This document shows positions 1 to 64,000 of a stretch of DNA of 64,000 nt, piece after piece (positions within the stretch are counted from its first letter, which is position 1; each line of letters opens with the position of its first letter). The stretch is taken from NCBI RefSeq assembly GCF_020035535.1, contig NZ_CP083349.1, forward strand, positions 1,612,001-1,676,000. The letters run 5' to 3'. The notes beneath the pieces are model-generated. The model was not told where the DNA came from and ran no database searches. It worked only from the letters and a program-made list of their open reading frames with translations. Made by a program: the position numbers and the translations under genes. This stretch comes from Ensifer adhaerens (GTDB lineage Bacteria; Pseudomonadota; Alphaproteobacteria; Rhizobiales; Rhizobiaceae).

Positions 1-271
1 GATCGCCCGCGCGGAAGTCATTGATCTCACGAAGATGTCCGGCTCCAAGATCAAGTTCGGCGCCAAGGTCAAGCTCGTCGACGAAGACACCGAAGAAGAA
101 AAGACCTATCAGATCGTCGGCGACCAGGAAGCCGACGTGAAGGCCGGCCGCATCTCGATCTCGTCGCCGATCGCGCGCGCCCTGATCGGCAAGGAAGTCG
201 GCGATTCCATCGAAGTGAACGCCCCCGGCGGTTCCAAGGCCTACGAAATTCTCGCGGTCAACTGGGGCTGA
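1..271 (+). CDS. greA: Transcription elongation factor GreA (3' part)
   Basis: The window opens inside this gene; the reading frame is open from base 2 and ends with TGA at 269-271. The visible 89 residues are the C-terminal FKBP-like domain of GreA, which binds RNA polymerase; the N-terminal coiled coil that enters the secondary channel lies outside the window. Recognisable family signatures are [18 protein letters not shown], the [18 protein letters not shown] block and the GGSKAYEIL end. GreA stimulates transcript cleavage by stalled RNA polymerase. A strong intrinsic terminator follows directly. Next to lpsB this matches the remembered greA-lpsB arrangement of Sinorhizobium. Confidence 0.95.
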
Positions 272-283
272 TCAGCCCCGGCA

Positions 284-313
284 GGGGCGAAGCCTCCCTT
301 CGCCCCGTTTTTT
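284..313 (+). terminator. Intrinsic terminator of greA
   Basis: A 9-bp perfect stem GGGGCGAAG (284-292) / CTTCGCCCC (298-306) with a 5-base loop is followed by G and six T residues (308-313). It lies 13 bases after the greA stop codon and before the lpsB ribosome binding site. Confidence 0.9.
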
Positions 314-359
314 CCTCTTTCCAAAAGACGATCATTGCTCGCGCAAGGAGTGCGCTTTC

Positions 360-1418
360 GTGGCCGATATCCGGAACGTCGAGGTCATCGCTCCCAATTT
401 CAAGCGCCGCCTCTCGGGCGTGACGTCCACCATCATCCAGTTGATTCCGATCCAGCGCGCGCTGGGCGAGAAGATCGCCGTGCTTGGCCCTGGGCTGCCG
501 GACACCCTGCCCTCGATCCGCTTCCGCGATCTTCTGCGTTTGTGGAGCGCCCCGGATGGCCGGCCCTGTCGGGTCTGGCACGCACGCCGCAACGTCGAGA
601 TGCTGCCGGCGATTGTTCTGCGCGATCTCCTGGGCATGAAGCTGAAGATCGTCTTTACCTCCGCGTCGCAGCGCCGCCATACCGGCTGGAGCAAGTTCCT
701 GATCGCCAGGATGGATGCGGTGATCGCCACGAGCGGCAAGACCGCCGCCTATCTCGAAGTGCCGAACACGGTCATCCTGCACGGCATCGACACCAAGCGC
801 TTTCAGCCGCCGGCGGAAGCGGCCGCTGCCAAGTCGGCGCTCGGGCTCGACCCCGCGCAGAAATATGTTGGCTGCTTCGGACGCGTTCGTAAGCAGAAGG
901 GTACCGATCTCTTCGTCGACAGCATGATCGCGCTTTTGCCCTGCCGGCCAGGCTGGAGCGCCATCGTCGCTGGCCGTGCGACCGGCCCGCACGTGGCGTT
1001 CGAGAACGAACTGAAGGAACGGGTCGCAAAGGCGGGCCTCACGGACCGCATCCGTTTCGTCGGAGAGCACACCAACATTCCCGATTGGTACCGTGCGCTC
1101 GATCTTTTCATCGCGCCGCAGCGTTGGGAGGGGTTTGGCCTGACGCCTCTGGAAGCGATGGCTACCGCCGTGCCTGTTGTTGCGACCGATGTCGGTGCGT
1201 TTTCGGAGCTGGTCGTCGTTGGCGAGCAGGAAACGGGCACCGTCATTGCCGCCAACGACTTGCAGGCGATGGTCGAGGCGGCCGCCGGCTTCATGGACGA
1301 CGATCGCCGCCGCACGATGGCAGGCGCCAACGGCCTGGGACTGACGTCTGCTTCCTTCGCGATCGAGGGCGAGGCCCGGGCGATCAACACCGTCTACGAG
1401 CGTCTGATGCGCTTCTGA
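360..1418 (+). CDS. lpsB: Lipopolysaccharide core glycosyltransferase LpsB (GT4)
   Basis: This 352-residue GT-B glycosyltransferase of family GT4 should act on the cytoplasmic side in building the LPS core; S. meliloti LpsB, of the same length, is needed for a normal core and for symbiosis. The C-terminal donor-binding domain is clear: CFGRVRKQKGTDLF near residue 165, and the EGFGLTPLEAMA motif (E-x7-E) near residue 257, followed by PVVATDVGAFSELV. The start is GTG at 360, with AGGAG at 346-350 as ribosome binding site. The gene is convergent with the next glycosyltransferase gene. Identification of LpsB rests on family, length and the greA neighbour. Confidence 0.88.
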   Translation: MADIRNVEVIAPNFKRRLSGVTSTIIQLIPIQRALGEKIAVLGPGLPDTLPSIRFRDLLRLWSAPDGRPCRVWHARRNVEMLPAIVLRDLLGMKLKIVFTSASQRRHTGWSKFLIARMDAVIATSGKTAAYLEVPNTVILHGIDTKRFQPPAEAAAAKSALGLDPAQKYVGCFGRVRKQKGTDLFVDSMIALLPCRPGWSAIVAGRATGPHVAFENELKERVAKAGLTDRIRFVGEHTNIPDWYRALDLFIAPQRWEGFGLTPLEAMATAVPVVATDVGAFSELVVVGEQETGTVIAANDLQAMVEAAAGFMDDDRRRTMAGANGLGLTSASFAIEGEARAINTVYERLMRF

Positions 1419-1420
1419 CC

Positions 1421-1443
1421 GGCTGCCATCTGTAATGGCAGCC
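1421..1443. terminator. Hairpin between convergent lpsB and lpsE
   Basis: A perfect 9-bp inverted repeat GGCTGCCAT (1421-1429) / ATGGCAGCC (1435-1443) with loop CTGTA lies between two convergent stop codons. There is no U-run on either strand, so a bidirectional termination role is inferred from position only. Confidence 0.45.
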
Positions 1444-1460
1444 GCGCGATCGAGATTGTC

Positions 1461-2483
1461 TCAGCGCTTGGAGGCGAAGAGCTTCAGATAGGCGTCGGTG
1501 ATCGCCTGCTTCGAGAACTGGTTCATCAGGGTATCGTGGCCGCGTTCGGCGAGGCGTTCGCCGAGCGACGTGTCGCTGGCAATGCGGTCGATTGCCTGGG
1601 CGAAGCCGTCAGCATCGCCGATATCGACCATCAGCCCGTTTTCGCCGTCACGCATGAACCATTGCGGCCCTTCCGAGCGGCTGGACACGACAGGCGTGCC
1701 TTGGGCCCAGGCCTCGAGGATCACGTTGCCGAGCGGCTCATGGCTCGACGCCATGACGAAAATGTCTGAGGCGGCGAGAAATGGCCGCGTATCCTTCTGC
1801 CAGCCGGCAAAGCGCACGCGCTTCGACACGCCGAGATCGGCCGCCAGCTTCTCCAGGTTTGCGCGTTCTTCGCCGTCGCCGACCAGCCAGAGATAGGCGT
1901 CCGGCACCTTGGCGACCGCCTGGATCAGCGTGTGGAAGCCTTTGCGCGGGACGAAGCGCCCCATCGACATGATGACCGGCGCGTTCTCGGGTGTGTCGAG
2001 CCTCGCGCGGTTGACCGGCGCGACGCGCTCGGTACCGGTGAAGTTGGAGATGACTTCGACATCGCGCTTCCAGCCGATCTTGCGCACATGCTCGGCGATC
2101 CCCGGCGTGTTGCAGACGAGGCAATCGGTGTTGCGGAAGTAGTCGAGGCGCAGCGGATAGTCGCCGAGGCGGGAGATCTTGATGCAGCCCTTGTAGTTCG
2201 GCATGAGACGGCTTGCACGCGGCATCCAGGCGAACAGCGCGTCCGGCTTCTCGCGGCGCGCCATGCTGCTGACTTTCATCGGCAGCAGGATCCGGTCGAG
2301 CGACAGGTTGCGGAAATTGCTTTCGATGATGCGCGTCGCGCCCTCGATGTCCTTCCGCCAGATGCGCCCTGGCCGGATGACGGAGGTCTGCTCGACGCCG
2401 CGCTCGCCAAGCGCATTCACCAGATGAACGAAGAAGCGCTCCGCGCCGCCATCCTTGCCGAAGTGGAAATGCATGACTTTCAT
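1461..2483 (-). CDS. lpsE: LPS core glycosyltransferase, GT4 (LpsE/LpsD type)
   Basis: A 340-residue GT4 glycosyltransferase presumed to add a sugar to the LPS core. The donor-binding half shows MGRFVPRKGFHTLIQAV and SSHEPLGNVILEAWAQGTPVV with the E-x7-E pair. I chose the ATG at 2483 (MKVMHFHFGKDGG) rather than an upstream in-frame start at 2525, because it has a GAGG ribosome binding site and leaves only 7 bases after the lpsC stop; the upstream start would overlap lpsC. The gene is the last of a lrp-lpsC-lpsE operon. S. meliloti has two such genes here, lpsE and lpsD, while this window has one. I use lpsE because it is the gene convergent with lpsB, but LpsD is possible. Confidence 0.75.
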   Translation of the reverse strand: MKVMHFHFGKDGGAERFFVHLVNALGERGVEQTSVIRPGRIWRKDIEGATRIIESNFRNLSLDRILLPMKVSSMARREKPDALFAWMPRASRLMPNYKGCIKISRLGDYPLRLDYFRNTDCLVCNTPGIAEHVRKIGWKRDVEVISNFTGTERVAPVNRARLDTPENAPVIMSMGRFVPRKGFHTLIQAVAKVPDAYLWLVGDGEERANLEKLAADLGVSKRVRFAGWQKDTRPFLAASDIFVMASSHEPLGNVILEAWAQGTPVVSSRSEGPQWFMRDGENGLMVDIGDADGFAQAIDRIASDTSLGERLAERGHDTLMNQFSKQAITDAYLKLFASKR

Positions 2484-2490
2484 TGGAACC

Positions 2491-3312
2491 TCACGGGCTG
2501 GTCTGGCGCCGATCCATGTCGTCATGGTTCGGGTGACGCTTCAGCGCGTGCCTCTGATAGATTTTGGCTGCGGTGAGAAAGGCGTAGACGGCGCCGGTCA
2601 TCGCTTCGATGAAACCCGGAAACCCGCAGCGCCAAAGGCCGTTGCGGAAGTAGAGCCGGTAGAAATAGAGTGGCGGGCTGAACAGCATCTTGTAGGGGCG
2701 CGCGGACTTGCCGGCCGCAAACTGCTGGTCTGCCTTGAGCGTCGAATACTTGTTTTCCTTGAGGATCTGCTCGTCGATGATCAGCGGCCGGTAATGCAGC
2801 AGACTTCCCCTGCGTGCGGCGGCGACGGCGCCGTCCGGAACGATCCCCTCATGGACCTTCTGATTGAGGTCGTAACGCCCCCTGCCCTGGCGGATCAGTC
2901 TGAGGTTCCGTCGTTCATGCACACGCTCGGGCGTATAGCCGTAACCGATCAGATAGGGCCTGCGGGCCACGCGCCAGCCGACGGTCTCTGCCGGTGCGGC
3001 GAGCAGCGATGGCAGTAGCGCCTTCAACGGTTCGTCGAGGCGTTCGTCGGAATCGATGTTGAGGCACCACGGTTGCGTGCACTGGTCGAGGGCGAATTGC
3101 TTTTGGCCGGCATAACCGCGCCACGGCTCATGCAGGAAACGGATCGGCCACCCCTTGTCGATGTAGGATTGCACGAGCGCCGGCGTGCCGTCGGTCGAAC
3201 CGGAGTCGACGATGACGATTTCCGCGCATTGTTCGAGGCTCTCGATGCAATTGCCGAGGTAGGCTTCTTCGTTCTGGCAGATGATGAAGGCGGAAAGCGG
3301 AAGCTTGCTCAT
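2491..3312 (-). CDS. lpsC: LPS core glycosyltransferase, GT2 (LpsC)
   Basis: A 273-residue GT-A fold glycosyltransferase of family GT2 (WaaE/KdtX-like). The N-terminus has the nucleotide-sugar pocket LSAFIICQNEEAYLGNCI and the IVIVDSGSTDGTPALV motif, and residue 88 onward has NIDSDERLDEPL, the DxD-type metal site. A basic/aromatic stretch near the C-terminus (LYFYRLYFRNGLW) probably sits at the membrane surface. It lies 9 bases downstream of lrp and 7 bases upstream of lpsE, so the three are likely cotranscribed. The role in LPS core assembly follows from the neighbours and the known lps cluster of Sinorhizobium. Confidence 0.85.
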   Translation of the reverse strand: MSKLPLSAFIICQNEEAYLGNCIESLEQCAEIVIVDSGSTDGTPALVQSYIDKGWPIRFLHEPWRGYAGQKQFALDQCTQPWCLNIDSDERLDEPLKALLPSLLAAPAETVGWRVARRPYLIGYGYTPERVHERRNLRLIRQGRGRYDLNQKVHEGIVPDGAVAAARRGSLLHYRPLIIDEQILKENKYSTLKADQQFAAGKSARPYKMLFSPPLYFYRLYFRNGLWRCGFPGFIEAMTGAVYAFLTAAKIYQRHALKRHPNHDDMDRRQTSP

Positions 3313-3321
3313 GGGCGGGCC

Positions 3322-3792
3322 CTAGATCTGAACGAGGCCGATATCCTTGACCTGGCGAATGGTCAGCATCGTGCGCACCGTGTCGACCCGCTCGTTGGCC
3401 GTCAGCACTTCGATGACGAAATCCTGGAAAGTTGTCAGGTTCTCGGCGACACAATGCAAAAGAAAGTCGCTTTCGCCGGAAACCGTCCAGGCCTGGCGGA
3501 CGATTTGCCATTCTGCGGTGGCTGCCGAGAACGCCTTGAGGTCGGCTTCCGACTGGCGCTTCAGGCCCACCATGCAAAAGGCGACCAGATCGAAACCGAG
3601 CGTCGGTGCGTTCAGTAGGGCATGGTAGCCCTTGATCACGCTGGTTTCTTCGAGCTTGCGCACACGCCTGAGGCAGGGCGGCGCGGAGATGCCCACCCTT
3701 TGGGCGAGATCGACATTGGTCATCCGGCCATCACGCTGGAGCTCGCGAAGGATCTTGAGATCGATTGCATCGAGCTCGACTTGTTTCGTCAT
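3322..3792 (-). CDS. lrp: Lrp/AsnC-family transcriptional regulator
   Basis: A 156-residue Lrp/AsnC protein. The N-terminal winged helix (LDAIDLKILRELQRDGRM to CLRRVRKLEE, about residues 7-50) binds DNA, and the C-terminal RAM domain (about 65-150) binds amino acids and forms oligomers. I chose ATG 3792 (MTKQVELDAID), which gives the usual Lrp length; the longer frame to 4023 adds a sequence without family resemblance. It is the first gene of the lrp-lpsC-lpsE unit, with 9 bases to lpsC. The regulated genes cannot be told from sequence. Confidence 0.88.
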   Translation of the reverse strand: MTKQVELDAIDLKILRELQRDGRMTNVDLAQRVGISAPPCLRRVRKLEETSVIKGYHALLNAPTLGFDLVAFCMVGLKRQSEADLKAFSAATAEWQIVRQAWTVSGESDFLLHCVAENLTTFQDFVIEVLTANERVDTVRTMLTIRQVKDIGLVQI

Positions 3793-4451
3793 GAACGTTC
3801 GTCCTTTTTGCGTGGTGACTTTGTGCGTGAGGGCAAAGTCGAAATCTTGTATCTGCTGATGGTTGGGCAGGCCTTGATGGTCGGCGACGTTGACCGCTAC
3901 GTTCCCTATCCCGGCGCAGCCGCGACCATCTCGATCGAGATTGTCGGCAAGGCGCGCTCCCCAAGGGTGAGGTCGTCTCGAGTCGGTGCGTGGCCGAGCG
4001 CAGCGCGTTCGCGATGGAACCAAGCACGGCCGGCATTCAACCCCATATGCTTCTCCAGCAAAGTGAATCCGCGTGAAATATCGTCAAACCCGCTGGACAA
4101 CAAGCAGTCCCGCCGACTATTCGCGGGAAAATGGCGTTGCCGACACCGATCGGGATACAAATAGCGGCGCACACTGCCCGAAGTGACGTGCGTCGCGCCA
4201 TTGCACGGAGCATTCGCCGCCCCCAGAACGCCCAGGCACGAGACTTGGGCAGTATGATCGTCGGCCGAACCTGGTGCACAAACGCGTCATCTGGTGGCAA
4301 AACTAGATTTGGCGCTCAAGCACTTGTGTGTATCAGGGCTGACGCCCTTGAAAGTCATGGCAGGGAATCCCTAAACTATGGAACTATTTCCCATTGACGC
4401 AATGGAATCGGACGAGAGCCTTCCCTCTCCCCGTGAACGAAGGACAAGACT
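3793..4451. other. Intergenic region between lrp and trxB
   Basis: This 659-bp gap lies between divergent lrp and trxB and must hold both promoters. The open frames inside it lack ribosome binding sites and family resemblance. I see no clear RNA gene or repeat. The trxB start is preceded by GAACGAAGGACAAGACT, giving an AAGGA ribosome binding site at 4440-4444. Confidence 0.5.
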
Positions 4452-5426
4452 ATGACTGCCCGTCACGTGAAAGTGCTGATCATCGGCTCCGGCCCGGCCG
4501 GTTATACGGCCGCCATCTATACTGCGCGCGCCATGCTTGAGCCGGTTCTGATCGCCGGCATGGAACAGGGCGGCCAATTGATGATCACCACGGACGTGGA
4601 GAACTATCCGGGCTATGCCGATCCGGTCCAGGGTCCCTGGATGATGGAGCAGATGCTGAAGCAGGCGACCCATGTCGGCGCCGAGATCGTCAACGATCTC
4701 GTGACCGACGTCGATCTGTCCGTGCGCCCGTTCCGCATCAAGACCGACAGCGGTAACGACTGGACGGCCGATGCCTTGATCATCGCCACCGGCGCCAAGG
4801 CAAAGTGGCTCGGCATCGAGACCGAGCCGACCTTCATGGGCTTCGGCGTCTCGGCCTGCGCCACCTGCGACGGCTTCTTCTACCGCAACAAGGATGTTAT
4901 CGTCGTCGGCGGCGGTAACTCGGCCGTCGAGGAAGCGCTGTATCTGTCGAACCTCGCCAAGACGGTCACCGTCGTGCATCGCCGCGATTCCTTCCGCGCC
5001 GAAAAGATTCTGCAGGAGCGCCTGTTCGCCAAGCCGAACGTCAAGGTCATCTGGGACCACGAGGTCACGGAATACCTGGGCGCACCAGCCAAGCCGCCGA
5101 TGCCGGCCTCGGTCAACGGCGTGAAGCTGCGCAACACCAAGACCGGCGAAACCCAGGACATGGTCACCGACGGCGTGTTCGTCGCGATCGGCCATGCGCC
5201 GGCGGTCGAGCTCTTCAAAGGCAAGCTTCGGCAAAAGTCCAACGGTTATCTGTGGACCGCGGCCGATTCGACGGCGACCGACGTGCCCGGCGTTTTTGCC
5301 GCAGGCGACGTGACGGACGACATCTATCGTCAGGCGGTGACGGCGGCCGGCATGGGCTGCATGGCAGCGCTTGAGGCCGAGAAATACCTGGCGGGTCATA
5401 TGCCCGTCGCAATTGCAGCCGAATAG
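4452..5426 (+). CDS. trxB: Thioredoxin reductase
   Basis: A 324-residue low-molecular-weight thioredoxin reductase, which uses NADPH through FAD to reduce thioredoxin in the cytoplasm. It shows the FAD-binding IIGSGPAGYTAAIYTAR at residues 10-26, the redox CATC pair at Cys136/Cys139, the NADPH-binding VVGGGNSAVEEALYL block near residue 155 and the GVFAAGDVTD FAD motif near residue 278. Length is normal. It precedes lsrB on the same strand, with a strong hairpin in the 104-bp gap; the remembered Sinorhizobium order is trxB-lsrB. A redox enzyme next to a redox-linked regulator fits a shared oxidative-stress role. Confidence 0.96.
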   Translation: MTARHVKVLIIGSGPAGYTAAIYTARAMLEPVLIAGMEQGGQLMITTDVENYPGYADPVQGPWMMEQMLKQATHVGAEIVNDLVTDVDLSVRPFRIKTDSGNDWTADALIIATGAKAKWLGIETEPTFMGFGVSACATCDGFFYRNKDVIVVGGGNSAVEEALYLSNLAKTVTVVHRRDSFRAEKILQERLFAKPNVKVIWDHEVTEYLGAPAKPPMPASVNGVKLRNTKTGETQDMVTDGVFVAIGHAPAVELFKGKLRQKSNGYLWTAADSTATDVPGVFAAGDVTDDIYRQAVTAAGMGCMAALEAEKYLAGHMPVAIAAE

Positions 5427-5492
5427 AAGCTGCGAATCGGGGTGGTGCCGCCAAGGCACCTCGCCCGAGTGGGAACAGACGCATCAGCCACA

Positions 5493-5520
5493 TCCGGGAG
5501 ACAAGACCCCGTCTCCCGGA
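5493..5520 (+). terminator. Perfect 10-bp hairpin between trxB and lsrB
   Basis: TCCGGGAGAC (5493-5502) pairs perfectly with GTCTCCCGGA (5511-5520) around an 8-base loop. It ends 10 bases before the lsrB start codon at 5531. There is no T-run, so it may be a trxB terminator or a leader hairpin affecting lsrB translation. Confidence 0.5.
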
Positions 5521-5530
5521 GTGGTTTCAT

Positions 5531-6439
5531 ATGGGGGACTTCATGTCGCTGGACTGGGACAAACTGCGCATTTTTCACGCGGCGGCCGAGGCTGGGTCGT
5601 TCACGCATGCGGCAGACAAGCTTCATCTCTCTCAGTCTGCGATCAGCCGGCAGGTGAGCTCGCTTGAACAGGACGTCGGCATCAAGCTTTTTCACCGCCA
5701 TGCGCGCGGTCTGATCCTCACCGAACAGGGCGAGATCCTCTATCGCACCGCGCACGAAGTGCTGATGAAGCTCGAAAGCGTCAAGGTCCAGCTGAGCGAA
5801 ACCACCGACAAGCCGAGCGGCAAGCTGCGCATCACCACGACAGTCGGCCTTGGCCAGGGCTGGCTCACCGACAAGATTCAGGAGTTCATGTCGCTGCACC
5901 CGGACGTGCAGGTTCAGCTCATCCTCGACAATGAAGAGCTCGACGTGAACATGCGCCATGCGGACTGCGCCATCCGTCTGCGCCAGCCGCAGCAGTCGGA
6001 CCTCATTCAGCGCAAGCTGTTCACGGTGCACATGCACGTCTATGCGGCACCGTCCTACATCAACAAATACGGCGAGCCGCAGTCGGTCGAAGATCTCGAC
6101 AATCATCGGATCATCACCTTCGGCGAACCGGCGCCGAACTATCTGCTCGATGTCAACTGGCTCGAAATCGCCGGGCGGGATTCCGACAATCCGCGCGTCT
6201 CGCACCTGCAGATCAACAGCCAGACCTCGATCAAGCGCGCCTGCCTGCTGGGCATCGGCGTCGCCATGCTGCCCGACTATATTGTCGGCCGTGATCCCGG
6301 CCTCATCCAGCTGCCGATCAGCGCCGACATTCCGTCCTTCGATACCTATTTCTGCTATCCTGACGAGATGAAGAACGCCGCCAAGCTCAAGGTCTTCCGC
6401 GACTACATTGTCGCCAAGGCCCGGAACTGGAACTTCTGA
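5531..6439 (+). CDS. lsrB: LysR-family regulator LsrB
   Basis: A 302-residue LysR-type regulator. The N-terminal winged helix (FHAAAEAGSFTHAADKLHLSQ and onward, about residues 15-65) is followed by a long linker helix and a substrate-binding domain from about residue 95. In S. meliloti, LsrB (same locus) controls LPS and oxidative-stress genes. There are two possible starts, ATG 5531 and ATG 5543. With 5531, two cysteines fall at 146 and 238, the numbering I recall for redox-sensing cysteines of S. meliloti LsrB, so I prefer 5531. Residue 172 is Ala here. Downstream come two AbcR-type sRNAs, as in S. meliloti. Confidence 0.88.
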   Translation: MGDFMSLDWDKLRIFHAAAEAGSFTHAADKLHLSQSAISRQVSSLEQDVGIKLFHRHARGLILTEQGEILYRTAHEVLMKLESVKVQLSETTDKPSGKLRITTTVGLGQGWLTDKIQEFMSLHPDVQVQLILDNEELDVNMRHADCAIRLRQPQQSDLIQRKLFTVHMHVYAAPSYINKYGEPQSVEDLDNHRIITFGEPAPNYLLDVNWLEIAGRDSDNPRVSHLQINSQTSIKRACLLGIGVAMLPDYIVGRDPGLIQLPISADIPSFDTYFCYPDEMKNAAKLKVFRDYIVAKARNWNF

Positions 6440-6644
6440 TGCCAGGTTGGCAAATGCTCTTTTTGTGAGCATTTCTCGGATTGGCTCGTAATTATCTGTT
6501 TTCAATGCAATATTTTGAATGCGCCCCTTTCGTTGTGCGGCGCATTTTTGCTGTGCGATGCAGAAATGGGCAGGGATGCGCACATGGCATGGCTGTCATG
6601 CATATTAAATGATTGCTGCACGCCCAAAAAAGCAGCATACCAAA

Positions 6645-6767
6645 CTCAGCTGATGCATCTTTGGTGGCTTCTCCTCCCAGTGCCACCGCAGCAGCTGTTC
6701 CCCTCTGGAGGTTTAATTACCTTCACAACTTATAAGGGCCCAAGTCATCTTGTGGCCCTCTTTTTTT
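6645..6767 (+). ncRNA. AbcR-type trans-acting sRNA (alpha-r15 family), copy 1
   Basis: One of two near-identical tandem RNA genes. It has a first hairpin, GGTGGC (6663-6668) / GCCACC (6682-6687), whose loop displays the anti-Shine-Dalgarno stretch CTCCTCCC. A single-stranded CTGTTCCCCTCTGG region follows. The 3' end is an intrinsic terminator with stem AGGGCC (6735-6740) / GGCCCT (6754-6759) and T7 (6761-6767). In S. meliloti the Hfq-dependent AbcR1 and AbcR2 lie in tandem between lsrB and an arsR-type gene and repress ABC-transporter mRNAs by covering their ribosome binding sites. The 5' end is estimated from where the two copies begin to match. I cannot say which copy is AbcR1. Confidence 0.85.
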
Positions 6768-6848
6768 GTCTACTGTTAGATACAGGCGAACCGTGACGAA
6801 AATCACAGCCGGCTATTGAAAGCCGATACTTCGCTTCCCATATTAAAA

Positions 6849-6969
6849 TGCAGCTGATGCATTCTTGGTGGCTTCTCCTCCCCGCCACCGCATTAGCTGT
6901 TCCCCTCTGGAGGTTCTCATTACCTTCACAACTACAAGGGCCCAAGTTTTCTTGAGGCCCTCTTTTTTT
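6849..6969 (+). ncRNA. AbcR-type trans-acting sRNA (alpha-r15 family), copy 2
   Basis: Second tandem copy. It matches copy 1 closely over CAGCTGATGCAT, GGTGGC/GCCACC (6867-6872 / 6884-6889), the CTCCTCCC loop, CTGTTCCCCTCTGGAGG, ACCTTCACAACT and the terminator stem AGGGCC (6937-6942) / GGCCCT (6956-6961) followed by T7 (6963-6969). Differences fall in the loop ends and linkers, so the target-binding parts are conserved while promoters differ; about 80 bp separate the copies. This suggests overlapping target sets but separate expression, as reported for AbcR1/AbcR2 in related rhizobia. Confidence 0.85.
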
Positions 6970-7001
6970 ACCTTCCCGGTGCTCACGGTCTTGTGATTTG
7001 A

Positions 7002-7043
7002 ATATCGTGATTTAGCGATACATCTATCGATAAAACACGATAT
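7002..7043 (+). promoter_or_regulatory. Probable operator of the ArsR-family gene
   Basis: A perfect 8-bp inverted repeat ATATCGTG (7002-7009) / CACGATAT (7036-7043) encloses a second palindrome, TATCGATA (7025-7032). It lies 11 bases upstream of the ArsR-family start codon. ArsR regulators usually bind AT-rich imperfect dyads over their own promoters, so autorepression is likely. Confidence 0.6.
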
Positions 7044-7054
7044 GGCGATATACG

Positions 7055-7345
7055 ATGGACAGAGACGAGATATTGAAGGCGCTTGCCCACCCGGTGCGGG
7101 TGAACATCCTTGCCTGGTTGAAAGAGCCACATCGTCATTTCCCGACGCAGGAACATCCGCTCGATCTCGGCGTATGCGCCGGCCAGTTCGAACGTTGCGG
7201 CCTGTCGCAATCGACCGTTTCCTCGCATCTCGCCGTGCTTCAGCGCGCCGGCCTCGTGACAACGCGCCGGGTCGGCCAATGGATATTCTACCGCCGCGAC
7301 GAAGAGACGATCGCCGCCTTCCTCAAGAGCATCGGCGACCTCTGA
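7055..7345 (+). CDS. ArsR-family winged-helix regulator
   Basis: A 96-residue ArsR/SmtB-fold protein. The N-terminus ILKALAHPVRVNILAWLKEP is the typical opening of the fold, the recognition helix is LSQSTVSSHLAVLQRAGLV (about residues 53-71) and the wing is TTRRVGQWIFYRR. The canonical ELCVC metal site is not present; a loop with two cysteines (GVCAGQFERCG) precedes the recognition helix and could sense redox or a reactive ligand. It lies 45 bp upstream of the flavin oxidoreductase gene on the same strand, so it may control that gene as well as itself through the dyad at 7002-7043. Confidence 0.88.
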   Translation: MDRDEILKALAHPVRVNILAWLKEPHRHFPTQEHPLDLGVCAGQFERCGLSQSTVSSHLAVLQRAGLVTTRRVGQWIFYRRDEETIAAFLKSIGDL

Positions 7346-7389
7346 GCCGAGCAACTCCTCCCAAGCAGACCTCCATGAAAGGACCTCCC

Positions 7390-8484
7390 ATGGCCTCGCT
7401 TTTCGACCCCATCACCATCGGCGACATCGCGCTGAAGAACCGCATCGTCATGGCGCCCTTGACCCGCAACCGTTCTCCCGGGGCCGTTCCGAATACGCTG
7501 AACGTCACCTATTACGAGCAGCGCGCAACGGCTGGTTTGCTGATATCTGAGGGCACGGCGATCACCCAGCAGGGCCAGGGCTACGCCGACGTGCCCGGTC
7601 TCTATACGCCGGAGGCGCTCGAAGGTTGGCGCAAGGTGACGGATGCGGTGCACGCCAGGGGTGGCCGGATCGTCGTCCAGATGTGGCATGTCGGCCGTAT
7701 CTCGCACAATTCGCTGCAGCCTGAAGGTCAGAAGCCGGTTGCGCCCTCCGCAATCCGCGCCAAATCCAAGACCTATCTGATCAATGCGGATGGCACCGGC
7801 TCCTTTGCCGAAACCTCCGAGCCGCACGCGCTGCAAATCGCCGAGATCGGGGCGATCGTCGAGGACTACCGCAAGGCTGCGCGCGCTGCGATCGACGCCG
7901 GCTTCGATGGCATCGAGATCCATGCGGCCAACGGTTATCTCATCGACCAGTTCCTGCGTTCCGGCTCGAACCATCGTACGGATGCCTACGGCGGTTCGAT
8001 CGAGAACCGTGCTCGGTTCCTGTTCGAGGTGATGCATGCGGTGACGCAGGAAATCGGCGCAGGCCGTGTCGGCATTCGTCTCTCGCCCGTGACGCCTGCC
8101 AACGACGCCTTTGATCCGGAACCGCAGCCGGTGTTCGGTTACGTGGTCAAGAACCTTGCGCGCTATCCCCTCGCCTATATCCACATCATCGAAGGTGCGA
8201 CGGGCGGCCCGCGTGATCACCAGCAGGGTGACCGGCCATTCGATTATGACGCGCTGCGTTCAACCTATGTTGCGGCCGGTGGCAAGGCCGCCTGGATGAC
8301 CAACAACGGTTATGACAAGGCGCTGGCCGGACGGCGAAATCATCGTCACGCCCTCCAGCCATCTTCATCCCGTCCGCTATCGCAACCAGTCGGCGATGCT
8401 CAAGGTCGCGCAGGATCCGGAAGAGAAGTATGGCCGTCTGCCACTGCTTTATTGGAACGGGCAAGGCGCCGCAAAAGTCTATGA
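7390..8484 (+). pseudogene. Old Yellow Enzyme-type ene-reductase, 3'-truncated and fused out of frame to strB-like gene
   Basis: From ATG 7390 (or 7375) this frame encodes an OYE/NemA-type FMN oxidoreductase: FDPITIGDIALKNRIVMAPL, the FMN-contacting ISEGTAI, the HAANGYLIDQFLR block with its His/Asn pair, and SNHRTDAYGGSIENR. The family normally continues past NNGYD for about 60 residues, including the ADLIAFGRPFIANPDL motif that binds the FMN phosphate and the YPTL end. Here homology stops at about 8325 after GYDKAL, and the frame runs on through an unrelated tail to 8484 that is the out-of-frame copy of the following kinase gene. A deletion removed the 3' end, so FMN binding should be lost. 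Call: broken gene. Confidence 0.8.
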
Positions 8485-9094
8485 ATCCGATGGAGATGCC
8501 GTTCTCATGGAGCGCACTGACAGTCAGCGCAACCTGTTCCATATGGCGATGACGGGAAGTGATGAGGACGCGACGCGCATCATCTGCCGCACCGTGGCCG
8601 AGCTTCATGCGCCGCGCCCGACACCGGTTCCGGACGATCTCGTCCCGCTCGACAAATGGTTCGCTTCACTGGAGGCGGCGGCACCCGCTCAAGGTGGCGT
8701 CTTTGCGCGCGCACTCGAGGCGGCGAAAAGCCTGTTTTCAGATCCCGAACCGCCGGTCGTGCTGCACGGCGACGTCCATCACGCCAACATCCTCGATTTC
8801 GGCGACCGTGGCTGGCTGGCGATCGATCCGAAGCGCGTGCTCGGCGATCGCGGCTACGACTATGCGAACCTCTTCTGCAATCCGGAACTGCCTCTCGTCA
8901 CCGCGCCGGGCCGGCTGCAGCGGCATCTGCCCATCGTCGCCGTGGAGACGGGCCTTCACCCACGCCGCATCCTCCATTGGGTACTGGCCTATGCCGGGCT
9001 TTCCGCCGCCTGGTTCCTGGAAGACGGTGATGATTTCGGCGTCGAGAGCGACCTGACGATGGCTCGGATCGCCATCGCCGAGCTCGACCGCTAG
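8312..9094 (+). CDS. Aminoglycoside phosphotransferase, APH(6)/StrB-like, 5' end lost
   Basis: A 260-residue protein of the APH(6)/StrB streptomycin 6-kinase-like family. The catalytic loop VVLHGDVHHANIL (near residue 152) has the HGD..N signature, and WLAIDPKRVLGDRGYDYAN carries the metal-binding IDPK motif. Family proteins begin with about a dozen extra residues before the DGEPIVT-like strand. Here the start ATG 8312 and the next few codons come from the neighbouring oxidoreductase gene in another frame, so the native start was deleted. The kinase core looks intact, and expression would depend on chance initiation at 8312. Actual antibiotic resistance is not implied; many rhizobial members have unknown substrates. 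Confidence 0.7.
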   Translation: MTRRWPDGEIIVTPSSHLHPVRYRNQSAMLKVAQDPEEKYGRLPLLYWNGQGAAKVYESDGDAVLMERTDSQRNLFHMAMTGSDEDATRIICRTVAELHAPRPTPVPDDLVPLDKWFASLEAAAPAQGGVFARALEAAKSLFSDPEPPVVLHGDVHHANILDFGDRGWLAIDPKRVLGDRGYDYANLFCNPELPLVTAPGRLQRHLPIVAVETGLHPRRILHWVLAYAGLSAAWFLEDGDDFGVESDLTMARIAIAELDR

Positions 9095-9096
9095 GT

Positions 9097-9666
9097 TCAG
9101 CCGGTCCGCAATAGCACGACGGCATAGATACAGGTCTCGCCGCTGGCATTGCGGAAAACGCAATCCTGCGGCGGGCCAAGCTCCAGGCAATCCCCCTCGC
9201 CGAGCGCATGAGTCTCAAGGCCTTCGACGAAGGTCAGGCGGCCATGTTTCACCCATATCCAGCGACGATGAAGTGCGTAGGCAGATGCCGGGATTGGTAC
9301 GTCGGCGCCGGCCGGAAGCTCGATCTCGACGAGTTCAAGCGGCAGGTCCGACATCGGTGAGACGTGGCGCCGGAGATATCCAGTCTGCGGATCGTGCCAC
9401 ACCGCCTGGTCCTCGCGTCGCGACAGCCTGCCCTGGCTCATCTCCGCGCGCGCGATAAGGCTGGACATGGTCAGCCCGAACGCGCCGGCGAGCTTTGCAA
9501 GCAGTGTCGCCGTCGGGCTGCTGTCGCCCCGCTCAACCTTGTGGATCATCGCGCGCGAGACGCTCGATCGCTCCGAAAGCTCGCTGAGTGACCAGCCGCG
9601 CGCCTCCCTTTCCAGACGAATTCGTTCACTGAGCCGTTGATCCAGGCTGTCTACTTTAGTATTCAT
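9097..9666 (-). CDS. XRE-family regulator with C-terminal cupin domain
   Basis: A 189-residue regulator with an N-terminal HTH_3 domain (LSERIRLEREARGWSLSELS, recognition helix SVSRAMIHKVERGDSSPTATLLAKLAGAF, about residues 10-70) and a C-terminal cupin (ELPAGADVPIPASAYALHRRWIWVKHGRLTF to LGEGDCLELGPPQDCVFRN). This architecture is common in regulators that sense small molecules through the cupin. I chose ATG 9666 (MNTKVDS); it starts 37 bases from the divergent acetyltransferase gene at 9704, so it probably controls both itself and that gene. Its stop lies 3 bases from the convergent phosphotransferase stop. Confidence 0.85.
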   Translation of the reverse strand: MNTKVDSLDQRLSERIRLEREARGWSLSELSERSSVSRAMIHKVERGDSSPTATLLAKLAGAFGLTMSSLIARAEMSQGRLSRREDQAVWHDPQTGYLRRHVSPMSDLPLELVEIELPAGADVPIPASAYALHRRWIWVKHGRLTFVEGLETHALGEGDCLELGPPQDCVFRNASGETCIYAVVLLRTG

Positions 9667-9703
9667 ATCGTAGTCATATAGTGAACGAATGCGAGGAGCA
9701 AGC

Positions 9704-10213
9704 ATGCTGATCCGGGCGGCCATCCAAGACGATCTGCCAGTCATCTGCGAGATCTACAACGACGCCGTGGCGAACACGACGGCGATCTGGAACGAGACTT
9801 TGGTCGATGTCGCCAATCGCGCGGCCTGGCTGAAGGCGCGCACGGAGGCGGGCTATCCGGTGCTGGTGGCGGTCTCCGACGAAGGCGATGTCATCGGCTA
9901 TGCGTCCTTCGGTGATTGGCGCGCCTTCGATGGCTATCGCCATACGGTCGAGCACTCCGTCTATGTCCACAAGGATCGGCGCGGTGGCGGCATCGGCCGG
10001 AAACTCATGGTCGCGCTGATCGCCGAGGCCGAACGGTCGGGCAAGCATGTGATGGTCGCGGGTATCGAGTCGGAAAACACCGCCTCGATCCGCCTTCATG
10101 CCCAACTGGGCTTCGTCGACACTGGCCGCATGCGCGAGGTTGGAACGAAGTTCGGTCGCTGGCTCGATCTGACATTCATGCAACTTGTGCTGCCGACCGG
10201 CTCTCCGCGCTAG
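9704..10213 (+). CDS. GNAT acetyltransferase, phosphinothricin/methionine-sulfoximine type
   Basis: A 169-residue GNAT enzyme resembling PAT/MddA-type N-acetyltransferases. It opens with IRAAIQDDLPVICEIYNDAV; the family signature ASFGDWRAFDGYRHTVEHSVYVHKDRRGGGIGRKLM includes the acetyl-CoA loop RRGGGIG, and the later block ENTASIRLHAQLGFVDTGRMREVG is typical. Start ATG 9704 has GAGGAGC upstream (about 9692). It is divergent from the XRE-cupin regulator, with a shared 37-bp promoter region. Likely substrates are methionine sulfoximine or related amino-acid analogues; this is inference from family. Confidence 0.85.
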   Translation: MLIRAAIQDDLPVICEIYNDAVANTTAIWNETLVDVANRAAWLKARTEAGYPVLVAVSDEGDVIGYASFGDWRAFDGYRHTVEHSVYVHKDRRGGGIGRKLMVALIAEAERSGKHVMVAGIESENTASIRLHAQLGFVDTGRMREVGTKFGRWLDLTFMQLVLPTGSPR

Positions 10214-10224
10214 GCCCCGACGCC

Positions 10225-10252
10225 CGCCTCGACAATGCCGTTTGTCGAGGCG
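10225..10252 (+). terminator. Hairpin after the acetyltransferase gene
   Basis: CGCCTCGACA (10225-10234) pairs perfectly with TGTCGAGGCG (10243-10252), starting 12 bases after the stop codon. There is no T-run, so termination is inferred from position and stem strength. Confidence 0.5.
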
Positions 10253-10302
10253 ACCGGAGATGCTATGAACGCTCAAGGACCTTTTCTGGAAATATTTTGG
10301 AC

Positions 10303-11265
10303 GTGGGTCTTCGGCGGAAGGTCAGATCGAGCGCCTGGGCACGTGTCGCGAGAGCGGCACTGGTGCTGGCTGCCAGCTGTTCGGCATTGAGCGCGCTCCC
10401 CGCGACGGCTCGTATCGACGATCTCGTCCCACAGCCGAAATGCGTCTATTCCGGTCGATCGGTGACCGATCCCGCAAAGGCACTCTGCATCAGCAAGGAG
10501 AATTTCGCCCGCGACATCTGCGGCGTGATCGACCACTATGCGGCCGCCAACGGCCTGCCAGCGGCCTTCTTTGCCCGCCTGATCTGGCGCGAAAGCCTGT
10601 TCCGGCCAAACGCAGTCAGCCCCAAGGGCGCGGAAGGCATCGCGCAGTTCATGCCGGGAACGGCGAAGATGCGGGGGCTCAACAACAGCTTCGATGTCGT
10701 CGAGGCGCTCGGCAAGTCGGCGGAATATCTGAACGAACTCAAGTCGCGCTATGGCAACCTCGGCTTTGCTGCCGCCGCCTACAATGCCGGCGAGAACGGG
10801 CTGGAACGCTTCCTCGAGGTCGATTGGCTGCCGACCGAAACGCGCAACTACGTGCTCGCGATCACCGCCTACAGCGTCGAGGACTGGCGCGACAATCCGC
10901 CAAAGGCGCTCGACATGACGCTCGACAAGGGCAAGACCTTCCTCGATGGCTGCGTGGCACTCGCCAGCACCCGCAACCTTCGCGACATCGAGGTGATCGA
11001 CGAAGCCGAATGGGCGCCCTGGGGCGTGCAACTCGCCGCGCATTTCCAAAAGTCCGTTGCCCAGCGACTGTTCGTCAGCGCGGTCAAGCGTCTTCCGGAA
11101 CCAATCCGCAGCGAAAAGGCGCTTCTGCTTAAGGAGCGCAATGCCAGTTTCGGCCTGAGGATCCGCTACGCCGCCCGCATCGGCCGCGACACACAAGAGG
11201 AAGCAAACAAGCTTTGCGCCACCATTCGCAAGAGCGGCGGCGCCTGCCTTGTCTTCAAGAACTGA
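10303..11265 (+). CDS. Periplasmic lytic transglycosylase (SLT domain)
   Basis: About 320 residues with a signal peptide (basic n-region RRKVRSSAWARVARAA, hydrophobic LVLAASCSALSAL, likely cleavage after ATA). The SLT domain has the catalytic Glu in FFARLIWRESLFRPNAVSPKG, then GIAQFMPGTAK and AAAYNAGENG. It cleaves peptidoglycan glycosidic bonds. A C-terminal SPOR-like end (RYAARIGRDTQEEANKLCATIRKSGGACLV) could bind denuded glycan. There is no ATG at the signal peptide; GTG 10303 or TTG 10297 are the possible starts, so the exact start is uncertain. Hairpins flank the gene on both sides, suggesting a single-gene unit. Confidence 0.85.
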   Translation: MGLRRKVRSSAWARVARAALVLAASCSALSALPATARIDDLVPQPKCVYSGRSVTDPAKALCISKENFARDICGVIDHYAAANGLPAAFFARLIWRESLFRPNAVSPKGAEGIAQFMPGTAKMRGLNNSFDVVEALGKSAEYLNELKSRYGNLGFAAAAYNAGENGLERFLEVDWLPTETRNYVLAITAYSVEDWRDNPPKALDMTLDKGKTFLDGCVALASTRNLRDIEVIDEAEWAPWGVQLAAHFQKSVAQRLFVSAVKRLPEPIRSEKALLLKERNASFGLRIRYAARIGRDTQEEANKLCATIRKSGGACLVFKN

Positions 11266-11273
11266 CGGTCCCC

Positions 11274-11299
11274 GCGCCGCCAGCCGTATCGGGCGGCGC
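11274..11299. terminator. Hairpin between convergent genes
   Basis: GCGCCGCC (11274-11281) pairs with GGCGGCGC (11292-11299), between the transglycosylase stop (11265) and the convergent epimerase stop (11319). No T-run is present. Confidence 0.4.
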
Positions 11300-11318
11300 C
11301 CGGTCGTTCCTCGTCGAG

Positions 11319-12335
11319 CTACGCAGGCATGCGGCCAGCGGTTGTTGCCCTGGTGGCTATCTCCTTCGGCATGCAACCAAGCCCCTTGAGGGTCGTTGCG
11401 ACCGCCTCGTCGATCGGCGTATGCGGTTCTTCGCCGAGAACTGCCAGCAGCCGCTCGTTCGGCATTCTCAGAGGCTCGCGCCAAACGTAGCGCATCCTGT
11501 GCAGTTCCCGGAAGAGCGGGACGAAGGGCGAAGCCAGGCCGATCAGCCACCACGGGAAGGACCGCACTGGCACGCCCGGTTTTCCGAGGGCACGGCGGAT
11601 CGCCGCAACCATCTCCGTACCGTTCCGATCGAGGAAGCCGCGCATGTGGTAGACCGCAAAGCGCGGTAGGCTTTCGGCGCGTTCGACGAGGCGGACCATG
11701 ATCTCCGCGACATCAGGTAGATAGGCCCACTGGTGCGCGATCCCTTCACGGCCGGGGTAGGAAATCGTCGTCACCGGTTTTCCGGGTTTTACCAGCCCTT
11801 GCGAGAACCAGTTGTTGGCGGCACCCGGTCCGAAGAAGTCGCCCGCCCTGACGATGATCACGCCGACGCCTGTCTCTGACGCATCTTTCAGGCGACGCTC
11901 CATCTCCTTGCGGATCAGGCCCTTGTCGGTATCCGGATTTTGCGGTGCGTCCTCGTTCAGGATTGGAAAGGCGTCGCGGCCGAAATTGTAGATCGTTCCT
12001 GGCAGCAGGACACGGGCTCCGACGGCTTTCGCCGCAGCAATCGTGCTGTCGAGCATCGGCAGTACCAGGGTGCCCCAGTTGCGGTAGCCGGGTGGATTGA
12101 CGGCGTGCACGATCAGATCGGCTCCTTCGGCCGCGACGCGAACGTCGCGTGCGTTCATGGCGTCGCCCTGCCGCCAGTCGAATGCAGGCTCGACCTTTGC
12201 CGCCTTCTCTGCGTTGCGGTTCAAGGCGCGCACCTGCCAGCCGCGCTTGCTAAGCCCGCGGGCAACCGCGCCGCCAATGCCGCCCGTGGCGCCAAGGACC
12301 AGAGCTATCCTTGCTTTTTGCTGCATCTCGGTCAT
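11319..12335 (-). CDS. NAD(P)-dependent epimerase/dehydratase-like protein (extended SDR)
   Basis: About 338 residues with an N-terminal Rossmann fold, ALVLGATGGIGGAVARGL, matching the GxxGxxG signature of extended or atypical SDRs. The Tyr-x3-Lys catalytic pair is not evident: the expected region reads GTIYNFGRDAFPILNE, so it may bind dinucleotide without classical chemistry. The C-terminal part (PWWLIGLASPFVPLFRELHRMRYVW) resembles sugar-nucleotide epimerase-like proteins of unknown substrate. I chose ATG 12335, which has GGAG seven bases upstream; ATG 12347 is the alternative. It is divergent from a LysR gene, which probably regulates it. Confidence 0.8.
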   Translation of the reverse strand: MTEMQQKARIALVLGATGGIGGAVARGLSKRGWQVRALNRNAEKAAKVEPAFDWRQGDAMNARDVRVAAEGADLIVHAVNPPGYRNWGTLVLPMLDSTIAAAKAVGARVLLPGTIYNFGRDAFPILNEDAPQNPDTDKGLIRKEMERRLKDASETGVGVIIVRAGDFFGPGAANNWFSQGLVKPGKPVTTISYPGREGIAHQWAYLPDVAEIMVRLVERAESLPRFAVYHMRGFLDRNGTEMVAAIRRALGKPGVPVRSFPWWLIGLASPFVPLFRELHRMRYVWREPLRMPNERLLAVLGEEPHTPIDEAVATTLKGLGCMPKEIATRATTAGRMPA

Positions 12336-12427
12336 GCCATGCTCCATTCATCTCGAAGAAGGCAGGATCGCGCATCGATTGGCTAAACGGAATTGCCGAA
12401 AAATATTGATCAGATATACTGAAATTT

Positions 12428-13363
12428 ATGAGCAAGATGGATCTGAGCTGGGACTTCTACAGGACGTTTCTCTCGGTGCTGCAGGAGGGATCGTTATCGG
12501 CGGCCGCCCGCGAACTTGGCTTGACGCAGCCGACCGTCGGTCGGCACGTGGACGCAATGGAAACAGCACTCGGTTATCCGCTGTTCGTGCGCTCTCCGCA
12601 CGGCCTGCTGCCGACCGATGCCGCACTGGCGCTCAAGCCCTATGCGGATACGCTCTCCGCAACATCGGCGGCGCTGTTGCGTGCCGCATCCAGCCAGCGC
12701 GACATGGTCAGTGGCACGGTGCGCATCAGCGCCAGTGAAGTCATCGGCATCGAGGTTCTGCCACCGATCCTCGCAGACCTGCACGAGGCCTATCCGGCAC
12801 TGACGATCGAACTCTCAGCCTCGGATACGGTCGAGGACCTGTTGCGCCAGGAGGCCGATATCGCGGTACGCATGGTCGCGCCGGCGCAGGATGCGCTGAT
12901 CGCCCGCCATCTCGGCGTCATTCCTATCAGTTTTCACGCCCACCGCCGTTACATCGAGCGGCGCGGCATGCCGCGGGCGCTGACCGACCTCGCCGACCAC
13001 AGCCTGATCGGCTACGACCGGGAGACCGCGGCGATCCGGGCGATCATCGCCCGCTCGCCGGAGCTGCCGGCCGCAAGCTTTGCGCTGAAGGCTGACAGCA
13101 ACCTTGCCCAACTGGCCGCGATCCGCGCCGGCTTCGGCATCGGCGTCTGCCAGAACGGACTGGCGGCGCGCGACCCCGATCTTCTCCCGGTACTGTCGGG
13201 TCTGTTCGAGATGAAGCTCGACACCTGGCTGGTGATGCACGAGAACCTGAAGACCGCGCCGCGCTGCCGCGTCACATTCGATGCGCTCGCCAGGGGCCTG
13301 CGAGACTACATCCGCGGTGTCCCGCCCGAGGCCAACGATCCGTCCGTCGAGCACAGAGACTAG
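12428..13363 (+). CDS. LysR-family transcriptional regulator
   Basis: A 311-residue LysR regulator with an N-terminal winged helix (FLSVLQEGSLSAAARELGLTQPTVGRHVDAME, about residues 12-45) and an effector-binding domain from about residue 95 (VRISASEVIGIEVLPPILADL). It is divergent from the SDR-like gene across an AT-rich 92-bp gap containing the dyad ATATTGATCAGATAT near 12402-12416, a plausible LysR box (T-N11-A). The usual LysR arrangement suggests control of the divergent gene. Its stop codon overlaps that of the convergent SnoaL-like gene. Confidence 0.88.
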   Translation: MSKMDLSWDFYRTFLSVLQEGSLSAAARELGLTQPTVGRHVDAMETALGYPLFVRSPHGLLPTDAALALKPYADTLSATSAALLRAASSQRDMVSGTVRISASEVIGIEVLPPILADLHEAYPALTIELSASDTVEDLLRQEADIAVRMVAPAQDALIARHLGVIPISFHAHRRYIERRGMPRALTDLADHSLIGYDRETAAIRAIIARSPELPAASFALKADSNLAQLAAIRAGFGIGVCQNGLAARDPDLLPVLSGLFEMKLDTWLVMHENLKTAPRCRVTFDALARGLRDYIRGVPPEANDPSVEHRD

Positions 13364-13755
13364 GCATCAAGCAGCGTCGTGCCATAGGAATTGTCGATGA
13401 CGCAAAGCCATTTGCCGGCGTCGGTCTTGCGGAAGACGTAGGTCGCTCGCCGCACGATGGCGACGTCGGCGCCTTCCGGGTCCACCGTGTCGAGCACCGT
13501 TTCCATGATCACCAGGGCGGTGTCGCCGCCTTCGATCACTTTCATGGCGCCCTGGCGGACCTTCATCCGATTGTCGAAATGGGCGGCGATCGCCACGAAC
13601 GCTTTTTGGATCTGGGACTTTCCGGTCGCGTTGAGGCCCGGTTTGACGACGAGCGTCGCGTCTTCGGCGTAGAAATCCATAGGGCTCCCGAAGTCTTCCG
13701 CCGTGATCGCACGGTCGGCAGCCTCGATAACCTGTTTCAGTTCGTGATCTGACAT
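13360..13755 (-). CDS. SnoaL/NTF2-like DUF4440-type protein
   Basis: A 131-residue single-domain NTF2-like protein. The start ATG 13755 (MSDHELKQVIEAADRAIT) has GGAGACGG upstream; a longer frame to 13944 lacks support. Features are the cone-forming helices at the N-terminus, DFYAEDATLVVKPG, and a terminal strand TYVFRKTDAGKWLCVIDNSYG. This fold occurs in isomerases, cyclases and many proteins of unknown function, and no catalytic residue is diagnostic here. It overlaps the LysR gene tail to tail by 3 bases. Confidence 0.78.
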   Translation of the reverse strand: MSDHELKQVIEAADRAITAEDFGSPMDFYAEDATLVVKPGLNATGKSQIQKAFVAIAAHFDNRMKVRQGAMKVIEGGDTALVIMETVLDTVDPEGADVAIVRRATYVFRKTDAGKWLCVIDNSYGTTLLDA

Positions 13756-13789
13756 GTCCGTCTCCTGGTTGCGCAAGACGGATGGACAA

Positions 13790-13809
13790 AACCCGCCTTG
13801 CGGCGGGTT
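13790..13809. other. Hairpin upstream of the SnoaL-like gene
   Basis: AACCCGCC (13790-13797) and GGCGGGTT (13802-13809) form a perfect 8-bp stem with loop TTGC. It lies 35 bases upstream of the minus-strand start at 13755, in its leader. No T-run or leader peptide is evident, so a role in attenuation is only possible. Confidence 0.4.
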
Positions 13810-13974
13810 GCTGCTTTCAGAAAAGGAGCGCGCGTCAACCCACCATTCGATGAATGGCGCGAATAATCGAAGCGTTGCTGTTGCGGACCTTTTCCATGAC
13901 GTGCGCGTAACATGGCTCGGCCGGTGTCGGCAAGCTTGCGTCATTGGTGAGGCAACACGACGACCCCAATAGAA

Positions 13975-13999
13975 AAAGCCCGCCAGGATGGCGGGCTTT
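13975..13999 (-). terminator. Intrinsic terminator of gyrA
   Basis: AAAGCCCGCC (13975-13984) pairs perfectly with GGCGGGCTTT (13990-13999) around AGGAT. On the minus strand the stem is followed by a run of T residues. It lies 30 bases after the gyrA stop codon. Confidence 0.85.
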
Positions 14000-14029
14000 C
14001 GATTTCAAGGCGTTTCGATTGTTTGGCGG

Positions 14030-16810
14030 TTAACCTTCGGATTCGGCAGACGTTTCCGGCGCACCGTTCTCAACGGCTGCCTCTTCGCCCTCCTCCTCGT
14101 CGCTTTCCGGCTCGCTGATGCGCTCGACCGAAACGACCTTCTCGTCCTTGGCGGTCGAGAAGATGGTGACGCCCTTGGTGGCGCGGCTTGCGAGCCGGAC
14201 GCCATTGATCGGCACGCGGATCAGCTGGCCGCCATCGGAGACGAGCATGATCTGGTCGTTGTCTTCGATCGGGAAGGCCGCGACGAGCACGCCAATTTCC
14301 GTCGTCTTCGAGGTGTCGGTGGCGCGGATGCCCTTGCCGCCACGACCCGAGGTGCGGAAATCATAGGACGAGGAGCGCTTGCCGAAGCCCTTCTCCGAGA
14401 CCGTCAGCACGAACTGTTCGCGCGCCTTCAGCTCCTCAAAACGTTCGTTCGACAGCTCTCCGCCGTCAGCGACTTCCTCGCCGACCAGTGCGATTTCTTC
14501 CTCGTCGCCGTTCGTCGCCCGACGCTCCGCCGCAGCGCGCTTCAGATAGGCCGCGCGCTCCCATGGTTCGGCATCGACATGACCAAGGATCGCCATCGAG
14601 ATGATGCGGTCGCCGTCGCCGAGGTTGATGCCACGAACGCCGATCGAGTTGCGGCCGGCAAAGACGCGCACGTCGTCGACCGGGAAGCGGATGCACTGGC
14701 CGAGCGCTGTCGTCAGCATGACGTCGTCATGCTCCGTACACGTGTCGACGGAGAGGATCTCGTCCCCCTCTTCCTCGAGCTTCATCGCGATCTTGCCGTT
14801 GCGGTTGACCTGGACGAAGTCCGACAGCTTGTTGCGGCGAACCGTGCCGCGGGTCGTCGAGAACATGACGTCGAGGTTTTCCCAGGTCGCCTCGTCCTCG
14901 GGCAGCGGCATGATCGTGGTGATGCGTTCGCCGGGCTCCAGCGGCAGCATGTTGATCAGCGCCTTGCCGCGCGATTGCGGCGTGCCGATCGGCAGACGCC
15001 AGACCTTTTCCTTGTAGACGATGCCACGCGAGGAGAAGAACAGAACCGGCGTATGAGTATTAGCAACGAATAGCCGGGTAACGAAATCTTCGTCCCTGGT
15101 CGCCATGCCTGAGCGGCCCTTGCCGCCGCGGCGCTGCGCCCGGTAGGTCGTCAGCGGCACGCGCTTGATGTATCCGAGATGCGAGACGGTCACGACCATG
15201 TCTTCACGGGCGATGAGATCCTCATCGTCCATGTCCGGGCCGCCTTCCATGATCTCGGACCGGCGCGGGGTGCCGAACTCGTCGCGGATGACGACGAGTT
15301 CGTCCTTGACGATGGTCATGATGCGCAGGCGCGACGACAGGATGTCGAGGTAATCCTTGATTTCCTCGCCGATCTTGTTGAGTTCGTCGCCGATTTCATC
15401 GCGGCCGAGTGCCGTCAGGCGCTGCAGGCGAAGGTCGAGGATGGCGCGGGCCTGCTCTTCCGAGAGGTTGTAGGTACCGTCCTCGTTGATGCGGTGGCGC
15501 GGGTCGTCGATCAGGCGAATGAGGCTTTCGACGTCATGGGCCGGCCAGCGGCGCTCCATCAACTGCTCGCGCGCCGTCTGCGGATCCGGAGCATGGCGAA
15601 TGAGCTTGATGATTTCGTCGATGTTGGCGACTGCGATGGCGAGGCCGACGAGCACATGAGCGCGGTCGCGCGCCTTGCGCAGCAGGTACTTCGTACGCCG
15701 GCTAACGACTTCTTCGCGGAACGCAACAAACGCCCTGAGCATGTCGAGCAGCGTCATGTGCTCCGGCTTGCCGCCGTTCAGCGCCACCATATTGCAGCCA
15801 AACGAGGTCTGCAGCGGCGTGTAGCGATAGAGCTGGTTCAGGATGACGTCCGCATTGGCGTCGCGCTTCAGTTCGACGACGACGCGATAGCCCTGACGGT
15901 CGGATTCGTCGCGCAGGTCCGAGATGCCCTCGATGCGCTTGTCGCGCACCAGTTCGGCCATCTTCTCGATCATCGTCGCCTTGTTCACCTGGAACGGGAT
16001 CTCGGTGATGATGATCTGCTCGCGGTCGCCGCGCATCGGCTCGATATGGGCGCGGCCGCGCATGATGACTGAGCCGCGGCCGGTCTCGTAGGCCGAGCGG
16101 ATGCCGGAACGACCGAGGATCAGCGCGCCGGTCGGGAAATCCGGACCCGGGATGATTTCCATCAGTTCCGGCAGTTCGATCGCTGGATTGTCGATCAGCG
16201 CCATGCAGCCATTGATGACTTCGACCAGGTTGTGCGGCGGAATGTTCGTCGCCATGCCGACGGCGATGCCGCCGGCGCCGTTGACGAGCAGGTTCGGGAA
16301 CTTCGCCGGAACGACAGCCGGTTCCTGCAGGGTGCCGTCGTAGTTGTCGCGGAAGTCGACCGTTTCCTTGTCGAGATCGTCGAGAAGCGAATGCGCGGCC
16401 TTCTGCAGGCGGCATTCGGTGTAGCGCTCGGCTGCCGGTGGATCACCGTCGACGGAACCGAAGTTGCCCTGGCCGTCGATCAGCGGCAGGCGGAGCGACC
16501 AATCCTGCGCCATACGCGCCAGCGCATCGTAGATCGCCGCATTGCCGTGCGGGTGGTACTTACCCATCACGTCCCCGGTCACACGGGCGCATTTGACGTA
16601 TTTCTTGTTCCAGTCGATCCCGAGCTCGCTCATCCCGTAGAGGATGCGGCGGTGCACGGGTTTCAGACCGTCACGCACGTCGGGAAGCGCGCGGCTGACG
16701 ATGACGCTCATCGCGTAATCGAGATAGGACCGCTGCATTTCCTCGATGATGGAAATCGGCTCGATGCCTGGCGGAGTTTTTCCGCCGCCGGGGGTGCTTT
16801 GCTCAGTCAA
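14030..16810 (-). CDS. gyrA: DNA gyrase subunit A
   Basis: A 926-residue type IIA topoisomerase subunit that, with GyrB, introduces negative supercoils. The breakage-reunion domain starts with [25 protein letters not shown]. The catalytic tyrosine is Tyr130 in [10 protein letters not shown], and the C-terminal pinwheel domain has the GyrA-box QRRGGKG near residue 560. The quinolone-determining region reads [10 protein letters not shown] (residues 87-95), with Asn and Ala where E. coli has Asp82 and Ser83. An acidic C-terminal tail ([15 protein letters not shown]) is present. Start ATG 16810; the gene is divergent from marC across a 420-bp gap. Confidence 0.97.
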
Positions 16811-17232
16811 TGGTGATCACGATCTTTGTTCAGAATCAGTCGGATATTTATAGCGGATTGCCACCGGAAGCGCCAATTTGCGGCCCACGGCACCATTCGT
16901 CCGCCCAGGTGTGAAGATGTCACTGTAACGCTTTGAATCGCTGCATGATTCTCTCCGAAATCCAGATCCGGACCCGATGAGCCACGCGGCAGTTGTGAAC
17001 AGTCTTTTGCCGCCGGAGCAGGCTTTTCTAGGGCATTGCGCGGGAAATCGGAAGACCCCGGTCGCCGATCGCCGAAATGCTGCGCATTTGCGGTCCGGTT
17101 GGCGGTAGGGATTGCTCAATAAGTCATTGCTGAGACTTTGTTTGCGGCCCTCTTCCCAAGCCTCTGCCGCTTGCCTAACAATACCCTCCTGCCACCGGGA
17201 AAACCCGGGGCGAAATCCGGAAGGGGAAACGG
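16811..17232. other. Intergenic region between gyrA and marC
   Basis: A 422-bp gap between divergent genes that must contain both promoters. A short GC-rich inverted repeat, CCGGG-AAAA-CCCGG, lies about 35 bases before the marC start, and AAGGGG just before the ATG is the marC ribosome binding site. I see no further gene or RNA. Confidence 0.5.
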
Positions 17233-17862
17233 ATGTTCAATGTCGACCTCCTGGTCAATGCGCTCACCACGCTTCTCGTCACGCTCGATCCGCCCGGCCT
17301 TGCGCCGATCTTCCTGAGCCTGACCGTCGGCCTCAGCCGGCAGGAGCGCTTTCAGGTGGCCACCCGCGGCTCGCTCATCGCCTTCTTCATTCTCGCCGCC
17401 TTCGCGCTTTTCGGCAACGGCATCCTGGGGCTGCTCGGCATTTCGATTGGTGCCTTCCGCATCGCCGGCGGCCTGCTGCTCTTCTGGATCTCCTTCGAGA
17501 TGATTTTCGAGAAGCGTCAGGAGCGCAAGGAAAAGACCGGCGAGAACGCGACCACGAAGGATCACATCCATAACATCGCGGTCTTCCCCCTCGCCTTGCC
17601 GCTGATTGCCGGTCCGGGCGCGATTTCGGCGACGATCCTGCTTGCCGGCTCCTTCCCGACGGCCATAGAGCGCACCCAGCTCCTGATCGTCATCGCGCTG
17701 TCGATGCTCAGCCTGTTTCTCGCGCTGGTCATAGCCGAACGTATCGACCGGTTCCTCGGCGTCACCGGCCGCGCCATCCTCACCCGCTTGCTCGGTGTCA
17801 TCCTGGCGGCCCTTGCCGTCCAGTTCGTTGTCGACGGGGTCAAATCCGCGATGGCCCTCTAA
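17233..17862 (+). CDS. marC: MarC-family integral membrane protein
   Basis: A 209-residue polytopic membrane protein of the MarC (UPF0056) family with six predicted transmembrane segments. The family signature LVTLDPPGLAPIFLSLT lies near residues 15-31, and FPLALPLIAGPGAISATIL near residue 117 is the second half-repeat. The cytoplasmic loop KRQERKEKTGEN is strongly charged. The transport function of MarC proteins is not established; the old link to multiple antibiotic resistance was not upheld. From memory the next gene in S. meliloti is ssb, but here an island begins about 300 bp downstream. Confidence 0.9.
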   Translation: MFNVDLLVNALTTLLVTLDPPGLAPIFLSLTVGLSRQERFQVATRGSLIAFFILAAFALFGNGILGLLGISIGAFRIAGGLLLFWISFEMIFEKRQERKEKTGENATTKDHIHNIAVFPLALPLIAGPGAISATILLAGSFPTAIERTQLLIVIALSMLSLFLALVIAERIDRFLGVTGRAILTRLLGVILAALAVQFVVDGVKSAMAL

Positions 17863-18006
17863 AGCATCCGCTTTGAAGTGGAGGCGCTCGAAGCCGAAAG
17901 ATGGACTGGAAGCAGGCGGCTCGAGCGAGCCTTGTGCGTTCGTCTGAACGCGCTGCCATTTGAGCAATCAGCCGCTGACATCGCGAGATGGCACCTCCGC
18001 TCGAAC

Positions 18007-18040
18007 AAAAAACGCCGCGCCCCCAAGGGACACGGCGTTT
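18007..18040 (-). terminator. Intrinsic terminator on the minus strand beside the island edge (end of a putative small RNA)
   Basis: On the minus strand AAACGCCG and CGGCGTTT (18040-18033 and 18017-18010) form a stem with a further internal TCCC/GGGG pairing, followed by a T-run continuing to 18007. No annotated gene on this strand could use it: marC is on the other strand, and the first island gene ends at 18312. It therefore suggests a short untranslated or leader transcript that starts between about 18041 and 18165. The promoter was not identified. Confidence 0.55.
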
Positions 18041-18161
18041 GAAACAGTCCGAGCCTGATACGACGATCAAAACGGTAATAGGGAGTGAGGAATGCAAACT
18101 GAGAGAGAGAACATAGAAGATTCAATCTGTTGTTGGCTTCGTATAACTAGCGTCACCGCGA

Positions 18162-18177
18162 TTTCGTCAACTTACAA
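18162..18177 (+). repeat. Candidate left terminal repeat of the island
   Basis: TTTCGTCAACTTACAA. Its first 10 bases recur directly at 38954-38963. Reading inward, the repeat also matches the inward-facing right copy TTTTGTCAACTAAGAG (38906-38891) at about 12 of 16 positions. CGTATAA precedes the direct repeat at both edges (18140-18146 and 38936-38942). Confidence 0.4.
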
Positions 18178-18311
18178 GACCAAATGCCGGATTTTCTCTT
18201 CGTAAGTTTACATTTTTGGTGCCCCAGAAAGGGCTTTTTCGCGAGAGCGCATCGTCCAGTCTTGCTCGTGTACGACCAGGAAGCTGAGCGAGCCTCAATG
18301 ACCGGACTGGT

Positions 18312-19622
18312 TCACCTGCACGCGGACAACATGTTCCTGACCGCCTTGTCGACCTGCCATTCGCCGTCGAACATCTGCTCGAGACTCCATTTGTCATAGT
18401 CGAAGGTACTGAAGGCCAACCGCCCTACCTCGAGTTCGCTGTCAACAAGAGGAGGTAACGCAAGTTTCGTGGCAATCGACAGCGAGATCGTTAACGCGGG
18501 ATCGAACGTCGCAGAACGAGCCCTCGCCGACTCGAGACCGGCCGACAGAAGATAATGGGTGGGAAGCGTCCAAGCCGTGTCGGGAAGCTTCGACTTCCCT
18601 TCCAGAATAGCAATAGCCTTGTCTCTGATCTCCGCGTCTGCCGGGAGGTTGGAAGCCTGCAGGCCGACCCTTAGCCAGCTCTCCACAGTACTGTCGGCCG
18701 ACCAAGTGCCGGCGCTGATGCAGATGCAGGCGAATGCGAATGCCGGGTCCATGTTTTGCTTGGCGGCGTCGGTCCACTTGCCCCATGCGTTCATCACCTC
18801 GGGCGGTTTCAATTGCTCGAAATCGGCCTTGTCCAGGTTGAGACAAACAAACGCTAAGCTCGCCGCTACGCGATACGCTTGTGTGAAGTCGTCCAGCTTG
18901 GCGAACGAGGCGACCATTCGCACCGGCGCAGTGTAAATTGTAAGATCTGGATCGGAGAGAAGAACCTCAAGATCTTTCTCGATCAGGCGTTTCTCAACGA
19001 CATCAGCGCCGGGCTTCAACGTGGCGGCTACCTCGAAACCAGTCGCGATCTCCGACCACGTCGCCGTGGTTTCGAGGAGCGCGCCGACAGTCATCGGTTG
19101 CCTGATGAAAAGCGTGCCGGATCCATAGAAGCGCACGAAGAGGATCGGACGCTGGTGGTCTTGGTGCCCCAGCGAATCGAACTCGATCCCGGCACTGAAG
19201 TCGACCGTGCTCTCTCGTGGCGCACCAAGCTTGCCCTCACCTTCCTGCACTCGGTAGTAGTCCGGATACATAAGACGACGCGTCTCGTCGTGGAGATAAA
19301 CCATCTTCCAGAATTCGCCTTCCGAGCCTCGGGCTCGCAGCTTGTCTAGGATGCCGAGCACGGAATGGATGTCGTCCATATGACGGCGCCCCCAAAGGGT
19401 ACCAGTCATGTCCGACCAATGGGTGAGTTCATGGAATATCGTCGATATTTCAAACCGTGAGTTGGCATAGTCGGCCGGTTCAGAACGCCCTTCGAACTGA
19501 TCACGGTGGATCTCGTTGAGGCCGATAACTTGAGATCGAAAATGGAACTCCGCGATTGAACTCCTGGCGGGAAAGATCGATTTGCCACGAAGTTCGGCGA
19601 ATTGCGTCTTGAAGTCCGGCAT
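18312..19622 (-). CDS. HExxH zinc-peptidase-like protein, third gene of the SIR2-HerA operon
   Basis: A 436-residue protein I do not recognise as a named family. It contains a clear zinc-peptidase signature, FEISTIFHELTHWSDMTGT, with His64, Glu65 and His68 of HExxH. A third ligand is not certain; acidic and His residues follow in the next 60 residues (HMDDIHS, HDETRR). The remainder is helical, with several Trp-rich stretches and no signal peptide or membrane segment, so it is cytoplasmic. I chose ATG 19622 (MPDFKTQFAEL), which has GGAG upstream and starts 17 bases after the herA stop. Third place in the SIR2-HerA operon suggests an effector or regulator of that system. Function is inferred from context only. 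Confidence 0.75.
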   Translation of the reverse strand: MPDFKTQFAELRGKSIFPARSSIAEFHFRSQVIGLNEIHRDQFEGRSEPADYANSRFEISTIFHELTHWSDMTGTLWGRRHMDDIHSVLGILDKLRARGSEGEFWKMVYLHDETRRLMYPDYYRVQEGEGKLGAPRESTVDFSAGIEFDSLGHQDHQRPILFVRFYGSGTLFIRQPMTVGALLETTATWSEIATGFEVAATLKPGADVVEKRLIEKDLEVLLSDPDLTIYTAPVRMVASFAKLDDFTQAYRVAASLAFVCLNLDKADFEQLKPPEVMNAWGKWTDAAKQNMDPAFAFACICISAGTWSADSTVESWLRVGLQASNLPADAEIRDKAIAILEGKSKLPDTAWTLPTHYLLSAGLESARARSATFDPALTISLSIATKLALPPLVDSELEVGRLAFSTFDYDKWSLEQMFDGEWQVDKAVRNMLSACR

Positions 19623-19639
19623 TGTCTTGCTGATGGCTC

Positions 19640-21715
19640 CTATTCTGTCCACGCGTCGACCACAGCACGCCAATCAACCGGCCGCGCTTGCTCGCCTGTC
19701 CACACGTCCCAATACGCCGGGTCTGCCGATCGCGGCTGGTGGGCCTCCGGAAGGTCGCGCATCTCGACCAGGATCGGGATTGGTGCCGCCCATCCCAGAA
19801 GCACCGCGTGCCTTGCTGGGAGGCTTGGCAGTTCCCGCAGCAGCCCGCCGACGGAGTCGGGCACCAACTTGCTGACGAGCCGCTGGTCTGCGTCGTTGAC
19901 GATGCGGTGAAGAAGGAACGTATTGCATTGCGCCAGAAGCGTCGGAGATAGCTCGGAAGGGCGTTGCGACGACACTAGTAGGCCAAGACCGAACTTTCGT
20001 CCCTCCCGCGCAATCCGTTCGAACACGTCGCGGCAGAGATCTGCAGCCGACCACGTTTCCGTGTCGGATGATCCGATGCCCTTGACGAAATTGTGGGCTT
20101 CCTCGAGCACAAGAACGGTCGGCAAGGTCTCGCCGTCGTTCTCCCGCCTGTACCGCTGAAGCGCCTCGAAGACTAGGCGTGCAAGGACGGACACCACGAT
20201 GTGCACGATCTCAGAGGGGATCAGAGATAGATCGATCACGGCGACGTTGCCATTGGAGGCTCCGTCTGCACCTACATATGTTTCCAGCCAGTCCTCGAAA
20301 TTGAGGCGCTCGGGGTCATCGATCACACTACCGAGCCGACGATCGGCCAGCATGCTCTTGATGCGCAGCCCCAAGGTGGCGATGAAGCCGGCCATGTTGG
20401 AGCCCTGCCGCTGGGCAAGGCCCTCGAGGTGCGACGAGAGCAGTGGAAGGTCGAATGGGATCGGAGCATCCTCGTGCATGAACGCGCCCTGTCCTTCATT
20501 CTCAGGCTTGGCGCCGGCGACGGGAGCCAGAGCGTCTGAGATCGCCTGCAACTCAGCCGTAGCGAAATCTGACCAGAAGCCTCGGGCGTTGCGCCTTTCG
20601 CCGATCAGCGACAGCACAGCGTCCTCGAGAGCATCGACGTCATCTTTGATCGCGGCCGACGCGACCTGGCTCCATGCCGAACTGTCTTCACCCAAAGCTC
20701 TCAGGATGCCTCCTATGTTCAACGTTGGTTGAAAGCCGGTGTATTCCTGCCGTCCAGCAGCAAGGGCGGCATCGATGCTTGTCTTGTATGAATGAGCCAC
20801 AACCCCTATCCGCTCATCCTCAGAGAGCTGAGCCTGATAGCCGCTCTTGAGCTCTCGAAGTCCCTGGCGCAGCAGAGGTCTTTGAACGCCTGGCTGCGCG
20901 TGCGAAAGAGTGCTCCACTCCAGCCCATTCCACAGCCACGCGGGAACCTTAAGAGCGGTCTCATCCCTGTCGAGCGGTGGCACGCGGAAGATGCGAGCGT
21001 TGCCGGGATCGTCGGCGAACGCCTGGCGATATTCGCCGTTCGGATCGAGAATTATGAAACGCCCGTTCGGTCGACCTTGTCTTCCACGTTTCTCGCGCTC
21101 TGAGGTTGCCGCATCGAGAGACCATCTGATGAGGCCCGCGACCGAACAGGATTTACCGCTCCCCGTATTACCGAGTACCGCAAGATGTCGTCCGAAGATC
21201 TTGTCCGGGTCGACCATGATGTCGGCGTCCATCGCCAACGGAGAGGTTCCGATCTGGACGCGCCTGTCTTCGTCACGCGCACCGACGATCGCGGAGATCT
21301 GAGCCGCGGTGGGTACCAGCACTTGGTCGCCGACGGATGGAAATGCGCGGACCCCACGCGAAAGTTCGAGCTCATCGCCGGATGGCGACGTCGATCTCAC
21401 CATCAAAGTGCCGATAGGCGACACAGTCATTCGCCGAGTTGGAAATGGAAGGTCGATTACGTCGAGCTGTCTACCCTCACCTCTTGGAAGCGGCGACCGC
21501 GTTATGCCGATCCAAGTCACGTAGGCGACGGTGGCGCCCGCTTCGTTTGGTAACAGAACATAGCCGTTGATCCGTGGGAACGGCGTCGGCATTCCAGTGT
21601 TCAACGCGATTGCCTGAGGTGTTTCCCCGCCGAGAGAAACCACGATCTCGCTTGGCGACACCGCCTCCACCGTACCGACGACGAGATCGGCAAGCGCTTG
21701 GACCGGAAACGTCAT
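19640..21715 (-). CDS. herA: HerA-like ATPase (DUF87) of a SIR2-HerA defence pair
   Basis: A 691-residue HerA/FtsK-superfamily hexameric ATPase. It has an N-terminal beta-barrel (HAS-barrel-like, about residues 1-90), Walker A LAVLGNTGSGKSC at about 182-189, Walker B TVLVLEEAHN at about 534-541, and sensor-like LGLLVSSQRPSELSPTLLAQCNT near 577-600. In characterised systems HerA assembles with SIR2 into a large complex that depletes NAD or cuts DNA upon phage infection. The start overlaps the SIR2 stop by 4 bases (ATGA), implying translational coupling. The gene symbol names the family, not an experimentally shown gene. Confidence 0.88.
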   Translation of the reverse strand: MTFPVQALADLVVGTVEAVSPSEIVVSLGGETPQAIALNTGMPTPFPRINGYVLLPNEAGATVAYVTWIGITRSPLPRGEGRQLDVIDLPFPTRRMTVSPIGTLMVRSTSPSGDELELSRGVRAFPSVGDQVLVPTAAQISAIVGARDEDRRVQIGTSPLAMDADIMVDPDKIFGRHLAVLGNTGSGKSCSVAGLIRWSLDAATSEREKRGRQGRPNGRFIILDPNGEYRQAFADDPGNARIFRVPPLDRDETALKVPAWLWNGLEWSTLSHAQPGVQRPLLRQGLRELKSGYQAQLSEDERIGVVAHSYKTSIDAALAAGRQEYTGFQPTLNIGGILRALGEDSSAWSQVASAAIKDDVDALEDAVLSLIGERRNARGFWSDFATAELQAISDALAPVAGAKPENEGQGAFMHEDAPIPFDLPLLSSHLEGLAQRQGSNMAGFIATLGLRIKSMLADRRLGSVIDDPERLNFEDWLETYVGADGASNGNVAVIDLSLIPSEIVHIVVSVLARLVFEALQRYRRENDGETLPTVLVLEEAHNFVKGIGSSDTETWSAADLCRDVFERIAREGRKFGLGLLVSSQRPSELSPTLLAQCNTFLLHRIVNDADQRLVSKLVPDSVGGLLRELPSLPARHAVLLGWAAPIPILVEMRDLPEAHQPRSADPAYWDVWTGEQARPVDWRAVVDAWTE

Positions 21716-23016
21716 GCAGAACTCGCTGTATCTTTCTGGCCGGCCTCGTTCCCCTTGCCATCATCGACCAGGCTCGGACGCCGCTTGAGAAGTTCTGCCA
21801 GACGTGTGCTGATGAAATCCAAGGCCGGCTTCGGCAAGTAGTGCCTCGTTAGCGTCTCAAGGTCCGTGAAATGCTTGCCGACGATCAGGGTGGTCTGGGC
21901 GTCGCGCGTTTTCTGTAGGAAGGACTCGAGGCGGTCGCTCATCGAACGCGCGGCGACCACGATATGCGTCGACGGGATGGCCAACATGTCTAGGATGATC
22001 CGGTTGATATGGTCGTCGCCGAAGCCATAGCCATATACGAAGAGGACGGCGTTCGGTCTGCACACCGATGCTGCAAAGTCCCGGAACAGTTCAGCGTAAG
22101 GATAGTAAGTTGTCTCGAAGTCCTTGGCAGGATTCGGATATATCATCACCGTGTCTACTGGTTCACTTGGGATATCCGTGTGAGTCTTCGGAGCGCCAAA
22201 AGGTAACCCGATGCGCTTGATGGATCTGCGCCGGGCGTCGTAGTTCCAATCGAGCGAGCCATGAAGCTTCGTTAGCCTCAATACGCCCTCCATGAACCTC
22301 GGTTCGCCTCGGATGCCCGGCGGATTGTAATGATAGTCCGCATCCACTCTTGACGCTCTGAACACTGGATTCAATGCGCCGACGAACCGATCGATGGTCC
22401 GGATTCCTGCAAGGTCGCAGCCGTACTCCAAAAGCCGGTCGTAATTGGTCGTGAAGACGTGGAGCCGCTCCCTCGACGCGGTCCTGCTTGCAAAGCTCAG
22501 GAGGAAGGACTGAAGTACAGAATCAGCGCGATCAGCCTTTTCGCCCTTCGCACTCTCGATGCCACGTTCGGTTTCCAGCAAAGATTCGAGGAAAAGCTTC
22601 AACTGCTTGTTCAGCTTGTCCCGCAGATCCTCGCCATCGCTCAAGTTCAGAATTTCGGAGCCTGCAAGCACAGCCAGCGCGCTTCGGAACTGATCTTCGA
22701 TGTTCGGCGCACCTCGTCCCATTCGTTTTGCGGTTTCCGTCGCATGGGCGTCGATCTCGGCATCGAATTTGGTGTCTAGCGTGATCTTGTCCATCCCCGC
22801 TGCAGGGGAACCGGCTATGTGCCCGATGGCAGCCGTGAAACCACTCCCGAGCAGAAGGTTCAGATGTTCCGCCTGGCAGGTGGCGGTGAGCCACGGTTCT
22901 ATCTTTTTTCGATGTTTGGCGATGAACTCGTCGAGTTCAGGAGCGTTCGTGGGGATAACGTCAGTCGAAAACGTCGACGTTCCTACCCGGTAGTAGTGTT
23001 GTGCCAGGTTGGCCAT
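21712..23016 (-). CDS. SIR2-like NADase domain protein, first gene of the defence operon
   Basis: A 434-residue protein with a SIR2-like Rossmann fold. NAD-binding LNLLLGSGFTAA lies at about residues 52-63, the catalytic-type Asn in HVFTTNYDRLLE (Asn191), and the His in LTKLHGSLDW (His252). A later VLFVYGYGFGDDHINRII block is typical of SIR2_2 proteins. Such domains act as NAD hydrolases in antiphage systems (Thoeris, SIR2-HerA/Nezha, DSR). I chose ATG 23016, with GGGAGG directly upstream, over an in-frame TTG at 23028. A 292-bp promoter region separates it from the divergent methyltransferase gene. Confidence 0.87.
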   Translation of the reverse strand: MANLAQHYYRVGTSTFSTDVIPTNAPELDEFIAKHRKKIEPWLTATCQAEHLNLLLGSGFTAAIGHIAGSPAAGMDKITLDTKFDAEIDAHATETAKRMGRGAPNIEDQFRSALAVLAGSEILNLSDGEDLRDKLNKQLKLFLESLLETERGIESAKGEKADRADSVLQSFLLSFASRTASRERLHVFTTNYDRLLEYGCDLAGIRTIDRFVGALNPVFRASRVDADYHYNPPGIRGEPRFMEGVLRLTKLHGSLDWNYDARRRSIKRIGLPFGAPKTHTDIPSEPVDTVMIYPNPAKDFETTYYPYAELFRDFAASVCRPNAVLFVYGYGFGDDHINRIILDMLAIPSTHIVVAARSMSDRLESFLQKTRDAQTTLIVGKHFTDLETLTRHYLPKPALDFISTRLAELLKRRPSLVDDGKGNEAGQKDTASSA

Positions 23017-23308
23017 CCTCCCTCCCAACAGAGGCTACCCTCCAGCGAGCCCTTGATAACGTGGCTGACCATAAGTTGATTCATTTCGTTTAGGAAGGCA
23101 GTTCGGTGGGATCTGGCGTGGCATTCTGAAAAGCTCAATTTTGCCGCAACGGACATCGAATCATGTGATGCGATAGACGATGAAACTCTGGCTACCACGC
23201 CAGGTTCACAAAATAAGCTGTAGTACTTCGCAGAATCGGGAGTGCAGACTCAAGCCTCGCGCGATAGGGTTGTGAAAAACAAAGCATTTCACGCAAGGTG
23301 AGCCGCGC

Positions 23309-26300
23309 ATGTCCGACAGCCTGACCGACCTGATCCTCAACTCGACGCCCGAGGATGGTACCTCCATTGGCAACGGAGCCATCCTGGCCCTGTTACGCGA
23401 GCGTCTGCCGGACCTGTCGGACGAAGAATATGTCGCCGCCCGTGACGCATTAATCGATGATGGAATCCTTGGACAAGGGCGTGGACGCGGCGGGTCGATC
23501 TATCGTGCAGATGTGATGGACCTAACGCTAGAGATACAGGATGAGGCAGAACCGGTACAGCCCCGAGGCAAAGCACGTGCCAGGGCGCGACGATCAGGAG
23601 AAGCGGTGCAAGTGCTCAGTTATCGCCACGGCGAGACGCGGGTGAACAATCCCGAGGTAGGAATGGTCCATGCCGGGACTGATCCGGACGGGGCCAGGAC
23701 CACCTGGAGTTATGACCCGCATCTGGACCCGGTGCTAAACTTCGACAGCGCCCGTGCCGGGATCGAAAGGCTTATCGACTCAGCGCTCTCCAACGGAGAT
23801 CCCGAAAGGATGAGGGATGCACTGATCGAGCTCAGGCGGTTGCAGGCTCCGTATCTAAATTGGACGGGAAAGGCCGAGCGGACGTCGTTCGAGGTCGATA
23901 CCGTATCGCTTCACGTGCATGAACGCGTGGACCCGGCGACGATCCTCGCCAATGCGACAAAGCGGCTGAAGGGTAAAGACGCGAGCGCGCAGTGGCGTCA
24001 GCCGGACCTCTTCGCGGCGCCGTTCGAAAACCTGCCGCTGCGCCAAGCATTGGATTTCTACGCGCATGAAAAGGGCTGGTCGAACCGGCTGGTGGCGGGT
24101 GACAGCCTGCTGGTGATGAATTCGCTGCTGACGAAGGAGAGTATGGGTGGCAAGGTGCAGATGATCTACATCGACCCACCCTATGGCATCAAATACGGGT
24201 CGAACTTTCAGCCCTTCGTCAGCAAGCGCGATGTAAAGGACCGATCGGACGAGGACCTGACGCAGGAACCCGAGATGATCAAGGCGTTCCGTGACACCTG
24301 GGAACTAGGCATCCATTCATATCTTACTTATCTCCGGGACCGGCTGGTGCTGGCGAGGGAGCTGCTGAGCGAAACCGGCTCCGTATTCGTACAGATCTCG
24401 GACGAGAATTTGCACCACGTAACGGAAATCCTTGAAGAAATATTCGGCGGGGACAACCTTATCAGCGTTGTGACGGTTCAAAAGACAAGCGGCGCTACCT
24501 CAGAATTGATATCCAACACAGCAGATTATTTAGTTTGGTTCGCCAAGAACAAAGAGTCGGTAAAGTACCGCCAGCTCTATGAGTTTAAGGCGCTGGATGG
24601 TGCGGGCGGAGGTGAATACCAATACCTCCAGTTTCCAAACGGAGATTCGCGGCGCATAGCGGTAGAGGAAAGGTCAAAGTATCAATCTCTCCGTGAAAAG
24701 GGCTCGGTCTATGCGTCGCATCCGATGACCTCTCAGAGACCGCCGGGCGATTTCCCTGTCGATTTCATGGGGCAGACAATCCGGCCGCGTTCGGGCTATT
24801 GGAAAACCGGTGAAGTAGGCTTCCCGCGCCTCATAAAGGCAAATCGGATTCTGCCAGCAGGATCAATATTGAAGTATCGGCGTCTGTTCGAGGACTTCCC
24901 TGTGATGCCCCGTAATAACCTTTGGGGCGATGTGAGTAGCGGAGCAAGCGCATCTGATCCGAAGGTCTACGCGGTTCAAACGACCCCAAGGGTCATCGAA
25001 CGATGCCTCCTCATGACTACCGATCCAGGCGATCTTGTTCTTGATCCCACTTGTGGCTCGGGCACCACCGCTTTTGTTGCGGAAAAGTGGGGGCGACGCT
25101 GGATCACATGTGACACCTCCCGCGTGGCGATCACGCTCGCCAAGCAGCGGCTGATGACCGCCAGTTTCGACTACTATTCACTCCGCTACCCGCACGAGGG
25201 GCTGAAGGGGGGCTTCGACTATGAAACCGTGCCGCACATCACCCTAAAGAGCATCGCCAACAATCCCGACATCGATACGATATACGCCGAGGATCACTCC
25301 AGGATCGAAGCGGCGCTGGCATCCCTAAACGCCGCGCTGACCGCCACTCCGCCGAGTCCCCTTCGCCCGGAGCAGGGCGTGCGCAAGGGGCAGCAGGTGA
25401 GGTTCCGTGACGGTGAGACGCTGTATGAATGGGAGGTGCCCTTCGATTGGCCGGACTATTGGCCCGAGGCAGCACGCGCACCCTTCGACGCCTTTCACTC
25501 CAACCGTCAGGCGATGCAGCGGCGCATTGATCAGAGCATCGCTGACCATGCCGAACAGGAAACGCTCTACGATCAGCCGCGCGTAGACCGGAACCGCGTG
25601 CGCATCACCGGCCCCTTTTCGGTTGAAGCCGTACCAGCGCCGACCGTCCTGTCGCTTGACGATAGTCTGCCGCCCACCGAGGCCAACGACAGTATCGCCC
25701 GAACAGGCGAAACGTCGCGCCAATCGGTTTGGCGCGACGAGCTCTTGAAAACGGGCGTCCGCGGAAAAGGTGGCGCGATGTTGACCTTCGCCGAGTTCGA
25801 GACACTGCCGGGGCTGCGGCATCTCCATGCCAGCGGATTCCTTGCCGAGACAGGAGAGCGCGTCGTCGTTAGCTTTGGCCCTGAGCATGCGGCCCTAGAG
25901 CAACGGCAGGTGGAACTCGCGCTGACAGAGGCAGAAAACCTGAGGCCTGCACCGAAGTTCATCCTCTTCTGCGCCTTCACCTTTGATCCTGAAGCCGCGA
26001 AGGACATCGACGAGGTAAATTGGCCCGGCGTAACCCTGCTTAAGGCGCAGATGAACACCGATCTTCTGACCGAAGATCTTAAGAAGGCACGGTCCTCGAA
26101 TCAGTCCTTCTGGCTGATGGGCCAGCCCGATGTTGAACTGCGGACACGCAAGGACGGAATGTGGGAGGTCGAGGTCAACGGCTTCGATTATTTCGACCCA
26201 AAAGCTGGCGATTTGGTGTCAGGCGGAAAGAGGCAGATCGCCATGTGGTCCCTGGACATTGATTATGACCAGCGATCCCTTATGCCGCATCAAGTGTTCT

Positions 26301-26497
26301 TTCCGATGGCAGATGACAAAGGTGGGTGGAATCGGCTGAAGACGACGGTTCGCGCGGAACTGGACGAGGACCTGCTGGAGCAGTTCCACGGCACGGTGTC
26401 GCTGCCGTTCTCCGCGGGCGACAATAAACGTATCGCGGTGAAGATCGTCGATGACCGCGGCATCGAGTCCCTCAAGATCATGCCGCTAGAGGGTTGA
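23309..26497 (+). CDS. Type III-like restriction-modification methyltransferase (Mod)
   Basis: A 1062-residue beta-class DNA amino-methyltransferase. The catalytic motif DPPY (residues 289-292, MIYIDPPYGIKYGSNFQPF) precedes the AdoMet-binding motif I, LVLDPTCGSGTTAFVAEKWGRRW, near residue 577, the order typical of type III Mod enzymes that make N6-methyladenine. Between them, about residues 385-540 have more A/T-rich codons and should be the target-recognition domain. The N-terminal 240 residues and the long C-terminal part are specific extensions. The stop overlaps the next gene, so Mod and Res are translationally coupled. Specificity cannot be predicted. Confidence 0.88.
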   Translation: MSDSLTDLILNSTPEDGTSIGNGAILALLRERLPDLSDEEYVAARDALIDDGILGQGRGRGGSIYRADVMDLTLEIQDEAEPVQPRGKARARARRSGEAVQVLSYRHGETRVNNPEVGMVHAGTDPDGARTTWSYDPHLDPVLNFDSARAGIERLIDSALSNGDPERMRDALIELRRLQAPYLNWTGKAERTSFEVDTVSLHVHERVDPATILANATKRLKGKDASAQWRQPDLFAAPFENLPLRQALDFYAHEKGWSNRLVAGDSLLVMNSLLTKESMGGKVQMIYIDPPYGIKYGSNFQPFVSKRDVKDRSDEDLTQEPEMIKAFRDTWELGIHSYLTYLRDRLVLARELLSETGSVFVQISDENLHHVTEILEEIFGGDNLISVVTVQKTSGATSELISNTADYLVWFAKNKESVKYRQLYEFKALDGAGGGEYQYLQFPNGDSRRIAVEERSKYQSLREKGSVYASHPMTSQRPPGDFPVDFMGQTIRPRSGYWKTGEVGFPRLIKANRILPAGSILKYRRLFEDFPVMPRNNLWGDVSSGASASDPKVYAVQTTPRVIERCLLMTTDPGDLVLDPTCGSGTTAFVAEKWGRRWITCDTSRVAITLAKQRLMTASFDYYSLRYPHEGLKGGFDYETVPHITLKSIANNPDIDTIYAEDHSRIEAALASLNAALTATPPSPLRPEQGVRKGQQVRFRDGETLYEWEVPFDWPDYWPEAARAPFDAFHSNRQAMQRRIDQSIADHAEQETLYDQPRVDRNRVRITGPFSVEAVPAPTVLSLDDSLPPTEANDSIARTGETSRQSVWRDELLKTGVRGKGGAMLTFAEFETLPGLRHLHASGFLAETGERVVVSFGPEHAALEQRQVELALTEAENLRPAPKFILFCAFTFDPEAAKDIDEVNWPGVTLLKAQMNTDLLTEDLKKARSSNQSFWLMGQPDVELRTRKDGMWEVEVNGFDYFDPKAGDLVSGGKRQIAMWSLDIDYDQRSLMPHQVFFPMADDKGGWNRLKTTVRAELDEDLLEQFHGTVSLPFSAGDNKRIAVKIVDDRGIESLKIMPLEG

Positions 26498-26502
26498 GCG
26501 TC

Positions 26503-29301
26503 ATGTCCCTCATTATAAATACCCCATTTGTCTGCCCGGCGCAGCATTGGGTCGAAGTCAACGGCGGCAAGCTCGAAATCAAGGCCGAGCGTCGTCCCGC
26601 GAGCTACGAAGTCTTCGACGCTCGCAACAACACCAAGCGGACCGAAGTTCTGGATTTGGTGAACACGATCCGCACCCGCGTTGACGCGTGGCGCGAGGCG
26701 GGCTGGCCCGGCGTAACTATCGTTACCCGCAAGCTACTGGAGCACTGGTACGACCGGGAGGCGCGGCAGCATCCGTTCTATTTCTGCCAGCTCGAGGCGA
26801 TCGAAACCCTGATTTGGTGGGTCGAGGGAACCGAAGCATTTAAGCAGGGTATCGCGATTCCAGGCGACGGTGGCGGCTGGGAGCGACTCTGTAACAAAAT
26901 GGCCACCGGCGCCGGCAAGACGACGGTGATGGCGATGATTATCACCTGGCAGGTGCTCAACGCTCTGACCTACCCCAAGCGGAACAAGAATTTCAGCCGC
27001 GCGGTCTTCATCGTAGCGCCGGGCCTTACGGTGAAAGAACGCCTACAGGTGTTGCTGCCTCGCGAGGGCAGCTATTACGACGAGTTCAATCTCTGCCCCT
27101 CGGAAGCGCTGCGTCAGAAACTCAACCAGGCCGAGGTCCTGATTGAAAACTGGCATACGCTGATGCCCCTGAAAGAGGTGGAACGCTCGGTTGTGAAGAA
27201 AGGGCAGGAATCCGACGAAGCATTCACGCGCCGTGTTCTTGGAAAGCTGGCCGCTCACAAGGACATTATCGTCATCAACGACGAGGCTCATCATGCCTAT
27301 CGCAAGCCACCTGAGGTGAAGATCAGCAAGAAGCAGGCGGCCGAACAGGGGATCGATCTCGACGAGGCGACACGCTGGATCGAGGGCCTGGATCGCATCC
27401 ATAAGACCCGCCGCATCCAACGCTGCTTCGACCTCTCGGCCACGCCCTTTGCCCCTACCGGCAAGAAGAGCACGGATACCGCGCTGTTCGACTGGATCAT
27501 CTCCGACTTCGGTCTCAACGACGCGATCGAAGCTGGGCTGGTCAAGACGCCGCGCGTCGTGGTGCGGGACGACGCGCTCCCGGATGCTAGAACGCTGCGA
27601 TCAAAGCTCTATCACATCTACCGCGACCCATCGGTCTCTGAGGATCTGAACAGATCGAAGGCGGAGCCGCACGAGGCGCTGCCCAAGCTGGTACAGGACG
27701 CCTACACCCTTCTCGGTGCAGATTGGCGTGAAACTCAGCGCCAATGGGCAGCGGCCGGGCATCATTCGCCTCCGGTCATGCTGACGGTCTGCAACCGCAC
27801 CGAGACCGCCGCCCGTGTAGAGCACTATTTCAATAAGGGCGACTCGCACTGGCCGGAATTGCATGCCCCGACCAGAACGCTGCGCGTCGATTCAAGGGTG
27901 CTCGATAAGGCGGAGATCGGCGAAACCGCCACGTCCGACAGAGACTACGAAAACAGACTGAAGACCATCATCGAGGCGGCGGATCTGCAGGACAACCGAA
28001 AGCAGCAACTTCTCGCCCTAAAGAAAGAAGAGCTGCTGCGAGAAATCGTGGACAATGTTGGCAAGCGAGGCGCCGCAGGCCAGGACCTGCAGAATGTCAT
28101 CTCGGTCGCGATGTTGTCTGAGGGATGGGACGCCAAGAATGTGACGCACATCATGGGCTTGCGCGCGTTCACCTCGCAGTTGTTATGTGAGCAGGTAGTG
28201 GGCCGTGGTCTGCGTCGGGTTTCCTACGACACGGATGAAAACGGGCTATTCCTGCCGGAATATGTGAATGTCTTTGGCGTTCCACTTTCTATTTCTGAAA
28301 CCGGCGAAGGCGGCGAAGCGCCTCCGCCGCCCAAGCCGACAACCCAGATCGAGGTCGTCTCAGATAAGGCGCACCTCGAAATCAAGTGGCCCAACGTGCT
28401 GCGGGTGGAAACGGTGGTTAAGCCACAGTTGACCATCGCCTGGGACATAGTGCCGGCCCTTGTGCTCGACCCGGCATCAACCCCGATCAGTGCCGAACTG
28501 GCACCCGCATTGGGCGGAGCGGCGGATATGGGCAAGGTCAGAGAGATCGATCTTGAACGCCTTCCGGACGGATTTCGTCTGCAAAGGCTTGTTTTTCAGG
28601 CTTCGCGCAAAGGTTTTGCCGAGCTGAGGCACAACTTCTCTGGGACCGAGGAGTATCTTGCTGCGCAGTTAGTTCGCATCGTGGAGAGCTTCCTGAATTC
28701 CAGACTCCTTGATATTCCGTCACTTTTCCACTCCGATCCTCTGCGCCGACGCATCCTGATTGCGTTGAATATCGACTTGGTCGTCCAGCATCTCATGCGA
28801 CATGTTCGCGAACAGAACACAGAGCGCCTTGTTCCGGTCTTCGATGAGGAAAACCCCATCGGAACCACGGGACAAATGCAGACTTGGTACACGACCAAGC
28901 CGTGCGTTCCGGCGACGAGGTCGCACATCAGCCACCTTGTCGGCGACTCCTCATGGGAGGGGCACGCAGCGAACATTTTCGAGAGCCGAAACGATATCGT
29001 CGCCTATGCAAAGAACGATCATCTGGGCTTTCAGATCCAGTACATGTGGGCTGGCTCTCGGCGCAGATATGTCCCCGACTTCCTTGTACGACTATCCAAT
29101 GGCAAGACACTTGCACTCGAAATCAAGGGAACGGACGGCCCGCAGAACAAGGCGAAGCGCGACGCATTGAACGAATGGGTCAAGGCGATCAACGGGACAG
29201 GTGGATTTGGATTGTGGGCTTGGGATGTTGCATTCCGACCGAGCGATGTGCAGGACATAGTCAGCAAGCACTCGGAGTCGATCGGCGTAAAGTCCGGCTA
29301 G
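26503..29301 (+). CDS. Type III-like restriction endonuclease/helicase (Res)
   Basis: A 932-residue superfamily 2 helicase-nuclease. Walker A is NKMATGAGKTTVMAM (about residues 131-145), DEAH is IIVINDEAHHAY (near 260), motif III is LSATPF, motif VI is QVVGRGLRR (near 570), and the C-terminal PD-(D/E)xK nuclease is YVPDFLVRLSNGKTLALEIKG (about 855-876), with catalytic Asp, Glu and Lys all present. It should translocate and cleave unmodified DNA together with Mod. I chose ATG 26503, 5 bases after the Mod stop; TTG 26494 is an alternative that overlaps. All motifs look intact, so the system is probably active. Confidence 0.88.
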   Translation: MSLIINTPFVCPAQHWVEVNGGKLEIKAERRPASYEVFDARNNTKRTEVLDLVNTIRTRVDAWREAGWPGVTIVTRKLLEHWYDREARQHPFYFCQLEAIETLIWWVEGTEAFKQGIAIPGDGGGWERLCNKMATGAGKTTVMAMIITWQVLNALTYPKRNKNFSRAVFIVAPGLTVKERLQVLLPREGSYYDEFNLCPSEALRQKLNQAEVLIENWHTLMPLKEVERSVVKKGQESDEAFTRRVLGKLAAHKDIIVINDEAHHAYRKPPEVKISKKQAAEQGIDLDEATRWIEGLDRIHKTRRIQRCFDLSATPFAPTGKKSTDTALFDWIISDFGLNDAIEAGLVKTPRVVVRDDALPDARTLRSKLYHIYRDPSVSEDLNRSKAEPHEALPKLVQDAYTLLGADWRETQRQWAAAGHHSPPVMLTVCNRTETAARVEHYFNKGDSHWPELHAPTRTLRVDSRVLDKAEIGETATSDRDYENRLKTIIEAADLQDNRKQQLLALKKEELLREIVDNVGKRGAAGQDLQNVISVAMLSEGWDAKNVTHIMGLRAFTSQLLCEQVVGRGLRRVSYDTDENGLFLPEYVNVFGVPLSISETGEGGEAPPPPKPTTQIEVVSDKAHLEIKWPNVLRVETVVKPQLTIAWDIVPALVLDPASTPISAELAPALGGAADMGKVREIDLERLPDGFRLQRLVFQASRKGFAELRHNFSGTEEYLAAQLVRIVESFLNSRLLDIPSLFHSDPLRRRILIALNIDLVVQHLMRHVREQNTERLVPVFDEENPIGTTGQMQTWYTTKPCVPATRSHISHLVGDSSWEGHAANIFESRNDIVAYAKNDHLGFQIQYMWAGSRRRYVPDFLVRLSNGKTLALEIKGTDGPQNKAKRDALNEWVKAINGTGGFGLWAWDVAFRPSDVQDIVSKHSESIGVKSG

Positions 29302-29640
29302 CAGCGCCTCGGCTAATCACGAGGACTTATGCTGGCGCAGGCTTCGCGATGGGGTCCGTCCAGGAAAGGCAACACCGTCGCCGAGCCAGAAGGCAAGATT
29401 GCCGTGGCCAGGGATCGGGTTGTCAGTCAATCATCGTGTCCAGTCCTACGGCTAGGTGAGAGTTAACCATCGGGTACCTGAGAACCGCGTACTATCCTTC
29501 GGAACCAGTGAGTGAACCACTGGACTCTCAGCGCTCGCCGTAGCCCTGTACTCCGTGCAACGAGAAATGCATCATCACGGCCGGGTGGTGCGAGGGCATC
29601 ATGTAAATTAGAGCGCAAATCATCTGGACGCTCGTCGCCG
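29302..29640. other. Non-coding stretch after the restriction gene
   Basis: This 339-bp stretch follows the Res stop codon. I see no supported gene, no intrinsic terminator with a T-run and no repeat. Short frames here have stops and no ribosome binding sites. It may be a decayed sequence. Confidence 0.4.
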
Positions 29641-29898
29641 CTAGTGAATTTCTAGTCCCAGTATCCTGAAAACGTGGCGGTTCTGTACAATATCGTCCTC
29701 TACAGCGCGCTGCAGTTGTTCGCATAGAAGCGACGCCTCCACATCGCCTTCTGTCACATCTCGCAAGTTCTCGAAATCTTGCAGCATGTCGGCAACCGCA
29801 ACACGCATGGCGTGCCCACACGAGACGATCGTGCTGATTGATAGCGTCAAATTACGAATCAGTTTCCTCCGTTCTTCTCTGGAGAGTACGTCGTTCAT
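29641..29898 (-). CDS. Hypothetical small helical protein
   Basis: An 85-residue protein I do not recognise. It is rich in charged and hydrophobic alternation (REERRKLIRNLTLSISTIV, VEASLLCEQLQRAVEDDIVQN), suggesting a helical cytoplasmic protein without membrane segments. The start ATG 29898 has only a weak GAG element upstream. It stands alone in the AT-richer regulatory part of the island, next to gene fragments. It could be a small regulator or antitoxin-like protein, but nothing specific supports that. Confidence 0.4.
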   Translation of the reverse strand: MNDVLSREERRKLIRNLTLSISTIVSCGHAMRVAVADMLQDFENLRDVTEGDVEASLLCEQLQRAVEDDIVQNRHVFRILGLEIH

Positions 29899-29960
29899 TT
29901 CTCGATCCGTTCGCTTTTAGATTTCTTGGGCCAGACGTGTAAGCTTCGTCGAAAAACTAC

Positions 29961-30140
29961 TTATTTTTCTTGTTTCTCGCCATCCCGAAGCTCTTTGCGC
30001 GAACTGTCTCGGTCAGCCAGATACCGCCTGAGCTTCCCCCTGGGGCGACCGTGCCCCACTATCAAACGCGCTCTACGGAATGCGCGAAAACCGAATTCCC
30101 TGAGCTCATCGAGGAGGCTCTTCGCGGGTTCTTCGTCCAT
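29961..30140 (-). CDS. Hypothetical small ORF, possibly a 5'-truncated gene
   Basis: From ATG 30140 this frame encodes 59 residues (MDEEPAKSLLDELREFG...) ending in a highly charged tail. The same frame stays open upstream to 30224 without a start codon, reading NADLHKEDRRAPSED and a proline-containing link. That gives a longer coherent coding signal than expected by chance and suggests the gene lost its 5' end. No family is recognised. The adjacent ImmA/IrrE remnant shows that the region has decayed. Confidence 0.35.
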   Translation of the reverse strand: MDEEPAKSLLDELREFGFRAFRRARLIVGHGRPRGKLRRYLADRDSSRKELRDGEKQEK

Positions 30141-30248
30141 CAGGCCACACCTAGGTTTCGGCAGCGCCAGCGCCGAATCCTCGCTTGGCGCGCGGCGATC
30201 CTCTTTATGAAGATCGGCGTTGTTCTACCCCTGCGGGCTGAGAGCAGT

Positions 30249-30344
30249 CAAAGCCGATGAAGGTTCACCAGGTTTGCCAGGCGTATGGTCATCGCTTGAA
30301 CGCTGACCCTGTATTGGGTGGCGAGTTCTTTGATATAGCTTCTT
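30249..30344 (-). pseudogene. Remnant of an ImmA/IrrE-type metallopeptidase C-terminus
   Basis: Thirty-one codons between an in-frame stop at 30345-30347 and a stop at 30249-30251 read YIKELATQYRVSVQAMTIRL followed by ANLVNLHRL. This matches the C-terminal signature of ImmA/IrrE-like proteins (LA..F.VS.QAM..RL..LG). The HExxH catalytic part is absent. It is likely the remains of an antitoxin/peptidase partner of an XRE regulator. Confidence 0.45.
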
Positions 30345-30397
30345 CATATTCCAACATCTGCAGATGTGGCCAGGGCATCGCCCCCCTTTAAAGCGCA

Positions 30398-30697
30398 TCA
30401 GTGACGCTCCTTACCATCGCCAATATCCAGGCGATACCAGCGGCTCATCGTCCGAGCTACTCCGACCTCAGTATCGATGTAGAATACTTGGCTTGTCGTG
30501 ATCTTTCGACCGGAACCCAGCCTTGGATGTCCTTCAACGACTCCGGAAAGCATCCCTACCGAAAGTGGAAGGATACGATGGTTGTACAATATCGGTGCAT
30601 CACGAAGATCGATAGCATTGACGCGTCCTGCTTCCACCAATCGCAGGTCATCAACCAGGAGCGCGAGCGCTTCCGCAGGTGCGAATTTTATTCTCAT
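30398..30697 (-). CDS. Conserved-looking small protein of unknown function, divergent from an XRE gene
   Basis: A 99-residue protein. I chose ATG 30697 (MRIKFAPAEALALLVDDLRL) because AGGA lies seven bases upstream; a longer frame reaches 30778 and would start close to the palindrome. The C-terminal part GHPRLGSGRKITTSQVFYID, then ARTMSRWYRLD, resembles a small family common in rhizobia and their plasmids, whose function is unknown to me. It is divergent from the XRE regulator, with the 36-bp dyad between them, so co-regulation is likely. Confidence 0.55.
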   Translation of the reverse strand: MRIKFAPAEALALLVDDLRLVEAGRVNAIDLRDAPILYNHRILPLSVGMLSGVVEGHPRLGSGRKITTSQVFYIDTEVGVARTMSRWYRLDIGDGKERH

Positions 30698-30789
30698 AAT
30701 CTGTCCTTCGACATTCGGTATGTAGGCGATTTTACGGCTAGAAAGTGCTGTTTCCGTTCCCAACTGAGTATGTCGCAAGGACTCAATGG

Positions 30790-30825
30790 GTAGTCACTGA
30801 AGTCATATATGACGTCACTGACTAC
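30790..30825. promoter_or_regulatory. 36-bp near-perfect palindrome, probable operator of the XRE regulator
   Basis: A dyad centred at 30807.5. The inner GTCATATATGAC (30802-30813) is perfect, the outer arms GTAGTCA and TGACTAC are perfect, and only two symmetric position pairs mismatch. TTGACA (30827-30832) and TTCAAT (30850-30855), separated by 17 bases, form a possible sigma-70 promoter for the XRE gene directly beside it. This is the size and position of a repressor-dimer operator. Confidence 0.65.
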
Positions 30826-30875
30826 CTTGACAACAAGCATTTGCAAGCATTCAATTTTGATGTCACTCATCCAGT

Positions 30876-31151
30876 ATGAGACCCCCGGACCGCATCTTAA
30901 TTGCAGCACGAATCCTTGTCGGGCAGACCCAGCGCGAGCTGGCGAAAGCAACCGGCTTCACTCAAAAGACCGTTTACCTGATCGAAAAAGGCGAAGCGGG
31001 TTTTGGTGCAGTGGAGAGGCTCACGCAGCATTTTGAACAATGCGGTATTATCTTTATCAAACCGGACGGGTCGGAAGGTTGGGGGGTACGAGCTTCATTT
31101 TTGACCGCGGACTACCGAAGAAACACAAGCGATCAAAGTTCAAGCGACTGA
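30876..31151 (+). CDS. XRE-family transcriptional regulator
   Basis: A 91-residue protein that is mostly one helix-turn-helix domain: ILIAARILVGQTQRELAKATGFTQKTVYLIEKGEAGFGAVERLTQHFE (about residues 7-53), with recognition helix TQKTVYLIEKG. A short tail follows. The start ATG 30876 lacks an obvious Shine-Dalgarno, suggesting a near-leaderless mRNA from the promoter at 30827-30855. It probably binds the 36-bp dyad and controls itself and the divergent gene. Such regulators often control excision or toxin genes in islands. Confidence 0.8.
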   Translation: MRPPDRILIAARILVGQTQRELAKATGFTQKTVYLIEKGEAGFGAVERLTQHFEQCGIIFIKPDGSEGWGVRASFLTADYRRNTSDQSSSD

Positions 31152-31340
31152 GACATTGCCAATGGTCAAAACAAGGCGTCCCGATAGTTCTTAATCTAGC
31201 CAGAAAACAGGGGCTCATTGCCGCCCCTCTGACGTCCCTGCGGGCCGCCATTCACCCGCTAGGATATTTTCAGTGAACGATTTCCATGGTAGTTCAGGAC
31301 TACGGTACAGCCGGGGACGGCGATGGCCGTGTGAACGACG

Positions 31341-31364
31341 ACGGACTGGCGAGAGTCAGTCCGT
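31341..31364 (-). terminator. Hairpin over the end of the recombinase-helicase operon
   Basis: ACGGACTG (31341-31348) pairs with CAGTCCGT (31357-31364) around an 8-base loop; the helicase stop codon lies within it. There is no T-run on the minus strand, so termination is uncertain. Confidence 0.4.
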
Positions 31365-33233
31365 TGCCATTTCAGCGGCTCGCAGTCCAAGTGCCACTTC
31401 CCTGTCCAGAGATCTGGGATGTGGCCGCACACCGCGGCCGAATCCAACCTCGGAACCAACGAGTACCACCCGATCGATCGCGCGCGTCACGGCCGTGTAG
31501 ATCATCGCCCGATCCATGTTCGCGGTGGGCAGAACGGGCATGACCACGTTCTTGAACTGGCTGCCCTGAGCCTTGTGAACGCTGATGCAATAGGCAAGGC
31601 TAAGCTTCTGGATCTCGCCCGGTTCGATCCGATGGCTGTTCCCATCGAACGCCGCAACGACAGCGTCACGGTCGAAGCCCACGACCGTCCCCATCGATCC
31701 GTTCCAAAGATGGCGATCATAGTCATTGACGGTCCAGATGCAGGGGTCGCCCTCGGCGAACCCGTGCATCGCACTGAAGCCGGCCCGCTTTCGGAGATCA
31801 TGGAAGTACGCGTTGATCGCGTCGATGCCCGCAGCTCCGGCATACACCGCCGCGACCACCTGCACTTCCTCGTGCCCAAGGTCGTGGAGGATGTCCTCGA
31901 TGGTCTCGACGATGCTGGCTTCCGGAGTGGCGGCGAAGCTGCAGCCACCGCACTCACTATTGTATGTCGGAACCTGAGGGACGCGGCCCTGCCTGATGGC
32001 AAGCGACACCTCGGGAATTCCGGATTCTGCCGAGGCTCTCAGGATGCGCGTCAGTTCAGTCTTCGCAATCCGATCTTCGAGGACAAGACGATGGAGCGTG
32101 AGACCGAAGCCGATCGGCGGAAGCTGCGCGGTATCTCCCACCAGCAGACAGCGCGCGTCCTCCGGCAGATGGAAGAGTATCCGGTAAAGGGTCGGAAGAT
32201 CGAGCATCGAGGCTTCGTCGACAATGACGAGGGTGTGCCGCCCGAGTTCGATCCGTCCGTCCGTCACCTCTTTCAGCCAGGATGCGACTGTCTGGGCTGG
32301 TTGTCCGGTCGTCTCGGCGATCCGCCCGGCGGCGCGCCCGGCAATCGCAAGCTGGTAGACGTTCATGCCGAAGTGCCGGGCTGCCGCGTTTATGGCTCTC
32401 AGCGCGGTGGTCTTTCCAACGCCAGCCCCGCCTATCAGGAGAGAGAATGCGTGCTGCATCGCCATCGCAACGGCATGGCGCTGCTCATCGGTCAGGTTCC
32501 GGGACGGGTCGAACCGCTCGAGGAAAGCCGAGATGTCTGCGGGACTGATGTCATCGAGAAAGAGGTCTCGGGATGTGCGCCGGAGATGTCCTTCGATGCG
32601 AGCTTCGATGAACCGTTCCATGTAGGCCGCGCCGGCGGGCTGGAACCCACCTTCGATCGGGATTGCAGCACCATCGGCCACCGCCAGTCGCACGGCGGCA
32701 GAAGCGCTCTCAGTGCTCGTTGAGAGCCGCTTCGCCACGAGCTCGACGAGAACGGCTTCGTCACACCAGGTATGCTTCCGGTCGAGGCGGTCGTAGAGGA
32801 CGCTCTCGACTGCGGCGACGAGCCGCCGCGGATCGTCTTTCCGCATGTCGAGTGCCGTCGCGACCCGGTCGACCTGCGACCACGTGCAGACGGTCAGCAG
32901 GCGGTACGGGTTATCCCTCATCTTCAGGACGGCCTGATCGCCCCAGAAGTCGACGGCCTTGCGGGAGAGACCGATATCGATCCCGTGCTCGTCGAAGAAT
33001 ACCACGCAGTCGGCCAGCGCTTGCTGGTTCCGCCACGCCTCGATGACGATAGCAGCCTGATTGCGGTCGAGCAGTTCCGACAGGCGGTCGACATCGCCAT
33101 CGCCAAGAATCACATAGAGGTCCGATCCGTACCGCTCCCACAGACGGGCGGCCGTCGCCTTGCCCACGCCGACGAACTCCGGTCGCGAGGCAAGGAATTC
33201 AACGATGTGGCGGCCCCGCGGTATTGCGGTCAT
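31356..33233 (-). CDS. RecD2-like superfamily 1B helicase of the island
   Basis: A 625-residue ATPase related to RecD2/TraA helicases. The N-terminus has a helix-hairpin-helix-like PEFVGVGKATAARLWERYG (about residues 18-36). Walker A is IGGAGVGKTTALRA (268-276), Walker B is LVIVDEASMLD (339-342), and the C-terminal motif SLAYCISVHKAQGSQFKNVV is the SF1B motif V/VI region. It should translocate 5' to 3' on single-stranded DNA. The start overlaps the preceding coiled-coil gene by 4 bases (ATGA), making it the last gene of the recombinase operon. A role in processing element DNA during excision or transfer is inferred from context. Confidence 0.82.
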   Translation of the reverse strand: MTAIPRGRHIVEFLASRPEFVGVGKATAARLWERYGSDLYVILGDGDVDRLSELLDRNQAAIVIEAWRNQQALADCVVFFDEHGIDIGLSRKAVDFWGDQAVLKMRDNPYRLLTVCTWSQVDRVATALDMRKDDPRRLVAAVESVLYDRLDRKHTWCDEAVLVELVAKRLSTSTESASAAVRLAVADGAAIPIEGGFQPAGAAYMERFIEARIEGHLRRTSRDLFLDDISPADISAFLERFDPSRNLTDEQRHAVAMAMQHAFSLLIGGAGVGKTTALRAINAAARHFGMNVYQLAIAGRAAGRIAETTGQPAQTVASWLKEVTDGRIELGRHTLVIVDEASMLDLPTLYRILFHLPEDARCLLVGDTAQLPPIGFGLTLHRLVLEDRIAKTELTRILRASAESGIPEVSLAIRQGRVPQVPTYNSECGGCSFAATPEASIVETIEDILHDLGHEEVQVVAAVYAGAAGIDAINAYFHDLRKRAGFSAMHGFAEGDPCIWTVNDYDRHLWNGSMGTVVGFDRDAVVAAFDGNSHRIEPGEIQKLSLAYCISVHKAQGSQFKNVVMPVLPTANMDRAMIYTAVTRAIDRVVLVGSEVGFGRGVRPHPRSLDREVALGLRAAEMATD

Positions 33234-33616
33234 GGCATCACTCGCCTCCCCGTCAGCGTGGCATGCTCATACCTCGCGAGCTTCCGCCTTAGCTCATAGT
33301 TCTCGCCTCTCAGCGCTGCGAGCTGCTGTTCGAGCATGGTGATGCGCGCCTTGTCGGCTCCATCGCGCCGCGGTGGCTCTGGTGCGGACGGGCCTTCCAG
33401 ACCCAGCATCGCGACAGCCTCATCCAGCCGCTGCTCGAAGCGCTTGTTTTGGTTGAAGGTCTCCCGGTTGAACCCGCACGCTGTGGCGACGGCCGTCTTG
33501 TTGACCTTGCCGCCCCTGCTGGGAAGCTTGAGCCCAGCGTTTTGCATCTTCTCGATGTACGCCTCGAGCCGAAGGAAGTTTTCCTCGCTGATCTGCTGGA
33601 AGGAATTGAGGCTCAT
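33230..33616 (-). CDS. Small coiled-coil protein, TnpC-like
   Basis: A 128-residue protein with an N-terminal helical region including TAVATACGFNRETFNQNKRF (an HTH-like segment, about residues 45-64) and a C-terminal coiled coil, ARITMLEQQLAALRGENYEL and onward. Small proteins with this layout accompany multi-recombinase elements such as Tn554 (TnpC), where they affect frequency or orientation of transposition. Overlaps of 4 bases with genes on both sides mark it as part of one operon. The TnpC comparison is by size and context, not alignment. Confidence 0.6.
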   Translation of the reverse strand: MSLNSFQQISEENFLRLEAYIEKMQNAGLKLPSRGGKVNKTAVATACGFNRETFNQNKRFEQRLDEAVAMLGLEGPSAPEPPRRDGADKARITMLEQQLAALRGENYELRRKLARYEHATLTGRRVMP

Positions 33617-34041
33617 CGCTTCACCTCGCTCGCACCGCGGTTAACGGGAGGCAGCGCCTTGTTCAAGTCGGCTTCGCCAAGGCCGCGGCTTCTGGCGTTG
33701 TACAGCCAGGTGGCAAAAGTCTCGAGCAGCCTCTCCCGTTCGGCCTCGAGCCGGGTGACCTCTGCCGTGAGAGTGTCGATGCGCTGCTGGGAATGTGCAA
33801 GCTCAGGCGGCAGATCGCTTTCGACGCACTTCTTCTTCGGACGCGTCCGTATCCGATCCTTGGCCAGACCGAAGGCCAATTTGATGCTGTCGTTCTTGTC
33901 CAGTCCCTGCCGGGTGAAGGATCGCCGTAGAAACGGCTGCACCTGGTCGAGTAGCTTTTCCCAGGTCAGCGTACCCTTCCAGGAGGCAAGCGTTGCGACG
34001 ATCATCTCGACTTCCTTGTCCGTCAGTCTCGCTCTCGCCAT
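33613..34041 (-). CDS. Second small coiled-coil accessory protein
   Basis: A 142-residue protein with a helical N-terminus (LTDKEVEMIVATLASWKGTL, then WEKLLDQVQPFLRRSFTRQGL), a basic patch RTRPKKKC, and a coiled coil, SQQRIDTLTAEVTRLEAERE (about residues 85-110). I chose ATG 34041, with GGAAAG upstream, just after the stop of the large recombinase; GTG 34056 is an alternative. Its place between recombinase and TnpC-like genes suggests a DNA-binding accessory factor of the recombination complex. No named family is recognised. Confidence 0.55.
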   Translation of the reverse strand: MARARLTDKEVEMIVATLASWKGTLTWEKLLDQVQPFLRRSFTRQGLDKNDSIKLAFGLAKDRIRTRPKKKCVESDLPPELAHSQQRIDTLTAEVTRLEAERERLLETFATWLYNARSRGLGEADLNKALPPVNRGASEVKR

Positions 34042-34043
34042 CG

Positions 34044-36107
34044 TCAGTCTTTCCACATGTCGGCGAGCAAAGCACGGAGCGCCTGATCCTCGTCCTCCGC
34101 AGCTCGATCCCGGAGCGCCATGGCGACTTCGTTGTCTGGCGAACCGTCGGGCAGAGCAATAACCGTGCCTTCCCGGATTGACTGATCGTCATGTATCGCC
34201 AGCATTCGCTGCATCCGATCTATATTCCTGCGATGAGCATCCACCCAGCGGTCGGCTCCATGGAATTCCTCGCCCATGGCTTCCAGAGCATGGGCGAGCT
34301 GGAGGTTCGCGAGAATCAGGCGCTGCTCGACATTCTCGCGATGCTTGATGTCGCCCTTGACGAACACGTTCTCGGAACATCCGACGCAGTCGCCGTGCTC
34401 CTGGCAAGGTAGCAGCGAATAGTCGTGGACGCAGATGCCGACATCGGTCACGAGTGCGGATCCGATCTGCGCTTCGATGAAGTCGCGGGGCTCGACGGGG
34501 CGGTTCGGCCCCTGAATCCTGGTCGCCTCGAACATCGGCCCGCTCGCGGTCCCATCGTCCACAGCCTTTCTGATCTGGGAAAGGATCTCCTCCGATGTCA
34601 CATGGTTGTAGGCCTTGTTCTGCTCGATGTCGCGGCCGCTCCATTTGGCGATATCAAGGTCGCTCAAACCCTTGAACTGGGCAACGGTGTTCAGCCAGTG
34701 CCTGAACGAGTGGGTCGTGATCTTGATCCTGCTCCCATCGCGCTCGGTGAAGCCGTGGACCTCGAACACGCTCGGCCACTTGCCGTTGTCATGGCCGGAC
34801 AGCCAGTACCCGAACCTCGACACGGTCGCCTTGTCCAGCAGTGCCGGGCAGGTGCCGCGCTGCGCATGTCCTTCGTTGTTAAAAAGGACGATGAGCGTTT
34901 CGGAGTACCGCTGATCCTTGTAGCCGTTGAAGTTGGGAAAGTCGGGAGGCATCATGTTGAGGAGAGCGGGCGCAAGCGAACTCAGCCTTGCGCTCTCGAA
35001 CGTCTGTTCCACATGCAGCTCGCGAAGACGCTTTCGGATCGCCGACGGATCCACGTAGCCCATGACACCTGTCAGTGCGCCGATCGGAACCCAGTCGCTT
35101 TCCCTGTAGGTCTCGAGATGGTCCGGCAGCCACAGTTTCCCGGGGTTTCTTTCGCACCAAGCTGCCAGCTCCCGGGCAGACGCACACATAGTGCGGAGCC
35201 TCTGGACAGCCTCACGGACCACTGAGACCATCACAGTCGGAACCCACTTGACCTGCGGCGCATTGCCCTTGCCGGGCCAGATGCGAATGCCGTAGGTCTC
35301 GACTTCCTTTCCAGTCTCGGGCGACACAACTCGCCCCTCCACTTCGCAATTGAGCCGGAGCTGAAGGACTTCGTGAGCCCGTATCGGAACCGACACGCAA
35401 ATAGCGGATATGGCCGAATAGAGCCGATCGATGAATGTCGTCGACGTCCGGAACACATCCGCGAGCGCATGGAAGGCTTCCGGCGTTGGCAGCTTCCTGT
35501 CACGCCGTTCCTTCGCGGCCGCGCCGATGGCCTCGCTATCGTCCTTCGGCTTTCGCACTCCATGTTTCCACGGGAACGGCGCGTCGAGGAAGTGCCGCGC
35601 CATGCAGAACCTGTAGACCGCCTGGATGCTTGAGGCGAACTGGTAATGCCTTGCAGCTCCGATGCCAGGCCGCGCGAGTTCGACGGCCTCGTTCAGTACG
35701 ACGACGTTGAGGCGCTCGACAGCGGGTTCAAGGCCAAGCTTTCTGAAGGCGGCTTCGATGAACTCGATGGCCCCCATCCGTCTTCGCGTGCCCGAGTGGG
35801 CCACAGGGGACGTCGAATGCAGGTAACGGACATATGCCTTGGCAAAGTCCTTGATGAGCGGGTGAAGCGGCTCGCCGGTGACTACTTGCTGGCTCGATAT
35901 AGTGGCGTCACTGTTGTAGAAAGCCAGAATGCGTTCTCCATAGTTGTGGCTCTTCTCGTCGAACTCGCCGGCGACCAGCCAAATGTCCTCGTCCCATTGC
36001 TCGGAAGGGATCAGCGCCGTGATTTCCTCCCGTGCCAGCCGGATGAAGTCGAGCACCCGGTCACGCGCGAGCACCAGCGTGTCGGGAGACAGCTTGTGGA
36101 TGTTCAT
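34044..36107 (-). CDS. Tyrosine recombinase 3 of the trio (large, Cys-rich C-terminus)
   Basis: A 687-residue tyrosine recombinase, the largest of three. Catalytic landmarks are Arg in VSVPIRAHEVLQLRLN, the His-x-x-Arg box in ITTHSFRHWLNTVA, and the Trp/Tyr block AKWSGRDIEQNKAYNHVTSE carrying the nucleophile Tyr. After the catalytic domain comes a cysteine-rich segment, CVHDYSLLPCQEHGDCVGC, that probably binds zinc, then a long helical tail. It overlaps the preceding recombinase gene by 4 bases. By size and order it corresponds to the TnpB-like partner of Tn554-type elements. All catalytic residues appear present. Confidence 0.85.
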   Translation of the reverse strand: MNIHKLSPDTLVLARDRVLDFIRLAREEITALIPSEQWDEDIWLVAGEFDEKSHNYGERILAFYNSDATISSQQVVTGEPLHPLIKDFAKAYVRYLHSTSPVAHSGTRRRMGAIEFIEAAFRKLGLEPAVERLNVVVLNEAVELARPGIGAARHYQFASSIQAVYRFCMARHFLDAPFPWKHGVRKPKDDSEAIGAAAKERRDRKLPTPEAFHALADVFRTSTTFIDRLYSAISAICVSVPIRAHEVLQLRLNCEVEGRVVSPETGKEVETYGIRIWPGKGNAPQVKWVPTVMVSVVREAVQRLRTMCASARELAAWCERNPGKLWLPDHLETYRESDWVPIGALTGVMGYVDPSAIRKRLRELHVEQTFESARLSSLAPALLNMMPPDFPNFNGYKDQRYSETLIVLFNNEGHAQRGTCPALLDKATVSRFGYWLSGHDNGKWPSVFEVHGFTERDGSRIKITTHSFRHWLNTVAQFKGLSDLDIAKWSGRDIEQNKAYNHVTSEEILSQIRKAVDDGTASGPMFEATRIQGPNRPVEPRDFIEAQIGSALVTDVGICVHDYSLLPCQEHGDCVGCSENVFVKGDIKHRENVEQRLILANLQLAHALEAMGEEFHGADRWVDAHRRNIDRMQRMLAIHDDQSIREGTVIALPDGSPDNEVAMALRDRAAEDEDQALRALLADMWKD

Positions 36108-37630
36108 GCGGCGGCTTCTCCGCGCAGTTCGATCTCGGCGGCGCAGAGCTGGATCACTTCAGCGATGGCGAGGATGGTGCGGTCCCGGTTCGCGTAAGCC
36201 TGTGCCGGGATGCCCGCTTTCTCCATCCGCTCGCGGTTGGCGAGGAGGGCGGCCATGAACTGTTCGTGCGGACCATTGAGCCACGGCTGGAAGTTTCGGC
36301 AAGTGTAGCACGCCACTGGAGCAAGGAGACCGCAGAAGCTCATCTGACCACAGGTGCCGAGAGGATCGTTCACATTGTCCGCCAGTGATCTGTCGTAGAT
36401 CCGGCTGCTACGGTCCTCCCCCCTCCTCGCCTCGGCTTCTGTTGCTACCAGGACACCAGAGAAGGCCTGCGCAAGGGGTGCCAGTTCCATCGCAAGGTGA
36501 CGGTCGAGCCGCAGCACCAGGGCCGGGCTGGCCTCGTAGTAGACCTCGACGCTCTGCGTGTCCGAATGGTCGAGCATCTCGGCGACGGTAAACTTGTCCT
36601 TGCCGTCGTCGACGGCCCGCTGGGCGAGCGTGATCCGGAACCGCTTCGAGTTGGTCTTCAATCCGGTGAGCCTGCCCAGCGCTTTGACCAGCAATGTACC
36701 GATTTCGCTCGCTGACATATGGTGTTCAAAGCTGGGAAGTCCGCCAACTTTCGGCGCCATGAACATGGGCCAGTCCCCACCCGCCAGTCCCAGCTCGTCG
36801 CGAAGCTTGGAATTGTGCTCAATCACCTGCTCGAGGAGTAGGCCGATCTGCTTGCTGCAGTACCGCATTTTCAGGGACGAACGGAGCGGCATGCCCCGGC
36901 GCTTTGCCCGCGGGATCATCAACGCGTAGAGCTTCTGACCTTCTGTTTCAGAGACAACCAGATCCTGTTCCTTCAGCAAGGCAATCTGGGCTGGACGGGA
37001 TCCGTAGCCCAGGAGCAGCCAACCCAGTGCGTAGGGATAGAGCTCGATCTCGCCCTTCGCGTAGGCATCGTTCAATGCGGACTGGATCGCCAGCAATTCG
37101 AGGTCGCTGAACCCGCCTTCATTGGGATCGCGTGTCCTGATGGAAGTGCCTTTGACATTGGCTTTGATGGTCGCCTCTGAGAGGTATTCGAGCCCCTCCC
37201 GGGAGACGATGCCAATCCCCAGCCCCTGCATGCTCTCGAACAGGATCCGAATGACACCAAGCTTCCAATCGGTCACGTCGGAAAGTGTCGCCCGATAATT
37301 AAGAATGTGCGCTAGTTCGACGACGTCGACGGGACGGCTCTGCTTCGCCAGCACTTCATCGTGGAACGCCTTGAAGCGGCTGTTTTGGTTGCGGGCATGG
37401 CTGAACGACGAGTTCTGGAGATGCCAGAGTATCGCCAGCTTGATCTTGTGGCGAACCTCATCAGAGATCGAAGTGAGACGAGCAAAGTCGAATGTCGTGC
37501 GGCCAAGTACCAATGATGCTACCGACCATAAATCGGGCCTAGGGTCGAAGGTCACCCCGTCTCTCGTTGTTGCGATCTCTGGAAGAGCGGGTGCTGCATA
37601 ATCCAGCGCTAATGCGATGCCCTGAGTCAT
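36104..37630 (-). CDS. Tyrosine recombinase 2 of the trio (variant HxxR box)
   Basis: A 508-residue tyrosine recombinase. The first catalytic Arg is in LLGYGSRPAQIALLKEQDL. The HxxR box reads KRFR in TNSKRFRITLAQRA, so the usual His is replaced by Lys. The H/W and Tyr region is VAEMLDHSDTQSVEVYYEA. A C-terminal Cys cluster, CGQMSFCGLLAPVACYTC, resembles that of recombinase 3. Four-base overlaps on both sides (ATGA) show tight coupling. A recombinase with a changed His may still act, since this position varies, or may have a structural role within a heteromeric complex. Confidence 0.83.
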   Translation of the reverse strand: MTQGIALALDYAAPALPEIATTRDGVTFDPRPDLWSVASLVLGRTTFDFARLTSISDEVRHKIKLAILWHLQNSSFSHARNQNSRFKAFHDEVLAKQSRPVDVVELAHILNYRATLSDVTDWKLGVIRILFESMQGLGIGIVSREGLEYLSEATIKANVKGTSIRTRDPNEGGFSDLELLAIQSALNDAYAKGEIELYPYALGWLLLGYGSRPAQIALLKEQDLVVSETEGQKLYALMIPRAKRRGMPLRSSLKMRYCSKQIGLLLEQVIEHNSKLRDELGLAGGDWPMFMAPKVGGLPSFEHHMSASEIGTLLVKALGRLTGLKTNSKRFRITLAQRAVDDGKDKFTVAEMLDHSDTQSVEVYYEASPALVLRLDRHLAMELAPLAQAFSGVLVATEAEARRGEDRSSRIYDRSLADNVNDPLGTCGQMSFCGLLAPVACYTCRNFQPWLNGPHEQFMAALLANRERMEKAGIPAQAYANRDRTILAIAEVIQLCAAEIELRGEAAA

Positions 37631-38904
37631 TCATCGTCCCTGCGCGCTGCAATGTCCAGTTTCTCCTGCATTTCCCTGAGCGCCTCGTCCGAACGGCGAC
37701 GTACTGTCCGTCTCAGGTAGGATTGAGCTGAGCCCTCGCTCCGCCACCCCTGAAGACGCGTGCGCCACTTCACCTCGTCCTCGGCCGAGACCTTCTTTTC
37801 GTCCATATCCTCGGAGAAGGCGTCGTTCCAGGTGTGGCGGAGCCTGTGCGGCCCTAGCTCCTGCGGCATGTCCGGCACACGATCCCTGAGCGCCTCCATG
37901 ATCTTGTTCACATTCGACAGAGACATGGGCTTGCCGCTGTCAGTGCTGACGATGAGGAACGGGTGCCGCCGAGCGTTGGGGATGCGCGCTCTGTGGTGGA
38001 CGATGTACTCGTGGAGGATTTCGGCCAACCTTGGACTGAGTGCCAGATCCCGAGCCTTGGTTTTCGTTGCTGGCTTTTCCCGCCGGGGATCTGCGGGGTC
38101 GTCCGGCCTCCGGTGTATGGTGATCCGCCCCTTGGATCCGAGCTGGCAATCGGCGACCTTTATGCCGAGAAGTTCCCCGCGGCGAATGCCAAGGTCAAGC
38201 AGCAGCCTGACAATCAGATAGTTTCGAAAGCGGACCGATGGACGGAACGGGTTCTCGGGATGATCCGGTTCGATCACATCCCTGAGGCGCTTCACGGCCG
38301 CATCCGCAAGCCCCTCCGGAAGGTCGAGGTCGTGGCGGCCGGTCTTCACCAGCCCGGCAATGTGCCCGTCGATTAGTTCGAGGAACTGGTTGCGGACGGC
38401 GCCGTACCGGTGATGACGCTGAGGCCATCGAGCCAGATTCGAGAGGATTTCGGCGCTGGTGAAGACGATGAACGACCTGATGGCGGCAAGGCGAATGCGC
38501 TTCTCGTCGAAACCGACGACCTGAACCGCATTCTTCCTCCGGGTTTGCAACTTGACCACGTTCGACAGCCGCTCATGAATCTCGGCTATGGCCTCCCCCA
38601 CCCGGCGACTGCAGAAGTTCACGATGTCCAGAGTTTCCGAGAGCGAGAAGAAGATGCCTTCCCTGATCCGCTCGACGACATCGATCCCGCGCGCGTCTCC
38701 CCACAGGAAGAGATGAGAGAGAGACCTGAGCTCGTTCGCCAATGTGTTTGGCTGCAGACCCAGCGGTCGCCTGTCCGCCAGGATCCAGAAGGTCGGCGCC
38801 TCCAATGGCACGCCCATGGCTCTCGGTACGAGGAACGGCATCCGCTCGCCATCGGCGAACTTGGACCACCGGATCAGATATGGATTTTCGCTCTTAGTTG
38901 ACAA
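37627..38904 (-). CDS. Tyrosine recombinase 1 of the trio (operon-first)
   Basis: A 425-residue tyrosine recombinase with a complete set: Arg241 in LLLDLGIRRGELLGIKV, His353-x-x-Arg356 in GPHRLRHTWND, Trp387 in LQGWRSEGS and nucleophile Tyr396 in AQSYLRRT. The N-terminal core-binding domain spans about residues 40-180. The only in-frame start before MPFLVPRAMG is TTG 38904, which lies inside the putative right-end repeat (TTGTCAACTAAGAG) with GGAG upstream, so expression may depend on the junction sequence. It heads the six-gene operon and lies 122 bp downstream of ssb on the same strand. Confidence 0.85.
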   Translation of the reverse strand: MSTKSENPYLIRWSKFADGERMPFLVPRAMGVPLEAPTFWILADRRPLGLQPNTLANELRSLSHLFLWGDARGIDVVERIREGIFFSLSETLDIVNFCSRRVGEAIAEIHERLSNVVKLQTRRKNAVQVVGFDEKRIRLAAIRSFIVFTSAEILSNLARWPQRHHRYGAVRNQFLELIDGHIAGLVKTGRHDLDLPEGLADAAVKRLRDVIEPDHPENPFRPSVRFRNYLIVRLLLDLGIRRGELLGIKVADCQLGSKGRITIHRRPDDPADPRREKPATKTKARDLALSPRLAEILHEYIVHHRARIPNARRHPFLIVSTDSGKPMSLSNVNKIMEALRDRVPDMPQELGPHRLRHTWNDAFSEDMDEKKVSAEDEVKWRTRLQGWRSEGSAQSYLRRTVRRRSDEALREMQEKLDIAARRDDE

Positions 38905-38906
38905 AA
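38891..38906 (-). repeat. Candidate right terminal inverted repeat of the island
   Basis: On the minus strand TTTTGTCAACTAAGAG, similar to the left-end TTTCGTCAACTTACAA. It overlaps the start of recombinase 1. A further direct copy TTTCGTCAAC lies at 38954-38963; the A/T runs inside and outside make TTGACAAAAA...TTTTTCGTCAA an interrupted dyad around a CCGCC/GGCGG hairpin (38915-38934). Confidence 0.4.
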
Positions 38907-38953
38907 ACCAGCGCTCCGCCCCATCTGAGGCGGAACGTATAAGTCATGGAATT

Positions 38954-38963
38954 TTTCGTCAAC
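38954..38963 (+). repeat. Direct copy of the left-end TTTCGTCAAC
   Basis: An exact 10-base match to 18162-18171; both are preceded by CGTATAA at 11-15 bases. This is a possible attachment core left by integration. Confidence 0.4.
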
Positions 38964-38987
38964 AAAAAAGGCAGCAAATACAATAAC

Positions 38988-39013
38988 TTGCATTCTGCAA
39001 ATTTGCATTTTGC
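38988..39013 (+). repeat. Tandem TTGCATTYTGC repeat between ssb and the island
   Basis: TTGCATTCTGC (38988-38998) and TTGCATTTTGC (39003-39013) are direct repeats with 15-bp spacing. They lie 14 bases after the ssb stop in the ssb-proximal flank and could be arm-type recombinase or regulator binding sites. Confidence 0.35.
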
Positions 39014-39026
39014 GAACTATTCTTTT

Positions 39027-39587
39027 TTAGAACGGAATGTCGTCGTCCATATCGCGCGAGAAGCCGCCGCCCTGACCGCCCTGGCCACCTTGGCTGCCAC
39101 CCGAACGGCCGCCGCCTGAAGACTGGCGCGGCTGCTGATCGTAGTCGTCGTAACCACCACCGCCACCGCCGTAGTTGCTACCGCCGAAGTCGCCGCCACC
39201 GCCGCCACGGCTGACGCCGGAGCCGCCGCCCTCGCCGCGACCGTCGAGCATCGTCAGCGTCGAGTTGAAGCCCTGCAGTACCACTTCCGTCGAGTAGCGG
39301 TCGTTACCGTTCTGATCCTGCCACTTGCGGGTCTGCAGTGCGCCTTCGATATAGAGCTTGGCGCCCTTCTTGACGTACTGCTCGACAACCTTGCAGAGGC
39401 CTTCGTTGAACACGACGACCGTGTGCCACTCCGTCTTTTCCTTGCGTTCGCCGCTGTTGCGGTCGCGCCAGGTTTCCGAGGTTGCGATGCGCAGGTTGGC
39501 GATCGGCCGGCCGTCCTGCGTGCGCCGGATTTCCGGGTCTGCCCCGACATTTCCGATCAAGATCACCTTGTTGACGCTTCCAGCCAT
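39027..39587 (-). CDS. ssb: Single-stranded DNA-binding protein
   Basis: A 186-residue SSB with the OB fold in residues 1-110 ([55 protein letters not shown]). A long flexible Gly-rich linker follows, then the acidic protein-interaction tail DMDDDIPF at the C-terminus. It coats single-stranded DNA in replication, repair and recombination. It is divergent from uvrA, with a GTTC-N7-GTTC SOS box in the 280-bp gap. No strong terminator separates it from the recombinase operon downstream on the same strand. Confidence 0.97.
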
Positions 39588-39726
39588 TGTTGCTTTTCCC
39601 GTGGTTTCACCGCGCCTAGGGCCCGGCTTGGAATTTCAAGAGCGCGCATCTTAGCGGTCCGCTGCCGTCGATACGCCCCGCCTCGCACATAATCCACAAC
39701 AGTTTTGGTCGTTTTATGGGCGATTT

Positions 39727-39741
39727 GTTCTTTATTTGTTC
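39727..39741. promoter_or_regulatory. LexA/SOS box (GTTC-N7-GTTC) in the ssb-uvrA gap
   Basis: GTTC (39727-39730), TTTATTT, GTTC (39738-39741) matches the alphaproteobacterial LexA operator GTTC-N7-GTTC exactly. It lies 139 bases upstream of ssb and 126 bases upstream of uvrA, so LexA may control uvrA and possibly ssb. Confidence 0.85.
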
Positions 39742-39867
39742 TAGTATTTGGCTATGATCCTGTCAACCGACTCGAATTGGCCACCTGTTTTGCCGATTGC
39801 GCCTCGACATGGGCGTTAGCGTCATTACATAGGGGGCTTTCAACAGACATGCAAAAGCTGGCTTCCG

Positions 39868-42789
39868 ATGAGTGAACTCAAGACCATCTCCATTCGTGGT
39901 GCGCGCGAGCACAATCTGAAAGGCATCGACCTCGATCTGCCGCGCAACAAGCTGATCGTGATGACCGGCCTATCGGGCTCGGGCAAGTCCTCGCTCGCAT
40001 TTGACACGATCTATGCCGAAGGGCAGCGCCGCTATGTCGAGAGCCTGTCGGCCTATGCGCGCCAGTTCCTCGAAATGATGCAGAAGCCGGACGTCGACCA
40101 GATCGACGGGCTGTCGCCGGCAATCTCGATCGAGCAGAAGACGACCTCGCGCAACCCGCGTTCGACGGTCGGTACGGTCACCGAAATCTACGACTATATG
40201 CGCCTGCTCTTTGCACGGGTCGGCGTGCCCTATTCGCCGGCGACGGGACTGCCGATCGAAAGTCAGACGGTCAGCCAGATGGTCGACCGGGTGCTCGAAT
40301 TTGGCGAAGGCACGCGTCTCTATATTCTTGCGCCGCTCGTTCGCGGCCGCAAGGGCGAGTACAAGAAGGAACTCGCCGAGCTGATGAAGAAGGGTTTTCA
40401 GCGCGTCAAGGTCGACGGCACCTTCTACGAAATCGCCGAAGTTCCGCCGCTCGACAAGAAGTACAAGCATGACATCGATGTGGTTGTCGACCGCGTCGTC
40501 GTCAGGCCCGATCTTGCCTCGCGCCTGGCTGACAGCCTGGAGACCTGCCTGACTCTGGCCGATGGGCTTGCCGTTGCCGAGTTTGCCGACAAGCCGCTGC
40601 CACCCGAGGAGACCGCTGCCGGCGGTTCGGCCAACAAATCGCTGAACGAAACCCACGAGCGCGTGCTGTTCTCCGAAAAGTTTGCCTGCCCGGTTTCCGG
40701 CTTCACGATTTCCGAGATCGAGCCGCGGCTGTTTTCGTTCAACAACCCCTTCGGTGCCTGCCCGACCTGCGATGGTCTCGGCAGCCAGCAGAAGATCGAC
40801 ACGGCGCTGATCGTGCCGGAAGAACACCGGACGCTGCGCGACGGCGCAATTGCGCCCTGGGCTAAGTCCTCCTCGCCCTATTACAACCAGACGCTGGAAG
40901 CGCTCGGCAAGGTCTTCGGCTTCAAGCTCGGCAGCCGATGGAACGAACTGTCGTCCGCGGCGCAAGCTGCGATCCTGCACGGAACGGAAGAAAAGATCGT
41001 CTTCCACTATGAAGACGGTGCGCGCTCCTACAACACGACCAAGAATTTCGAGGGCATCGTGCCCAATCTCGAGCGCCGCTGGAAGGAAACCGACAGCGCC
41101 TGGGCGCGCGAGGAGATCGAGCGCTACATGTCGGCGGCGCCCTGCCCGGCCTGCGCCGGTTTCCGCCTCAAGCCCGAGGCGCTGGCGGTCAAGATCGACA
41201 AGCTGCATATCGGCCAGGTCACCGAGATGTCGATCCGCATTGCGCGCGACTGGTTCGAAGCTCTGCCGGCCCATCTCAATACCAAGCAGAACGAGATCGC
41301 CGTTCGCATCCTCAAGGAGATCCGCGACCGTCTGCGCTTCCTCAACGATGTCGGCCTGGAATATCTCAGCCTGTCGCGCAATTCCGGAACGCTCTCGGGC
41401 GGTGAAAGCCAGCGTATCCGGCTTGCGTCGCAGATCGGTTCGGGCCTGACGGGCGTTCTCTACGTTCTGGACGAACCATCGATCGGCCTGCACCAGCGCG
41501 ACAATGCCCGTTTGCTCGACACCCTTCGCCACCTGCGCGACATCGGCAATACCGTGATCGTCGTGGAGCACGACGAGGACGCGATCCTGACGGCAGATTA
41601 CGTCGTCGATATCGGCCCGGCCGCCGGTATCCATGGCGGCGAGGTCATCGCGCAAGGATCGCCTGCCGATATCATGGCCAATCCGAAATCGCTGACCGGC
41701 AAGTATCTGTCCGGCGAGCTTGCGGTCGACGTTCCCTCCGAGCGTCGTAAGCCGAAGAAGAAAAAGGAAATCACCGTCGTCGGCGCCCGCGCCAACAACC
41801 TCAAGAACGTCACCGCCTCGATCCCGCTCGGCGTCTTCACCGCGGTCACCGGCGTGTCCGGCGGCGGCAAGTCGACCTTCCTGATCGAAACGCTGTACAA
41901 GGCCGCTGCCCGCCGCATCATGGGTGCGCGTGAGAACCCGGCCGAGCACGACCGTATCGACGGATTCGAGCATATCGACAAGGTGATCGACATCGATCAG
42001 TCGCCGATCGGCCGCACGCCGCGCTCGAACCCGGCAACTTACACCGGCGCCTTCACGCCGATCCGCGACTGGTTCGCCGGGCTGCCCGAAGCAAAGGCGC
42101 GCGGCTATCAGCCGGGCCGCTTCTCCTTCAACGTCAAGGGCGGTCGCTGCGAGGCGTGCCAGGGCGACGGCGTCATCAAGATCGAGATGCACTTCCTGCC
42201 TGATGTCTACGTCACCTGTGACGTCTGCCACGGCAAGCGTTACAACCGCGAAACGCTCGACGTGCACTTCAAGGGTAAATCCATTGCCGACGTGCTCGAC
42301 ATGACCGTCGAGGAAGGTGTGGAGTTCTTCGCAGCCGTCCCGGCCGTGCGCGACAAGCTGGTGACGCTCAACCAGGTTGGCCTTGGCTACATCAAGGTCG
42401 GGCAGCAGGCAAACACGCTGTCAGGCGGTGAGGCGCAACGCGTCAAGCTGGCGAAGGAACTGTCGAAGCGTTCCACCGGCCGTACGCTCTATATTCTTGA
42501 CGAGCCCACGACAGGCTTGCATTTCCATGACGTAGCCAAGCTTCTTGAAGTTCTGCATGAGCTCGTGAACCAGGGCAACTCGGTCGTCGTCATTGAGCAC
42601 AACCTCGAAGTGATCAAGACAGCCGATTGGGTCATCGACTTCGGTCCGGAAGGTGGTGATGGTGGTGGCGAAGTGATCGCCAAGGGTACGCCTGAGGACG
42701 TCGTCAAGGAAAAGCGTTCCTATACCGGCCAGTTCCTGAAGGAGCTCCTGGAACGCCGGCCGATGAAGAAGGTCGAGGCGGCGGAGTGA
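39868..42789 (+). CDS. uvrA: UvrABC excinuclease subunit A
   Basis: A 973-residue damage-recognition ATPase of nucleotide excision repair. It has two ABC-type ATPase halves: Walker [13 protein letters not shown] near residue 32 and [13 protein letters not shown] near 670. Signature motifs are [12 protein letters not shown] and [12 protein letters not shown]. Zinc-binding pairs are [13 protein letters not shown] and [18 protein letters not shown]. Length is normal. The SOS box upstream implies induction by DNA damage. It is followed 42 bases later by an acetyltransferase gene on the same strand. Confidence 0.97.
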
Positions 42790-42831
42790 GCCGCTCGGCT
42801 GAGATCTGCGGCCGGAAGGAGTGATCCCGGC

Positions 42832-43287
42832 ATGATGCGGCCTGCTCGTCTGGAGGATCTGGCTGCGGTGCAAAGCGTGACGGCGGCAGCCTACGAGCCG
42901 TATCAGGCACTTCTTGGCGGGCCGCCGCTGCCGGTAACCGAGGACTACGCGCCCCGCATTCTGCGCGGCGAGGTCTGGCTTCGCGAGCGAGAGGACATTG
43001 TTTCGGCGCTTGCGGTCGTCGAGCGGCACGCCGATCACCTGATGATTTTCAGTCTCGCCGTTGCCCCGTCCTTTCAGGGTCAGGGGCTCGGCATCGAACT
43101 GCTGACGTTTCTGGACGGCAAAGCGGCCGAATGGGGCTTGCCGGAGATGCGGCTCTACACCAATTCACGCATGGAGCGAAACATCGCGCTCTATCGCACC
43201 TATGGATTTCAAGAAACGGGTCGCCGACCCAATCCGTATCGTCCAGGGTGGACACTCGTGGACATGACGAAATCAATCAAGGACTGA
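42832..43287 (+). CDS. GNAT-family N-acetyltransferase
   Basis: A 151-residue GNAT protein. RPARLEDLAAVQSVTAAAYEPY opens the fold, LMIFSLAVAPSFQGQGLGIELLTFLD (about residues 70-95) includes the acetyl-CoA loop QGQGLG, and RMERNIALYRTYGFQETGRR is the family's C-terminal block. It lies 42 bp downstream of uvrA and 41 bp upstream of the DUF72 gene, on the same strand, so the three may be cotranscribed. The acceptor is unknown. Confidence 0.85.
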   Translation: MMRPARLEDLAAVQSVTAAAYEPYQALLGGPPLPVTEDYAPRILRGEVWLREREDIVSALAVVERHADHLMIFSLAVAPSFQGQGLGIELLTFLDGKAAEWGLPEMRLYTNSRMERNIALYRTYGFQETGRRPNPYRPGWTLVDMTKSIKD

Positions 43288-43328
43288 ACGCACGCGACCG
43301 CATGTCGGTCGCTGTTGAGGAGGATGGC

Positions 43329-44132
43329 ATGGCAAAATCCGGAAAGATCCGCGTCGGCATCGGCGGCTGGACCTTCGAGCCCTGGGAGGGCACCTTTTAT
43401 CCGAGCACGCTGGCCAAGAAGCGGCAGCTCGAATACGCCGGCAAGCAGCTTCGCACGATCGAGGTGAACGGCACCTATTACTCCTCGCAGAAGCCCGAGA
43501 CCTTTGCCAAATGGGCTTCTGAGGTCCCGGAGGATTTCATCTTTTCGTTGAAGGCGAGCCGCTTCGTTACCAACCGCAAGGTTCTGTCGGAAGCCGGTGA
43601 ATCCATGGAGCGATTTTTGACGCAAGGGCTGACCGAGCTCGGGCCCCATCTTGGACCCATTCTCTGGCAGTTCGCGCCGACGAAGAAGTTCGAACCTGAC
43701 GACTTCGAAGGTTTTTTGAAGCTCCTTCCGGAGAAGCAGGACGGGCTTCCGCTGCGTCATGTGGTCGAGGTGCGAAATCCCACCTTCCAGGCCCCGGAGT
43801 TCGTTTCACTGCTCGAGAAGTACGGCGTTGCCGTGGTGCTCGCCGAACATGCGGATTATCCGATGATCGCCGACGTTACCGCCGATTTCGTCTATCTCCG
43901 CCTGCAGAAGGGCAGCGACGATATTGAGACCTGCTATGCGCCCGACAAGCTCGACCTCTGGGCAGAGCGCGCGAAGACCTTTGCAGGCGGCGACGAGCCG
44001 AGCGGGCTTGAAAAGAGCGCCCCGGACCGCAAGGCGAAGAATGAGGCGCGCGATGTGTTTGCCTACTTCATTACTGAGGGCAAGGTGAACGCGCCGAACG
44101 GTGCGCGCGAACTGCAGAAGCGCGTCGATTGA
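43329..44132 (+). CDS. DUF72-domain protein (YecE-like)
   Basis: A 267-residue DUF72/YecE family protein with a TIM-barrel-like fold and no proven activity. It opens with IRVGIGGWTFEPWEGTFYP, then ANTYYS-type TIEVNGTYYSSQKPETFAKW, and later FSLKASRFVTN and ILWQFAPTKKF, which are family landmarks. I chose ATG 43329 (MAKSGK), which has GAGGAGG eight bases upstream; longer in-frame starts overlap the acetyltransferase. The C-terminal part DVFAYFITEGKVNAPNGARELQKRV is typical. The gap after it is 778 bp. Confidence 0.88.
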   Translation: MAKSGKIRVGIGGWTFEPWEGTFYPSTLAKKRQLEYAGKQLRTIEVNGTYYSSQKPETFAKWASEVPEDFIFSLKASRFVTNRKVLSEAGESMERFLTQGLTELGPHLGPILWQFAPTKKFEPDDFEGFLKLLPEKQDGLPLRHVVEVRNPTFQAPEFVSLLEKYGVAVVLAEHADYPMIADVTADFVYLRLQKGSDDIETCYAPDKLDLWAERAKTFAGGDEPSGLEKSAPDRKAKNEARDVFAYFITEGKVNAPNGARELQKRVD

Positions 44133-44910
44133 GTTCCGATGCGGGATCAGCGCGCGCCGATCCCGCCTGCCCTTCACGAACCGGCCGGCGTTCGTGCCTG
44201 CGCCGGTATCACTGGCTGGGCGTGAGGCTGAACAGGCACCAGGAGCAGTGTCTGTGTTTCGTTGTGGCGACAAAAGGCCAGCGGTTACAGGGCGCGAGAT
44301 CCGAATCACTCGGGCCACCCCATATCACTTGATCTGGCGCAACCGAGGGTGCCGTTAGGGATGGTTTTTATACGGCTTTTTACCCGTCAATTTTTTGATC
44401 TGGCGCGGATTGTTGCGGCAGTCTCACAGGCAAGCTGCGGAAGTGCCTGATTTTCATGGGGTTGCTCGATGTCCCCGTTTTCCACAGTCGGTCCACACAA
44501 CATCTAGCGCTCAAACTTCCGTCACAAACCACCCCTTGACGCCCCCGGACGATTCACGGTTAATGGATTTTACGTTGCGACGGCGGCGGACCGGATTGTT
44601 TAGCGCCCGGTTCATCTCACCAAATCGGCGGTTCTGACAGGCGGCGGTCATGGATTTCACCATGCGGTCGCCGTGAGGATTTTTGTGCGATCTTTGAGGC
44701 CCGTTTGAGCAACAATTGGCTGGCATAAATCAGCTGTTAACACTATATTTAGTGCTTGCAGTCAGCCTATCTCACAAGATACAGGGTCACCCAACTGTGG
44801 GTTTCTCTCCAAAGGACGGAAGCTGAGACTGGCTGCGGGATGCCCCTCGCGGCCGGGCGGGGACAATTGCGCCTGTGGCGGGCGCTAGGCAACACGAAGG
44901 ACCAGGGACA
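44133..44910. other. Long intergenic region upstream of nrdJ
   Basis: A 778-bp gap before nrdJ. It contains an NrdR-type box (44740-44755). I searched by eye for a cobalamin riboswitch B12 box and did not find one. AT-rich TTTTTGATC and GGTTAATGG stretches occur, but I see no supported gene or RNA in the first 500 bp. Confidence 0.5.
44740..44755. promoter_or_regulatory. NrdR box upstream of nrdJ
   Basis: ACACTATATTTAGTGC agrees with the NrdR consensus ACACWATATATWGTGT at 14 of 16 positions. It lies about 155 bases before the nrdJ start. NrdR represses ribonucleotide reductase genes when dATP is high. A second box at the usual helical spacing is not evident. Confidence 0.65.
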
Positions 44911-47900
44911 ATGAAGATCGAACGTCGTTTCACCAAGGCCGGGCAATCTGCCTATGCGGAGATCGAATTCCGCAAGGCTACGAGTGAGATCAAGAACCCC
45001 GATGGTTCGATCGTGTTCCGTCTTGCCGATATCGACGTTCCGGCACAGTTCAGCCAGGTCGCTGCCGACATTCTCGCCCAGAAGTATTTCCGCAAGGCTG
45101 GCGTTCCGGCCAAGATGAAGCGCGTCGAGGAGAACGATGTCCCCTCTTTCCTCTGGCGCTCCGTTCCGGATGCTGAAGCGCTGAAGACGCTGCCCAAGGA
45201 AGAACACTACGGTTCCGAAACCGATGCTCGCCAGGTTTTCGATCGCCTGGCCGGTACCTGGGCCTATTGGGGCTGGAAGGGCGGCTATTTCGATACCGAA
45301 GAAGACGCCTCCGCCTTCCGCGACGAACTCGCCTACATGCTCGCCACCCAGCGCGTTGCGCCGAACTCGCCGCAATGGTTCAACACTGGCCTGCACTGGG
45401 CCTATGGCATCGATGGCCCCGGTCAGGGCCACTACTATGTCGATCCCTTCACCGGCAAGCTGACGAAGTCCAAGTCGGCCTACGAACACCCGCAGCCGCA
45501 CGCCTGCTTCATCCAGTCGGTCGCTGACGATCTCGTCAACGAAGGCGGCATTATGGACCTTTGGGTGCGTGAAGCGCGCCTGTTCAAGTATGGCTCCGGC
45601 ACCGGCTCCAACTTCTCGCACCTGCGCAGTGAAGGCGAAAAGCTCTCGGGCGGCGGCAAGTCCTCCGGCCTGATGTCGTTCCTGAAGATCGGCGACCGCG
45701 CCGCCGGCGCCATCAAGTCGGGTGGCACCACCCGCCGCGCCGCCAAGATGGTCGTCGTCGATATCGACCATCCCGATATCGAGGAATACATCAACTGGAA
45801 GGTCAAGGAAGAGCAGAAGGTTGCCGCGCTCGTTACCGGTTCGAAGGTCGTCGCCAAGCATTTGAAGGCGATCATGAAGGCCTGCGTCAACTGCGACGGC
45901 ACCGACGACGCCTGCTATGACCCGAAGCAGAATCCGGCGCTGAAGCGCGAGATCCGCGCTGCCAAGCAGGCGCTGGTTCCGGAAAACTACGTCCAGCGCG
46001 TCATCCAGTTTGCCAAGCAGGGTTACAAGGACCTCGAGTTCAAGACCTATGACACCGACTGGGATTCGGAAGCCTACCTGACGGTTTCCGGCCAGAACTC
46101 CAACAACTCGGTCTCGATCAAGGACGACTTCCTGCGCGCCGTCGAAGCCGATGGCGACTGGAACCTGACGGCCCGCAAGGACGGTCGCGTCATGAAGACG
46201 CTGAAGGCGCGCGATCTCTGGGAGTCGATCTCCTACGCCGCCTGGGCATCGGCCGATCCGGGACTGCACTTCAACACGACGATGAACGACTGGCACACCA
46301 GCCCCGCCGCCGGCCCGATCCGCGCGTCGAACCCGTGCTCGGAATACATGTTCCTCGACGACACCGCCTGCAACCTCGCCTCGCTGAACCTGATGATGTT
46401 CAAGGATGCGGCGACCAAGCGCATCAACATCGCCGACTACGAGCACGCAGTCCGCCTATGGACCATCGTTCTCGAAGTTTCGGTCATGATGGCGCAGTTC
46501 CCGTCCCGCGAGATTGCCGAACTCTCCTATGAGTACCGCACGCTCGGCCTCGGTTACGCCAATATCGGCGGCCTGCTGATGTCCTCGGGCATCCCCTATG
46601 ACAGCGCCGAAGGCCGCGCCATTGCCGGTGCGCTGACCGCGATCATGACGGGCATCTCCTACGCCACCTCCGCCGAAATGGCCGAGAAGCTCGGTCCGTT
46701 CCCGGGCTTTGCGCCGAACCGCGACAACATGCTGCGCGTCATCCGCAACCACCGCCGTGCCGCCTATGGCGAGACAACTGGCTATGAGGCGCTGTCGGTC
46801 AACCCGGTCGCCCTCATCCACTCGGACAACCCGGACCAGGACCTCGTCATCCACGCCATGAGCGCCTGGGACAAGGCCCTGGAACTCGGCGAGAAGCACG
46901 GTTACCGCAACGCCCAGGCAACCGTTATCGCGCCGACCGGCACGATCGGCCTCGTCATGGACTGCGACACGACCGGCATCGAGCCGGACTTCGCGCTGGT
47001 GAAGTTCAAGAAGCTCGCCGGTGGCGGCTACTTCAAGATCATCAACCGCGCCGTTCCGGAAGCGCTGCGTTCGCTCGGCTACAGCGAAAGCCAGATCGCC
47101 GAGATCGAGGCCTACGCGGTCGGCCACGGCAACCTGAACCAGGCGCCGGCGATCAACCCGTCAACGCTGAAGGCCAAGGGCTTCACCGACGAGAAGGTGG
47201 AAGCCGTCAACGCCGCGCTGAAGTCTGCCTTCGATATCAAGTTCGTCTTCAACCAGTGGACGCTCGGCGCCGACTTCCTCAAGGGTACGCTGAAGGTCTC
47301 CGACGAACAGCTCGCCGCGATGGATTTCAACCTGCTCGACCACTTGGGCTTCTCCAAGAAGGACATCGAAGCTGCCAACATCCATGTCTGCGGTGCCATG
47401 ACGCTGGAAGGCGCGCCGTTCCTGAAGAACGAGCACCTGCCCGTCTTCGATTGCGCCAACCCCTGCGGCAAGATCGGCAAGCGTTACCTCTCGGTCGAAA
47501 GCCACATCCGCATGATGGCGGCGGCCCAGCCGTTCATCTCCGGCGCCATCTCCAAGACGATCAACATGCCGAATGAGGCGACCGTCGAGGACTGCAAGAA
47601 CGCCTACATGCTCTCGTGGAAGCTGGCGCTGAAGGCAAACGCCCTCTATCGCGACGGCTCCAAGCTGTCGCAGCCGCTCAACGCCTCGCTGATTGAGGAC
47701 GACAAGGACGAGGATGCGCTGGAGGATCTGATCCAGGCGCCCGCCGCCGCCCAGGCCGTGACCATCACCGAGAAGATCGTCGAACGCGTCATCGAAAAGG
47801 TGATCCGCGCCCGCGAAAAGCTGCCGAACCGCCGCCAGGGCTACACCCAGAAGGCCGTCGTCGGCGGTCACAAGGTGTATCTGCGCACCGGCGAGTTCGG

Positions 47901-48714
47901 TGACGGCCGCCTCGGCGAGATCTTCATCGACATGCACAAGGAAGGGGCCGCCTTCCGTGCGATGATGAACAACTTCGCCATCGCCATCTCTCTCGGCCTG
48001 CAATATGGCGTGCCGCTCGAAGAATATGTGGAGGCCTTCACCTTCACCAAGTTCGAGCCGGCCGGCATGGTCCAGGGCAACGACGCAATCAAGAACGCGA
48101 CGTCGATCCTCGACTACGTCTTCCGGGAGTTGGCCGTGTCTTACCTCGGCCGCCACGATCTCGCTCATGTCGACACGTCCGACTTCAGCAACACGGCGCT
48201 CGGCAAGGGCATCCAGGAAGGCAAGACCAACCTGATCTCCACCGGCTGGACGCGCGGCTACAAGCCGACGATCGTTGGTGGTACGGCCGAACGCGCCGGT
48301 GAGCCGAAGGGTTCGTCGACGACCGCCCCTGCCCGAGCCTCTTCGACCGCCACCGTAACCTCGATTGCCGGCAACACGGTCCGCAAGATCGAGCAGACGA
48401 CGGCGATCTCGACTTCTGAAATCGTTGCCTTCAAGCGCGACTACGAAGAGCGCGCGGCGGAACTGGCCGAGGAGATCGCCGAAGAAACGGTCGAGACCGC
48501 AACGGAAGTGACCGCCCTCTTCTCCGACAAGGCAGCTGCGGAAGCGGCATCGGCCAAGACGGACGCCAAGAAGGTGGAAGCCGAACGCCGCGCCCGCTCG
48601 ATCATGCAGGGCTATACCGGCAACATGTGCACCGAGTGCCAGAACTTCACGATGGTGCGCAACGGCACCTGCGAGAAGTGCGACACCTGCGGCGCCACTA
48701 GCGGCTGCAGCTAA
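44911..48714 (+). CDS. nrdJ: Adenosylcobalamin-dependent (class II) ribonucleotide reductase
   Basis: A 1267-residue class II enzyme that makes deoxyribonucleotides with adenosylcobalamin and no oxygen. The active-site region has [20 protein letters not shown] (near residues 472-491), with the N-x-C-x-E radical and catalytic residues. The C-terminus has [21 protein letters not shown], a zinc/thiol relay. I chose ATG 44911 (MKIERRFTK), preceded by AGGGAC; an in-frame start 36 bases upstream lacks a ribosome binding site. In rhizobia it is the main aerobic reductase and makes growth cobalamin-dependent. A strong terminator follows at 48792. Confidence 0.96.
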
Positions 48715-48791
48715 GCAGATCGCAAATGCGGTGGTGGTGGCCGCGGCAACAAGCGTCGCGGACACCGCTGAGATGACATGATGATATCGCG

Positions 48792-48825
48792 AAGGGCCGC
48801 TGGTTTTCGACCAGCGGCCCTTTCT
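48792..48825 (+). terminator. Terminator after nrdJ
   Basis: A 13-bp perfect stem AAGGGCCGCTGGT (48792-48804) / ACCAGCGGCCCTT (48810-48822) with loop TTTCG, followed by a T-rich tail. Confidence 0.8.
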
Positions 48826-48956
48826 GCTTGATCACGGGCGGACCTCCGCCCCTCGGAAGCCAAACACGCCAATGCAACCTTGCGCAGGCCGATGCGGTCT
48901 CTAAATAATGTGTCGCACCATCCGCATCCGCCACACGGCAAATAGGGAGAGTGTCA

Positions 48957-49118
48957 ATGGGACTGTTCGATGGGCTGCTTGGTCATGGTTCGACGGTGGA
49001 TCCTGCGGACGAAGAAGGAAACGGACGTCCAGGGTATTCAAAGGGCGCTTACGACGGCGGTCCTTCGATAGCGCCGGGGATTGCCGATCTAAGCGAAGGT
49101 GGCCCCGTCGGCCGATGA
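48957..49118 (+). CDS. Short ORF, possible truncated PH-domain protein
   Basis: A 53-codon frame from ATG 48957 with a good AGGGAGAG ribosome binding site. Its first residues MGLFDGLLGHGSTVDPA match the N-terminus of small bacterial PH-domain (YvlB/YyaB-like) proteins, which usually continue with a PH fold of about 100 more residues. Here the frame diverges into Gly/Pro-rich sequence and stops at 49116-49118. This suggests a truncated or frameshifted relic, or a short derived protein. It lies 26 bases upstream of the acetyltransferase start. Confidence 0.4.
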   Translation: MGLFDGLLGHGSTVDPADEEGNGRPGYSKGAYDGGPSIAPGIADLSEGGPVGR

Positions 49119-49144
49119 TTTCAGCGGCAAACCGAGTTTTCGTC

Positions 49145-49564
49145 ATGCCCGCCCCCATCATTGACATCATTCTCGAGGACCCCAGCAGAGATGACCTCCA
49201 TGGCATCGTCGCCACGCTGGATGCCTACAATGAAGCCCATGCAGGCATGGCGGATCTGCCCGGCTTTGCCGTTCTGCTGCGTGACGCTGAGACCGGGACC
49301 ACGATTGGCGGACTCTACGCGGCGGATGGTTACGGCTGGGCCTTCATCCGCTACCTCGCCGTTCCCGATGAGTATCGCGGCCAGGGCCTTGGTCGGCGAT
49401 TGATCGAGGAAGCGGAGAAGATTGCGCGTGTCGGACTCTGGCTCGACATCTTCGAGTTCCAGGCCCGCCCCTTTTATGAGAAGCTCGGTTTCCTGGTGTT
49501 CGGTGAGCTTGAGGGCGGCGAAGGCGCGATTGCGCGCTATTTCCTGAAGAAGCGCTTCTTTTAG
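49145..49564 (+). CDS. GNAT-family N-acetyltransferase
   Basis: A 139-residue GNAT protein. TGTTIGGLYAADGYGWAFIR leads into the RYLAVPDEYRGQGLGRRLIEEAE acetyl-CoA loop (about residues 72-94), and FEFQARPFYEKLGFLVFGEL is the typical end. I chose ATG 49145 (MPAPIIDIILED) because upstream in-frame sequence lacks resemblance; MISAANRVFV (ATG 49118) is an alternative. Substrate unknown. It is convergent with the RNA-ligase-like gene. Confidence 0.82.
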   Translation: MPAPIIDIILEDPSRDDLHGIVATLDAYNEAHAGMADLPGFAVLLRDAETGTTIGGLYAADGYGWAFIRYLAVPDEYRGQGLGRRLIEEAEKIARVGLWLDIFEFQARPFYEKLGFLVFGELEGGEGAIARYFLKKRFF

Positions 49565-49595
49565 TGAATGCCGGGCGGTGGAGAGAGCCTCCGGC

Positions 49596-50282
49596 TTATG
49601 GCGTTGCGTCGCTCCCCTCTCGCAGTTCGTTTGGTATGACGGGGCCGGCCATCCAGTGTCGTTCGCTGGTGACGTGGTTACCTCGAACCCACTTGGCGAT
49701 GCCATCAAAGAAGCGGCCGGCGCTGCCCGTTCCCGCAGGGTAAGGCATCTGCTCGGCGAGGCGGATGACAAAACCTTCCTGGCGCGACATATCCAAGCCC
49801 GCCACGACATTCTGGACGAGGTCACTGCCGAACGGTCCATCATAGAGGACCGGGACCGGTTCGACTTCCAGCATCGCCAGGATTTCGAGCGTGGTATCCC
49901 AATCCAGAAGCGTGTTGCGATCGTCCCAGACGCCAAAGCCGTAAAAGTACGACTGTAGAGCATTGCCGGATGCGCGAGTGTAGGCAATCGAGTGCCGGGC
50001 GTAGAGATACTCGCCCGAAACCCGCCAATCATTCGGGATATGAGCCGCACGGCGCGCATGGTAGGCGCGCAGCCAGTCGCGCGAGGGATGATAGCCACTG
50101 TCCGGCGATCGGGCAAAGCATCTGGTCGCGGTGAGCGTCGTGCATTCGCCGTCCATTTTTTCGGTGACGATCACCCGCCTACCCTGGAAAGGTGCAAGGT
50201 CCGGCATCCGCTTGTCGTCGCTTTGGAGCCCGGGACTGGTCGGCAAGTGATAGGTACGCGGATATTTCAGATCGTCCATCAA
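49596..50282 (-). CDS. RNA ligase family protein
   Basis: A 228-residue stand-alone nucleotidyltransferase of the RNA-ligase type. Motif I is VTEKMDGECTTL with the AMP-acceptor Lys of KxDG (near residue 42); a later motif with HWRVSGEYLYARHS corresponds to motif III, EGFVIRL to motif IV (near 170) and KWVRGNHV to motif V. Length is short, with no separate OB or kinase domain. Such proteins occur in bacteria and phages as RNA-repair ligases. It is a single gene facing the acetyltransferase gene. Physiological substrate unknown. Confidence 0.82.
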   Translation of the reverse strand: MMDDLKYPRTYHLPTSPGLQSDDKRMPDLAPFQGRRVIVTEKMDGECTTLTATRCFARSPDSGYHPSRDWLRAYHARRAAHIPNDWRVSGEYLYARHSIAYTRASGNALQSYFYGFGVWDDRNTLLDWDTTLEILAMLEVEPVPVLYDGPFGSDLVQNVVAGLDMSRQEGFVIRLAEQMPYPAGTGSAGRFFDGIAKWVRGNHVTSERHWMAGPVIPNELREGSDATP

Positions 50283-50461
50283 AGTCCCTGCACGAAAGTG
50301 TTGCCTTTCGATACGAGAAAAGCGCGCTACCTGTCAAAGTTGAGCTAGACCCATCGCAACCTGGGTGGACGGCCTGCCGCCACTCGCAGATTCCGGACGG
50401 ACCTAGGTTCGTTACGTTGCTCTTGCAAAGACCATGGATTTGTTCATGATCCCACTGGAAC

Positions 50462-50537
50462 GGGGCCGTAGCTCAGTTGGGAGAGCGCCGCAATCGCACT
50501 GCGGAGGTCGAGGGTTCGACTCCCTTCGGCTCCACCA
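50462..50537 (+). tRNA. tRNA-Ala (anticodon CGC)
   Basis: A complete 76-base cloverleaf. The acceptor stem GGGGCCG / CGGCTCC has one G-T pair; the D-arm is GCTCAGTTGGGAGAGC, the anticodon stem CCGCA / TGCGG encloses loop ATCGCAC with anticodon CGC, the T-arm includes GGTTCGACTCC, and CCA is encoded (50535-50537). It reads GCG alanine codons. No island or integrase lies next to it. Confidence 0.95.
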
Positions 50538-50742
50538 GGAACATCCTGCGCACATCGAGACAGCGAAACCCGGTCGAGCGATGCACGGGTGTGCGCGCTC
50601 GCCTAGAAGCTGCAACGGGGTTCAGTTATCTGCAGCGCCCAACTCGAGTATCGCCCCACGAACAGGTTGTCGAACAGCCACGATAGGTTTACCTTACGCT
50701 CGCTGGTGACGGTACCAAAGTCCTTTTCGGGGTTGGATCGAC

Positions 50743-51408
50743 ATGCGCGTTAAAGATGTGATGACGACGTCCGTCGTCAAGCTATCCCCAGACAACAGCG
50801 TCAGACAGGCAGCCCGGATTATGCTCGACAATCATGTCAGCGGCATCCCCGTCGTTGACGATGAAGGCCGTCTGGTGGGGTTGATCAGTGAAGGCGATCT
50901 GATCCGTCGGACGGAGCTTGGCGGCGGCGTGCCGGTGGTAGACGCAACGCTGGGCGCCGATGATCGGGCCAGCGCCTATGTACGGCGGTCCTCCTGGCGC
51001 GTCGGCGACGCGATGACGGCCGATCCGGTCACGATCGACGAAGGTGCGTCCGTTGCGCGCGTGGCGGCGCTGATGCAGGAGCGCGGCATCAAGCGCATTC
51101 CTGTCCTCAGAAACGGAGTTCTCGTCGGCATCGTCAGCCGCGCCGATCTGTTGCAGGCGGTTTTGACAGCAAAGCAGGATGAGACGGCTGCGGGGGATGA
51201 AGCCATCCGGCGCAGCATTCTCGTGCGCCTCGGCGAGAACACCGGCCTCGAAGGGCTGGATGTGAAGGTCGCGGTCACCGACGGCATCGTCCATCTCTGG
51301 GGCAACGTGGAGACTGCCGACTGCCGGAAGGCCGCGCGGATCCTCGCCGAAAGCGTGCGTGGCGTTCGGGGCGTGGTCGAGCACTTCTCCGAGCCCTATC
51401 CGCAATAG
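50743..51408 (+). CDS. Tandem CBS plus BON domain protein
   Basis: A 221-residue cytoplasmic protein with two CBS domains and a C-terminal BON domain. CBS 1 is MRVKDVMTTSVVKLSPDNSV to GLISEGDLIRR (residues 1-58), CBS 2 is VGDAMTADPVTIDEGASV to GIVSRADLLQAV (about 88-146), and BON is about 155-220 (VRLGENTGLEGLDVKVAVTDGIVHLWG). Tandem CBS pairs bind adenine nucleotides and sense energy charge. It is upstream of phosphoketolase on the same strand with a 210-bp gap. The partner is unknown. Confidence 0.87.
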   Translation: MRVKDVMTTSVVKLSPDNSVRQAARIMLDNHVSGIPVVDDEGRLVGLISEGDLIRRTELGGGVPVVDATLGADDRASAYVRRSSWRVGDAMTADPVTIDEGASVARVAALMQERGIKRIPVLRNGVLVGIVSRADLLQAVLTAKQDETAAGDEAIRRSILVRLGENTGLEGLDVKVAVTDGIVHLWGNVETADCRKAARILAESVRGVRGVVEHFSEPYPQ

Positions 51409-51618
51409 CGCCCGCCGCGAGACCGCCGCGGCATGGACGTGTTCGCGGCGCCGAAATAGCAAGACGATCCATGCCGCTGTCGTCCGAAGACAGGCGTTCC
51501 ACCTTCCGTCCGTCACCGGGAAACAGCAACAACCGTATCGAACTCACAAGACTGCAGTGGCTTGCACGACTGCAAGCCGGAGAAATCCAGGCAATGTCCT
51601 AATGATCGGGAGGTTCAG

Positions 51619-54081
51619 ATGGTTTCGCCTGAAACGGCATCGATGAAAGAGACGGCATCCGGGAGCTCGCATTCAACAACGCCATTGTCGGCAGATGAAC
51701 TCCGCCTGATGGACGCCTATTGGCGCGCCTCGAACTACCTCTCCGTCGGCCAGATTTACCTGCTCGACAATCCGCTGCTGCGCGAGCCGCTGAAACGCGA
51801 ACACATCAAGCCACGCCTGCTCGGCCATTGGGGCACCTCGCCCGGCCTCAACATGCTCTATGTGCATCTCAACCGCGTGATCAAGCGCGACGATCTCAAC
51901 ATGATCTACATCATCGGTCCGGGGCACGGCGGGCCGTCGCTGGTGGCGCACGCCTATCTGGAAGGGACCTACACCGAGTTCTATCCGAACATCAGCGAAG
52001 ACGCCGAGGGCATGCAGCGGCTGTTCAAGCAGTTCAGCTTTCCCGGCGGCATACCGAGCCATGTGGCGCCGGAAACGCCCGGCAGCATCCACGAGGGCGG
52101 CGAACTCGGTTATGCGCTGAGCCACGCCTATGGCGCCGCCTTCGACAATCCGGACCTCGTCGTCGCCTGCATCGTCGGCGATGGCGAGGCCGAGACCGGG
52201 CCGCTTGCGACCGGCTGGCAAAGCAACAAGTTCCTGAACCCTGCCCGCGACGGCTGCGTCCTGCCGATCCTGCATCTGAACGGCTACAAGATCGCCAATC
52301 CCTGCTTCCTTGCCCGCATTCCGCGCGACGAGTTGCAGAAGTTCTTCGAGGGCATGGGTTACAGGCCCTATTTCGTGGAAGGGCATGATCCGGCAAGCGT
52401 GCATCAGCAGCTCGCCGCTGTGCTCGATACGGCGATGGCCGAGATCCGCCGGATCTGGGACGATGCCCGCGTGAGGGGCAATCTGAAGCGGCCGGCCTGG
52501 CCGATGATCGTCTTCCGTACGCCGAAGGGCTGGACCTGCCCCCCGGAGATCGACGGCAAGAAATGCGAGGACTACTGGCGGGCGCACCAGGTGCCGATGG
52601 GCGAGATGGACAAGCCCGAGCACATCCGCATCCTCGAGCAATGGATGAAGAGCTATCGACCCGAGGAGCTTTTCAGCGATCAGGGCCGGCTGAAGCCGGA
52701 GATCGCAGCACTCGCGCCAAAGGGTCATCGCCGCATGAGCGACAACCCGCACGCCAATGGCGGGCTGTTGTTGCATGACCTGAAGATGCCGGCTTTCCGG
52801 GATTATGCCGTCGACGTTCCGCGTCCAGGCGCGACTACTGTGGAAGCGGCCCGCGTCATGGGCAAGTTCCTGTGCGACGTGATGAAGAACAACATGGATG
52901 CCAAGAACTTCCGTCTGTTCAGCCCGGACGAAAACAACTCCAACCGCTGGCAGGATGTGCTGGAGGTCACCAACCGCTGCTACATGGCCGAGATCTATCC
53001 GGAGGACGACCACCTCTCACCGGATGGACGCATCATGGAGGTGCTCAGTGAACACCAGTGCCAGGGCTGGCTCGAAGGTTATCTCTTGACCGGCCGCCAT
53101 GGCTTCTTCTCGTGCTACGAGGCGTTCATCCACATCATCGATTCCATGTTCAACCAGCATGCCAAGTGGCTGAAGGTCTGCAACGAGATCCCCTGGCGCC
53201 GGCCCATCGGGTCGCTGAACTATTTCCTGAGTTCCCATGTCTGGCGCCAGGACCACAACGGCTTCAGCCACCAGGATCCGGGCTTCATCGATCACGTCGT
53301 CAACAAGAAGGCGGAAGTCGTGCGTGTCTATCTGCCGCCGGATGCCAACACGCTGCTGTCCGTTACCGATCACTGTCTGCGCAGCCGCAACTACGTCAAT
53401 GTCGTCGTCGCTGGCAAGCAGCCAGGCCCGCAATGGCTGACGATGGAACAGGCCGTGCGCCATTGCAGCATGGGCGTCAGCATCTGGGAATGGGCGAGCA
53501 ACGATGCCAATAGTGAGCCGGACGTCGTGATGGCCTGCTGCGGCGACGTGCCGACATTGGAAACGCTGGCCGCAGTCCAATTGCTGCGCGAGCATCTTCC
53601 GGAAGTGAAGGTCCGGGTCGTCAACGTGGTCAACCTGATGAAGTTGCAGCCGGCCGAAGAGCACCCCCATGGCCTCTCCGATCGGGATTTCGATGGCATC
53701 TTCACCCGCGACAAACCGATCATCTTCGCCTTCCACGGCTATCCGTGGCTGATCCACCGCCTCACCTACCGCCGGACCAACCACGACAACCTGCATGTCC
53801 GCGGCTACAAGGAGGAAGGCACGACGACGACGCCGTTCGACATGGTGGTGCTGAACGAGCTTGATCGCTTCCACCTCGCTGGCGATGTCATCGACCGTCT
53901 GCCGCAACTCGGCGCCCGTGCTGCCTATTTCAAGCAGGCAATCCAGGCCAAGCTGATCGAGCATCGGGAGTATATCGAGAAGCATGGTGACGACATGCCC
54001 TCGATCAGCGGCTGGAAATGGGGCGTCAAGGATGCGCAACAGGCAAAACCGTCGACGTCAACGGAAGGCGACAATGTCTAG
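51619..54081 (+). CDS. xfp: Phosphoketolase (xylulose-5-P/fructose-6-P)
   Basis: An 820-residue thiamine-diphosphate enzyme that splits xylulose 5-phosphate or fructose 6-phosphate to acetyl phosphate plus glyceraldehyde 3-phosphate or erythrose 4-phosphate. Family signatures are [20 protein letters not shown] near residue 95, [20 protein letters not shown], the ThDP-binding [17 protein letters not shown] near 192, and the KAPA-type middle [17 protein letters not shown] chose ATG 51619 (MVSPETAS), with GGGAGG six bases upstream. It lies in a cluster with a CBS-BON gene upstream and a glucoamylase-like gene 127 bp downstream, suggesting a stress or carbon-overflow role. Confidence 0.94.
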
Positions 54082-54208
54082 GGCCTGCGTGCTGCCGCAC
54101 TGACGACCTTGCTCCGATCGCTTGATCGGGCTCGCGGGTCGCTCCGGAGGGAGCGTCTCGCCTACGTTGGATGAATGAACCACGCGTCGCAATCGCAGCT
54201 GGCTGGCT

Positions 54209-55528
54209 ATGTCGGAATTATTGTCGACAGATCCCGAACTGAACCGGATGCCGACCGAGCAGGATCTTGCGCGGCTGCAGTTCACCACCCTGCTCTACTA
54301 TCTGCATTGCACGAACCCCGACAACGGGCTCGTGCGCGACAAGACGCAGGAAGATGCGCCCGCAAGCATCGCGGCGATCGGCATGGCGCTCGCGACGATC
54401 CCCGTGCTTGTCGAGCGCGGCATCGTCATTCGCAAGTTCGCCGCGAAGATCGCGCGTCGACGGTTGCAGTTTCTGCTGCAATGCCCGCAAGGTCCTGAGC
54501 CGGACGCCTCCGGCTACAAGGGCTTCTTCTATCACTTCCTCGATATCGAAACCGGCAGGCGCGTTTGGGAGTGCGAACTGTCGACGATCGACTCCGCCTT
54601 CCTTTTCGCCGGCGCGTTGACGGTTGCCGCCTATTTCGACGGCGACGATGCCGAGGAAGTCGAAATCCGCAGGGTGGCAAACGCACTCTATGAACGGGCC
54701 GACTGGAACTGGGCCTGCGACCACGGGTTAACGCTCACCCACGGCTGGCGGCCGGAAAACGGCTTCATACCCTATCGCTGGCGTGGATACGACGAGGGCC
54801 TGCTGCTCTATATCCTCGGCCTCGGCTCGCCCACCCATCCGCTACCGCCGGAAGCCTATACGGCCTATACGGCGAGCTACGATTGGCGGAACCTCTACGG
54901 TCGAGAATTGCTCTATTCGGGACCGCTATTTACCCACCAGCTCTCGCACATGTGGATCGATTTCCGCGGTATCCGCGACGAATTCATGCGCGAACACAAC
55001 AGCGATTATTTCCAGAACAGCCGGCACGCCACCTTCGTCCAGCAGGAATATGCCATCCGCAACCCGCTGAATTTTGTCGGCTACGGCGAGCATTGCTGGG
55101 GCTTCACGGCGAGCGACGGACCGGGCTGGACCAAGCGCAATGTAAACGGCACCGAACGAGAGTTCTTCGACTACCTCGCCCGCGGCGCTCCCTTCGGCCC
55201 GGACGATGGTACCGTGTCGCCTTGGTCCGTCGTCGCCTCGCTGCCGTTTGCCCCGGAGATCGTGATCCCGACAGTCTGGAATTGCGCCCGCATGAACCTC
55301 GGCATGACCAAGCTTTACGGCTTCAAGCCCTCCTTCAACCGAAGCTTTCCCGTCGAGGGAAGCGAATCCGGCTGGTGGGTCAGCCCCTATCACTTCGGCA
55401 TCGACCAGGGCCCGGTGGTCCTGATGATCGAGAATTACCGAACCGGCTTGCTATGGAACATCATGCGCGGGTGTGCGCCGATCGTGGTGGGGTTGAGGCG
55501 AGCAGGTTTCTCCGGCGGCTGGCTCTGA
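54209..55528 (+). CDS. Glucoamylase-like (PF10091-type) protein, possible beta-1,2-glucanase
   Basis: A 439-residue glycosidase-like protein with an (alpha/alpha)6-barrel pattern. YKGFFYHFLDIETGRRVWECELSTIDSAFLFAG, LTHGWRPENGFIPYRWRGYDEGLLLYILG and YSGPLFTHQLSHMWIDFRGIRD are hallmark blocks of the glucoamylase-like domain family that includes GH144 endo-beta-1,2-glucanases. Acidic residues ECELSTID and DEGLL are candidate catalysts. I see no clear signal peptide; the N-terminus is charged. Because rhizobia make cyclic beta-1,2-glucans, a role in turning these over is plausible. It precedes the transporter gene by 25 bp. Confidence 0.8.
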   Translation: MSELLSTDPELNRMPTEQDLARLQFTTLLYYLHCTNPDNGLVRDKTQEDAPASIAAIGMALATIPVLVERGIVIRKFAAKIARRRLQFLLQCPQGPEPDASGYKGFFYHFLDIETGRRVWECELSTIDSAFLFAGALTVAAYFDGDDAEEVEIRRVANALYERADWNWACDHGLTLTHGWRPENGFIPYRWRGYDEGLLLYILGLGSPTHPLPPEAYTAYTASYDWRNLYGRELLYSGPLFTHQLSHMWIDFRGIRDEFMREHNSDYFQNSRHATFVQQEYAIRNPLNFVGYGEHCWGFTASDGPGWTKRNVNGTEREFFDYLARGAPFGPDDGTVSPWSVVASLPFAPEIVIPTVWNCARMNLGMTKLYGFKPSFNRSFPVEGSESGWWVSPYHFGIDQGPVVLMIENYRTGLLWNIMRGCAPIVVGLRRAGFSGGWL

Positions 55529-55553
55529 GGGCCAAATCAACAAAGGTACTCTG

Positions 55554-57227
55554 ATGGACAGCCAGCCAGTGCCGATCAGAACAACCGCACTTCGCTTTGC
55601 ACGGGCTGTTCGAATGCTCTTGACCTCCGAAGTCGGTGGCAGGGCCAGGTGGATGTTCGTCGGACTGATGGCGCTGCTGTTCGGCTTGAACGGCCTCAAC
55701 GTCGTCAACAACTACGTCGGCCGCAATTTCATGACCGCGATCGCCGAACGCCAGATGGACGAGTTCATCCGGCAGGCCGTGTTTTATGTCTGCGTGTTTG
55801 CCGTCCTCACCGTTACCGGTGTCATCGCACGCTTTGTCGAGGAACGGTTGGCGCTGCTCTGGCGCGAATTCATGACCCGGCGCGCCGTCGATCTCTATCT
55901 GGAGAATGAGACTTATTACCGCGTGGAGGTCTCGGGCACGCTGAGCCATCCGGACCAGCGAATATCCGAAGACATCCAGGCGTTCACCGTCACGACGCTC
56001 TCCTACATCATCATGCTGTTCAGCAGCACGCTGACGGTGGTGACGTTCTCCGGTGTGTTATGGTCCATCAGCCCGCTGCTATTCGTCGTGGCTGTGCTCT
56101 ATGCCGCCTGCGGCTCGTACATGACGATCGTGCTGGGACGGCCTCTCATCGGCCTGAACTACGAACGGCTCGACAAGGAAGCGAGCTTCAGATCCAGCCT
56201 CATGCATGTCCGCGAGAATGCCGAGTCGGTGATGGTGACGGGCGTCGAGGGGCAGCAAAGAACAAGGTTGATCCACCGCCTCGACGACCTCGTCGGCAAC
56301 ATCCGCATCATCACCGCTGTCAACCGGAACCTTTCCTATTTTACGAGCGGGTATAACTGGATGATACAGATCATCCCGGACCTGATCATTGCGCCCGCTT
56401 TCATGCGAGGGGAAATCGAGTTCGGCGTCATCACGCAATCCGGTGCGGCCTTCGCGATGCTCGTCGGCGCGTTCTCCCTGATCGTTCGGCAGTTCAACTC
56501 CATCTCGAACTTCGCCGCGGTGGTGTCGCGGCTGAGTTCCCTGCTGGAAGCCATTGAGAAGAGCCGAACAAGGGGTGCGACTGGCGTCGAACTGGTCAAA
56601 AAGGAGGGCGATCTGGTCTTCGACCACGTGACGCTGGGTTCAACTGGTGGTCACGCCTTGCTGCACGACCTGTCGATTTCGATCCCGCAGGGAATGCCGG
56701 TGCTGATATCGGGATCTCATGCGGCTGCCGGCGCAGCGCTCTTCAGGGCGACTGCCGGAATTCCGACCACCGGTACCGGGCGGATCACACGTCCGAACGA
56801 GGTGATGTTTCTTCCGCAGCGACCGTACCTGCCGCCGGGCTCGCTTCGGCAAATTCTTCTGCCGCCGGATGAACCGGGCGACATCTCCGACAGTCGAATG
56901 CTCGAGGTTGTGCACAGCCTCGGTCTCGGCAGCCTTGTTCACGATGCAAGCGGGCTGGAGAAGGAACAGGACCGGGAAATGTCGTTGGGCGAGCAACAGC
57001 TTCTGGCTGTCGCGAAGGTGCTATTCGCCAGACCGCGATATGTTTTTCTAGATCGGCTTGAAGCGACGCTCGGGCACGAAACCTTCCGGAAGGTGGCGAA
57101 CCTGCTCACCGAAAACGCGATCACTTGTATCAACAATGGCGAAGAAGGCGATGCGCGTGATCTCTATGGCGCCGTCCTGGATTGTCAGGACGATGGCCGT
57201 TGGACCTGGACGCACCTGCGAACATGA
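55554..57227 (+). CDS. BacA/SbmA-type membrane transporter fused to a degenerate ABC ATPase domain
   Basis: A 557-residue protein with six predicted membrane segments in the SbmA/BacA/YddA-type transmembrane domain (about residues 30-340, signature FVEERLALLWREFMTRRAVD and YYRVEVSGTLSHPDQRISED) and a C-terminal ABC nucleotide-binding domain. The Walker A reads SGSHAAAGAALF (near residue 385), lacking the Gly-Lys-Ser/Thr, while the signature MSLGEQQLLAVAK is recognisable. Walker B YVFLD is followed by Arg instead of Glu (near residue 497). The ATPase is therefore probably inactive. It lies 25 bp after the glucanase-like gene, implying one operon. Substrate unknown; relatives import peptides and drugs. 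Confidence 0.85.
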   Translation: MDSQPVPIRTTALRFARAVRMLLTSEVGGRARWMFVGLMALLFGLNGLNVVNNYVGRNFMTAIAERQMDEFIRQAVFYVCVFAVLTVTGVIARFVEERLALLWREFMTRRAVDLYLENETYYRVEVSGTLSHPDQRISEDIQAFTVTTLSYIIMLFSSTLTVVTFSGVLWSISPLLFVVAVLYAACGSYMTIVLGRPLIGLNYERLDKEASFRSSLMHVRENAESVMVTGVEGQQRTRLIHRLDDLVGNIRIITAVNRNLSYFTSGYNWMIQIIPDLIIAPAFMRGEIEFGVITQSGAAFAMLVGAFSLIVRQFNSISNFAAVVSRLSSLLEAIEKSRTRGATGVELVKKEGDLVFDHVTLGSTGGHALLHDLSISIPQGMPVLISGSHAAAGAALFRATAGIPTTGTGRITRPNEVMFLPQRPYLPPGSLRQILLPPDEPGDISDSRMLEVVHSLGLGSLVHDASGLEKEQDREMSLGEQQLLAVAKVLFARPRYVFLDRLEATLGHETFRKVANLLTENAITCINNGEEGDARDLYGAVLDCQDDGRWTWTHLRT

Positions 57228-57374
57228 TCCGCTGGCACCGCTCTCGTTACCCGGCGCAGCGCCGAGGGCGATGCGGGCCGGCCGATGTCCTGCGGCACAG
57301 GCCGGGCTAGGCCACCCTATGCCTCTTGCGAAGGCGCCCGGATCAGCCAAGTGATCGATCGAGAACGACCGCTG

Positions 57375-57500
57375 TTACCGTGGGGCGACGATGCCCTGGT
57401 AGTAGTCGCCGTCACCACCGACATAGCGCGGGCCGCCGCCGCCGGTCTGCGAGCAACCGGCCAGAGTGGCGAGTGCGAACAGCAATACGATCGTTCTCAT
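57375..57500 (-). CDS. Small lipoprotein
   Basis: A 41-residue lipoprotein precursor. MRTIVLLFALATLAGC is a type II signal with lipobox LAGC and cleavage before Cys16. The mature part is SQTGGGGPRYVGGDGDYYQG and a short tail, rich in Gly and Tyr. The start ATG 57500 has AAGGA upstream and the stop is at 57375-57377. It lies convergent to the transporter gene. Small Gly-rich lipoproteins of this kind occur in rhizobia with unknown role. Confidence 0.7.
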   Translation of the reverse strand: MRTIVLLFALATLAGCSQTGGGGPRYVGGDGDYYQGIVAPR

Positions 57501-57717
57501 GAAGTCGGTTCCTTTCGGGCCTTATCAGCGGCTATGTCCTTGAGACTAGTGGGTATATAAGGACTATCGCACAGGACAAGCAGCATCTAGTTGGTGGTAT
57601 AACAAAACGCTTGATCGTTGAAGATGTAAATTGTGCTGGCGACCGCTTGGCGGCTCGCGCACCCAGCAATTTCATGGATGAACGTGAAACGTGGTCAATG
57701 ATCGGTGAGCGCGCTGG

Positions 57718-57960
57718 CTAGATCGGCTGGTGCTTGTCCGCCTGTTCCCGCTCCTGCCAATATCTGAGGCGCAGCCGCGGCGCCATGATCCAGGCGACGA
57801 ATGGCGTCGTGACGAAACAGGCGACCACCAGCGCCGGGATCGAATATTTGGCGTTGTCGGCAAGCACCGGGACCGAGAGAACCGTCACGATGCCGATCCC
57901 GAACAGAATGGCATTGATCATCAGGCCGACCATGATGGCGAGTTGCAGGCGGACGGACAT
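57718..57960 (-). CDS. Small two-pass membrane protein
   Basis: An 80-residue protein with two strong hydrophobic helices: LQLAIMVGLMINAILFGIGI and VTVLSVPVL (about residues 5-33), and YSIPALVVACFVTTPFVAWI (about 38-57). The C-terminus LRLRYWQEREQADKHQP is basic and polar, consistent with a cytoplasmic tail. I chose ATG 57960 (MSVRLQL), which has GGGGAGG upstream. No named family recognised; it stands alone, divergent from the CbpA operon. Confidence 0.7.
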   Translation of the reverse strand: MSVRLQLAIMVGLMINAILFGIGIVTVLSVPVLADNAKYSIPALVVACFVTTPFVAWIMAPRLRLRYWQEREQADKHQPI

Positions 57961-58209
57961 TTCGACCTCCCCGAGCTCCAAGGCGACATTGCGCCTCGAA
58001 CATAATCCGTCATCGATTGTATCAGAGATCGGGAATGCGCGAAATGGTCGAAGGTACAGGTGGCTGCGTGGCGCGTCGGCGACAATGCGTCACGCATGGC
58101 GCACTGCCCCTGTCGCGCGCAGAAATCCGCCCTATGCTCTTAGGCATGACTATCGCGCACGCAGGGTGTCGGTGACCCGACCTTGATCGTTGCCGCCTGA
58201 GGGAGATCC

Positions 58210-59127
58210 ATGACGAGCCCATACGAAACGCTCGGCGTCAGCCGCGAAGCGACACAAAAGGACATCCAGAGCGCCTATCGAAAGCTCGCCAAGAAACTGC
58301 ACCCGGATCTGAACCCGGGAGACAAGGGGGCGGAAGACCGTTTCAAGGCGGTTTCGGCGGCTTACGCGCTCCTTAGCGACGAAGAGAAACGCGGCAAATA
58401 CGACCGTGGCGAAATCGACGAAACGGGCGCAGAGACTGCGCCCCGCCACTACTATCGCGAATACGCCTCCTCCGGCGATACGGCGGGACGCTACGAGAGT
58501 GCCCACGGATTCTCGGATTTCGCAGATTCGGACGATATCTTCTCGAGTTTCTTTTCCCGTCGCGGCGGCCAGCAGCAACGCCAGCGGGGCCGCGATCTGC
58601 ATTTTTCGATGGAGATCAGCTTTCTCGACGCGGCCAACGGCACCAGGACCGAGATCAACCTGCCAGGCGGCGGACCGGCGCTCGATCTCACGATCCCGCC
58701 CGGCACGCGCGATGGCCAGACGCTGCGGTTGCGCGGCAAGGGCGAGCCCGGCTTCAACGGCGCGCCGGCGGGGGACGCCCTGATCGACATTCGCGTCCGG
58801 GCCCATCCTCTGTTTGCGGCCGATGGCGATGATGTTCGTTATGAAGTGCCGATCTCGCTCAGCGAAGCGGTGCTCGGCGGCAAGATCCGGGTTCCGACGA
58901 TCGACGGCGCGGTCAACGTCACGATCCCGCCGCACACCAACACCGGCAAGACATTGCGGTTGAAGGGCAAGGGTCTGCACAAGTCCGGCGGCGGCCACGG
59001 CGACGCCTATGTCAGCCTGAAGATCGTGCTGCCGCAGAGCCCTGATCCGGCGCTTTCCGCCTTCGTTGAAACCTGGGCAGCCGGAAAGACGGAAGACCCG
59101 CGCAAGGGCATGGGAGGCCAGGCATGA
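58210..59127 (+). CDS. cbpA: DnaJ-class chaperone CbpA
   Basis: A 305-residue J-domain protein. The J domain (MTSPYETLGVSREATQKDI to about residue 70) has the HPD motif in KKLHPDLNPG, needed to stimulate DnaK. A Gly/Arg/Gln-rich linker follows (FSRRGGQQQRQRGRD), then two C-terminal substrate-binding domains with DLTIPPGTRDGQTLRLRGKG and VNVTIPPHTNTGKTLRLKGKG. No zinc-finger CxxCxGxG repeats are present, which separates CbpA from DnaJ. The next gene overlaps by 4 bases and encodes its modulator. Confidence 0.93.
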   Translation: MTSPYETLGVSREATQKDIQSAYRKLAKKLHPDLNPGDKGAEDRFKAVSAAYALLSDEEKRGKYDRGEIDETGAETAPRHYYREYASSGDTAGRYESAHGFSDFADSDDIFSSFFSRRGGQQQRQRGRDLHFSMEISFLDAANGTRTEINLPGGGPALDLTIPPGTRDGQTLRLRGKGEPGFNGAPAGDALIDIRVRAHPLFAADGDDVRYEVPISLSEAVLGGKIRVPTIDGAVNVTIPPHTNTGKTLRLKGKGLHKSGGGHGDAYVSLKIVLPQSPDPALSAFVETWAAGKTEDPRKGMGGQA

Positions 59128-59438
59128 ACGACCGTGAATTCTGCGAAAACCTCGATATCGAAGTGAAGGTCCTGCGCATCTGGGTCGAACAGCGCTGGCT
59201 GATGCCGCAGGAGGTGGAGGCCGGCTGGCTGTTCGAAGAGGCCGACCTTGCCCGCGCCCGACTGATCCAGGATCTGACAGGTCCGATGGGCGTCAACGAC
59301 GATGGCGTCGATGTCGCCATGCGGCTACTCGACCAGATCCACGGCCTGCGTGGCCGTCTCGCCGTGTTGATGAACGCCATCCGATCCCAGAATCCGGAGG
59401 TTCAAAGGCTCATTCTGTCGAGAGTCGAGGGCGAATAG
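59124..59438 (+). CDS. cbpM: Chaperone modulator CbpM
   Basis: A 104-residue MerR-like small protein that binds the J domain of CbpA and inhibits it. It shows FCENLDIEVKVLRIWVEQRWLMP and WLFEEADLARARLIQDLTGPMGVNDDGVDVAMRLLDQIHGLRGRL, the usual CbpM pattern. The start overlaps the cbpA stop by 4 bases (ATGA). The 3' end overlaps the convergent SnoaL-like gene by 37 bases. Confidence 0.9.
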   Translation: MNDREFCENLDIEVKVLRIWVEQRWLMPQEVEAGWLFEEADLARARLIQDLTGPMGVNDDGVDVAMRLLDQIHGLRGRLAVLMNAIRSQNPEVQRLILSRVEGE

Positions 59439-59863
59439 TCTACACCCGACCTGCCCAGCAGCCCCATCGTCTCGGCAACGAACAAGGTGTCGACGAACTC
59501 TGTCAGATCGACGATCCGGCCGTTACGGAACGTGAACTTGTCGATGATCTCGGTCCGTTCGCGGGTTTGCGAGGGAACGAAGCAGACGACGCCGGCGCGG
59601 TGGACGACGATGGTGTCGCCATCGGCGTAAGCGCCGACCATCTCCATCTCGCTCAGGTCCCAGTTCTGTACGAGCGCCTCGAAACTGCTGCGCACCGTCT
59701 CCGGTGTGTTGACCGCGAGCGCCATGGTGCCGAGCCTGGCGTTTCCGACGATGCGGAAGCTGAAGTCGGGATCGAGTTGCGCCATCATTGTGTCGAGGTC
59801 GTTGACATTGCGGGCGCTGTAGAGGGCCCGCACCCTGGTTTCCAGCATGCTTCGCTCGGTCAT
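59402..59863 (-). CDS. SnoaL/NTF2-like protein
   Basis: A 153-residue NTF2-like protein. MLETRVRALYSARNVNDLDTMMAQLDPDFSFRIVGN is typical of polyketide-cyclase-like SnoaL proteins, and later DTIVVHRAGVVCFVPSQTRERTEIIDKFTFRNGRIVDLTEFVDTLFVAE fits the terminal strand. The function is not known. It is convergent with cbpM, overlapping its 3' end by 37 bases. A second SnoaL-like protein occurs at 13360-13755, but the two are not close copies. Confidence 0.78.
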   Translation of the reverse strand: MTERSMLETRVRALYSARNVNDLDTMMAQLDPDFSFRIVGNARLGTMALAVNTPETVRSSFEALVQNWDLSEMEMVGAYADGDTIVVHRAGVVCFVPSQTRERTEIIDKFTFRNGRIVDLTEFVDTLFVAETMGLLGRSGVDYSPSTLDRMSL

Positions 59864-60069
59864 ATGAAGCCTCCCCGTTTCTATCTGGGCGAGTGTGCGC
59901 GCACTTTAGTGACATCGCAAGTACAGCTTTGCGTTTCCGGTCTTTCGCCGCAAACGCCGCCAATCCGGCCGTCGTTAGGATTTTATTAAAAGGCAAGCAC
60001 CGGTTTTTACACGCCTGCAAGTGGAGTTGAGCGAAAAGAATGGATTGACAATGGCAAGGCAGGAAAGAC

Positions 60070-60426
60070 GTGACACAGGTCGTCACAGTATCCGCGACGA
60101 CAGCGGCCTATGCAGCGGAAGCGCTGAAGCCGTCTGCACGCGTGCGTGGTGACGGCCCGACTGATGAAGCAATCACCTTGCTTGCGACACGGCGGCCCGA
60201 GGAGCCCGCGCTGACGCCGGTCTCGGTCCCCAAGACCAGGGGCGCCCTGCCCCTCGCCTTCATGCTGGCAAGTGCCGACGGCCGCCTGCCGGAGCGTTCG
60301 GAAGCCGATGCCCTGCGCCGCTACCTCGAATTCATGCGCGATGACGACGATGGTTCCGAGGACCAGGAAAACGAAGGCCGGCAGGATGAACCGGCCGGCC
60401 AGGAGGGTGAAAGCGACGCTGCCTGA
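60070..60426 (+). CDS. Hypothetical protein with acidic tail
   Basis: A 118-residue protein starting at GTG 60070, with AGGAAAG upstream. The N-terminal half is Ala/Thr-rich without a membrane segment; the middle reads LPLAFMLASADGRLPERSEADALRRYLEFM, and the tail DDDDGSEDQENEGRQDEPAGQEGESDAA is strongly acidic. Third-position GC and absence of a better frame support it being real. A minus-strand frame over the same bases looks like a shadow. No family recognised. Confidence 0.5.
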   Translation: MTQVVTVSATTAAYAAEALKPSARVRGDGPTDEAITLLATRRPEEPALTPVSVPKTRGALPLAFMLASADGRLPERSEADALRRYLEFMRDDDDGSEDQENEGRQDEPAGQEGESDAA

Positions 60427-60449
60427 GGCGGCCGTCGCAATCTCATTGA

Positions 60450-61436
60450 TCAATGATGCTTGTGGCCGCCGGCCGCCTCGCCGCCCTTGGCCGAGCCGAC
60501 CGGGAACGCCGCATCGACTTTGCCTGCCTTCTCGAAGACGAGCGTGACAGGAACGGCATCGCCTTCCTTGAAGGGCGTTTTCACGTCCATGAACATCAGA
60601 TGCAGGCCGCCGGCCTTGAGCTCGACCGTCTCTCCGGCCGGCAGCGCAACGCCGTCATCCAGCTTGCGCATCTTCATCACGTCGTTTTCCATTTTCATCT
60701 CATGGATCTCGACGCGTGCGGCCGCAGGGCTTTCGACGGCGACGAGCCGATCTTCGCTCGAGCCGCCATTCTTGATTGTCAGGAAGCCGCCACCGACCTT
60801 GGCGCCGGGCAGCATGGCCTTCACCGAGCCGCCAGTGATCTCGAGGTCGCCGAGTTTCGCCGATCCGTCTGCGCCAGCCATATGTCCGCCATGGCCGGCA
60901 TGCGGATCTTCGGCGTCGGCCATCGTGACCGTCACGGTCGGCGCCGGGCTCTTCAGGTCATGCGCGTTCTGACCCTCGGCGGCAACCTGGTCCCAGACGA
61001 CCTTGCCTTCGGTTCCGCAAAGCTGCGTAGTCGGGAACGCAAGTACCGTCTCCTTGTCGAAGCCCGAGACTTTGCCGCGCACGACGAAGGTGTCGTAATA
61101 TTCGTCCGGCAAGCTGCCGCCCTTCCAGCGGATTTCCACCGGGCCGGACGTGACCTTCTTGCCGTGATTGTCGTAGGCCTTCTTGTAGTCGCCCTTGATG
61201 ATTTCGATTTCCCAGCCGGGCTTCGGCTGCGGCTGGGCGAGGACAAACCCTTCCGGCAGCTTGATCTGTACTTCTGTCGTTGGCTTGCCGTCGCAGCCGT
61301 GCGGTACCTGCAGCACCGCCTTGAAGGTGCTCTCAACCGGCGCCGTGTCGTTTTCGAACGTGGCGTGCGCGTGGCCAATGCCGCTTGCGGCAAGGGTAAG
61401 GCCGAGCGAAAGCGAAGCAATCCTGGTCTTTGTCAT
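60450..61436 (-). CDS. YcnI-like (DUF1775) and PCu(A)C fusion, periplasmic copper-handling protein
   Basis: A 328-residue exported protein combining two copper-binding domains. The start ATG 61436 gives MTKTRIASLSLGLTLAASGIGHAHATFEN, a signal peptide whose predicted mature N-terminus begins near His, as in YcnI proteins that bind copper by the N-terminal His. DUF1775 covers about residues 24-180 (PEGFVLAQPQPKPGWEIEI, WKGGSLPDEYYDTFVVRGKV). A His-rich linker DPHAGHGGHMAG joins it to PCu(A)C (about 205-315), with HEMKMENDVMKM and GLHLMFM carrying the copper ligands. It likely supplies copper to cytochrome oxidase or buffers the metal. It follows the DUF2946-like gene. Confidence 0.9.
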   Translation of the reverse strand: MTKTRIASLSLGLTLAASGIGHAHATFENDTAPVESTFKAVLQVPHGCDGKPTTEVQIKLPEGFVLAQPQPKPGWEIEIIKGDYKKAYDNHGKKVTSGPVEIRWKGGSLPDEYYDTFVVRGKVSGFDKETVLAFPTTQLCGTEGKVVWDQVAAEGQNAHDLKSPAPTVTVTMADAEDPHAGHGGHMAGADGSAKLGDLEITGGSVKAMLPGAKVGGGFLTIKNGGSSEDRLVAVESPAAARVEIHEMKMENDVMKMRKLDDGVALPAGETVELKAGGLHLMFMDVKTPFKEGDAVPVTLVFEKAGKVDAAFPVGSAKGGEAAGGHKHH

Positions 61437-61530
61437 GTCGTAATCTCCTGACCACGCGCGGGACTTTGCCCGATTTGCGGTGGTCCAAGCCGCTTGACGG
61501 CGGCGCATTGAATGGGATGCGAGAGGAGGA

Positions 61531-61920
61531 TTACGAACGCACGGGCGGCCCGCGTGAAGGCGGCAGCAGGCGCAGATGCTGATGTGCAGCGTCGTTTTCT
61601 TCAAGGGGCGGAGAAACGAGCCATGTGCCCGCCTCGGCGCGCACGCTCTCCACCGGCGGAACCGGCAGGAGGACCGAGCCCGAGAGACGGCAGGCTTCAC
61701 AGACCGGGGCCATCGACTGGCCCTTGCCACTTTGGTGGTCGACACCGTCCATGCCGAAGCAGATTTCGGCGATCGAACCGTCAGGCAGTTGATAGGCGGC
61801 GATCTCGGCCGGTGTCAGCGTCTTGGCGCTGAGCGGCTTATGGGCAAAAGTCAGGAACACGAGCGCGAATACGGCGATCAGCCGCACCGCTATCCCGAAC
61901 CTGCCTTCGCGCCCTGTCAT
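61531..61920 (-). CDS. DUF2946-like small periplasmic protein
   Basis: A 129-residue protein with a hydrophobic N-terminal segment (FGIAVRLIAVFALVFLTFAH) that acts as signal or anchor, then a mature part with EICFGMDG and a cysteine pair in SMAPVCEACRLSGS (CxxC). These features fit DUF2946-type proteins that accompany copper/cobalt genes. The start ATG 61920 (MTGREGRFG) is preferred. It lies 94 bp upstream of the YcnI-PCu(A)C gene on the same strand, probably one operon for copper homeostasis. Function by context. Confidence 0.72.
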   Translation of the reverse strand: MTGREGRFGIAVRLIAVFALVFLTFAHKPLSAKTLTPAEIAAYQLPDGSIAEICFGMDGVDHQSGKGQSMAPVCEACRLSGSVLLPVPPVESVRAEAGTWLVSPPLEENDAAHQHLRLLPPSRGPPVRS

Positions 61921-62151
61921 CGTGATCGACTCTTGTGGGTTAGAGCGGCACGCGGGCGGAAAACGCACATGCCTTTCCACACCCCGCTCTGGTATCTGCT
62001 TTGGGTTATCCTCAACCGGAGAAGAAAGCAAAGGCAGAATTGCCGCAGTGGTGTCGGCTGCGTCTTTTGGTCATGCGACAAAAATGTGTTTCAGCGCGAC
62101 ACCGCCCTCTTGCCAAGCTCCCGCCTTCGCCGTTATCTGGAGACGATCTTG

Positions 62152-62303
62152 TTGGGAGAAGCCGGTTCAATCCGGTGCCGAAGGAGCAACCGCCCCGGAA
62201 ACTCTCAGGCCAAAGGACCAGCAAGGTGCCGGTAGGACTCTGGAGAGAAGCGTTTTCACGCTCGCCGAAGGGATAACAATCTCAGGCAAAGGGACAGAGG
62301 GGG
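62152..62303 (+). promoter_or_regulatory. Tandem glycine riboswitch (gcvT leader)
   Basis: Two glycine aptamers in series. Aptamer 1 has GCCGAAGGAGCAAC (62178-62191) and CTCTCAGGCCAAAGGACC (62202-62219). Aptamer 2 has GGAGAG (62232-62237), GCCGAAGGGATAAC (62264-62277) and TCTCAGGCAAAGGGACAG (62282-62299). These are the highly conserved cores, joined by a short linker. Binding of glycine turns on the gcv operon, which degrades glycine. The leader lies directly upstream of gcvT. Confidence 0.92.
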
Positions 62304-62371
62304 CTCGAATCGACGGCGATTGACGCCGGAAGTGTGAGCCGGCGCGGGAGCGCCAGACCTGGAGGCCGGAT

Positions 62372-63511
62372 TTGGAAGACAATCCTCATTTGAAACATAC
62401 GCCGCTGCATGCGCTGCACCTTTCGCTGGGCGCGCGCATGGTGCCCTTTGCCGGTTACGATATGCCGGTGCAGTACCCTGATGGCGTGATGAAGGAACAC
62501 CAGCACACGCGTGTCGCCGCTGGCCTCTTCGATGTCTCGCACATGGGCCAGGTCATCGTCCGGCCGAAGTCCGGCAAGATCGAGGACGCGGCTCTGGCGC
62601 TCGAAAAGCTGGTGCCGGTGGACGTGCTGGGCCTCGCTGAAGGACGCCAGCGCTACGGCCTCTTCACCAATACCGAAGGCGGAATCCTCGACGACCTGAT
62701 GATCACCAATCGCGGTGATCATCTCTTTCTCGTCGTCAACGCCGCCTGCAAGGACGCCGACTTCGAGCTTCTGAAAAAGGGCCTTTCCGACACCTGCGAG
62801 GTCACGCTGCTCGACGATCGCGCGCTGATCGCGCTTCAGGGGCCGCATGCTGAGGCCGTACTCGGTGAACTCTGGGCCGATGTCTCGGCCATGCGTTTCA
62901 TGGACGTCGCCGAGGCCGACCTGCACGACGTGACCTGCATTATCGCGCGCTCGGGCTATACCGGCGAAGACGGCTTCGAGATTTCCATCCCCGTTGCCTC
63001 CGCCGTTGATGTGACACAGCGCCTGCTGGAGCATCCGGATGTGAAGCCGATCGGCCTCGGCGCCCGCGATTCGCTGCGTCTGGAAGCCGGACTTTGTCTC
63101 TATGGCAACGATATTGACACCAGCACGACCCCCGTCGAAGCCGGGCTCGAATGGGCCATGCAGAAGGCGCGCCGCGCCGGTGGCGCCCGTGAAGGCGGCT
63201 TCCCCGGTGCCGACCGTATCCTCGGCCAGTTCGCCGATGGCGCTTCGCGTCGTCGCGTCGGGCTAAAGCCCGAGGGACGCGCGCCCGTTCGCGGTGGGGC
63301 AAATCTCTTTGCCGATGCCGAGGGCAAGACTCCGGTCGGCCAGGTGACGTCGGGCGGTTTCGGTCCTTCCGTCGATGGTCCTGTCGCCATGGGCTACGTC
63401 GCCGCCGGCCACATCGAAAACGGCACCACCCTTTTTGCGGAAGTGCGCGGCAAGTACCTGCCTGTCGTCGTCGCCGCCCTGCCCTTTGTCAAACAAACCT
63501 ACAAACGCTGA
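62372..63511 (+). CDS. gcvT: Glycine cleavage system T protein (aminomethyltransferase)
   Basis: A 379-residue aminomethyltransferase that transfers the methylene group from the H-protein to tetrahydrofolate and releases ammonia. Signatures are [26 protein letters not shown], then [11 protein letters not shown], the folate-binding [12 protein letters not shown] and [21 protein letters not shown]. The start is TTG 62372 ([11 protein letters not shown]), with GGAGG six bases upstream; no in-frame ATG precedes the conserved start. It is the first gene of the gcvT-gcvH-gcvP operon, under control of the riboswitch. Confidence 0.95.
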
Positions 63512-63527
63512 TCAGGAGAGAGCGCAA

Positions 63528-63890
63528 ATGTTGAAGTTCACCGACGAACACGAGTGGCTGAAGGTCGAAGCTGGCGTAGCAACGGTCGGCATCACCGAAC
63601 ATGCCGCCGGCCAGCTCGGCGACCTCGTCTTCGTGGAACTACCGGAAACCGGCTCCACGTTCGCCAAGGGCGATACTGCCGCGACCGTCGAGTCCGTCAA
63701 GGCGGCATCCGACGTCTATTGTCCGCTTGATGGCGAAATCGTCGAAGTGAACCAGGCGATCGTCGACGATCCGTCGCTCGTCAACAGCGATCCGCAGGGC
63801 GCTGCCTGGTTCTTCAAGCTGAAGCTCGCCGATCCGAACGCGGCCGACGCCCTTCTCGACGAAGCGGCCTACAAGGAGCTCGTCGCCTGA
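63528..63890 (+). CDS. gcvH: Glycine cleavage system H protein
   Basis: A 120-residue lipoyl carrier. [39 protein letters not shown] is followed by the lipoylation site [20 protein letters not shown], with Lys in ESVKAAS. It shuttles the aminomethyl group between P, T and L proteins. The start ATG 63528 has AGGAGAG upstream; 16 bases separate it from gcvT. Its stop overlaps the gcvP start by one base (TGATG). Confidence 0.96.
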
Positions 63891-64000
63891 TGAGCATGCC
63901 CAAGGATTTCACCTTCACGGACTATAAGCCGTATGACTTCGCCAATCGGCGTCATATCGGCCCGTCGCCGGCCGAAATGGACGAGATGCTGAAGGTCGTC
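63890..64000 (+). CDS. gcvP: Glycine dehydrogenase (P protein), 5' part
   Basis: The first 37 codons ([37 protein letters not shown]) are visible before the window ends. [19 protein letters not shown] is the conserved start of the PLP-dependent glycine decarboxylase. ATG 63890 overlaps the gcvH stop by one base, so translation is coupled. Confidence 0.92.

Follow-up and report, generated by a model that had tools for sequence, protein, structure and literature searches.

Known SIR2-HerA systems and the locus under study

The closest described systems are the SIR2-HerA pairs, also referred to as Nezha. In V. cholerae, relatives of the two genes were sufficient, since SIR2 herA alone gave resistance, and this resistance required both the SIR2 active site and HerA (PMC11559045). 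Some bacterial immune systems also employ proteolysis, and a CHAT protease is listed both for type III-E CRISPR and for Borvo (PMC10952713). Here we discuss a SIR2-HerA operon of Ensifer adhaerens in which a third gene, encoding a protein with an HExxH motif, follows the pair. The window, i.e., the whole stretch of DNA that was analysed, is 64,000 nucleotides long (contig NZ_CP083349.1, positions 1,612,001 to 1,676,000), and all positions below refer to it. On balance, the data favour a SIR2-HerA (Nezha-type) system that is complete with its two genes; the third gene, which is peptidase-like and probably zinc-dependent, would be an independent addition, carried as cargo by a mobile element.

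Organization of the operon and of the element that carries it

The minus strand carries the SIR2, HerA, and HExxH genes head to tail, and all three reading frames are intact. The first gene in the operon (21712..23016, minus strand) encodes a SIR2-family NADase-like protein of 434 amino acids, and its ATG at position 23016 is preceded by a purine-rich stretch. It is followed by the gene for a HerA-type ATPase/helicase of 691 amino acids (19640..21715, minus strand), the ATG of which overlaps the SIR2 stop codon by 4 bases. A further 17 bases separate the HerA stop codon from the start of the HExxH gene (18312..19622, minus strand), which encodes a zinc-peptidase-like protein of 436 amino acids without a family name. 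The ATG of this third gene at position 19622 is supported by the lengths of its homologues, since nine of the 17 are also exactly 436 residues long. These data confirm the first-pass annotation of this DNA with respect to the three minus-strand genes, the overlap, the gap, and the product length; its placement of FHELTHW at residues 63-69, with His64, Glu65, and His68, is likewise correct, and the left edge that it chose (18162) lies 150 bases beyond the HExxH stop codon.

Judging from profile matches and motifs, the first two genes make up a complete SIR2-HerA (Nezha-type) pair of the ordinary kind. Both PADLOC matches are near full-length: SIR2 matches PDLC04079 with 672.9 bits (residues 5-427 of the longer ORF that was scanned) and HerA matches PDLC04098 with 1062.8 bits (residues 1-690), which upholds the earlier identification of the pair as genuine. 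The corresponding Pfam matches are PF13289 and PF01935. Moreover, PDB entry 8j4u contains relatives of both proteins, and its chain 8j4u_A aligns with SIR2 at FTTNYD and KLHGSL; we take these two to be the conserved Asn and His motifs of SIR2, with a catalytic role. Reading the HerA sequence also reveals a Walker-A-like motif, GNTGSGKS.

The operon resides in an integrated element of about 21 kb (approximately 18076..39028), the flanks of which lie close together in congeners. The element is absent from all 15 congeners compared, where the flanking genes, presumably a MarC-like gene (17233-17862) and a gene for a single-strand-binding-protein-like product (39027-39587), are 0.1-0.55 kb apart. 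Its right edge falls at 39029 in each of the five congener junctions compared, while the left edge falls at 18075-18080 in two of them and similarity ends near 17853-17865 in the other three. Two integrase genes and a gene for a 687-aa protein without a family match occupy 34044-38904, inside the element, and a RecD2-like helicase gene is also located at this integrase end. The defence genes are found at the opposite end. They include a type III restriction-modification pair (23309-29301), positioned upstream of the operon and on the opposite strand, the Res protein of which scores higher than the cut-off of the BPTD_3080 restriction endonuclease family (1148 bits). The HExxH gene is the outermost cargo gene of the element, and the strongest minus-strand terminator-like stem (18040-18010) lies beyond it, in DNA that is common to two of the five congeners. 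Elsewhere in the window, a pair of adjacent ar15 small RNAs and a glycine riboswitch are located at positions 6648-6966 and 62143-62230.

The HExxH protein represents a rare, enzyme-like family

The family of the third protein went unrecognised in the first-pass annotation, and the profile searches agree: no family reached the cut-off in Pfam or NCBIfam, nothing was found in PADLOC, and neither PHROGs (E <= 0.1) nor the PDB sequences (E <= 1) gave a match. When 43 members of the family were scanned against Pfam at E <= 0.1, the sole family named was SidE_PDE, in one member and with an E value of 0.03. An ImmA/IrrE-type peptidase (M78) was considered as a candidate and rejected, as its Pfam profile was unmatched among the 43 members at this threshold.

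Irrespective of the family name, the HExxH motif is conserved and enzyme-like, in keeping with the earlier annotation of the protein as peptidase-like. Every one of the 43 aligned members, the most distant of which are about 23% identical, has H64, E65, and H68 (the aligned rows are not independent), and the motif is therefore not a chance occurrence. The same invariance (43/43) applies to E184, A187, E191, Y122, Y230, and R174. On the basis of this conservation, the H64-E65-L-T-H68 codons (19419..19433, minus strand) are predicted to specify a zinc-binding/catalytic motif, and the E184-x-x-A-x-x-S-E191 codons (19050..19073, minus strand) a candidate third zinc ligand. The AF2 model of the protein is confident (pLDDT 89.7, pTM 0.92) and places H64, E65, and H68 on one helix (residues 49-74) and E184 and E191 on another (residues 179-199). 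Foldseek searches with this model returned no significant structural match, known peptidases included; the resemblance of the predicted fold to gluzincin zinc peptidases is within noise only, and in a second look with the whole protein the best rows were helical bundles of GPCRs. As judged from its sequence, the HExxH protein belongs to a rare, enzyme-like family with a plausible candidate for the third ligand.

How widespread is this family? Two protein searches gave 17 and 37 homologues, 41 different proteins when combined, and plasmid records together with a genome scan add relatives in cyanobacteria, Bacillota, Sphingomonas, Azospirillum, and Hydrogenedentes. In genome samples that overlap one another, the family is present in three of 394 genomes of the host's family (its own included), in 1/16 genomes of the host genus (its own only), in 1/337 of the class sample (again its own only), in 2/398 of the phylum sample (its own and one other), and in 1/39 and 2/146 genomes of two related genera. 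Among 72,556 plasmids, six carry a member. The HExxH family is hence wide but sparse, in contrast to HerA, for which resemblance at E <= 1e-150 extends to at least 5758 proteins. A targeted literature search found nothing that pairs a zinc metalloprotease or gluzincin with antiphage defence, defence islands, or SIR2-HerA, and within the scope of that search the family is undescribed.

Neighbours of HExxH relatives

Sixteen HExxH loci outside the window were compared (L001, L002, L003, L004, L038, L039, L040, L041, which is the same place as L050, L042, L043, L051, L058, L059, L094, L097, and L098), with fetched flanks ranging from less than 1 kb on one side of L051 up to about 9 kb or more. 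The set leaves out P0002 to P0007 and P0009 to P0012, and its only relative above 46% identity is L038 (53%); the 93% and 80% relatives are known as proteins. The closest relatives come from N. galegae (P0002, 93%), R. ruizarguesonis (P0003, 80%), E. adhaerens (P0004), R. leguminosarum (P0006), and Agrobacterium (P0007). None of the 16 loci has a SIR2-HerA pair of the window type in the fetched DNA, L038 being the sole relative above 46% to which this count applies, and a single one (L042) has a distant SIR2-HerA pair, which starts about 1.6 kb downstream of the HExxH relative (SIR2, 28% identity over 214 residues; HerA, 24-32%). Hence, the relatives with readable context are mostly situated away from SIR2-HerA, and the proposal in the first-pass annotation that the HExxH protein is a regular third component is not borne out by these loci.

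A different defence-type gene adjoins the HExxH relative, or lies within about 1.6 kb of it, at seven of the 16 loci. At L038, an AAA_15 ATPase gene like AriA/OLD/GajA is located about 0.6 kb upstream, and at L001 (R. etli) a NACHT gene, part of which is Mrr-like below threshold, lies 21 bases upstream on the same strand. The L043 relative (L043:2860-4200, about 26% identical) has a PglW-like frame before it and, directly after it and without a gap, a PglX-like frame, all on one strand; both Pgl frames are cut by contig ends. L003 carries a NERD-UvrD gene and, on the opposite strand, a JukA-like gene, and L042:4465-12960 (Azospirillum) combines a caspase gene, the HExxH relative, and the distant SIR2-HerA pair within 9 kb. 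Two type II-like methyltransferases are encoded near the relative at L098, and a cytosine methyltransferase about 1 kb from it at L041/L050. No defence-type neighbour was recognised at the remaining nine loci, five of which (L004, L040, L051, L058, and L059) were read as frames or record annotation only. The scanned neighbours at L039 (two), L097 (one), and L002 (one) are without a PADLOC family, and at L094 a DUF4062 gene, which PADLOC does not list, lies at a distance of 1.8 kb. At L002 and L097, the HExxH relative stands alone between genes of the opposite strand.

Our impression is that HExxH relatives are enriched near defence genes. New effectors or regulators could come from such a rare zinc-peptidase-like family, with catalytic residues that are fully conserved and with members next to several unrelated defence genes. 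A broader reading, which we put forward tentatively, is that an undescribed defence-linked family of zinc peptidases plugs, as a common proteolytic effector or regulator, into the unrelated immune systems SIR2-HerA, NACHT, OLD/AriA-like ATPases, and Pgl/BREX. In that case, proteolysis of specific targets would be a portable module that can be added to bacterial immune systems.

SIR2-HerA loci with and without the third gene

The association can also be viewed from the side of SIR2-HerA. Twelve related loci, with HerA 43-59% identical overall, were picked as high-ranking or varied and not at random: L044-L047 are the four best matches of one search, the window's own aside, L101 and L102 are both matches of one genus search, and L052-L057 are six of 60 listed plasmid rows, from 639 records (the alignments of L054 and L055 are split). 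An HExxH gene is present at none of the 12, nor at either of two distant pairs (L048 and L049), and in this picked sample it is consequently not a regular feature of SIR2-HerA loci, as had been assumed. A separate observation is that at four of the 12 loci (L044, L045, L052, and L053) SbcD-like and SbcC/Rad50-like genes follow SIR2-HerA on the same strand, e.g., at L052:6650-15114. This four-gene row is reminiscent of the archaeal HerA-NurA-Mre11-Rad50 arrangement, with SIR2 in the place of NurA. In the literature, all four names were found together in one paper, the title of which concerns jumbo phages.

In the genus that was searched with both proteins, HerA (E <= 1e-100) and the HExxH protein are each found in two of 146 genomes, and the genomes are different ones. 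The HerA relative P0047 (94%) has 169395 as its longest contig, as compared to 83237 and 464818 for the HExxH relatives P0002 (93%) and P0003 (80%). Likewise, the longest contigs of the 17 HExxH proteins do not match any of those of the best 120 of at least 5758 HerA proteins. These mismatches, which compare the longest contig per cluster, are a weak hint that the HExxH and HerA genes occupy separate loci.

These findings bear on the possibility of a lineage-restricted, three-component SIR2-HerA system in a small rhizobial clade, where the peptidase would be obligate and either activate SIR2-HerA or be an effector that SIR2-HerA triggers. The catalytic residues are conserved, and a head-to-tail arrangement on a single strand, in which 17 bases separate herA from the third gene, fits such a coupled three-gene unit. 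This spacing counts against the gene being cargo, as does the second HExxH locus near a distant SIR2-HerA pair (L042). Because context was read for one relative above 46% identity only, a fixed three-gene operon in some small clade is conceivable. That relative (L038) is without SIR2-HerA, however, related SIR2-HerA loci do without the HExxH gene (0/12), and the listed contig of P0047 differs in length from those of P0002 and P0003 (a weak point, given the comparison of longest contigs per cluster), and we consider such a system rather unlikely.

Still less convincing to us is the view that the HExxH gene is an autonomous gene of defence or toxin-like character that merely inserted behind herA within a defence island, its shared transcription being incidental. 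The solitary relatives at L002 and L097 and the outermost position of the window gene in its element are what one would expect from such a gene, but in three loci (the window, L001, and L043) the HExxH gene is lined up with a defence gene on the same strand, which suggests some functional coupling. Finally, a catalytically dead or non-peptidase protein with a structural HExxHWxD would agree with the lack of a significant Foldseek match to a known peptidase, but dead enzymes usually lose conserved catalytic residues, and the invariance of H64, E65, H68, E184, E191, Y122, Y230, and R174 in all 43 members makes this very improbable.

A probable two-gene system with an appended gene

We therefore return to the two-gene system with an additional gene: the HExxH gene is most likely a mobile, co-transcribed cargo gene with a target of its own. 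Since relatives of the HExxH protein do without SIR2-HerA, this pair should not be an obligate partner, and the scattered distribution of the family also argues against the need for it. The SIR2-HerA pair, in turn, would act without the HExxH protein, as can be expected from the protection by SIR2 herA alone in V. cholerae (PMC11559045). HerA would license SIR2 to hydrolyse NAD during infection, and the HExxH protein would be made from the SIR2-HerA transcript. This protein is predicted to consist of a gluzincin-like catalytic domain and a helical C-terminal half, in which zinc would be held by H64, H68, and either E184 or E191, with E65 as the general base. It may cut a host or a phage protein, as an extra effector or as a regulator. 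Besides the spacing and L042, two findings weigh against this reading, namely the nine of 16 loci at which no defence-type neighbour was recognised and the lack of a significant Foldseek match.

As a general rule, the claim of a three-component system is not supported, and close spacing inside a defence island is insufficient to define a new multi-gene system. Of remaining interest is the zincin-like family itself, which is unnamed, has fully conserved catalytic residues, and occurs repeatedly next to several unrelated defence genes.

Comparison with known systems

With respect to the gluzincins (DPP III/M49 and the M1 aminopeptidases), the HExxH protein has no significant sequence or Foldseek match, and its spacing from H68 to E184 is 116 residues. 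DPP III was tried as a candidate and rejected: the M49 motif is HExxGH, whereas all 43 members have the five-residue HExxH. The antirestriction protein ArdC is zincin-like, and its match to the HExxH protein is within noise; the title of the ArdC PDB entry says antirestriction, and the HExxH gene sits among defence genes. The Pgl (BREX type 2) system is touched on at L043, where the HExxH relative of about 26% identity lies between the PglW-like and PglX-like frames, while no Pgl gene was identified in the scanned parts of the window. The nearest likeness is to Nezha/SIR2-HerA, with which the locus shares both genes, their order and overlap, and the signature motifs of SIR2 and HerA, and from which it differs by the same-strand HExxH gene 17 bases downstream.
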